Assembly (NCBI GenBank): GCA_016192705.1
Contig: JACPTQ010000077.1
Coordinates: 17,792-50,225 of the forward strand
From: Deltaproteobacteria bacterium
Lineage (GTDB): Bacteria; Myxococcota; JACPTQ01
Length of the DNA: 32,434 nucleotides
Reading direction: 5' to 3'
Shown here: positions 1 through 32,434 of the stretch, in pieces
How the letters are laid out: each line of letters opens with the position of its first letter
Position numbering within the stretch: the first letter of the stretch is position 1
Position numbers and translations under genes: made by a program
Notes under the pieces: model-generated
Told to the model about the DNA's origin: nothing
Seen by the model: only the letters and a program-made list of their open reading frames with translations
The model's database searches: none

Positions 1-1
1 C

Positions 2-2152
2 AACGCGAGCCGCTTGACGAGTGTGACCGACGCGCGGGGCGGCGTCACGGCGTTTACGTACGACGCCGACGATCGCTTGACGATGGTGACCGACGCGCTT
101 GGTAAGACTGAAAGTTTCGTGCACGACGCCAACGAAAACCTGACTTCGCGACTGGACCGCGGCGATGCGGGCTGGCAAACGACCTACAACGCGCTCGACG
201 AAGTGGCGACGACCATCGACGCGCGCGGCACGGTGACCTTCACGCGCGACGCGAACGGCAATGTGACATCGGTGACCGACCGCCGCGGGAACGTTTGGCC
301 GCGAACGTACGACACGCGAAACCGCCTTGCGACGCGCAAAGACCCGCTTAACAACACATGGACCTTCACCTACGACACCGGCTCGAAGCTCACGGCGTTC
401 ACGAATGCGGCGAGCAAAACGACGACGTACAGTTACGACGACGCGGGGCGCCTTGTCTCTGAAGTGTACGCGGACAACGGCGGCTCGACGGTTTACACAC
501 TCGACCCGGCCGGCGTCACGACGACGACGATCCAGACGATCGACGGCGGCGCGTTTCGAATCGACAAGACCTTTGACGATGCGGGCCAGCTCTCGAGTTA
601 CGCAGAAATCGCATCCGGGTGGCCGACGCGAACGTTGACGTACGGATACGACGAAGAAGGGCGACTCGTTTCTCGAACGTCGCCATCCGGGGATCGCGTC
701 AACTTCTCGTTCGACGACGCGGGACGTGTGATCGCATCGTCGTCGGACGGTGGCAACACAACCTTCACATACGACAGCGTTGGGAACCTGACGCAGATGG
801 TGCGCGCGAATGGCATCGTTTCGACGTTCACTTACGACCTTGCAAATCGTCCGCTTTCGAAGGCGCACACCTTCGGCGTGAGCGTCCTCAAGAGCTACAC
901 GTACACGGTCGATGCACTCGGGCGTGTTGTGAAGCTCGACCGACAGGCGGGAGAAATCCTCACGTTCGCGTACGACGCATTTGGGCGCGTGACGCGCGAG
1001 ACCGGTGCGCGGCAGGATGGTGGTCCAGAAGACGCGGGAACCATCACCACGTATGAGCTCGACCCGAATGGGAACCAAACGCGTTACGTTTACGACGACA
1101 ACGGGGTTCCATTCGAAAACCAGTTCACCTTCGACACCGCGAATCGCGTGACACGGAAACGTTCGCCGACATTTAACACCGAGGAAAACTACACCATCGA
1201 TTCCGACGGGAACCGCCTCCGCGCCGATCCGGACGGCGGCGGCGCGCCAACGGTGATTCACACTTACGACCCGCTCGGCCGCCTCGCGAGCTACTCCGCG
1301 ACGGCATCGCCGCTCCAAACGTTTGTCTACAATCCGTACGGCGATCTCGCGGAGCGATCCATCGCAGGCGTGAGCGACCGGACGGTGTGGGACCCGTTCG
1401 GGCCCGTCGTCGTCTATGAAGCGGACGGAGGGCTTCGGCACATCTTTGAATTTGGGACGGACCTCGGTGTTCGCGACGTCGCGGCCGGCGCGCAGTACCA
1501 ACTCCACAAAGGGAGCCCCCCGCTCGTCGGCATCACCGATGGGAACGGCGCGGTCGAGAGCTGGAAGGCGTACCAGTCAAACGGCGATACGGCGTCGAAC
1601 AACCCAAGCGATCCGTTTACGCCGGTTCCGACGGGAATGGGCCCGTGGATGAACGGGTGCGGCGACGACGGGTTTAGCGCGTCGGCTGGAATCATCGCGC
1701 GCGGTGGCGCCGTTCACGACAAGGGCGCGAACCAGTCACTCAATCGGCCGGCGAATACGGTGCACAAAGGGTACAAAAGTTCGTCTGTCTTTCGCGGTGA
1801 GGGTATGACCGATAACGAGTACGAGCGGGCAAAGGAAGACGAAGAAGGACGGGAAATCGACCCTGAAGATGATGCCGCCATTGCGGGGTTATTTCAGGCT
1901 GGCCGAAAAATGCAGGGACTTCTTCGTAACCTTGGTCTCGACTGGGGGTTTGGTGGGAAAGGCTCGAAGCCGATCACGGCTGGAGAACCGGCGACGAAAG
2001 TTTACTCGGGACCATTCGATGGCCAGGGGGACAAGGTATGCGATCGGATCGACTTTCGCTTACTGCCGCCCTTGATATCAGTCCTGGACGCGTTTTTGGG
2101 ACCCGGCGGTGCCGCCGCGGTCTTGACCCAAAAGGCCGCCAAGAAAAAGTGA
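2..2152 (+). CDS. RHS/YD-repeat protein, 5'-truncated by the window edge
   Basis: The frame is open to the left edge, so the first codons seen (from base 2) are internal and the true start lies outside. About 20 YD-type repeats of the form YDxxGRL or YDxxGNV run through the first ~480 residues (for example FTYDADDRL, YSYDDAGRL, FTYDSVGNL, HTYDPLGRL), which is the signature of RHS/YD proteins: large secreted or surface proteins whose repeats fold into a beta-cage. The usual end of the RHS core (a TGLxxxRxRxYDP-like stretch) is not visible. Instead the last ~190 residues are Gly/Asp-rich with no toxin domain I recognise, and the protein ends in AAKKK. No immunity gene follows; the next gene is convergent. 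Function is unknown beyond the repeat family. It could be a degenerate or orphan RHS tail. Confidence 0.85.
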   Translation, partial: NASRLTSVTDARGGVTAFTYDADDRLTMVTDALGKTESFVHDANENLTSRLDRGDAGWQTTYNALDEVATTIDARGTVTFTRDANGNVTSVTDRRGNVWPRTYDTRNRLATRKDPLNNTWTFTYDTGSKLTAFTNAASKTTTYSYDDAGRLVSEVYADNGGSTVYTLDPAGVTTTTIQTIDGGAFRIDKTFDDAGQLSSYAEIASGWPTRTLTYGYDEEGRLVSRTSPSGDRVNFSFDDAGRVIASSSDGGNTTFTYDSVGNLTQMVRANGIVSTFTYDLANRPLSKAHTFGVSVLKSYTYTVDALGRVVKLDRQAGEILTFAYDAFGRVTRETGARQDGGPEDAGTITTYELDPNGNQTRYVYDDNGVPFENQFTFDTANRVTRKRSPTFNTEENYTIDSDGNRLRADPDGGGAPTVIHTYDPLGRLASYSATASPLQTFVYNPYGDLAERSIAGVSDRTVWDPFGPVVVYEADGGLRHIFEFGTDLGVRDVAAGAQYQLHKGSPPLVGITDGNGAVESWKAYQSNGDTASNNPSDPFTPVPTGMGPWMNGCGDDGFSASAGIIARGGAVHDKGANQSLNRPANTVHKGYKSSSVFRGEGMTDNEYERAKEDEEGREIDPEDDAAIAGLFQAGRKMQGLLRNLGLDWGFGGKGSKPITAGEPATKVYSGPFDGQGDKVCDRIDFRLLPPLISVLDAFLGPGGAAAVLTQKAAKKK

Positions 2153-2185
2153 GGGGGCAGGGCCAGTTTTCTCATAGTTTTATCC

Positions 2186-3475
2186 TCAGCCCGCGATCTC
2201 GGCGTCGGTCAGGTAGCAGCCGGGATCGGGCGCCCAGGTGTTGCCGGTCATGAGGTCTGCGCGCACGCGGAGCGAGCCGCCGCACGCGTCGACGAAGCGG
2301 CATGTTGCGCATCGGCCGGTGAGATGCGGCTTTCGGTCGCGGAGCGCCGCGAGAAGCGGGTTTGACGTGTCGTCCCAGATTTGCGTGAACGGTCGCTCGC
2401 GCACGTTGCCGAGTTTTAAGTGTCGCCAAAACTGGTCGGGGTGAACGTCGCCGTTCCAACTCACGCACGCGATCCCGACGCCGGAGCTTGCGAGCGCGCC
2501 GCCGTTCCACTTGAGGAGGCTGAAAACCTCGTCGGCACGCGCGTCGCCTTCGGCGAGCATCTTCATGTAGAGGTACGGGCCGTCGCAGTGGTTGTCGACG
2601 GTCAAGACTTCGACGCGATGTTCGGCGATGTGGTCGGGTTCGCCCTCCGTGTCCGTCGGGCTCCCCATTTCGCTCGCACAGGCAAGCCGCCGGCTTGCCT
2701 GCCGATCGCTCGCGAAATTTGCAAGTCGCTTTGTGTGCGCGAGGATCGTATCGATCGCGCGACGCGATTCATCGACCGACAAATCGAGCACGCCCTTGCC
2801 GCGTCCGCTCGGAACGAGGTGGTAGAAGCAGACGCGGTCGATGCGCTCGCGTTCGATGAGGGCGAAGAGGTTATCAAGCTCTTGAAATGTCGCGCGCGTG
2901 AGCGTCAAGCGAAGGCCGACCTTTTGCCCAACGGCCTTCAGCGCGCGAATTCCCGCGAGCGCCGCTTCAAAGGCGCCTTCGACTCCGCGAAATCGATCGT
3001 TGACGGCGCCCATCCCGTCGAGGCTGACGCCGACATACGAAAAATCGACGTCGCGGAGGCGCTGCGCGGTTTTCGCGTCGATGAGTGTTCCGTTTGTCGA
3101 GAGCACGACGTGAAGGCCCTGTTCGCGTGCGAAAGCAGCAAGCTCGAAAAGGTCGCGGCGAGCGAGTGGTTCGCCGCCAGAGAAAAGTACGGCCGGGACT
3201 TTGTACGCCGCGAGATCGGTGAGCAGAGCTTTCCCTTCGTCGGTCGAGAGTTCGCCGTCGTATTTCTTTGCCTCAGAGTCGCTGTAGCAGTGGACGCAGC
3301 GCAAGTTGCACGTGCGCGTCACGTTCCAGACGACGATCGGCCGCCGTCCGCGCGCCGATTTCGCGACTTCGTGCGCGTGATTTGGGTCGACCCGAAGCTG
3401 CTCGAGCGCTTTGCCGTATCGATGCGGCTTCGACGCCGTCTCAAGCCCTGCGTAAAGAACACTGACATCAATCAT
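2186..3475 (-). CDS. ahbC: Radical SAM/SPASM protein, AhbC/NirJ-like (haem biosynthesis)
   Basis: A 429-residue radical SAM enzyme. The [4Fe-4S]-SAM motif CNLRCVHC is at residues 56-63, the SAM-binding FSGGEP follows about 40 residues later, and a SPASM-type Cys-rich C terminus carries CATC, DACGGS and a PGCYLTDAEI ending. That ending is typical of NirJ and AhbC. NirJ acts in haem d1 synthesis. AhbC removes acetate side chains from didecarboxysirohaem in the sirohaem-dependent haem b route. No cd1 nitrite reductase gene is visible, and an AhbD-like gene lies 3 kb away, so AhbC is preferred, but NirJ-like or another peptide/porphyrin radical SAM role cannot be excluded. The ATG at 3475 has a GAGG ribosome site 6 nt upstream. 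A sigma-54-like promoter precedes it. The gene is divergent from nrfH and convergent with the RHS gene. Confidence 0.8.
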   Translation of the reverse strand: MIDVSVLYAGLETASKPHRYGKALEQLRVDPNHAHEVAKSARGRRPIVVWNVTRTCNLRCVHCYSDSEAKKYDGELSTDEGKALLTDLAAYKVPAVLFSGGEPLARRDLFELAAFAREQGLHVVLSTNGTLIDAKTAQRLRDVDFSYVGVSLDGMGAVNDRFRGVEGAFEAALAGIRALKAVGQKVGLRLTLTRATFQELDNLFALIERERIDRVCFYHLVPSGRGKGVLDLSVDESRRAIDTILAHTKRLANFASDRQASRRLACASEMGSPTDTEGEPDHIAEHRVEVLTVDNHCDGPYLYMKMLAEGDARADEVFSLLKWNGGALASSGVGIACVSWNGDVHPDQFWRHLKLGNVRERPFTQIWDDTSNPLLAALRDRKPHLTGRCATCRFVDACGGSLRVRADLMTGNTWAPDPGCYLTDAEIAG

Positions 3476-3517
3476 CGCGAACCTCGCCGCCGTCCAAAGC
3501 CTTCGTGGAGCTGAATG

Positions 3518-3533
3518 AGCAAGTTCCGCGCCC
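3518..3533 (-). promoter_or_regulatory. Candidate sigma-54 (-24/-12) promoter of ahbC
   Basis: On the minus strand the sequence reads GGGCGCG, four bases, then TTGCT, against the consensus TGGCACG-N4-TTGCW. There are two mismatches, and the invariant GG and GC are correctly 10 nt apart. The expected transcript start, near 3507, leaves about 30 nt before the ahbC ATG, with the GAGG ribosome site inside. Found by eye; not tested statistically. Confidence 0.5.
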
Positions 3534-3664
3534 TCGCACGGCTTCGATCTCTCTCGGCAAAATCGCAGTCCTGCGCATGATTTGCGGGTGCAGCGCGACT
3601 GCCGCGCGATTCGTGCGGATGCCGAAACTTGCTGCGTCGCGCTCGTCGTGTAGATTCATAGGGC

Positions 3665-4150
3665 ATGCAAGCCGATCGCACGTCGCGCGTTCTGTTGTTG
3701 CTTTCGGTGGTGGTCGGCATATTCGTCGGTCTTGCGGCGTTCACCTTTCACTACGCCGAAGGGACGTCGTACCTTTCGAGCGATCCTAAGGCGTGCGTGA
3801 ACTGCCACGTCATGCGCGAACATTACGACGGCTGGCAGAAAGCGAGCCACCACGCGGCGGCGACGTGCGTCGATTGCCATTTGCCAGCGGCGCTCATCCC
3901 GAAGCTCTGGGCGAAAAGCGTGAATGGATATCGGCATTCAAAGGCGTTTACGCTGCAAGATTTTCACGAGCCGATTCGAATTCACGAAGACAACGCGCGC
4001 ATCCTGAATGCGAACTGCGTGCGGTGCCATCGCGAACTGGTTAGCGAGATTGTGCACGATGCCCGCGAAACGAGACGGGGCAAGGAAACGAGTGATCGGT
4101 TCGACTGCGTGCGGTGTCACCAGGCGGTTGGGCATGGGCCGACGCGATGA
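3665..4150 (+). CDS. nrfH: Cytochrome c nitrite reductase small subunit, tetrahaem quinol dehydrogenase
   Basis: A 161-residue NapC/NirT-family protein: one N-terminal membrane helix (about residues 9-28) and four CXXCH haem sites at residues 44, 68, 118 and 148. The first is CVNCHVM, in which the Met two residues after the haem His matches the unusual Met ligand of NrfH haem 1. Length agrees with the ~160-residue Desulfovibrio-type NrfH. The family anchors NrfA to the periplasmic face of the inner membrane and passes electrons from menaquinol to it. nrfA starts 22 nt downstream, so the two are an operon. The ribosome site before the ATG is weak (ATAGGG, close to the start). I found no convincing promoter in the 190-bp divergent region on this strand. 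Confidence 0.93.
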   Translation: MQADRTSRVLLLLSVVVGIFVGLAAFTFHYAEGTSYLSSDPKACVNCHVMREHYDGWQKASHHAAATCVDCHLPAALIPKLWAKSVNGYRHSKAFTLQDFHEPIRIHEDNARILNANCVRCHRELVSEIVHDARETRRGKETSDRFDCVRCHQAVGHGPTR

Positions 4151-4171
4151 TGAGGAAGGGCGTGACGGACG

Positions 4172-5668
4172 ATGGGTGATTCAAATGTGGTTCACGTGAA
4201 AGTGCGGCGCCGCGTCGGTGTATTTGTTGCGACGTCGGTCGTTGTCGCGGGGCTCACGGCAGCAACGACGATGCTGCTCGTGAACGTTTTCGAGCGAAAA
4301 GAGGAGGCGAAGCACCACGTTTTCAAAGTTGTCGACGTGACGGAGGAGACGATCGACCCGGCGGTCTGGGGAAAGAATTTTCCGCGCCAATACGACAGTT
4401 ATAAACGCACCGTCGATATCGAGCGCACGAAACACGGCGGCAGCGAGGCGTTTCAAAAACTCGAAGACGATCCGCGGTGGCGCGAGCTGTTTCGTGGTTA
4501 CGCGTTCGGTGTCGATTACCGCGAGGAGCGTGGACATGCGTACATGCTGTCGGACCAAGAGGCGACGGAGCGTGTGACGAAATTTAAGCAACCTGGCGCT
4601 TGCCTGCATTGCCATTCGGCGGTCGTGCCGGCGTATCGCGAGGCAGGCAAAAAGGCCGGCGTAACGGAGGCCGGCGAAGCGCAACTCATGAAGGGTTTTG
4701 AAATCGTGAACGCGATGCCGTACGCCGACGCGCGAAAAATGGTGGCGCACCCGATTTCGTGCGGCGATTGCCACGCGCCCGACTCGATGCAGCTGCGCGT
4801 GACGCGGCCAGGATTTGTGAAGGGTATTCGCGCGCTGGCGACGGGCAGCTTTCCTGTGCCGCAGTATCCGAGCATCGAAAGATGGCGAAGGGGAAATCGC
4901 GTGCGCGCGTACGACGTGAACGCCGAGGCGTCGCGCCAAGAGATGCGAACGTTCGTGTGCGGGCAGTGTCACGTCGAATATTATTTTAAGGGTGACGCGA
5001 AATTATTGACGTACCCTTGGCACAAGGGGCTCCTCGCCGAACAGATCGAAGCGTATTACGACGAAGCTGGGTTTAAAGATTGGACGCATGCGACGACTGG
5101 CGCGCCGCTTCTCAAAGCGCAGCATCCCGAGTTTGAGATGTGGAGCCAGGGAATCCACGCGCGAAGCGGCGTGTCATGCGCCGACTGCCACATGCCGTAC
5201 AAGCGCGAGGGCGCGATCAAGGTGAGTGACCACCATGTGCGAAGCCCGGTCTTGAACATCGCGCGCGCGTGCCAGACGTGCCACCGTTTCGCGGAGAAGG
5301 AAATCAAGGCGCGTGTCGAGGCGATTCAAGACCGCACGAAGGCGCTGATGCTGCGGGCCGAGGAGGCGGTCGTTGCGCTCATCGCGGGCATTGGCGCGGC
5401 GAAGGCTGCTGGGGCGTCGGACGAAGCGATCATGGTGGCGCAAACTTTTCATCGGAAGGCGGAGTGGCGGCTCGACTTTGTGGCGGCTGAGAATTCGATG
5501 GGGTTTCATGCGCCCCAGGAGGCTGCGCGACTTCTCGCGGAGGCGATCGATTTCGGTCGACAGGGGCAGGTGGAGGCGCTGAAAGCCGCGCAAACAGGGG
5601 GTGTCCGCGGGTTAGGCGACCGAGCGCCGACGGTGCCAGCCTCGGAAAAGAAGATGCCTCCGCGCTGA
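4172..5668 (+). CDS. nrfA: Ammonia-forming cytochrome c nitrite reductase, pentahaem catalytic subunit
   Basis: NrfA reduces nitrite to ammonium with six electrons in the periplasm. The 498-residue protein has an uncleaved-looking N-terminal helix (about residues 14-38) and five haem sites at residues 144, 197, 263, 336 and 367. The RGHAY motif near 120 carries the active-site Arg. CHVEYYF at 266-272 supplies the Glu-Tyr pair, and KAQH at 315-318 the Lys, Gln and distal His, so the calcium-site residues look intact. The active-site haem is bound by CLHCH, not the CXXCK of the E. coli-type enzyme; CXXCH forms of NrfA are known in some lineages. The C-terminal ~100 residues are helical, as expected for the dimer interface. 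It follows nrfH directly, with a GAGGAA site 14 nt before the ATG. Confidence 0.93.
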   Translation: MGDSNVVHVKVRRRVGVFVATSVVVAGLTAATTMLLVNVFERKEEAKHHVFKVVDVTEETIDPAVWGKNFPRQYDSYKRTVDIERTKHGGSEAFQKLEDDPRWRELFRGYAFGVDYREERGHAYMLSDQEATERVTKFKQPGACLHCHSAVVPAYREAGKKAGVTEAGEAQLMKGFEIVNAMPYADARKMVAHPISCGDCHAPDSMQLRVTRPGFVKGIRALATGSFPVPQYPSIERWRRGNRVRAYDVNAEASRQEMRTFVCGQCHVEYYFKGDAKLLTYPWHKGLLAEQIEAYYDEAGFKDWTHATTGAPLLKAQHPEFEMWSQGIHARSGVSCADCHMPYKREGAIKVSDHHVRSPVLNIARACQTCHRFAEKEIKARVEAIQDRTKALMLRAEEAVVALIAGIGAAKAAGASDEAIMVAQTFHRKAEWRLDFVAAENSMGFHAPQEAARLLAEAIDFGRQGQVEALKAAQTGGVRGLGDRAPTVPASEKKMPPR

Positions 5669-5772
5669 CGATCGCCCCGTCGCCAACTGCGCAAAGTTCG
5701 CGTCACGAGGTCGTACGGCAAACCGCATTGGCAATCCTTGCGCTGCGCGTGCGAACTGTTTCAGGAATTCGC

Positions 5773-5788
5773 GGGCATGTCCCTTGCT
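5773..5788 (+). promoter_or_regulatory. Candidate sigma-54 promoter of the stress-protein/ahbD operon
   Basis: GGGCATG, four bases, TTGCT: two mismatches to TGGCACG-N4-TTGCW, with the GG-N10-GC spacing exact. The expected start, near 5799, leaves a ~26-nt leader that holds the GGAGGAG ribosome site before the ATG at 5825. Of the candidates in the window, this and the one at 28645 are the best placed. Confidence 0.55.
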
Positions 5789-5824
5789 CAACTCCAGATT
5801 AGAGGATCGGAGGAGTCGACATAA

Positions 5825-6364
5825 ATGATCGACGCTGTGCGCGTAGACACCGCTTCAGGGTCTCGAATTTTGGTTGCCGTCGATTTGTCGCATCACTCGG
5901 GGCAGGTGATTCGCACGGCGCTCGATCTTGCGCGCGGGCTCTCAGCAGACGTCACGCTTCTTCACATCGTCACAGCGTCGCCCGAGTACAGTCCGTGGAA
6001 CAGTCTATGGGTGTCGGCGCAACCGTCGGTTCCGATCGAACCCGACTCGAAGGGTGAGGTTCCGGACGCCGCCTATCGCCGCGAGCTCGTCGAGTATTTG
6101 CGGCTGTTTCAAAACGCGGGGATCGGCGCAAGTTTGCAGGTTGTATCGGGGCTCGACCCGGCGTCGGAGATCCTGCGCGTGGCGGGTGAACGCAGTTTTC
6201 GATTCATCGTGATGGGGACGCACGGGCGAAGCGGCATTGAGCATTGGCTTATGGGGAGCGTCGCTGAGCGGACGCTTCGGCGGGCGTCGTGTCCTGTGGT
6301 GACCGTTGGGACACGTGGTCTTGGCGCGGGGCGCGAGCGCGATTCAGACGAGAAAGGGGAGTGA
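5825..6364 (+). CDS. Universal stress protein, UspA family
   Basis: A 179-residue single-domain Usp. It opens with strand-rich ILVAVDLS and ends with the ATP-binding signature GTHGRSG, nine residues, then GSVAERTLRRASCPVVTV (G-x2-G-x9-GS). Intact Walker-like spacing suggests an ATP-binding Usp. The protein is cytoplasmic, and the family is linked to stress or redox adaptation without one fixed reaction. A GGAGGAG site precedes the ATG, and a sigma-54-like promoter lies just upstream. It leads a tight rightward set with the small membrane protein (5 nt later), the AhbD-like enzyme and the hemerythrin, which hints at a role under oxygen or nitrosative stress during anaerobic respiration. The acidic tail after the fold (about 15 residues) is disordered-looking. 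Confidence 0.9.
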   Translation: MIDAVRVDTASGSRILVAVDLSHHSGQVIRTALDLARGLSADVTLLHIVTASPEYSPWNSLWVSAQPSVPIEPDSKGEVPDAAYRRELVEYLRLFQNAGIGASLQVVSGLDPASEILRVAGERSFRFIVMGTHGRSGIEHWLMGSVAERTLRRASCPVVTVGTRGLGAGRERDSDEKGE

Positions 6365-6369
6365 CGATT

Positions 6370-6684
6370 ATGGAAGGCGAACCCAGTGCTCTGACATTGG
6401 CGCTCATTCTGGCGGGGGGCGCGGGAATCCTCGTGCTGTCGGCCATTGCGACGCGGCTCGGTCGCTATTATCGCAGTCGCAAAGAGGCGATCCACTGCGC
6501 GACGAAAGGGAAAGACGTCGACGTGGAATTTGTCGAGCGCGTGGCGAATGGGGTGGTGACCGGTGTGCGCAGCTGTACGGCGTTCAACGACCCGAGCCAC
6601 GTGACGTGCGGGCGCGATTGCGTCAATCTCCTAAAGCTCGAAAATCGTGATGGGGCGGGTGCGGCTGGCGCGCGAAAGTCGTGA
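6370..6684 (+). CDS. Small membrane protein with conserved-looking cysteines, unknown function
   Basis: A 104-residue protein. The ATG at 6370 is chosen because a strong AAGGGGAG site lies 8 nt upstream and the segment before it belongs to the preceding gene. Residues 7-27 form one transmembrane helix, followed by a basic stretch (RYYRSRK), so the rest is probably cytoplasmic. The soluble part has four cysteines (IHCAT, RSCTA, VTCGRDC) around a KGKDVDVEFVE segment, a layout that could hold a metal or Fe-S centre. I cannot assign it to a named family with certainty. From memory, short proteins of this look occur beside NrfD-type respiratory genes in deltaproteobacteria. It lies between the stress protein and the AhbD-like gene, 7 nt from the latter. 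The Gly/Ala-rich last ten residues look unstructured. Confidence 0.7.
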   Translation: MEGEPSALTLALILAGGAGILVLSAIATRLGRYYRSRKEAIHCATKGKDVDVEFVERVANGVVTGVRSCTAFNDPSHVTCGRDCVNLLKLENRDGAGAAGARKS

Positions 6685-6691
6685 CGGTGCG

Positions 6692-7813
6692 ATGAATCCG
6701 AGCGCGCGCCACGACCAACTGCGTGTGGTTTTTTGGGAGACGACCGCGGGGTGCAATTTGCGATGCATCCACTGTCGTCGCATCGATGTCGCCGACACGA
6801 TGATGTGCGACGATTTGTCGACCGCGGAGTGCCTCGACTTGGTCGATCAGGTGCGCGAAGCGGGCGCTGGAATCCTTGTGCTGTCTGGGGGCGAGCCGCT
6901 GATTCGGCCCGACATTTTTGAAATCGCGCGGCACGGCGCCGACGCTGGGCTCATCATGGCGCTCGCGACGAACGGCGTTCTCGTGACGCCTGAACTCGCG
7001 GCGCGAATTCGCGATAACGGTATTGCGCGGGTGTCGGTGAGCCTCGACGGAGGCAACGCGGAGACGCACGATAAGTTTCGCGCGCTTCCGGGGTCGTTTG
7101 AGTCGGCGCTTGCGGGGCTTCGAAACCTGCGCGACGTCGGGGTAGCGACGCAGATCAACACGACGCTCGCGCGGCATAACGACGGGCAGTTGCGCGCGAT
7201 TTACGATCTCGCGCTCTCCGTCGGGGCGATCGCGCTCCACACGTTCATGCTGGTACCGGTTGGATGTGGCGTGCAGATCGCTGAGAGCGGCGTGCTCTCG
7301 GCGACGCGCTACGACGAGATTCTGAACGAGATCTACGACTTGTCGCACGAGAAGAAGATCGAGATTCGGCCGACGTGCTCGCCACATTACCAGCGCGTGC
7401 AGCGCGAGCGAGCGCGGGGTGAGGGGCGGCATGTGTCGGTCGAGGTCGACGGGCCGATCGTGATGACGAAAGGGTGCCTTGCGGGGCAGACGATTTGTTT
7501 CGTGTCGCATAAGGGCGAAGTTTTTCCGTGCGGATATTTGCCGGTCGAGGCGGGGAATGTTCGGCGGCAGCGACTCGCGACGATTTGGCACGACTCGCAG
7601 CTGTTCGCGACGCTTCGGCAGCCGGAAGGACTCGATGGGAAGTGCGGCGCGTGCGAATTCCGGCGGGTCTGCATGGGGTGTCGCGCACGGGCATATTACG
7701 ACCGCGGCGACGTGATGGGCGCGGAGCCGTTTTGCGCGTACGAGCCGGACGTTGGAGCGCGACATGACTCCGACCCGCGCCTGGTTCCGCTTGGCCGAAC
7801 GCGAGGGGCGTGA
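6692..7813 (+). CDS. ahbD: Radical SAM/SPASM protein, AhbD-like haem b synthase
   Basis: A 373-residue enzyme. The radical SAM motif CNLRCIHC is at residues 21-28, preceded by the FWETT lead-in usual in AhbD, with LSGGEP downstream. The C-terminal SPASM cluster region holds CGACEFRRVC, CRARAYY, a GD pair and PFCAYEP, very close to the AhbD pattern. AhbD oxidatively decarboxylates two propionates of Fe-coproporphyrin III to give haem b, the last step of the sirohaem route used by sulfate reducers and archaea. The only other ring-modifying partner visible is the AhbC-like gene at 2186-3475. Start choice is uncertain: ATG 6692 gives the usual short leader, but ATG 6650, overlapping the previous gene, is also open, and neither has a good ribosome site. 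Confidence 0.82.
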   Translation: MNPSARHDQLRVVFWETTAGCNLRCIHCRRIDVADTMMCDDLSTAECLDLVDQVREAGAGILVLSGGEPLIRPDIFEIARHGADAGLIMALATNGVLVTPELAARIRDNGIARVSVSLDGGNAETHDKFRALPGSFESALAGLRNLRDVGVATQINTTLARHNDGQLRAIYDLALSVGAIALHTFMLVPVGCGVQIAESGVLSATRYDEILNEIYDLSHEKKIEIRPTCSPHYQRVQRERARGEGRHVSVEVDGPIVMTKGCLAGQTICFVSHKGEVFPCGYLPVEAGNVRRQRLATIWHDSQLFATLRQPEGLDGKCGACEFRRVCMGCRARAYYDRGDVMGAEPFCAYEPDVGARHDSDPRLVPLGRTRGA

Positions 7814-7837
7814 CAATTAAGTGAGGAGGTGAAGGGA

Positions 7838-8299
7838 ATGGATGCGGTCTTTAGGCCAGTCTTTAGCTTGCTCGGGGCACACCACCGTCGGCTCGACGAA
7901 GTTTTCGTGAGAGTCCAGAAGAGTGCGGCGGACCGGGAATTCCCGATTGCCCGCGAAACGTTTCGGCGATTCTCGCTCGAACTGCGCGTGCATATCGACA
8001 TCGAGGAACACGATCTCTTCCCGCTCTTTGAGAAGGCGACGGGAATGATGCAAGGGCCGACGACGGTCATGCGCATGGAGCACCAGCAGATTCACGGGTT
8101 GCTCGACGAGATATCGGCGCTGCTTGGGCGCGGGGATGATATTTCGCTTGCCGCGCGCCGCCTCCTCACGGTTCTAACGGCGCACAACCAAAAGGAAGAA
8201 AACATTCTTTACCCCATGTCAGACCAGCGAATCGCGCGCCCCGAGCTCGAGGCGCTCGAGAAGACAATCCAGGCGAAGTTGAATGCCGCGATGAAGTAA
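7838..8299 (+). CDS. Hemerythrin HHE-domain protein
   Basis: A 153-residue four-helix protein with the hemerythrin-like ligand pattern: HHRRLDE near residue 18, HIDIEEHDLFP near 55, HQQIH near 90 and HNQKEEN near 120, so the His/Glu set for a non-haem di-iron site appears complete. HHE proteins bind oxygen or nitric oxide or repair Fe-S centres (YtfE/RIC type); which applies here cannot be told. The ATG at 7838 is preferred over an upstream GTG because GAGGAGGT sits 7 nt before it. It is the last gene of the rightward stress-protein/ahbD set, 24 nt after ahbD, and converges with the nucleotidyltransferase gene, with only 17 nt between them and no visible hairpin terminator. Confidence 0.9.
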   Translation: MDAVFRPVFSLLGAHHRRLDEVFVRVQKSAADREFPIARETFRRFSLELRVHIDIEEHDLFPLFEKATGMMQGPTTVMRMEHQQIHGLLDEISALLGRGDDISLAARRLLTVLTAHNQKEENILYPMSDQRIARPELEALEKTIQAKLNAAMK

Positions 8300-8316
8300 C
8301 CTTGTTGCGGTGTGTG

Positions 8317-8760
8317 TCAGTCTCCCTCTTCCAGGGCTGCTAGGTCCGCAAGATCCTTCGGTCGTGCGGCGGCCTTTTTGTTTCGCACGAGGTCCTCGCG
8401 CCCGAGAATGGAGACTTTGACGCCACTCACATCGACATCGAGTTTTCGAGGCCACGCGTCGTCAAACTCAACGCCGTCGATCGATGTGATGATGTCGATG
8501 CGGCATGGAACGACGCCGATTTGAAAGATGTTGTCCGGCGTCGAAAAAGTTTCGATGTCGACGCCTCCCAGCGGCGCGCCAAATGCCGCAAGCGCCTGGA
8601 AAACGCGCGCGGCGTTTTCTGGAGTGGGGCGCACCCAGATGTCGAGGTCGCCGGTTGCGCGCGGCCGTCCGTGCGCGGCGAGCGCGTGCGCGCCGACGAT
8701 GAGGTAATCAGCGCGAGCGTCGTTCAAGGCTTGCAACATCTCGACGAAGTCGCGGTTCAT
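8317..8760 (-). CDS. Nucleotidyltransferase-fold protein (AbiEii/MNT-like)
   Basis: A 147-residue protein with the minimal nucleotidyltransferase fold. IVGAHALAAHG at residues 21-31 is followed by the catalytic pair in TGDLDIWV (Asp38 and Asp40), and RIDI near residue 89 may supply the third acid. Proteins of this size are often called AbiEii-like or MNT-like and are found in two-gene systems that behave as toxin-antitoxin or defence pairs. The gene overlaps its upstream partner (8708-8911) by about 50 nt, which points to translational coupling. The last residues (LADLAALEEGD) match the helix that commonly ends this group. The target is unknown. It may be part of a mobile or defence pair unrelated to respiration. 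Confidence 0.75.
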   Translation of the reverse strand: MNRDFVEMLQALNDARADYLIVGAHALAAHGRPRATGDLDIWVRPTPENAARVFQALAAFGAPLGGVDIETFSTPDNIFQIGVVPCRIDIITSIDGVEFDDAWPRKLDVDVSGVKVSILGREDLVRNKKAAARPKDLADLAALEEGD

Positions 8761-8911
8761 CGGCGAGCCCTCCTTTGAACGCCCACGCCGAAAGCGTCAA
8801 TTGCCAAACCATGGCGATGCGCTCACTCGCTGTGAGGCCATCGAGATAAGTGTCATCCTCTGGATCGTGGAGTCGGCGCAGCTTGGTCGGGTATTTCGAA
8901 CGATCCCTCAT
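8708..8911 (-). CDS. Small partner protein of the nucleotidyltransferase
   Basis: A 67-residue protein. The ATG at 8911 (start MRDRSKYPTKL) is chosen over an upstream start because the earlier stretch looks non-coding. It contains LTASERIAMVWQLTLSAW, a helix I recognise from small proteins commonly found just before AbiEii-like nucleotidyltransferases in Myxococcota, Planctomycetota and Acidobacteriota, and ends in a basic tail (SLERRSR). It is probably the cognate partner or antitoxin of the downstream gene, which it overlaps by about 50 nt. The assignment rests on context and remembered resemblance, not on a named domain. It begins about 50 nt after the end of the large respiratory operon on the same strand, so read-through is possible. 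Confidence 0.65.
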   Translation of the reverse strand: MRDRSKYPTKLRRLHDPEDDTYLDGLTASERIAMVWQLTLSAWAFKGGLADEPRLRRDVASLERRSR

Positions 8912-8960
8912 GCCCAATAGGATCGCACAGCGGCGGCAGGCCCACAACTTTCCCGGCGCG

Positions 8961-10724
8961 TCATGAACCGCGGCGAATCAGCTTGGAAAGTAGCGTCTCT
9001 GCTTCGTTTAGCTGCGCCTCGGCGCGCGCGGTGTCGCCGTGGCGTGCTGCGATTTCGGCGGCGGTGGTGGCGCGAACGATCTTGCCGATGTCGAGGTGGT
9101 TTAAGCGCGACGCGTTTGAAATGGGATGGATGAGCGGGGCGCGACCGGCGAGCGCGGCGGCGCGGCGTTCTTGGTCGGCGCGCCATTCTTCGCGGGGCGT
9201 CGGTTTCCGTTCGGGTAGCACTTCGTAAACAATTGCCGAGATGAAAAGGAGCATGACGCCCGCTGCGAAAATGACGGGTGCGTAAGGAACCATCGGATCG
9301 ACTTCGTTTGGGCGGAGCATACGGAACGAATCGGCGAGCCCAAAGACGATGAGCCCGAGCGCGACGAGCATCACGAGGAAGGCGATGCCGCGTCGTTTGA
9401 ACTCGCGCGACTTGCGCGCCTCGCCGTGCGGGTGCGGTGACGGCACGAGCGGAAAGAATCGGCCGAAAAGAAGCATCGCGAGAATGATGAGTCCGAAGAG
9501 TCCCGCGATGAGGCCGTATTCAACCCACGTCGGCTCGTAGGCGCGCGGGGGTTCGACCGGCATGAGCGCGCCGTGCGTTTGCGATGGGACGACGATGAGA
9601 AAGCGTTTTCCGACCGCGGCGACGTTTGCGAGAAGGCCCGCGATGCCGACCCAGCGTACCGAAGTTTTTCCGCGAACGTATTGGAGGAACGGGATCGCGA
9701 ATGTGAGGAAGAGGCAGCCGGCGACGGTCCAGAAGATGGGCGCGAAGGCGCCGCCGACGACTTCGTGGGCGAGGTGGCGATCGGCTTCGGGGCCGGCGTA
9801 TGAGGCGGTCAGCTCTTCGACGACCATGAAGTAAAGGTAGACGAGCGCGAGGATCCACATGAAGTTGCCGAGCCAGCGGATCGATTTGTCGGGGATTTTG
9901 TCGTGCAACGCGAAGAGGCGTCGAAAGCCGAGGACCATGAGTATGAGCATGCCGGTGCCCGAGACGCCGGCGAGCACAACGAACGCGGGCGCCTGGAGCG
10001 CGCTGTACCAACCGGGGCGGCCGCCTTGAATGCCGAAGATGAAGCCGAGCGTCGAGTGCGCGGTCACGAGGAGGGGGAGGATGGTGAGCGCGAGCCAGAA
10101 GCTGACGCGGTGGTGGCGTGCGCGCTGCGCGGGAAGATCGCGATAACCGGACGCCCAGATTCGATAGAAGAGGCGGCCGGGGGTTTTCGGGTCGGAGGCG
10201 AGCGCGGCGGCGTCGGCGCGGCCAGCGAGGAAGAAATAGACGAGGCTAGAAAACATGTAGCCGGCGACGACGAGGGTGAACGTGCCGTAGAAGGGGGACG
10301 ACGGGTTCGCGAAGCGCGGGAGTTTCAAGAGGCCGTGGTCGGGACGGCCGAGGTCGGCGATGACGACGCAGGCGCCGGCGATGAGCGCGGTGATCGTGAG
10401 GAGTTCGGCCATCCGCGTGATGGGGCGGAGCGCTTCAATGTCGAAGAGGCGACAGAGGGCGGCGACGGTGATGCCTGCGAACGAAACGCCGATGAAGAAG
10501 ACGTCGAATGCGATGTAAAGGCCCCAGGCGCCCGCGCCGTAACCGGGGTTGCGAAGGCCGGTTGCGATGAAGCCTTGGAGGGTTTGCTGTGTGAAACAGT
10601 AACCTCCGACTGCGAGCAGGCTGAGCGCGAGAACGACGAGCGTGAGCCAGGCCGTCGTCGTCTTCGGGAGCGGCGGCGGCCCGGCGTAGGGGACGCTTGG
10701 GACAATCCGGGTGTTAACTCGCAT
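8961..10724 (-). CDS. NrfD/PsrC-like membrane subunit, copy 1 of 3
   Basis: A 587-residue polytopic protein with about 12 hydrophobic helices between residues 24 and 490. The first ten fit the NrfD/PsrC/ActC fold; two extra helices follow a His/Arg-rich cytoplasmic-looking loop. NrfD-type subunits bind menaquinone in the inner membrane and, in some complexes, may move protons. Recognisable shared segments include RMAELLTI, ADLGRP, HSTLGFIFG and VVPSQTHGAL. A soluble, charged C-terminal tail of ~90 residues with helical heptad-like pattern follows, and copy 3 lacks it. The start ATG at 10724 has GGAGGC 7 nt upstream and overlaps the previous gene by 11 nt. It is the last gene of the operon. 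It is closest to copy 2, with long runs of identity, so it is probably a tandem duplicate. Confidence 0.9.
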   Translation of the reverse strand: MRVNTRIVPSVPYAGPPPLPKTTTAWLTLVVLALSLLAVGGYCFTQQTLQGFIATGLRNPGYGAGAWGLYIAFDVFFIGVSFAGITVAALCRLFDIEALRPITRMAELLTITALIAGACVVIADLGRPDHGLLKLPRFANPSSPFYGTFTLVVAGYMFSSLVYFFLAGRADAAALASDPKTPGRLFYRIWASGYRDLPAQRARHHRVSFWLALTILPLLVTAHSTLGFIFGIQGGRPGWYSALQAPAFVVLAGVSGTGMLILMVLGFRRLFALHDKIPDKSIRWLGNFMWILALVYLYFMVVEELTASYAGPEADRHLAHEVVGGAFAPIFWTVAGCLFLTFAIPFLQYVRGKTSVRWVGIAGLLANVAAVGKRFLIVVPSQTHGALMPVEPPRAYEPTWVEYGLIAGLFGLIILAMLLFGRFFPLVPSPHPHGEARKSREFKRRGIAFLVMLVALGLIVFGLADSFRMLRPNEVDPMVPYAPVIFAAGVMLLFISAIVYEVLPERKPTPREEWRADQERRAAALAGRAPLIHPISNASRLNHLDIGKIVRATTAAEIAARHGDTARAEAQLNEAETLLSKLIRRGS

Positions 10725-12543
10725 GTTTCGTCGCCTCCCTCAGAGCGGTCGTGGATTCGGTGCCGACGAGGCCGTCGACGATGGTTTTGATTTCGCGAAG
10801 ATGGGCATCGGCACCCGCGCGATCGCCGCGTCGAATCGCTTCGTTCACGAGGCCCGCGAGACGAAGCAGCTTAGCGGCGTGCGCGCGGTTTTCGGGGCGC
10901 GAGAGGTGAGATTCGCGAGTCGGGGCGCGGAAAAAGACGAGGCCGAGAGACTTGGCGCGGCGTCTTTGATCGGTGTTCCAAACTTCGCGCGCGGTCGGGT
11001 TTTTGTCTGGGAAGAGTTCGTAGATGACGGCTGACACGAAGAGGAGCATGACGCCGCTGGCGAAGATGACGGGAGCGAACGGGACGACGGGGTCGACTTC
11101 GTCGGGGCGCCAGAGGCGGAACGAGTCGGTGAGGCCGAAGACGACGAGGCCCAGGGCGATGAGCATTGTGGCGAAGGCGGCGAACCGGCGCTTGAATCCC
11201 GCGGTGGGTTTCACGGTGGCGTGCGGATGCGCGCTCGGAACAAACGGAAAGAAGCGGCCGAAAACGAGCATGATGAAGGCGACGAGGCCGAAGAGACCCG
11301 CGACGACGCCGAGCTCGCTCCACGACGGGAGATAGATGGTGGGTTCGTCGATCGGCATGAGGGCGCCGTGCGTTTGCGATGGGACGACGATGAGGAAGCG
11401 CTTGCAGATGGCGGCGACGTTGGCGAGAGCCGCGGCGACGCCGATCCACGCGACGGAGCCTCGCTTGCGGAGGAATAAGACGAACGGAAAGACGAAGGCG
11501 AGAAGGAGGCAGCCGATCGTCGTCCAGAACACCGGTGCGAAGCGGCCGCTCACGATTTCGTGGGCGATGTGGCGACCGGACTCGAGACCGGTGTAAGTCG
11601 TCGTGAGCTCTTCGACGATGACGAGGTAGAGGTAAACGAGCGAGAGGATCCAGAGGAAGTTGCCGAGCCAGCGGATGGCGGTGTCGGGGATTTGATCGCC
11701 GAGTCGGTAGAGCCTGCGGAAGCCGAGCGCGACAAGGATGAGCATGCCCGTGCCGGAGACGCCCGCGAGGACGACGAAGGATGGGGCTTGGAGTGCGCTG
11801 TACCAGCCGGGGCGGCCGCTTTGGATGCCGAAGATGAAGCCGAGCGTTGAGTGCGCGGTGACGAGGAGCGGGAGGATCGTGAGCGCGAGCCAGAAGCTGA
11901 TGCGGTGGTGGCGCGCGCGTTGGACGGGCGTGTCTTTGTAACCCGACGCCCAGAGGCGATAGAGGAAGCGCCCGGGGAGACTCGGTTTGGCGGCGAGCGC
12001 GGCCGCATCGGCGCGGCCGGCGAGGAAAAAATAGACGAGGCTCGAAAAGAGATAGCCCGACATGACGAGCGTGAACGTGCCGTAGAACGGCGACGTGGGG
12101 TTCGCGAGGCGCGGGAGTTTGAGAAGGCCGTGTTCGGGGCGGCCGAGGTCGGCGAGCACGCACGAGGCACCGGCGAGGAGGGACGCGATCGTGAGGAGCT
12201 CGGCCATTCGCGTGATGGGGCGAAGCGCGGCGACGTCGAAGAGGCGGCAGATGGCGGCGACCGTGATGCCAGCGAAGCTGACGCCGACGAAGAAAATGAC
12301 GAAGACGATGTAGAGGCCCCAGGAAGCGCCGCCGTGTCCGGGGTTGCGGAGGTTGGTCGCGATGGTTTCGTGGTGGAATTCTTGCGCGTAGGAGTAGATG
12401 CCGAAGAGAAACGCGAAGAGGGCAGCGGCGACGAGGAAGATCCACGCCATCGTGGTCGGCGGCAGGAGCGGCGCGGGCGCGGCCGCAGGTGTCGGCACAA
12501 CGCGCGTCTCGCTTCGCATTGGAATCTCCCTCGTCGTGTCCAT
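10714..12543 (-). CDS. NrfD/PsrC-like membrane subunit, copy 2 of 3
   Basis: A 609-residue protein, the longest of three paralogues: a Pro/Ala-rich N-terminal leader of ~28 residues, about 12 membrane helices, then a ~95-residue soluble tail rich in Arg, Ala and Leu. Residues 45-420 match copy 1 almost throughout (GLYIVFVIFFVGVSFAG, RMAELLTI, HSTLGFIFGIQ, GVSGTGMLIL). It would be a quinone-binding inner-membrane subunit. Its start at 12543 is plausible (GAGG upstream), but the internal ATG at 12519, with GGGAG 5 nt before it, is an alternative. It follows the SPFH gene by 15 nt and overlaps copy 1 by 11 nt. Copies 1 and 2 also share a 31-bp identical DNA run (11363-11393 and 9568-9598). Confidence 0.9.
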   Translation of the reverse strand: MDTTREIPMRSETRVVPTPAAAPAPLLPPTTMAWIFLVAAALFAFLFGIYSYAQEFHHETIATNLRNPGHGGASWGLYIVFVIFFVGVSFAGITVAAICRLFDVAALRPITRMAELLTIASLLAGASCVLADLGRPEHGLLKLPRLANPTSPFYGTFTLVMSGYLFSSLVYFFLAGRADAAALAAKPSLPGRFLYRLWASGYKDTPVQRARHHRISFWLALTILPLLVTAHSTLGFIFGIQSGRPGWYSALQAPSFVVLAGVSGTGMLILVALGFRRLYRLGDQIPDTAIRWLGNFLWILSLVYLYLVIVEELTTTYTGLESGRHIAHEIVSGRFAPVFWTTIGCLLLAFVFPFVLFLRKRGSVAWIGVAAALANVAAICKRFLIVVPSQTHGALMPIDEPTIYLPSWSELGVVAGLFGLVAFIMLVFGRFFPFVPSAHPHATVKPTAGFKRRFAAFATMLIALGLVVFGLTDSFRLWRPDEVDPVVPFAPVIFASGVMLLFVSAVIYELFPDKNPTAREVWNTDQRRRAKSLGLVFFRAPTRESHLSRPENRAHAAKLLRLAGLVNEAIRRGDRAGADAHLREIKTIVDGLVGTESTTALREATKHAS

Positions 12544-12558
12544 CGCCTCGCTATCCTC

Positions 12559-13401
12559 CTAGTGTCGCTCCGGCGCACCGGGTGCCGTCGGTGCCGGTGT
12601 CGGAGAACCGCCCGCGTCATTCATCGCAACCGCGATCGCCGCGGCCTTCTGGTGAACGTCGTCAAACGGCTTCGTAAGGTCAAAGATGACCTTGTTCGTT
12701 CCTTGCTGCGTCAGCGTTTGAAGCGCCTCGAAGCGTCGCAGCTCGATCGCGCCCGGCGACGAGATGAGCGTGCGGGCCGCTTCCGCGAAGTTGCGCGCGC
12801 TTTCGACGTCGGCCTTCGACTTGATGACAACGTACTCACGCTCGCGTTCGGCGATCGCCGCTTTTGCAAGCACCTCTTGCATTTGCCCAGGAAGCTGAAT
12901 GTCTTGGAACCCGAGGATCTCGACGTGCAAGCCCCACTGCGCGATGACGTGCTCGACGTGCTCGGCGACTTTCGCGGCGATCTGGTCTCGGTGCGCAAGG
13001 ACTTCGTTCAGCGACGTTTCGCCGACGAGGTCTCGAAGGACGACTTTGCAGCGGTCCTTGACGGCGCCATCGAAATCTTCGACCGCGAGAATCGCCTTTT
13101 CGGGATCGACGACGCGGTAGTAGACGACGGCGTCGATGTTGAGTGTGACGTTGTCCTTTGTGATGACCGCCTGTTGGAAGAGCTCGCGGCATCGCGTTCG
13201 CATATCGATCCGCATGATGCGTTGCACGATCGGCATGAAAAACCGAAGCCCCGGCTCGAGCTTTCGGCTGTAGCGCCCGAGCGTGAACTTGAGCGCAATT
13301 TCCCACTGCTTCACCTGTCGCAATCCCGCGATGAAATAAAGCAGCGGCGGAATGGCGAGTGCCGGAATGAGATACGGAGACTCCAGAAGTTGCTTCAACA
13401 T
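12559..13401 (-). CDS. SPFH/band-7 protein (slipin/stomatin-like)
   Basis: A 280-residue protein with one N-terminal hydrophobic segment (about residues 10-27), then a band-7 domain: LKFTLGRYSRKLEPGLRFF, IDMRTR, TKDNVTLNIDAVVYYRVVDPEKA, and a coiled AIAEREREYVVIKSKADVESA helix. That is the slipin/stomatin order. SPFH proteins form oligomeric membrane rings that organise or protect membrane complexes. The last ~25 residues are Pro/Ala-rich. The gene is inserted between NrfD copies 3 and 2 and overlaps copy 3 by 7 nt, so it is co-translated with the quinone module. This placement suggests a scaffold or assembly role for the NrfD subunits, which is an inference; I know of no standard Qrc or Alternative Complex III operon with a slipin. 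Confidence 0.9.
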   Translation of the reverse strand: MLKQLLESPYLIPALAIPPLLYFIAGLRQVKQWEIALKFTLGRYSRKLEPGLRFFMPIVQRIMRIDMRTRCRELFQQAVITKDNVTLNIDAVVYYRVVDPEKAILAVEDFDGAVKDRCKVVLRDLVGETSLNEVLAHRDQIAAKVAEHVEHVIAQWGLHVEILGFQDIQLPGQMQEVLAKAAIAEREREYVVIKSKADVESARNFAEAARTLISSPGAIELRRFEALQTLTQQGTNKVIFDLTKPFDDVHQKAAAIAVAMNDAGGSPTPAPTAPGAPERH

Positions 13402-14960
13402 GTTTCACCTCTCTTTGTTAATGGGTTGATCGAATCTGCGGAATCTGAAACCGGTGCGCCGCTTGACGCGAGCTTATCCGATCGCGGCGCGAGGAGTTCG
13501 TAAACGACCGCCGAGCCAAATAGGACCATCACGCCAACCGCGAAGATGATGGGGCTAAACGGAATGCGCGGGTCGACGGCGTCGCGATCGAACAGGCGAA
13601 GCGAGTCGGAAAGCCCGAGGACGACGAGGGCGAGGCCGATGGTGGCAACGAGGAAAACGATCGCGCGGTGGACGAGATTGGGTCGCTGCGGCGCGGCGGG
13701 GCGCACGTAAGGGCGTGGCGTCGGGATGAGCGGAAAAGTGCGGCCGAAGAGGAGAACGACGAGTGCGATGAGTCCAAAGAGTCCGGCGATGACGCCAACT
13801 TCGCTCCACGACGGAATATAGAAGTGGGGTTCGGTGATGGGCGTTAGGGCGCCGTGCGATTGCGAAGGGACGACGGTGAGGAAGCGCCGGAGGATGACGC
13901 CGATGTTGGCGAGAAATCCTGCGGCGACGAGCCAAGCGATCGACGTGCGGCGGCGCATGTACTGGATGAAGGGGAAAAGGAACGTGAGGCCGAAGGCGCT
14001 AACCATCGTCCAGAAGGGCGCGGCGAAGGGGCCTTGGACGACGGCGATGGCGAGGTCGCGGTCGGCGCGTGGGGCGGCGTAGGTTGCGGTTATTTCTTCG
14101 ACGACGATGAAGTAAAGGTTGATGAGGGTGAGGACCCAGAGGAAGTTGCCGAGCCAGCGGAAGAGCGTGTCGGGGAGATGGTCGTGGAGTTTGAAGAGGC
14201 GGCGGAGCGCGACGCCCGCGACGATGAGGAGGCCGGTTGCGGAGACGCCGTCGATGATGAGGAACGACGGGGCCATGAGCGCGCTGTACCAGCCGGGGCG
14301 GCCGCTTTGCGTGGCGACGACGAAGCCGAGCGTCGAGCGTGCGACGACGAGGAGAACGATAATGGCGAGGGCGAGGAAGAATGTCGCGCGGTGGTGGCGG
14401 CGGCGTTGTTCGGGGAGGTCGTGGTAGCCGGAGGCCCAGAGGCGATAGAGGAAGCGACCGCGCGTGGTTGGGGCGTCGGCCATCGACGCGGCGTCGGCGC
14501 GCCCGGCGAGGAAGAAATAAACGAGGTTCGCGAAAAAGTAGCTCGCCATGGCGACGGTGAAGGTGCCGAAGAACGGCGATGCGGCGTTGGCGTAGCGCGG
14601 GAGCTTCGTGAGGCCGTGGATGGGACGGCCGAGGTCGGCGAGGACGCACGTGGCGCCGCAAAGGAGCGCGATGATTGTGATGAGTTCGGCGATGCGGGCG
14701 ATCGGCTTGAGTGCGTCGACGCGGAGGAGGCGGCAGAAGGCGAGCGTTGTCGTCCCGGCGAAGCTGAGGCCCGTGAAGAAAATGACGAAGACGACGTAAA
14801 GCCCCCATGCGACGCCACCGTGGCCGGGCGTGCGGAGGTTTGTTGCGATCGTCGCGTGGTCGAACTCTTGCGCGTACGAGAAGATGCCGAACAAGAAGGC
14901 GGCGAGCGACGCCACGACGAGCGCGATCCAGAGCTTTGTCGTTCGTGGCAGCGTCAACAT
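13395..14960 (-). CDS. NrfD/PsrC-like membrane subunit, copy 3 of 3
   Basis: A 521-residue polytopic subunit with about 12 hydrophobic helices, directly after the ferredoxin-like gene (1 nt between stop and ATG 14960). That is the normal B-to-C order of Psr, Nrf and Qrc operons, so this is probably the partner of the Fe-S and MopB-like subunits. It shares with the other copies the segments GLYVVFVIFFTGLSFAG, AELITI, ADLGRP, VVPSQSHGAL and a C-terminal pair of extra helices, but it lacks their soluble tail and is more divergent. Expected role: menaquinol oxidation or menaquinone reduction in the inner membrane, passing electrons to the periplasmic Fe-S subunit. Its end overlaps the SPFH gene start. 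Confidence 0.92.
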   Translation of the reverse strand: MLTLPRTTKLWIALVVASLAAFLFGIFSYAQEFDHATIATNLRTPGHGGVAWGLYVVFVIFFTGLSFAGTTTLAFCRLLRVDALKPIARIAELITIIALLCGATCVLADLGRPIHGLTKLPRYANAASPFFGTFTVAMASYFFANLVYFFLAGRADAASMADAPTTRGRFLYRLWASGYHDLPEQRRRHHRATFFLALAIIVLLVVARSTLGFVVATQSGRPGWYSALMAPSFLIIDGVSATGLLIVAGVALRRLFKLHDHLPDTLFRWLGNFLWVLTLINLYFIVVEEITATYAAPRADRDLAIAVVQGPFAAPFWTMVSAFGLTFLFPFIQYMRRRTSIAWLVAAGFLANIGVILRRFLTVVPSQSHGALTPITEPHFYIPSWSEVGVIAGLFGLIALVVLLFGRTFPLIPTPRPYVRPAAPQRPNLVHRAIVFLVATIGLALVVLGLSDSLRLFDRDAVDPRIPFSPIIFAVGVMVLFGSAVVYELLAPRSDKLASSGAPVSDSADSINPLTKRGETC

Positions 14961-14961
14961 G

Positions 14962-15870
14962 TCAGCCTCGCCTGTCCTTCTTGAGGTAGAAGACGCGCGG
15001 GCGCGTGCCGAGATGCTCGAGGAGGCGGAACGCGCGCGGTTTTTTTGCGAGCGCCGAGACGAGGCTCGACGGATCGTTGGTGTCGCCGAAGACGATCGCC
15101 TTTGCGGGACAGGCCGACGCGCAGGCTGGCAAGTAGCGCAGCTCCGGGTCGCGGATGGCGCGGTGCTCGACGCGCGCGGTTTCTTTGACGTCTTGAATGC
15201 GGTGGTGGCAGAAGGTGCACTTTTCGACGACGCCGCGAGGGCGCGTTGCGACGTCTGGGTTTAGCATCTGCACCAAGTCGCCGTCCCACTCGGCCGGCTT
15301 CCAGTTGAAGCTGCGGCGCGAGTAAGGGCACGCGGCCATGCAGTAGCGGCAGCCGATGCAGCGCGACCAAATTTGCGCGGTGATGCCGTCGGCGTCGCGG
15401 TACGTTGCGCCGACCGGGCAAACTTGCGTGCAGGGTGCGCGTTCGCAGTGCTGGCATGGGAATGGGAGCGCTTCCGGCAGTGCGTCGTGGTCTTCGGAGT
15501 CGCGCCAAAGGAGGCTCATCCACTCGATGTGGGCGCCGCGATTCTCGTCGGCGGGGCCAAGCACCGGGACGTTGTTCTCTTGGCGACACGCGACGGTGCA
15601 GGCGCCGCAGCCCGAACAGCGATCGAGGTCGATCGCCATTCCCCATTGGTGCTTTCCTTTTCTGTTGTTGGTCGCTTTCGCGTGGTCGCCCGACGCGATG
15701 GCCGACGGGAGATTCGCGAAGAAGGCGCCGACACCGCCGAGTGCGAGGCCCATGCGCGCGAAGAAACCGCGGCGTGCGGGAGTTTCGGTCGCGTTGGTTG
15801 GAGCCGCGGATGCTGGCAGAGCCATGTCTGGCGCGGAATCGGCAGCGTCGTCTTTGGGGTTGGTCGACAT
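14962..15870 (-). CDS. Four-cluster [4Fe-4S] ferredoxin-like subunit (PsrB/NrfC/QrcC type)
   Basis: A 302-residue Fe-S protein. The ATG at 15870 has AAGGAGGG 7 nt upstream and begins one base after the MopB-like stop; a longer upstream frame is rejected. Arg33-Arg34 in RRGFFARMG with a following hydrophobic stretch looks like a Tat signal, so it should sit on the periplasmic side. Sixteen cysteines fit four [4Fe-4S] clusters: 85/88/91/95, 139/142/147/151, 171/174/177/181 and 218/221/250/254. This is the electron-transfer subunit between the membrane NrfD protein and the large subunit or cytochrome. The CTFCH at 218 belongs to the fourth cluster and is not a haem site. In Alternative Complex III this domain is fused to the MopB part; here it is separate, as in Qrc. 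Confidence 0.93.
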   Translation of the reverse strand: MSTNPKDDAADSAPDMALPASAAPTNATETPARRGFFARMGLALGGVGAFFANLPSAIASGDHAKATNNRKGKHQWGMAIDLDRCSGCGACTVACRQENNVPVLGPADENRGAHIEWMSLLWRDSEDHDALPEALPFPCQHCERAPCTQVCPVGATYRDADGITAQIWSRCIGCRYCMAACPYSRRSFNWKPAEWDGDLVQMLNPDVATRPRGVVEKCTFCHHRIQDVKETARVEHRAIRDPELRYLPACASACPAKAIVFGDTNDPSSLVSALAKKPRAFRLLEHLGTRPRVFYLKKDRRG

Positions 15871-15871
15871 C

Positions 15872-18352
15872 TCAGCCCTCCTTTCCTTTGCCCAGCTTGG
15901 GCGCGCGGGCGACTCGGACGCGCGTGCAGCTGTCGGCGTTGGCACCGGTTGCGCGTGCGGGACCGGGATTCAAGAGGTGTTGGACGTTCGCGCCAAACCC
16001 AGCCGCCCATCGGCCATACGCGGTGTGCCCTCCGCCAGCGGGGATCGCGACGACGCCCGGCTCAACGCGCGTGTCGAAGCGCGCGGGAAGCTTGATGGAT
16101 CCGAAGGGGCTCGTGACGACGACGAGATCGCCATCGCGAACGCCCGCAGGCGCTGAGCGCGGGTTTATCGTTGCGGCGACAACCCAGTAGCGCATGTGCG
16201 GGCGGCTCCGCAGAAATCGCAGCCACGGCTGGTTTGCGCCGCTCCCTTCGGCGTACCCGAGCGGGCGATACGCGACGAGCTTCATCGGGAAGTCGGTTTC
16301 GTTTCCCTGCCATTCGGGTGCGACGTACTCTGGCTTGAAAACGAACCTCACCGGACGCGCGGGCGGGTCTTCGGTTTCAGCCCAGAACCCTTCCTCGAAG
16401 AGGCGCTTGAGGAAGGCGCGTTCGGTGGTCGCGACGATCGTTCCGCGCTTTGCGTGATGGAGCCCGATGAGGCGTGCGCTCATCGCTTCGCGGAAGTTCG
16501 CCCACGGGAAGGCGCGCGAGACGCTGCCGCCGAGTGCGCGCGCGACGGTGATGAGGATGTCGCCGGTTTGTCGTGTGTCGTAGAGCGGTTCGATGACCGG
16601 GCTTCGAACTCCCGCGACAGCGCGAGCGATTCCGGGTGTTGCGCCGGCATCTTCCCAGCGTTCGAGAAACGAATGGTCGGGAAGCACGAGGTCGGCGAGC
16701 GCTTCGACGGTTTCGTCGCGGTACGGCGAGAACGAAACGATGAAGGGGATTTTGCGAAGGGCGGCTCTCCATCGTTCCGGCTGGTGACGGGCGAAACACG
16801 GGTTTGCGTGGAAGAGCAGCGCGACCTCGGGGCGATTGTCGGCGTCGGAATTGAGCCTTTCGGGAATCGTCTCGTGAACGGCGCGCGCGAGTGGGAACGC
16901 TTCGCTTCCAGCACCGTCGAGGCGCAGCCGCGTGAGCCCGGTCCGGGCGATGTCGTCCGCTTCGACGGCCGGCCAGTCGGCGTACGGGGGCGCTGAGGCG
17001 ATGCGCACACCGCCGAGCGGCCGCTCGATGGCACCAACGAGCGCGTTCAGCGCGAGAACGGCGAGGGCGGTTTCCCACGAACTCGAAAACGAAAGGCTCC
17101 GCTCATCGACAAACGCGAATGGCTGTTCGTCGGTCGCGAATTCGCGTGCGACGCGGACGATGGTAGCGGCCGGGACGCCGGTGATTTGAGAAACTCTCTC
17201 GGGTGTGAACGTCTCAAGGAACTGCTTGTAGCTCGGGCCGCTCGTGCCGGGCACGGGAGTTTCGAAACCCACGGTCGATTTCGCGATGAAGTCGTGATTG
17301 TAGAGTTTGTCGCGGACGATGACATGGCTGATGCCGAGGGCGAGCGTGCCGTTTGTGGCGGGGACGATCGGCAGCCACTCGTCGGCGTTGTGCGCGGATA
17401 AGTCCGGTCCCGCGTGGACCAGTTTGACGCGGTGGCCGGTTTTGCCGCCGCGGCGCAATTCCGCGGCCGCGCGCGCGAAGAAGACCGACTGGCACGACTC
17501 CTCCAGAAGCCCGGCGCCAAAGCTGATGACGTAGTCGGCGCCCGTCCAGTCGAACGCCGGAATCTCAAAGGTCCCAAGCGTCGACTGCATCGCTTGCGCA
17601 AGCACCGAGCTGCGCATCGGGCGCCCGTCGACGAAGTTGGGCGAACCGAACGCCTGACAAAAGCGTTCGAATAGGTCGTGCATGAACCCGCGTTCGCGGC
17701 CGCACATGACGAGAAGCTTGTGTGCGCCGTTTTTCGTTCGGAGGTCGCCAAGCTTTGCAGCGAGGCGTTTTTGGGCGGCGTCCCACGAGATGGGAACGAG
17801 CTTGCCGCCTTCACGTGCGAGGGGTCCCTTCAAGCGGTCAGCGTCATAGACAGCCTGAAGCGCCGACAATCCGCGCGGGCCTATTCCCCCCTCATTCAGC
17901 GGATTCTTGGGGTTCCCCTCGATGCGCACCGCGCGCCCCTCGACGACGCGAACACGAATCCCACAGCCCGCTTGGCATTGCGCGCACGACGTGTTGACCC
18001 AACGCTCCTCGTGCGAACCGTAGTTCTCGGCGCCGGGCACCGGCGGCTTCTTGAGCGCGAGTCCGGTTGGGTCTGGCTGAAAACGTTCCCACGGCGGCTG
18101 CCGACAGCCCGCCGCAAGCACCGGCAACGTCGCCGCGCCCGTTCCCACAAGCCCGATGCGCCCGAGCGCCGCCCGCCGCGAAACAATCGCGTCCCATCCG
18201 TGCCCGCGTTTTGAGACCCGCTCCGCTGCCGCTCCCGCAACCGCCTCCGCGCCCGCTTTCGTAAACGTACTCGTGCTCGTACTCGTCGTCGTGCCCGTGC
18301 TCGTCGTCGTGCTCGCGGTTGCATTCCTCATTTCTTCTCTTCTCTTTTTCAT
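15872..18352 (-). CDS. Molybdopterin-oxidoreductase-like large subunit (Qrc/ACIII type), Tat lipoprotein-like
   Basis: An 826-residue MopB-superfamily protein. The ATG at 18352 is chosen because GAGGGAGGG lies 6 nt before it. Residues 12-31 are nearly all Thr/Ser. A Tat motif (Arg59-Arg60) and a lipobox-like LAAGC (Cys83) follow. The N-terminal Fe-S motif is incomplete: Cys123, Cys126 and Cys130 are present, but the fourth Cys, expected in the next glycine-rich GxxCxxG-type turn, is replaced (GGIGPRG, about residue 158). The usual molybdenum-ligand Cys is also absent (DGRPMRSS). QrcB and ActB are family members that do not use a molybdenum centre, and this protein looks the same. Expected role: structural or electron-relay subunit of a quinone oxidoreductase on the periplasmic face. 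The C-terminal domain (from ~700) has the molybdopterin dinucleotide-binding fold pattern (VRDGDLVVVTSPFGSIKLPA). Confidence 0.85.
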   Translation of the reverse strand: MKKRREEMRNATASTTTSTGTTTSTSTSTFTKAGAEAVAGAAAERVSKRGHGWDAIVSRRAALGRIGLVGTGAATLPVLAAGCRQPPWERFQPDPTGLALKKPPVPGAENYGSHEERWVNTSCAQCQAGCGIRVRVVEGRAVRIEGNPKNPLNEGGIGPRGLSALQAVYDADRLKGPLAREGGKLVPISWDAAQKRLAAKLGDLRTKNGAHKLLVMCGRERGFMHDLFERFCQAFGSPNFVDGRPMRSSVLAQAMQSTLGTFEIPAFDWTGADYVISFGAGLLEESCQSVFFARAAAELRRGGKTGHRVKLVHAGPDLSAHNADEWLPIVPATNGTLALGISHVIVRDKLYNHDFIAKSTVGFETPVPGTSGPSYKQFLETFTPERVSQITGVPAATIVRVAREFATDEQPFAFVDERSLSFSSSWETALAVLALNALVGAIERPLGGVRIASAPPYADWPAVEADDIARTGLTRLRLDGAGSEAFPLARAVHETIPERLNSDADNRPEVALLFHANPCFARHQPERWRAALRKIPFIVSFSPYRDETVEALADLVLPDHSFLERWEDAGATPGIARAVAGVRSPVIEPLYDTRQTGDILITVARALGGSVSRAFPWANFREAMSARLIGLHHAKRGTIVATTERAFLKRLFEEGFWAETEDPPARPVRFVFKPEYVAPEWQGNETDFPMKLVAYRPLGYAEGSGANQPWLRFLRSRPHMRYWVVAATINPRSAPAGVRDGDLVVVTSPFGSIKLPARFDTRVEPGVVAIPAGGGHTAYGRWAAGFGANVQHLLNPGPARATGANADSCTRVRVARAPKLGKGKEG
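18260..18319 (-). repeat. Thr/Ser-coding low-complexity repeat
   Basis: A run of short triplet-based repeats (ACG, AGC, AGT and ACT codon mix with repeating GAGCACGA and GACGACGAG units on the minus strand) encodes residues 12-31 of the MopB-like protein, almost only Thr and Ser, just before the Tat signal. Such runs are prone to slippage. It lies in frame and keeps the gene open. Confidence 0.7.
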
Positions 18353-18365
18353 CCCCATCCCTCCC

Positions 18366-19127
18366 TCACTTGTGGCACACACGGCACTGGTTCGATGCGC
18401 CCGTCTTCCGATGGCAATCCATGCACGTATCCATGTCGTTCAGCTTCGGGTTCATCCGCTCGGGCGGCGCGGTCCACTCTTTGACGCCCGGGTGGCACTG
18501 TTCACACCGCATTTTCGCGACCGTTACGTGCATCCGATGCGAAAAGTAGACGTGGCCCGGATTCTGATTCACTTGGATCCACTTGAGCTTCACGCCGTCC
18601 GCCGCCATTTTTCGAACCTGCTGTTCCCGTTCGCTTGGCGGGTCTTGCTGCGGCCTCATGTGGCAAAGCAGGCATTGCGAGAGCGACGGGAGCCCTGCGT
18701 GCGGCTTTGTCTCGGCGCCCGAATGGCAATCGGTGCATGGAATCTCTTTCTTCAGGTGAATGGCGTGATTGAACGCGAACGGCTGCGTGACCGGCGCCTT
18801 CTCGGGAATGCACGCCACCACGAGGAACGCCAGGAGAACGGGCGTCCAATTGGCGATGAACTTCGATTTGCCCTCAAGTCCTTCGGCGAAGGTTCCGGTC
18901 AAAATAGCGCGTGTCGTTGGGGCGGGCGGGACCTTGGCGAGCAAAGGCTCGCATCCGCAGGGTCTGAGGTGTCGATCCATCAGATAATACGACCGACGAG
19001 CGTGCGTCTGGTTTCTGCTTCGGCCAATCGAGGAGGGGCAGACCCGAGGACTTCTGCGAGCCGGAGCGAGTCCAAGTCTCGCGCGCAGACTGGCGAGGTA
19101 CCTTTCCCGGTAATCCGAGAGCTTCAT
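18366..19127 (-). CDS. Membrane-anchored pentahaem cytochrome c (ActA/QrcA-like)
   Basis: A 253-residue protein with five CXXCH sites at residues 131, 152, 208, 235 and 248, after a single hydrophobic helix at about 91-106. The haem domain (FAFNHAIHLKK, CTDCH, CLLCH, FSHRMH, CEQCH) has the haem-plus-distal-His spacing of cytochrome c7/c3-like domains, and pentahaem ActA and hexahaem QrcA fill this position in their operons. The ATG at 19127 overlaps the previous stop as ATGA. That leaves an unusual ~90-residue basic N terminus before the helix, so a later start (for example Met50) is possible. It is probably periplasmic, anchored in the inner membrane, passing electrons between the MopB/Fe-S module and the large multihaem protein upstream. 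The next gene starts 13 nt downstream. Confidence 0.87.
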   Translation of the reverse strand: MKLSDYRERYLASLRARLGLAPARRSPRVCPSSIGRSRNQTHARRSYYLMDRHLRPCGCEPLLAKVPPAPTTRAILTGTFAEGLEGKSKFIANWTPVLLAFLVVACIPEKAPVTQPFAFNHAIHLKKEIPCTDCHSGAETKPHAGLPSLSQCLLCHMRPQQDPPSEREQQVRKMAADGVKLKWIQVNQNPGHVYFSHRMHVTVAKMRCEQCHPGVKEWTAPPERMNPKLNDMDTCMDCHRKTGASNQCRVCHK

Positions 19128-21220
19128 CGTGGACCTCCGAATAGGTGGCAGTCCGAACACTTCGTGGCATTCGGCATATGCGTTTTTTTGTCGGTGTGGC
19201 ACTTGGCGGTGCACGTCTCGCGCGCCGCTGGTGAACCGCCGTGGCTGCGGTGGCACGTCGCGCAGTTCGCGTGCGGCGCCATTTGGTGCAGGCCAACTTG
19301 CTTCGACTTATCGTGACACGAGTAGCACGCGGGAATTTTTTCGCGACCGCCTGGTCCATGCGGGCGATGGCAGCTTAGGCATCCGCCCTTCACCTTCGAT
19401 CCGTGCGTACTCTTTGCTTGCGGCGTGTGGCACGATCCGCATGCGACCTTCGGTGTGCTTCCTGCGACGTGAGGGTCGTGGCATTTCGCGCAGTTCGCGT
19501 GGCCGTCCGGCGCCGACGACACCTGATCGGCGTGGCATGTCCGGCACTGCTGTTTTGCGCTCGCCTTACCCTCATGCGGGTTGTGGCACTGCGTACACTT
19601 CGCGTGGCCCTTTGAAATCGGTTCCTTTTTCGCGGTGTGGCATGTTGCGCACGCGGCGGGATGTTTCGACGGGTCGTGCGTCGTGTGGCACTTCGTGCAG
19701 GTGCGGTGGCCCGGGTTCGACGCGACGCGCTTCACGGTTGAGGCGTGGCAGTTGCGACAAACGGCGGCGCCGTCGAGCTTGAATCGATGCGGTGTGTGGC
19801 ACTTCGTGCACGTTGTGTTCCCTTTGTGAAACGCAGTTTCCGACGACGCTTTGGTGTGGCAGTTCACGCACGACGTCGCGACGCCCTGCGTGCGCCTCGC
19901 TGAGGTCGACGTGACGGTTGGCAGGTCCTTGCGGTGTGGCGGATGGCAGCCGGTGCACGCGCCTTTGTGCGCATCGGGTGGGTGTTGCGGCCGTAGCTTC
20001 GCGTGGCACGTCGCGCAGCTCTTCCGCGCGCTCGGGAGCGGGTCGTGCGGTTTGTGGCAGCTCGCGCATCTCCCGTGCGCTGGAACGCGCGCTTCGCCGA
20101 GCGTCTCCTTTCCTTTGTGGCAGTTGAGGCAGACCGTCGCAACGCGAACGGGCGCTCGGTCCTTCGGGTGCGGGGCGTGGCAGCCGACACAGGTTCCGCG
20201 CGTCGCATCTCGCGGATGCGTGACGTTGGCCCGCGTGTGGCACGTTGCACACTTCTCACGGGCGCTCGCGCGGACGTTGTGCGGGGCGTGGCAGCTCTTG
20301 CAATCGCGATGCGCGGTCGATTTGTTTTCGCCGAGTGTGTGGCGATCGACGTGGCAGCTCTTGCAGTCGCGCACCGTCGCCTTCGAAAACTCATGCGGCA
20401 GGTGGCACGACACGCACTTCTCATGCCCGCCGGAGAACGTCGCGGTTGCAGGAACGACCGGCTCGTTGGCGCGGTGGCAATCGGCGCAGCGGTCTTGCGC
20501 CGTTTTCCCCTTCTCGTGCGGGTTGTGGCAGTCGATGCAAACCTTCGCGGTGTTCGTCGTCGAGGACGACGCCATCTTTCCGTGCCGCGCGCTCGTCTTG
20601 GTGTGACACGAGACGCAATTCTTCGGCGCGACTCCAGGCTTCGTGTGCGGGAGGTGGCAGCTCGAGCACTCCTCGTTTGCGTGGACGGTCACCGCGACGC
20701 GCACACCGACGGCCTTGTCGTGGCAGCGCATGCACGCCCATGGCTTCTGTGCTTTGTCCTTCTTGACGAGGAAGCCGTGACACGACAGACATGCGCCCTC
20801 TTTGCGCGACAAATCGGAGAGGTGGATCGTTGACTCGTTTGCGATGTGGCACTTGAGGCAGCGCTGATTGTCGGGGCGATCAAACACGTTTTCTTTGATG
20901 ACGTGGCATTCGGCGCACTGAACTGTTTTGGGGCCCGTGAGGTGTTGTCGGTGGCCCGGGCTTTCAAGTACGGCCTGCTGCGGGCGTTTCACTTTTGACT
21001 TCACGGGCGCGGGCGGCGGCGGTGGCGGCGGCCGATCGAAGACACCCGAAAAGTAGAGAACGACCGCGGACGTTCCCGCGACGATGAGAAGAATCGCGGG
21101 CCACTGCCATATCGGCGCTCGACTTTTTTTGAACTCGCCGCTGAAGAGCTTTGGAACGCCCGGTGGCGGCGGAATGTTCGGCTTCGGGGGAGGCGCACCG
21201 TCTTTGGGATCGCGCGTCAT
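19124..21220 (-). CDS. Giant membrane-tethered multihaem cytochrome c, 31 haem sites
   Basis: A 698-residue protein. The ATG at 21220 gives the ATGA overlap seen at the other cytochrome junctions; a GTG nine bases earlier is possible. Residues 1-35 are Pro-rich and cytoplasmic-looking, residues 39-60 form one membrane helix, and a seven-proline run (64-70) follows. I count 30 CXXCH motifs plus one CX3CH (CTAKCH at residue 670), one haem site per ~20 residues over the rest of the protein. Many are the doubled type CxxCHxPH, the second His being a likely axial ligand (Pfam doubled-CXXCH pattern). No catalytic domain is visible, so it is probably an electron wire projecting from the inner membrane into the periplasm. 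It lies between the 13-haem and pentahaem genes, bridging the outer-membrane and quinone modules. Confidence 0.93.
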   Translation of the reverse strand: MTRDPKDGAPPPKPNIPPPPGVPKLFSGEFKKSRAPIWQWPAILLIVAGTSAVVLYFSGVFDRPPPPPPPAPVKSKVKRPQQAVLESPGHRQHLTGPKTVQCAECHVIKENVFDRPDNQRCLKCHIANESTIHLSDLSRKEGACLSCHGFLVKKDKAQKPWACMRCHDKAVGVRVAVTVHANEECSSCHLPHTKPGVAPKNCVSCHTKTSARHGKMASSSTTNTAKVCIDCHNPHEKGKTAQDRCADCHRANEPVVPATATFSGGHEKCVSCHLPHEFSKATVRDCKSCHVDRHTLGENKSTAHRDCKSCHAPHNVRASAREKCATCHTRANVTHPRDATRGTCVGCHAPHPKDRAPVRVATVCLNCHKGKETLGEARVPAHGRCASCHKPHDPLPSARKSCATCHAKLRPQHPPDAHKGACTGCHPPHRKDLPTVTSTSARRTQGVATSCVNCHTKASSETAFHKGNTTCTKCHTPHRFKLDGAAVCRNCHASTVKRVASNPGHRTCTKCHTTHDPSKHPAACATCHTAKKEPISKGHAKCTQCHNPHEGKASAKQQCRTCHADQVSSAPDGHANCAKCHDPHVAGSTPKVACGSCHTPQAKSTHGSKVKGGCLSCHRPHGPGGREKIPACYSCHDKSKQVGLHQMAPHANCATCHRSHGGSPAARETCTAKCHTDKKTHMPNATKCSDCHLFGGPR

Positions 21221-22269
21221 CCGTGACACACCTTGCAGACGCGGTCGCTCTGCTTCTGGCGAGTTTTCCAGCCGGGCGGGTGCGGATTTCCGCCAGGGCC
21301 GCCGGGCTTATGGCACGTAACGCAGTTCGACGCCGCGCCTTTGTCGTGGCACCCGGCGCACGTGACGATCTCGCGCCGCGCCGCACGCCCGTGCTGATTT
21401 CCGCCGCCCGAAATCGAAACCCACCCGGGCGCGTGTGGGCTCCGCTTCGAGCCTGCGGCGACGCCGTTTTTCTCGTGGCAGCTCGAGCACTCGTTTTGCG
21501 CGTGGCAGCGAAGGCACGTGTCGCCACTTCCGCGCGCGTCCAGGCTGTGTCGCGTGAGGAAATCGCCGCGGTGAATGAACCCCTTTTCAATGGCTTGCGG
21601 GAAGCGCGTGCTCGGCCTAACGACCGCCTGGCTCGGGATGTGGCAGTTCGCGCAGTACGATTCGGTGTGGCACTGCTGGCAAAGGTCGGTGCGGTTCGCT
21701 GCGACCTTCCCGTGCTGGCGCCCGAAGTCGCCTTCGTGTGCGAACTGGCTCACCGGCTGCAGTGGGTATTGCCGAAGGTTCGAGTGACACGCGCCGCATT
21801 CGAGGTTGTCCCACTGCTTCTTATGGTTGTGGCACGTGAAGCAGCTCGACATCGTTGGGCGGACGCGCTCGACGTGGTTCGCGCGCGTGACGAGTTCCTT
21901 GTGGCACGGGAAGCACTGCCCGCGATTTTTTTTCAGGTGGGTCGGGTGGTTGAAGGTGAGGGGCGCCGAGCGTTCGAGCCCGACCTTCGCCTCGCGCACG
22001 ATGACGCTGTGGCAGTCGTCGCACGAACCTTTGTAGTCCTTCTTTGGGTGCGGCAGAGCGTGGCAGTTCGCGCATTTTTCGGGCGTGGGGAGCGATTGGT
22101 GCGCCGTCTTTTGGTCGAAGACGCCGGCGTGGCAATTCGTGCAACCGACGCCGCGTCCAACGTGCGCCGCATGCTGAAACCGCATGAAGGGCTTTTGCGA
22201 GCAGGTGACCGTCGCGAGGCCCGCCGCAAGCGCGACGACGAGGATGATGGCGTGCCCGAGCCGCATCAT
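21217..22269 (-). CDS. Periplasmic 13-haem cytochrome c
   Basis: A 350-residue protein with an N-terminal signal (hydrophobic residues 5-22, then TCSQK; a weak lipoprotein signal is possible) and 13 CXXCH sites spread evenly to the last residues (CKVCHG). Several are paired with upstream FxHxxH ligands (FQHAAHVG, FNHPTHLKK). It has no catalytic fold I can recognise. Position directly after the beta-barrel gene, with ATGA overlaps on both sides, matches the periplasmic or barrel-lining cytochrome of porin-cytochrome conduits (MtrA in Shewanella, OmaB in Geobacter), though those have 10 and 8 haems and homology is not claimed. It would take electrons from the large tethered cytochrome to the outer-membrane barrel. 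Confidence 0.88.
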   Translation of the reverse strand: MMRLGHAIILVVALAAGLATVTCSQKPFMRFQHAAHVGRGVGCTNCHAGVFDQKTAHQSLPTPEKCANCHALPHPKKDYKGSCDDCHSVIVREAKVGLERSAPLTFNHPTHLKKNRGQCFPCHKELVTRANHVERVRPTMSSCFTCHNHKKQWDNLECGACHSNLRQYPLQPVSQFAHEGDFGRQHGKVAANRTDLCQQCHTESYCANCHIPSQAVVRPSTRFPQAIEKGFIHRGDFLTRHSLDARGSGDTCLRCHAQNECSSCHEKNGVAAGSKRSPHAPGWVSISGGGNQHGRAARREIVTCAGCHDKGAASNCVTCHKPGGPGGNPHPPGWKTRQKQSDRVCKVCHG

Positions 22270-23525
22270 TTGTAGAACCTCATGAACTCGTATTCGAGCT
22301 TCGCCATGATTTGCCCGCGCTTCTCAAAGAGAGGCGTGATGCCGCCCTCCGCCGAAAGGAGGACGCGGAGGCGCCGCGCCAATTCGTAGCCGACGGTTGC
22401 GGTTGCGCCGAATGAAACGGTGCTGCCGTTTACCGCGTTGTCGTAGACGTAGGTCTGGACGTCGCCGGCCGCGAAGAAAGCCGGTGTGAAGCGGTGTCGA
22501 GCGGCCGCACGCCCCTCGAAGTAGCCGCCCGCCGAGTCGCGCCAGCGCCCGATGCGTGCCGTCGCGGTCGTTTGATTCCAGCTCCCGAGTCGAAGCGTCG
22601 CACCAAGGCTCAACCGGTAACCGGTGTCGTTGCCGTCGAACGCGAGCAGGTGCGCATCGGCCGTGAGCGTCACGCGCCCATGCACGCGCCACGAAGCATC
22701 CGCGCCGAGTTCGTCGCGGACCGCGTCCGAAAAGACGGAGAAGATGCTCGTCTTGTCGAGAAGCGCGACCGGCACGACGCGTCGCCAGTCGGCGGCGATG
22801 CGAAGCCCGGCCTTTGGGTAGAACGTCGTGAAGAGGTCGAGTTGCGCGAGCGTTGTTCCGACGGTGTCGTAGAGCGCCCCTGCGCCGAATTCGAGCCACG
22901 CCTTGGGGTTGACGACGACGTCGGCGCCGAGAAGCTCGCGTGAAATCTCGAGGTCTTTGCGCGCTTGGAGGAACGACACGCCGCTCGTGACGAGGTCGCG
23001 CAAGCGATACGAGAGCCGCGCGCCCCAGAGGAAATCGCCGCTGTCATATGTGATGCGTGGGCCCGGTGCGCCGCCGACAAACGTTTCGAGTCGAAGCCCG
23101 ACGGGGAGGGCCTGGGACATGTGAAGTCCGTCGAGGCGCTCAGCGCGCGCGAGACCGAGCAGCAAGAATTGGCGCCCGACCGTCGCTTCGAATCCGAGGC
23201 GCGGCGCGCGAATTCGCGCAAACCCAACGGCGACTTCGCCCGCGCGACGATCGTCGAGCCACGTTTCGCCGAGGTCGACGCCGGCCCAACCCGTGAATCG
23301 GATCGTGATGTCCCGGTTTGCGTCGCCAATTTTCTCGGCGTCGAGGTTCAACCACGAGATGACCGGTGCCACAAAGCGGAGCTCTCGCTGCATCGGGTCG
23401 GGGAAAATGTTGAGCATCGTCTCGATCGACCCGGCGAGCGAGGGCCTTTCGCTTGGCTTGATGTCCGCGGCCGCGGGCGCTGTCACGAGGAACACGGTCG
23501 CGAAGAGGGCGGCGCGCTTTCTCAT
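22266..23525 (-). CDS. Outer-membrane beta-barrel, candidate cytochrome-conduit porin
   Basis: A 419-residue protein starting at ATG 23525, where an ATGA overlap and a clean signal peptide (residues 1-20, ending APAAA) decide against the longer upstream frame. The mature part is a run of alternating hydrophobic and polar strands with Gly/Tyr/Arg/Asp turns (GFEATVGRQFLLLGL, LSYRLRDL, TVSFGATATVGYELARRLRVLL), typical of a 14-18 strand barrel. It ends MRFYK rather than the usual terminal aromatic. No family is recognised. Lying between a haem lipoprotein and a 13-haem periplasmic cytochrome, it fits the MtrB/OmbB position, an outer-membrane sleeve through which cytochromes pass electrons. That is inferred from gene order; sequence homology to those barrels is not evident. 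Confidence 0.78.
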   Translation of the reverse strand: MRKRAALFATVFLVTAPAAADIKPSERPSLAGSIETMLNIFPDPMQRELRFVAPVISWLNLDAEKIGDANRDITIRFTGWAGVDLGETWLDDRRAGEVAVGFARIRAPRLGFEATVGRQFLLLGLARAERLDGLHMSQALPVGLRLETFVGGAPGPRITYDSGDFLWGARLSYRLRDLVTSGVSFLQARKDLEISRELLGADVVVNPKAWLEFGAGALYDTVGTTLAQLDLFTTFYPKAGLRIAADWRRVVPVALLDKTSIFSVFSDAVRDELGADASWRVHGRVTLTADAHLLAFDGNDTGYRLSLGATLRLGSWNQTTATARIGRWRDSAGGYFEGRAAARHRFTPAFFAAGDVQTYVYDNAVNGSTVSFGATATVGYELARRLRVLLSAEGGITPLFEKRGQIMAKLEYEFMRFYK

Positions 23526-24238
23526 GGCCCGTACCTCACGTCGGCGACGCCGTTGATGTGGAGCGTGGGGTTGATGATGTTTCGGTTCGAATCGACGACG
23601 TCGCCATGGCACGCGCTGCACGGATCGGTGAAGTGTCCCGAGAGTGGAACGCTGTGGCACGTGCCGCACGCAACTTCGGCCGAGCCGCCGGTCCACGTGG
23701 GCGTTGTGTTGCCCCCATCCGCGAGCGTCGCGCCGTGGCAGTAAGCGTTCGAACATTTTCCGGCGTCGTACCGCGGCACGGCGCCTTTGGTGTAAGCGAT
23801 TCCGCCGTCAGCGAACGGGACTTCCGCGCCGGGCGTCGTGTCGAGGTGCCCCACCGAAAAAAGTCCCGACGTCGGCACCGTATGGCATGTTTCGCATGTC
23901 ACGGCACGCCCCAGCGCGCCGCCATCGAGGTGCTTCAAGTGCGCGCCAGTTGCGGGGGGCTGCGCGTGACAAAGGGTGCAACCCGCCGCGCCCTCGGTGT
24001 GACACGAGGCGCACGCGACGCCCGCGATTCCACCGTCGAGGTCGGCGCCGTGACACGTTCGGCACTGCGAGTAGTCGTATCCGCCGTCGCGAAGCACCTT
24101 GCCGTGAAACTCGGCGCTCCCGGCGTCTAGCCACAGCTCGCCGTGCCACTTCTCGTTTGTCGTCGGTTCCTTATCGCGTAAACGTCCGCACCCCGCCGTA
24201 ACGACGGTCACTGCGGCAATTGTGACGAGCCACCTCAA
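23522..24238 (-). CDS. Multihaem cytochrome lipoprotein with CX4CH motif, 7 haem sites
   Basis: A 238-residue lipoprotein: signal sequence with lipobox-like TAGC (Cys17), Asp/Gly-rich body, six CXXCH sites (residues 59, 76, 87, 115, 191, 207) and one CX4CH (CSNAYCH at 162-168). The alternation of CX4CH and CX2CH matches the Geobacter-type GSu_C4xC__C2xCH domain (TIGR01904). Such proteins are exported, often to the outer face of the outer membrane. It would be the terminal, surface-side cytochrome of the conduit. The start is TTG at 24238 with GAGGT 7 nt upstream; no better ATG exists before the signal peptide. It is the first gene of the operon, with the barrel gene overlapping its stop. Confidence 0.85.
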   Translation of the reverse strand: MRWLVTIAAVTVVTAGCGRLRDKEPTTNEKWHGELWLDAGSAEFHGKVLRDGGYDYSQCRTCHGADLDGGIAGVACASCHTEGAAGCTLCHAQPPATGAHLKHLDGGALGRAVTCETCHTVPTSGLFSVGHLDTTPGAEVPFADGGIAYTKGAVPRYDAGKCSNAYCHGATLADGGNTTPTWTGGSAEVACGTCHSVPLSGHFTDPCSACHGDVVDSNRNIINPTLHINGVADVRYGP

Positions 24239-24296
24239 CGCTCTTACCTCGTCCCCGTCTCACGCCATCCAACCCCCAACACTCCAAAGAGGATTT

Positions 24297-24316
24297 GTAC
24301 ATGTACCGTGCCACGG
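24297..24316. repeat. Two adjacent palindromes, possible operator
   Basis: GTACATGTAC (24297-24306) is a perfect 10-bp palindrome. It shares one base with CCGTG-C-CACGG (24306-24316), an 11-bp dyad. They cover the -24 and -12 boxes proposed for the leftward operon, so a repressor or activator bound here could control it. The function is not known. Confidence 0.4.
24298..24313 (-). promoter_or_regulatory. Possible sigma-54 promoter of the cytochrome operon
   Basis: On the minus strand the -24 element TGGCACG is perfect, followed by four bases and ATGTA where TTGCW is expected, so the -12 GC is degenerate (GT). Spacing is right, and the leader would be about 50 nt before the TTG at 24238. It is weaker than the other candidates. 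Confidence 0.3.
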
Positions 24317-24507
24317 GAGGGTCACATCGATTGGTGTCGGTTGGACGTTCGCAACTCGTTATTCCGGCGAGGTTTCTTCGCCTTACGGTGCCTCTGGCGC
24401 CGCTTGCCCTCGTGATTTCGACGCGAAAAGAATGCGCAACGCCAAAAGTCGGTGCAACTCCTGCCGCCAGCTCTTCTCAAAAGTGCAAGGAATCCGAAAT
24501 TCAGACC

Positions 24508-24523
24508 GGGCACGCCCTTCGCT
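24508..24523 (+). promoter_or_regulatory. Candidate sigma-54 promoter of the porin
   Basis: GGGCACG, four bases, TCGCT: two mismatches to TGGCACG-N4-TTGCW, with GG-N10-GC spacing exact. The expected start near 24534 leaves a ~20-nt leader containing AAGGAGGA before the ATG at 24555. Confidence 0.5.
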
Positions 24524-24554
24524 TTAACGAAAACCCAATGAAGAAGGAGGATCC

Positions 24555-25751
24555 ATGCGTTGGATCGTGAACAGCCTTGCCATCGGTGCGTGGATGACAC
24601 TCGTTCTCTATGGTGCGCGCGCGATCGGCGCTGAAGAGGCCCTCGACCTCGACAAAGTCGCGGAGCCGAAAGCTGAGTCGAAATCCGCGCTCACGAAGGT
24701 CAAAGAAAAAATAAGCCTCATGGGGCGCTACGACTTTAATTTCGAGATGTCGAACCTCGAAGAGACGACGCGTGGCGGCGATTTCAAAAACTATCACCAG
24801 TTCTTGTTTGCGAAAGTCAAGGCGCACGAGAAGGTCGGACTTCTCGCGGAGTTCATCACGCAAAAATTCTACGAGATTACGATAACGCCACTCCCGCGCC
24901 TCGAAATTCGGCTCGGGAAGATTCTCGTGCCGTTCGGCGCGTCGGATCAGTATCACAAGTATTACGGCGGAGTTCAGGGCGATCCGAGCGCAGGGCTTTT
25001 GCTACCGGTCGTGTGGGGCGAGTACGGAATCTCGGTCGGATCGAACCTCTTTAAGAGCGACACGTTCAAGCTCGACGGTGAAGTCTACACGGTGAAAGGG
25101 TTTGGCGGCACGGTCGGCACACAGCTCGAAACCACGTCACCCGCGAGCGGGCCGCAGATGGCGCTTGGACTTCGGCTTGGGTTCACGCTTTTTGGAAAGG
25201 CAAAAGTGTGGGGGTCGTTTTATTGGGACCAATGGAAGGGCGATCGCGATCTCTTTCTTTGGGGCGGCGACTTGTTACTTGACTACGGGCTCGCGAAACC
25301 GCCCGTCGTTAAAGACCTGCGCCTGCGCGCGGCGTTCGCACGCGCCGACGTAAATGGGGACAATACAATCGGCTACTACTATAAATATGGCGATTACATT
25401 GAGCTCGCGTGGGGCGGGCTTCGCCAATACTGGACGCCCTTCGTTCGTTTCGGCACGTACATCGATTCGAGCGTGACGGTCACCAACAAAGACCGGCACA
25501 CGTGGACCATCGGCTCGCACGTGATTCCGTACGGGCCGCTGTCGATCACGGTCGAATACCTTTGGAACCTCGAGGAGGCAAACGAGATTAAGAACGATTT
25601 GCTGCGAATCCAGGCGACGCCGTTCGAGCGGGGCGCGCCGCGGGCGCCGATCGACGCCGGACCGAGTGTCGACGCAGGTGCCGCCGCTCTGAGTTTTGCG
25701 GAAAGCGTCGAACCGATCCGTCAATCGATTTCCGACGGCGCAATCCCATAG
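24555..25751 (+). CDS. Outer-membrane porin-like beta-barrel
   Basis: A 398-residue protein with signal peptide (residues 1-26, ending AIGA), a charged helix-like stretch (DKVAEPKAESKSALTKVKEK), then beta-strands with aromatic girdles (FNFEM, FLFAKVKAHEKVGLLAEF, RLEIRLGKILVPFG, GSFYWDQW, FVRFGTYIDSSVTV, SITVEYLWNL). LPRLEIRLGKILVPFG resembles the motif of phosphate-selective-porin-like and other OprB/OprP-type barrels (LxxGRxxxPFG). After the last strand (about residue 350) comes a Pro/Asp/Ala tail of ~45 residues, not a terminal aromatic, so the end of the barrel is internal. AAGGAGGA lies just before the ATG, and a sigma-54-like promoter precedes it. Substrate is unknown; linkage suggests electron-acceptor or metabolite entry. 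Confidence 0.8.
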   Translation: MRWIVNSLAIGAWMTLVLYGARAIGAEEALDLDKVAEPKAESKSALTKVKEKISLMGRYDFNFEMSNLEETTRGGDFKNYHQFLFAKVKAHEKVGLLAEFITQKFYEITITPLPRLEIRLGKILVPFGASDQYHKYYGGVQGDPSAGLLLPVVWGEYGISVGSNLFKSDTFKLDGEVYTVKGFGGTVGTQLETTSPASGPQMALGLRLGFTLFGKAKVWGSFYWDQWKGDRDLFLWGGDLLLDYGLAKPPVVKDLRLRAAFARADVNGDNTIGYYYKYGDYIELAWGGLRQYWTPFVRFGTYIDSSVTVTNKDRHTWTIGSHVIPYGPLSITVEYLWNLEEANEIKNDLLRIQATPFERGAPRAPIDAGPSVDAGAAALSFAESVEPIRQSISDGAIP

Positions 25752-25835
25752 CACTTCATCGGGTACGTACCAGCTGTTTTTGCGTGCGTGAATACAAATA
25801 GTTCCAAACGCCTGACAACGGCGCGCAGTAATAGC

Positions 25836-25866
25836 GCCAGCTGGCAATGGCGCGCATAATATGCGC
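25836..25866. repeat. Two short inverted repeats before the histidine kinase
   Basis: GCCAGCTGGC (25836-25845) is a perfect palindrome, and GCGCAT-AAT-ATGCGC (25852-25866) a 6-bp dyad. They lie 75-105 nt before the kinase start and could be operators for autoregulation or a weak terminator after the porin; no U-run follows. Confidence 0.35.
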
Positions 25867-25941
25867 AGGTCGCTACGGCAATCGCGAGGTGTGACGCGTA
25901 AAAGGCGTGGCCTGGGGATTGCGGAGAGTGAGGATAGGCTG

Positions 25942-27084
25942 ATGAAGAAAGAGCTGGAGCAAATGCGCCCCCTCGCTGCGAACGGGAACGGAACAGAACA
26001 CCATTGCGAATGGCGCGCAACGTGCGAAGTCGTTGAAACGCAGGCGCGCGCGCTCGCGAATGTTCTTGAAGCGAGCTCGGATGCCGTTGTGTCGAGCGAT
26101 CTCAACCGAACGTTGACGGGGTGGAACGTTGGGGCGCATCGGCTGTTTGGGTACGGGTTTGAGGAGACGGTTGGGAAGGCAGAGGACATTTTGTGGGTCG
26201 ACGCGTCGATGGTCGGCGATGATTTTCAGCGCGTCATCAGCAGCGGCGAGCCGGCCGTCAACATCGAGACGCGGTGCAGGCATGCGAGTGGTCGACTCAT
26301 CGATGTGCTTGTGACGCGCACGGCGATTAAGGATCGCGCTGGAAGCGTCGTTGGATCGTGCCTTTACATCAAAGACATCATGGCGTACCGGCGAATGCGA
26401 CGCATCGCGCAGCAAGCCGAGAAGATGTCGGCCGTCGGCAAGATGGCGGCGGCGCTCGCGCACGAGATTCGGAATCCACTGAACAGCATGAATCTTCATA
26501 TCGTCCTGATGGAGCGCGCGCTTCTGAAGTTCGCGGCGATGGACGGATCGTTCAAGGAGTCGATCGGCGTTATCCGCGAGGAGGTCACGCGGCTCGAGCT
26601 TTTGGTGCGTGAGTTCCTTGAATATGCGCGTCCGGTCGAGCTGCATTTCGAGCCGAGTGATGTGGGGGCGCTGATCGACGAGGTGATTTCGCTCGGGTTT
26701 GCGCCAAGCGATGGGAAGGTTCGCGTCGAAAGGTACGTCGAGCCAGAGTCGATGACGGTGGTGCTCGATCGAAACCGCATGAAGCAGGCGCTCATCAACC
26801 TCGTTCGCAACGCTGTCGAGGCGATGCCGGGCGGAGGCACGATCGGGGTGTCTGCGGTGCGGAAGGACGGCGAGTTGCTCGTCGAGGTCAAGGACAGCGG
26901 CGTCGGGATTTCGGAGGATGCGCGCGCGCACATTTTCGACCTGTTCTTCACGACGAAGGAGTCGGGGACGGGGCTTGGGTTGCCGATCGTGATGCAGCTC
27001 GTGGAGTTGCACGGCGGAACCATTGAAGTTGAGAGCGAGGAGAAGGTGGGGACCACGGTTCGCGTGCGGTTACCCGCTGTGTGA
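25942..27084 (+). CDS. Soluble PAS-domain histidine kinase, NtrB-like
   Basis: A 380-residue kinase. The ATG at 25942 has GTGAGGA 7 nt upstream; an ATG at 25861 has no ribosome site. Residues 35-150 are a PAS domain (VLEASSDAVVSSDLN, GWNVGAHRLFGYGFEETVGK). The phosphoacceptor is His174 in ALAHEIRNPLNS, the N box is NLVRNAVEAM (Asn290), G1 is DSGVGI, and the ATP lid is FFTTKESGTGLGLPIV. No membrane helix is present, so it senses a cytoplasmic signal, as NtrB does, but there is no haem motif in the PAS domain that I can see. It is paired with the NtrC-type regulator 42 nt downstream, making a two-component system. Signal is unknown; redox or nitrogen status is a guess from neighbours. Confidence 0.9.
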   Translation: MKKELEQMRPLAANGNGTEHHCEWRATCEVVETQARALANVLEASSDAVVSSDLNRTLTGWNVGAHRLFGYGFEETVGKAEDILWVDASMVGDDFQRVISSGEPAVNIETRCRHASGRLIDVLVTRTAIKDRAGSVVGSCLYIKDIMAYRRMRRIAQQAEKMSAVGKMAAALAHEIRNPLNSMNLHIVLMERALLKFAAMDGSFKESIGVIREEVTRLELLVREFLEYARPVELHFEPSDVGALIDEVISLGFAPSDGKVRVERYVEPESMTVVLDRNRMKQALINLVRNAVEAMPGGGTIGVSAVRKDGELLVEVKDSGVGISEDARAHIFDLFFTTKESGTGLGLPIVMQLVELHGGTIEVESEEKVGTTVRVRLPAV

Positions 27085-27125
27085 GGCGAGGCGAGGCGAC
27101 GGGGTTTTGGATGGAGGAGACGAAG

Positions 27126-28565
27126 ATGTCGGCTGCACGGATTTTAGTGGTTGACGATGAGAAAAATGCGCGTGAGGCGCTCGCGCGGATTTTGCGCGAG
27201 GATGGGTTTGACGTGGCGACGGCGGGCGACGCCGAGCAGGCGGTTGAGGAGGTAACGAAGTTCGCGCCCGATGTGCTTATCACGGATGTGAAGATGCCGG
27301 GCGTGAGCGGGATTTCGCTGATGGGGCGCGCGCGGGAGATTTCGCCGGAGCTGATGGTCATTGTGGTCACGGCGTTTGGGACCGTTGAGGACGCGGTGCA
27401 GGCGATGAAGCTCGGAGCGGAGACGTATTTGCCGAAGCCAGTCAACCTGGACGCGCTCAAGGCGGTGCTCGAGAAAGCGCTCGAGAAGCGAAAGCTGCTG
27501 CAAGAGACGCGGCTTTTGAGGGAGCAGGTGCGCGAGAAGTACAAGTTCGAGAACATCATCGGGAATGGGCCGGAGATGATGGCGGTGTTTTCGACGATTG
27601 AGCGCGTTGCGCCGTCGCGGGCGTCGGTGCTGATTGAGGGCGAGAGCGGGACAGGCAAGGAGCTGGTTGCGGCGGCGATTCATCAGCGGTCGGTGAGGGC
27701 GAATGCGCCGTTTGTGAAGTTGAATTGCGCGGCGCTCGCGGAGACGCTGCTGGAGAGCGAGCTGTTTGGGCACGAGCGTGGGTCGTTTACGGGGGCCATC
27801 GCGCGGCGCGAAGGAAGGTTCAAGCAGGCTGCGGGTGGAACGCTTTTTCTAGATGAGGTCAGCGAGATTCCGTTTTCGACGCAGGTCAAGCTGCTCCGGT
27901 TTTTGCAGGAGCGCGAGTTTGAGCGCGTCGGTGGAAACGAAACGATCAAAGTCGACGTGCGGGTGATCGCGGCGACGAACCGCGATCTCAAGCAGTGCGT
28001 GGCCGAGGGGAAATTTCGCGAGGACCTTTTTTACAGACTGAACGTCATCGCGATCGAATTGCCACCGCTCCGAAAGCGGCGCGCGGACATTCCGCTTCTC
28101 GTGCGGCACTTTGTCGACAAGTACGCGAAGATGAATGAAAAGGCGGTGAGCGAAGTTTCTGAGGCGGCGATGCTGCGGCTTGTCTCGTACCCATGGCCAG
28201 GAAATGTTCGCGAGCTTGAGAACGTCATTGAACGCGCGGTCGTGCTGACGGGTGAGCGGACAATTGGCGAGATGCACTTGCCGCCTTATTTGCGCGGGGC
28301 TCACGACCCGACCGACAGCGGAAGTTGGTTTGTGCCGGGGACGACGCTCGGCGAACTCGAGCGAATTGCGATTATGCGGACGTTGACGTTCACGAAGGGG
28401 AGCACGTCGCGCGCTGCGGAGTTGCTCGGAATTAGTCCGCGGACCATTCAGTATCGTCTCAAGGAGTACCGCGAGGCAAAAACTGCGCAGGTCGGTGGTG
28501 CGTCAGCGCCCGTTGCGGCGGCCCCTGTTGCGGCCGCCGCGATTGACCCGCAAAGTCCGCGCTGA
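27126..28565 (+). CDS. Sigma-54-dependent response regulator, NtrC family
   Basis: A 479-residue activator; ATG 27126 has GGAGGA 7 nt upstream. Residues 5-120 are the receiver (phosphoacceptor Asp54, Thr82, Lys104), then a sigma-54 AAA+ domain with Walker A GESGTGKE (172-179), the sigma-54 contact loop as GSFTGA (219-224; the standard form is GAFTGA), Walker B LFLDEV and sensor RxDLFYRLN. The C terminus has a Fis-type HTH (SRAAELLGISPRTIQYRLKEY) plus an Ala-rich tail. It should bind upstream sites and remodel sigma-54 polymerase at -24/-12 promoters after phosphorylation by the adjacent kinase. Several such promoters are found in this window, which makes them likely targets. The GSFTGA loop is a modest but notable change at a conserved position. 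Confidence 0.93.
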   Translation: MSAARILVVDDEKNAREALARILREDGFDVATAGDAEQAVEEVTKFAPDVLITDVKMPGVSGISLMGRAREISPELMVIVVTAFGTVEDAVQAMKLGAETYLPKPVNLDALKAVLEKALEKRKLLQETRLLREQVREKYKFENIIGNGPEMMAVFSTIERVAPSRASVLIEGESGTGKELVAAAIHQRSVRANAPFVKLNCAALAETLLESELFGHERGSFTGAIARREGRFKQAAGGTLFLDEVSEIPFSTQVKLLRFLQEREFERVGGNETIKVDVRVIAATNRDLKQCVAEGKFREDLFYRLNVIAIELPPLRKRRADIPLLVRHFVDKYAKMNEKAVSEVSEAAMLRLVSYPWPGNVRELENVIERAVVLTGERTIGEMHLPPYLRGAHDPTDSGSWFVPGTTLGELERIAIMRTLTFTKGSTSRAAELLGISPRTIQYRLKEYREAKTAQVGGASAPVAAAPVAAAAIDPQSPR

Positions 28566-28644
28566 TCTGACCACTCGACTTTTCATCGACGCAAAAACTG
28601 GGGCGGCACACCCGCGGAAGCGCTGTTCTATCGCCCGCGCGTAA

Positions 28645-28660
28645 CGGTACGGCAGTTGCT
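28645..28660 (+). promoter_or_regulatory. Candidate sigma-54 promoter of the CBS/barrel pair
   Basis: CGGTACG, four bases, TTGCT: two mismatches to TGGCACG-N4-TTGCW, exact spacing. The expected start near 28671 leaves about 20 nt to the ATG at 28692, with AAAGGAGG in the leader. It is next to the sigma-54 activator gene. Confidence 0.55.
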
Positions 28661-28691
28661 CAAGTTGTCAAAAGGTTGCGCGAAAGGAGGA

Positions 28692-29225
28692 ATGATGGGG
28701 GAGACCACGAAGAACTCGGTGTCGGCCTTTATGCAAAGCGATGTAGTGACGGTGAGCGAGGGCACGTCACTCGGCGAAGTGGGTCGGCTGCTTCTTGAGC
28801 GGCGCGTTTCGGGTGTGCCGGTTGTTGATCGGCAGAATCGACCAGTCGGAATTGTGAGCCTGACGGACATTGTCGATTCAACGGTCAACGAGAGCCGGCA
28901 GTTCGGTGACGAGAAGCTGTATTACCGGTCGATGGCGCGTTCGGCCGACGGCGCCGCGCGCGGGTTTCATGTCGATGCGTCGCTGGATGCCGCGGAGACC
29001 GTGATGACGCCGCTCGTGATTCGGATTGAGGCGCGCGCATCGATCGTCGCCGCGGCGCGCGTGATGGCGCAGGAGCGGGTGCATCGGCTGATCGTTGTCG
29101 ACGGCGGAAAGATGGTCGGGATCATCACGTCGATGGATGTTGTGCGAGCGGTGGCCGCGGGGCGAGTGGGTCGCGGGGCGGAACGTCAGGAAGAGAAAAA
29201 GCAAGGGAAGGTGAAGAAAAAATGA
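28692..29225 (+). CDS. Tandem CBS-domain protein
   Basis: A 177-residue protein with two CBS motifs: residues ~11-68 (SVSAFMQSDVVTVSEGTSLGEVGRLLLERRVSGVPVVDRQNRPVGIVSLTDIV in pattern) and ~105-165 (ETVMTPLVIRIEARASIVAAARVMAQERVHRLIVVDGGKMVGIITSMDVV in pattern), forming one Bateman module that binds adenine nucleotides. A basic, Lys-rich tail ends it. No catalytic domain is attached, so it is probably a regulator or sensor of energy charge. Two ATGs in tandem (28692 and 28695) follow AGGAGG; the second has the better spacing. It has a sigma-54-like promoter, and its stop overlaps the start of the downstream barrel gene by 4 nt (ATGA), so the two are co-expressed. What it controls is not known. 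Confidence 0.88.
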   Translation: MMGETTKNSVSAFMQSDVVTVSEGTSLGEVGRLLLERRVSGVPVVDRQNRPVGIVSLTDIVDSTVNESRQFGDEKLYYRSMARSADGAARGFHVDASLDAAETVMTPLVIRIEARASIVAAARVMAQERVHRLIVVDGGKMVGIITSMDVVRAVAAGRVGRGAERQEEKKQGKVKKK

Positions 29226-30436
29226 TTGGTGTGAGCGCAGTTGTTTGGGGATTGGGGCTGGCCGTGGGTGGCGCCAGCGAAGTTAAGGTTCAACCGTATG
29301 GAGTTGTGTGGACGAACTTTTTTTACAATGTCGGCTCGGTGAACAACATCGACATCCCGTTTCTTTCGACCGCGTCGACGGGCAGCGACACGTTCGGCGC
29401 GACGGCGCGGCAAACACGCGTGGGGCTGAAGGCGTCGATCCCGAAGGTTTGGGGCGGTGCGACGATCAAGGGGCATTTTGAGTCGGACTTTTTTGCCGGC
29501 TCCGCAAACTCAGCGTTCCAGGCGTCAAAGCCGATTCCGCGTATCCGGATCGCATCGATCGCGCTTGAGTGGGAGCGCGCACGCGTGCTCGTCGGGCAAG
29601 ATTGGACGATCTTCGCGCCGTTGAACCCCGCGTCGCTTGCGCACGCGTCGATCCCTGGGTTTGCCGCGACGGGAAACTTGTGGGATCGGGCGCCGCAGAT
29701 TCGATTCGAGTGGTGGCGCGGGAGCGGTGCGCTGAAGTACGGCGTGCAGGCGGCGCTGTATGCACCGGTCGACAACGAACTCTTTAGCGGGGCGACGGTT
29801 GCCGACCAGACGTACGCGGTGTTTCGGTCGGCCGATCCGATCGGGTTGTCGCGGCTGCCGGGTGGTCAGGCGCGGCTTTGGTTTGGACTCGACATGCCGA
29901 GCGGCAAGCAGGGCGTCTTGGGGATCGCGTCGCACACGCACTTCGAGCGTTACTTCTTCGAGGGGGGCGCGGAGACGCTGCTTCAGGCGTCGGGCGTGGC
30001 AGTCGACGTTGCGCTGCCGGTCACGAAGTGGTTGTCGCTGTCGGGCGAATTCTTTTTCGGAAAGAATCTCGAGTCGTTTATGGGCGGCGCGATGCAGGGC
30101 GTAAAGAAAACGACCGCCGCGGCGAGCGACGGCTCTGGGAAGACTGTTCTCACGTCGACGCGCGAGATTGGGACGATGGGCGGCTGGGCGCAGTTATCGC
30201 TGGCGCCAACGTCGGTTTGGTCGTTCCATTTTGGGTATGGGATCGACCAGCCCAACGAAGACGACATCGCGACGAAGACGCGCTCGCGCAACACGGCGGG
30301 CTACGTCGGGATCGGAATCACACCGCACGAGAAGCTCAAATTCGCGGTTGAGTACAACTGGCTTGAGACGCAGAGTAAGGGCGCGACGATTCAAACAGGG
30401 CACCACTTCAACCTCGGCGCATCGCTCGATTTTTAG
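29222..30436 (+). CDS. Outer-membrane beta-barrel protein
   Basis: A 404-residue barrel ending in the classical terminal Phe (GASLDF). The first ~18 residues (MIGVSAVVWGLGLAVGGA) are a short signal peptide. Strands alternate clearly (TRVGLKASIPKVWGGATIKGHFESDFF, WERARVLVGQDWTIF, KFAVEYNWLETQ), with Gly/Asp/Asn loops. The pattern GxxNLWDRAPQIRFEW and GLDMPSGKQGVLGIAS looks like the DUF-type porins found near metal- or sulfur-metabolism genes in deltaproteobacteria, but I do not name a family. It is translationally coupled to the CBS protein, so its level may follow cell energy state. It probably lets small solutes through the outer membrane. No haem motifs are present, so it is not itself a cytochrome. 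Confidence 0.85.
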   Translation: MIGVSAVVWGLGLAVGGASEVKVQPYGVVWTNFFYNVGSVNNIDIPFLSTASTGSDTFGATARQTRVGLKASIPKVWGGATIKGHFESDFFAGSANSAFQASKPIPRIRIASIALEWERARVLVGQDWTIFAPLNPASLAHASIPGFAATGNLWDRAPQIRFEWWRGSGALKYGVQAALYAPVDNELFSGATVADQTYAVFRSADPIGLSRLPGGQARLWFGLDMPSGKQGVLGIASHTHFERYFFEGGAETLLQASGVAVDVALPVTKWLSLSGEFFFGKNLESFMGGAMQGVKKTTAAASDGSGKTVLTSTREIGTMGGWAQLSLAPTSVWSFHFGYGIDQPNEDDIATKTRSRNTAGYVGIGITPHEKLKFAVEYNWLETQSKGATIQTGHHFNLGASLDF

Positions 30437-30497
30437 ACGAGGCGGCCCCCCGAAGTATTGACAGCGGTTGCGACCAGGCGGTCTCATCTCGCCCGCG

Positions 30498-31418
30498 ATG
30501 GACGCGGTCACAGCAACGGGTCTCGTCAAGCGTTATGGCGCGGTTGAGGCCGTGCGCGGAATCGATCTCGCTGTTCCGGCGGGTGTTTGCTTTGGCGTCC
30601 TTGGGCCGAACGGCGCCGGCAAGACGTCGTTATTAAAAATGGTTCATGCGGCGTCGCTTCCGAGTGCGGGGAACCTCACGGTATTTGGCATCGATGTCGC
30701 GCGCGAGCCGCGCGCGGTCAAGCGGATGCTGGGTGTTGTGCCCCAGGATGACAACCTCGATCCCGACTTGACCGTCGAAGAGAATCTCGTCGTCTACGCG
30801 CGTTACTTTGACACACCGAAGACCGACGCGCGGCGGCGCGCAGGCGAACTCTTGGAGTTCATGCAACTCGGCGATCGTATGCGGGCGCGCGTTGCGACGT
30901 TGTCGGGGGGGATGAAACGGCGGCTCGTGATCGCGCGTGCGCTCATGCACGAACCGCGGCTGTTGTTGCTCGACGAGCCGACGACGGGGCTTGACCCGCA
31001 GGCGCGGCGGCTCATCTGGGATCGGCTGCGCGGGCTCAAGGCACGCGGCGTTACCCTTCTCTTGACGACACACTATATGGAGGAGGCGACGCAGCTTTGC
31101 GACGAGGTGGTGTTGGTCGACGCGGGACGCATCGTGACGCGGGGTGCTCCGCGTGAGCTCGTTGCGCGACACGTTAGCGCCGAAGTCGTCGAAGTTCGCG
31201 TCGCGGGTGACGACGACGTCGCGCGCGTAAAGAGAGCGGTGTCCACCGACATCGTTGCGGAGCGCGTGAGTGGCACGCTCTATCTCTTTGTCGCCGATGG
31301 CGGCCGTGAGGTTGAACGGCTGAAGCGACTGTCGGCGCCGGCGATCGAATACTTGCAGCGCCCCGCAAATCTCGAAGACGTGTTCATGCGCCTTACGGGC
31401 CACGAGATTCGCGAGTGA
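30498..31418 (+). CDS. ABC exporter ATPase, NodI/DrrA-like
   Basis: A 306-residue ATP-binding subunit. Start ATG 30498 is chosen because it gives the normal N terminus (MDAVTATGLVKRYG); no clear ribosome site is present, and an upstream TTG is possible. Walker A is GPNGAGKTS (36-44), the Q-loop is VPQDDNLDPDLTVEEN, the signature LSGGMKRRL, Walker B LLLLDEPTTGLDP, and the switch His is in TTHYMEEA. The DDNLDPDLTV segment is typical of the NodI (lipo-oligosaccharide) and drug-exporter branch. About 75 residues follow the ABC domain. It forms a transporter with the permease that overlaps its stop by GTGA. The transported compound is unknown. No link to the respiratory genes is evident beyond adjacency. 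Confidence 0.9.
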   Translation: MDAVTATGLVKRYGAVEAVRGIDLAVPAGVCFGVLGPNGAGKTSLLKMVHAASLPSAGNLTVFGIDVAREPRAVKRMLGVVPQDDNLDPDLTVEENLVVYARYFDTPKTDARRRAGELLEFMQLGDRMRARVATLSGGMKRRLVIARALMHEPRLLLLDEPTTGLDPQARRLIWDRLRGLKARGVTLLLTTHYMEEATQLCDEVVLVDAGRIVTRGAPRELVARHVSAEVVEVRVAGDDDVARVKRAVSTDIVAERVSGTLYLFVADGGREVERLKRLSAPAIEYLQRPANLEDVFMRLTGHEIRE

Positions 31419-32194
31419 AGGCATTTGGGCTCGATGTGGGGCACCTCGCCCTTCGCGTGTTCGCCCGGGATTTTCTCGCCTGGACGAAATATGCGAAAGC
31501 GTCTGCCGTCGGTAACTTCGGTGAGCCGCTCCTTTTTTTGCTCGCGATGGGGTACGGCGTGGGCCGCTTCGTGACCGACGCCACCCTCGGCGTTTCGTAT
31601 GCTGAATTCGTCGGGGCCGGCCTCATCTGTTCAACCGCGATGTACACCGCCACGTTCGAATGCACTTTCGGAACGTACACGCGGCTCGAATCGCAGCGCA
31701 CCTTCGACGCCATTCTCGCGACGCCGGTTTCATCCGACGAAATCGTCGCGGGCGAACTTCTCTTCGCGGCGACGAAATCGACCATCGGGTCGGCGGTGGT
31801 GCTCATCGTCTTACTCTGTTTTGGATTGGTTTCGTCGCCCCTCGCGCTTCTCGCGTTGCCCGCCGTGTTCGTGGCGTCGATCACTTTCGCCGGACTCTCG
31901 ATCATCGTCGCCGCGCTCTCGAATTCGTACGAGTTTTTTTCGTACTACTTCACCCTTGTCGCGGCGCCGATGTTTCTTTTCAGCGGCGTTTTCTTTCCAG
32001 TCGAATCGCTCTCGGCGGGAATGCAGGCGTTCGCCTGGTGTCTTCCCCTGACACCCGTTGTCGATCTCGTTCGCGGCCTTGTCCTCGATCGCCCGACATC
32101 GCGCATCTGGATCGACCTCGTTTACTTGATTGTGCTCGGCGCCGCCGTGTTTCGCATCGCGTGCTGGCTCTTTCGCCGCCGCCTCATCAAGTAG
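31415..32194 (+). CDS. ABC-2 family permease, NodJ-like
   Basis: A 259-residue integral membrane protein with six or so hydrophobic segments, the usual ABC-2 topology: long N-terminal amphipathic stretch (FARDFLAWTKYAKAS), helix pairs at about 37-55, 60-80, 115-140, 145-170, 175-195 and 230-250. GVFFPVESL and LPLTPVVDLVRG are recognised ABC-2/NodJ motifs. It starts at GTG 31415 in a GTGA overlap with the ATPase stop, so the pair is coupled. NodIJ-type exporters move lipo-oligosaccharides or lipids outward; the cargo here cannot be told. The G of its TAG stop is the first base of the inverted repeat at 32194, so the repeat element may have landed just at the gene's 3' end. Confidence 0.9.
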   Translation: MKAFGLDVGHLALRVFARDFLAWTKYAKASAVGNFGEPLLFLLAMGYGVGRFVTDATLGVSYAEFVGAGLICSTAMYTATFECTFGTYTRLESQRTFDAILATPVSSDEIVAGELLFAATKSTIGSAVVLIVLLCFGLVSSPLALLALPAVFVASITFAGLSIIVAALSNSYEFFSYYFTLVAAPMFLFSGVFFPVESLSAGMQAFAWCLPLTPVVDLVRGLVLDRPTSRIWIDLVYLIVLGAAVFRIACWLFRRRLIK

Positions 32195-32422
32195 CAGGTT
32201 GCTGAAAAACGCCCATCTGCGCGGCACTGCCGCGACACCAACTTCACTCGCGCAAGAAACTACCATGGGCCTCGCAAACTATCGCTTCGTCTCGATGGCG
32301 TTGGCGCGTCGCCGCTCCCTACCGCGTACATCTGAGTACAGCGGCCGGTCGCGGCTTTCCGCGCCTGCCTTGCATCTGGACATTTTTCAGCAACCTGCAA
32401 AACCGACTTTTTCAGCAGCCTG
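32194..32422. repeat. Inverted-repeat element, MITE-like candidate
   Basis: GCAGGTTGCTGAAAAA (32194-32209) and its exact reverse complement TTTTTCAGCAACCTGC (32383-32398) bracket ~170 bp without an open reading frame. A third, one-mismatch copy TTTTTCAGCAGCCTG follows at 32408-32422, 25 bp from the second. Identical 16-bp ends at this distance are more like a small non-autonomous mobile element, or remains of one, than a terminator stem. No target-site duplication was found. Confidence 0.55.
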
Positions 32423-32434
32423 TTACAGCTCCCC

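Follow-up and report, generated by a model that had tools for sequence, protein, structure and literature searches.

Organization of the Operon

The stretch of DNA analyzed here (the window) is 32,434 nucleotides long and corresponds to bases 17792-50225 of contig 23 in the 5.2-Mb genome of a Myxococcota bacterium not known to have been cultured; the genome is assembled into 88 contigs and is 97% complete. Between positions 24238 and 8961 it carries 11 genes, all directed leftward. They encode three proteins resembling a porin-cytochrome conduit, a 31-haem cytochrome, and a set of proteins resembling a membrane-bound quinone oxidoreductase. An earlier note on this DNA had described the same genes, and all 11 are present in that order and on that strand. 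From the promoter-proximal end they are as follows:

24298..24313, minus strand: possible sigma-54 promoter, TGGCACGGTACATGTA, 60-75 nt upstream of the first gene; weak, with two mismatches to the -24/-12 consensus
23522..24238, minus strand: haem lipoprotein, 238 aa; TTG start, lipobox VTAGC, six CX2CH motifs and one CX4CH
22266..23525, minus strand: predicted outer-membrane beta-barrel, 419 aa; signal peptide, no Cys
21217..22269, minus strand: 13-haem lipoprotein cytochrome; 13 CX2CH motifs, putative trans-outer-membrane wire partner of the barrel
19124..21229, minus strand: 31-haem cytochrome, 701 aa; N-terminal transmembrane anchor at residues 40-58, proposed periplasmic wire
18366..18920, minus strand: pentahaem lipoprotein, QrcA/ActA-like, five haem motifs; 5' end uncertain, frame open to an ATG at 19127
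15872..18382, minus strand: MopB-like subunit, QrcB-like; Tat signal and lipobox
14962..15870, minus strand: four-cluster Fe-S subunit, QrcC-like; its own Tat signal (RRGFF), 16 Cys
13395..14960, minus strand: NrfD-like quinone/proton subunit 1 (NrfD1), 521 aa; PF03916, about 12 predicted transmembrane helices
12559..13401, minus strand: SPFH/band-7 protein, HflK-like, membrane-anchored; PF01145, E = 4e-34
10714..12543, minus strand: NrfD-like subunit 2 (NrfD2), 609 aa; 60% identity to NrfD1 and 64% to NrfD3, key residues kept
8961..10724, minus strand: NrfD-like subunit 3 (NrfD3), 587 aa; 56-64% identity to the other NrfDs, key residues kept

Counted from the first gene, the gene-to-gene gaps are -4, -4, -13, (-4), -17, +1, +1, -7, +15, and -11 nt, the bracketed value being uncertain, and neighboring genes overlap or nearly touch everywhere except at one probable gap of 0.2 kb before the pentahaem gene. 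The four cytochromes together contain 7 + 13 + 31 + 5 = 56 haem sites, the total that the earlier note had reported; 54 of these are CX2CH motifs and the other two are atypical, one CX3CH and one CX4CH. No sigma-70-like promoter was found at the gene junctions, and terminator-like sites, counted on both strands, are mildly above the number in shuffled sequences (27 versus 19.6 +/- 5.1). No convincing internal terminator or promoter was found that would split the operon, and the junction between its two modules falls mid-operon, amid tight gene overlaps. Sigma-54-like sites resembling the one ahead of the first gene are no commoner across the window than expected by chance; a gene for a sigma-54 activator lies at 27081-28565. 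At the other end, an NrfHA nitrite reductase is encoded at 3665-5668, 3 kb past the end of the operon.

A Putative Porin-Cytochrome Conduit

The haem lipoprotein encoded by the first gene contains a TIGR01904 GSu_C4xC domain (E = 2e-12), a Geobacter-type CxxxxCH/CxxCH domain, and C7/GSu_C4xC cytochrome families were matched among the operon proteins. It is probably the outer-membrane or surface cytochrome of the conduit, and homologues with 4-12 haems adjoin the barrel gene in most of the relatives' loci for which enough sequence is available. The barrel protein itself has a beta-strand amphipathicity z score of 4.8 relative to shuffled sequences, versus -1.5 to 0.8 for window proteins not expected to form barrels. 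Our comparison set comprised 195 genomes of the same phylum, all from families and genera other than that of the window's genome; protein searches found relatives of the barrel in 57 of them, and a family alignment of 26 rows contains 14 invariant columns. Profile searches with the barrel family gave no match in Pfam or the PDB, and AlphaFold, run on the single sequence without an alignment, returned a pLDDT of 31. We infer the barrel fold from sequence because the protein combines a signal peptide, the lack of Cys, and this amphipathicity with a 12/13-haem neighbor that is near-constant in the relatives. Specifically, in nearly all of the 40 loci read, the barrel gene has next to it a gene for a 12/13-haem homologue of the 13-haem cytochrome (32-42% identity).

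In an alignment of 25 relatives, the 13-haem protein keeps its haem motifs largely unchanged, and in 22 of these sequences a Cys, mostly as a lipobox, precedes the first motif. The best matches of the 13-haem profile are c7-type cytochromes, with a weak match to MtrA (6r2q, E = 5e-5). Homologues of the MtrC/OmcA-type decahaem cytochromes are found near 16 barrel loci, and the window's genome encodes an MtrC-type decahaem cytochrome on contig 27 (PF22113, E = 6e-44), which is 35% identical over 1237 aligned positions to the copy at one of these relatives' loci (L079).

The gene arrangement is that of Pcc clusters: a porin-like gene adjoins the gene for a periplasmic multihaem cytochrome, usually together with one for an outer-membrane cytochrome. 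These features suggest a Pcc-type module that would work like a porin-cytochrome conduit. The earlier note had assigned the first three genes to a Pcc/Mtr-like conduit, and of its two comparisons it is the Pcc type that our data support. A conduit of the MtrB/PioB type was rejected: no match to that family was detected in 26 barrel members, the barrel has no PDB match, and the match of its partner to MtrA is only weak. In the Pcc clusters of Anaeromyxobacter and Geobacter, likewise, a porin-like protein of ~400 aa adjoins a 12- to 14-haem periplasmic cytochrome of ~340 aa, with or without an outer-membrane cytochrome (PMC4245776), and the two-gene form with a 12-haem cytochrome of ~345 aa, seen for example at locus L096, matches the Anaeromyxobacter clusters (PMC4245776). 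Unlike these clusters, however, the window's conduit is linked to a quinone complex; its lineage is deep and isolated, and its likeness to Geobacter OmbB/OmaB is one of gene arrangement rather than of compared sequences.

A Qrc-Like Quinone Oxidoreductase

The best-scoring NCBIfam families for the pentahaem, MopB-like, and Fe-S subunits are QrcA (NF041781, E = 3e-27, 95 bits versus a cut-off of 180), QrcB (NF041783, 288 bits versus 440), and QrcC (NF041782, 275 bits versus 400), respectively, yet all three fall below the equivalog cut-offs. The QrcABCD complex of the Desulfobacterota has the same components in the same order, namely a multihaem cytochrome c, a cofactor-free MopB protein, a four-cluster Fe-S protein, and NrfD (PMC13059093). 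Its MopB-like subunit lacks the Mo and FS0 ligands, as does that of the window, where alignments place Ile167 at the fourth Cys of the N-terminal Fe-S site FS0 and Arg257 at the Mo ligand; because of these replacements, the window's subunit is probably cofactor-free as well. The CIGCRYC motif of the Fe-S subunit keeps the quinone-site Tyr (Y176), which is essential in QrcC (PMC13059093). Moreover, all three NrfDs retain the SPF Ser, the DLGRP Asp, and the Arg position discussed for QrcD and ActC (Ser128, Asp109, and Arg359 in NrfD1), the mapping to QrcD being made by motif rather than by alignment with a QrcD sequence. These Ser/Asp/Arg positions and the Tyr have been tested in QrcABCD (PMC13059093). 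The window differs from QrcABCD in its sub-cut-off scores, in having three NrfDs with extra C-terminal helices, and in the SPFH and conduit genes that share its operon.

Alternative Complex III (ActABCDEF) has a similar architecture of pentahaem, MopB-like, Fe-S, and NrfD components, and ActC is the closest solved NrfD. In contrast, no ActD, ActE, or ActF was found between 8961 and 24238, where the extra NrfDs are paralogues of NrfD1, and the proximal cluster of the window's Fe-S subunit has four Cys where Ser or Thr occurs in the Alternative Complex III loci read. The latter include a separate Alternative Complex III-like locus on contig 10 of the same genome. The earlier proposal of a Qrc/Alternative Complex III quinone oxidoreductase is thus borne out as to the kind of enzyme and narrowed to its Qrc-like form, given the absence of ActD, ActE, and ActF and with the NCBIfam Qrc cut-offs unreached.

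The SPFH protein is probably a factor for assembly, scaffolding, or membrane-domain formation. An SPFH gene (30% identity) also directly follows the NrfD gene in one relative, G013 (locus L036). Because SPFH follows the first NrfD in both genomes, the NrfD-SPFH pair is probably the older arrangement, with NrfD2 and NrfD3 being later copies.

Recurrent Pairing of the Two Modules

The earlier note knew of no described system in which a conduit and a Qrc-like complex were fused, but the fusion recurs in relatives. In G162, the end of the barrel gene and the genes for the 13-haem, pentahaem, MopB, Fe-S, and NrfD proteins follow one another in the window's order, without the 31-haem gene, on a 5.8-kb contig that ends within NrfD. 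A fused operon in G161 comprises barrel, 13-haem, pentahaem, MopB, Fe-S, NrfD, and an 11-haem lipoprotein, and in G125 the two modules stand side by side and are divergent. At three further loci (L079, L081, and L108) a conduit is paired with Fe-S/NrfD modules that lack MopB. The full 11-gene order, for which related genomes were searched, was not found elsewhere among the loci read from the 195 genomes; the conserved part is the core barrel-13-haem-pentahaem-MopB-FeS-NrfD. Among these loci, the combination of the wire, SPFH, and a tripled NrfD occurs only in the window, and the 31-haem wire and SPFH are absent from the other fused operons read.

In a four-gene tree of the Qrc-like module, the window has G162 as its sister (100/100) and G013 as the neighbor of this pair, and G161 and G125 fall together in a separate clade; grouping the window with G161 is rejected (p = 0.002). 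When MopB was used alone, G161 fell next to the window, but the support was not firm (86/96), and this placement, which the four-gene tree rejects, was set aside. The conduit tree likewise rejects the window with G161 (p = 0.0015), and that of the 13-haem cytochrome rejects the window with G162 (p = 0.0004). Thus, the pairing of different conduits with Qrc-like modules arose at least twice, since the Qrc sisters in the window and G162 differ in their conduits and the window and G161 are separated for both modules. In addition, 6 of 56 barrel genomes have an NrfD gene no more than 10 kb from the barrel, against an expectation of 1.0 calculated from the number of NrfD genes and the size of the genomes (p about 0.0004), a comparison uncorrected for genome kinship, but in which the six genomes come from four families. 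The recurrence of independent pairings in related genomes suggests that the two modules work together, very likely as one electron route between the respiratory chain and the outside.

The 31-Haem Cytochrome

The 31-haem protein contains 30 CX2CH motifs and one CX3CH, at a spacing of 16-29 residues (about 20), preceded by a short Pro-rich tail and one predicted membrane helix. The inner-membrane-tethered 31-site cytochrome described earlier is present, and it lies in the same operon as both modules. Relatives with 23-25 haems (29-35% identity) are found near eight barrel loci; where their starts are clear they have lipoprotein signals, and most of them are lipoproteins rather than membrane-anchored proteins like that of the window.

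In G162 and G161 the pentahaem gene directly follows the 13-haem gene, and compared with these two operons the wire gene looks inserted. The pentahaem reading frame of the window has an ATG, with GGAGG, that overlaps the end of the 31-haem gene. However, its first ~78 codons (~230 nt) look noncoding, with GC fractions at the three codon positions of.59/.62/.64 versus.59/.43/.77 in the rest, and the lipoprotein signal starts only ~95 residues into the frame. A gap of ~0.2 kb, with a non-ATG start, is therefore likely before the pentahaem gene, and this gap may be a scar of the insertion.

Discussion

Gene content, motifs, membrane anchors, residue losses, and the recurrent pairing of the modules, all of them read from sequence, suggest that the operon encodes a complete electron route linking the quinone pool with the cell surface, a reading to which we assign a probability of roughly 0.75; the subunit contacts, the spanning of the periplasm, and the function are inferred from these features. 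In the proposed mechanism, the Qrc-like complex would act as a periplasm-facing quinone oxidoreductase exchanging electrons with menaquinone, its MopB subunit, having lost its cofactors, would serve as a scaffold, and electrons would pass from the Fe-S clusters to the pentahaem protein. NrfD2 and NrfD3 would be tandem copies beside NrfD1. The membrane-anchored 31-haem cytochrome would conduct electrons through the periplasm as far as the 13-haem cytochrome, which, threaded in the beta-barrel, would cross the outer membrane and deliver them to the surface haem lipoprotein and from there, probably, to the MtrC-type decahaem cytochrome encoded elsewhere in the genome. In a bolder form of this proposal, the 11 proteins would constitute one trans-envelope supercomplex with three NrfDs per Fe-S subunit, in which the wire docks both on the quinone enzyme and on the barrel-embedded 13-haem cytochrome, soluble periplasmic carriers are dispensed with, and extra charge is translocated; we consider this form doubtful.

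The direction of flow cannot be told from sequence, as the earlier note had stated, and on balance we lean toward outward flow, in which menaquinol would reduce Fe(III), Mn(IV), humics, or another acceptor outside the cell, with inward or reversible flow the somewhat less probable alternative. The genome carries nitrate and nitrite reductases and a haem-copper oxidase, and a search of it for the RuBisCO large chain found none; the outward direction is therefore mildly favored, although the RuBisCO and oxidase searches bear only weakly on direction. Within the main reading, dedicated electron uptake is rather unlikely: here Fe(II), a cathode, or a partner cell would supply the electrons with which the Qrc-like complex would reduce menaquinone and conserve energy. 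The characterized QrcABCD, an electrogenic cytochrome c:menaquinone reductase, does run toward menaquinone reduction, with an H+/e- of 1, opposite to outward flow (PMC13059093). In syntrophic sulphate reducers, a position downstream of Oet conduits, encoded at separate loci, has been assigned to Qrc (PMC10553843), and in the window's genome the haem-copper oxidase could provide a sink. However, the lack of a RuBisCO large chain argues against Calvin-cycle autotrophy the nitrate and nitrite reductases indicate acceptor-using respiration, and the Pcc of Anaeromyxobacter is tied to metal reduction (PMC4245776), all of which is still compatible with heterotrophic uptake.

An explanation outside the main reading is that the two modules are neighbors with separate jobs that are merely cotranscribed, the Pcc conduit using soluble periplasmic cytochromes for extracellular electron transfer and the Qrc-like complex serving some other periplasmic partner, such as NrfHA or a hydrogenase. 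The Qrc-like module does occur without a conduit in G013 and in a Lake Kivu genome that holds one of its nearest relatives, most conduits were found without a Qrc-like module, and NrfHA is encoded close to the operon. Nonetheless, the independent and repeated pairing of the modules, the enrichment of NrfD near barrels, and the tight overlaps around a module junction that falls mid-operon make this explanation improbable. That MopB is instead an active molybdoenzyme, with the operon respiring a soluble oxyanion (arsenate, selenate, or polysulphide) rather than a surface acceptor, is highly improbable and was rejected on the loss of both ligands in the window and in its sister G162, even though the arsenate reductase ArrA is the best solved-structure relative of the subunit by sequence and the G013 relative retains both the Mo-ligand Cys and the fourth FS0 Cys.

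A complete electron route from quinone pool to surface would have parallels in clusters that encode whole-envelope routes around other quinone modules, such as mtrABC with cymA/mtrH (PMC6295460) and PCC3 and PCC4, of which PCC3 includes very long periplasmic multihaem wires (PMC5566968; PMC6295460). In those systems, however, the quinone module is b-type or NapC-type, in contrast to the MopB/FeS/NrfD module of the window, and the window's barrel is not of the MtrB/PioB family. One precedent is the metagenome-assembled genome OFTM248, in which an Act-like cluster has already been noted beside a PCC (PMC10732223); as far as the accessible part of that source goes, it is a single instance presented without analysis and without mention of a 31-haem wire, SPFH, or NrfD triplication. 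A literature search conducted mostly outside subscription journals found no published account of a fused Pcc-Qrc operon, of its recurrence, or of the form with a 31-haem protein, SPFH, and three NrfDs.

In extracellular electron transfer, it is still an open question by what path electrons travel through the periplasm from quinone enzymes to outer-membrane conduits or back. Genes for the enzymes that begin and end the route are often found apart, whereas here they share a single operon in which a candidate wire is encoded between them, and this provides a well-delimited set of genes with which direct coupling could be tested. Furthermore, these findings suggest a role for Qrc-like complexes beyond the sulphate reducers and point to candidates for extracellular electron transfer among lineages other than Anaeromyxobacter.

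Genes flanking the operon

Three features on the forward strand of the window, and one open frame at its margin, accompany the eleven-gene operon.

24555-25751, +, protein of about 400 aa, divergent to the operon, that carries a signal peptide and scores z 4.1 for beta amphipathicity
25861-28565, +, histidine kinase and sigma-54 response regulator, adjoining the operon
3665-5668, +, nitrite reductase, present as a complete pair of NrfH (4 haems) and NrfA (5 haems)
2-2152, +, RHS/YD-repeat-like open frame, extending past the window's left edge

The divergent gene probably encodes another outer-membrane barrel. In G125, a genome of the same phylum, the conduit (L085) is likewise adjoined by a regulator, 58% identical to the window's sigma-54 response regulator, and in a second such genome, G013, a kinase-regulator pair lies upstream of the Qrc-SPFH cluster. 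Several relatives carry a small one-haem protein (110-114 aa) next to the barrel (L079:9293-9637, L129:1946-2290, and L085:8141-8473), which is absent from the window's operon.

The NrfH-NrfA pair lies 3 kb past the operon end and is followed by genes for a universal stress protein, a radical SAM/SPASM protein, and a hemerythrin. Elsewhere in the same genome, on contig 10 (L038), nitrate-reductase-like genes precede a pentahaem-MopB-FeS-NrfD (ACIII-like) set, an arrangement similar to the Nar+NrfD clusters described in PMC10732223.

Related modules

The genome's second Qrc-like module, on contig 27 (locus L136), shares its locus with a protein bearing several mono-haem cytochrome c domains, a Porin_O_P protein distantly related (23%) to the divergent protein of the window, and the following cytochrome.

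L136:5125-8181 (contig 27, about 117.1-120.2 kb), MtrC/OmcA-type decahaem cytochrome (PF22113, E 6e-44)

This gene group is a candidate second quinone-to-surface set. In G013, the MopB (L036:5703-8135), encoded within a pentahaem-MopB-FeS-NrfD-SPFH cluster of the window's type, still has an intact FS0 motif and the Cys that ligates Mo; this MopB may have molybdoenzyme activity and may represent an intermediate en route to the cofactor-free form.
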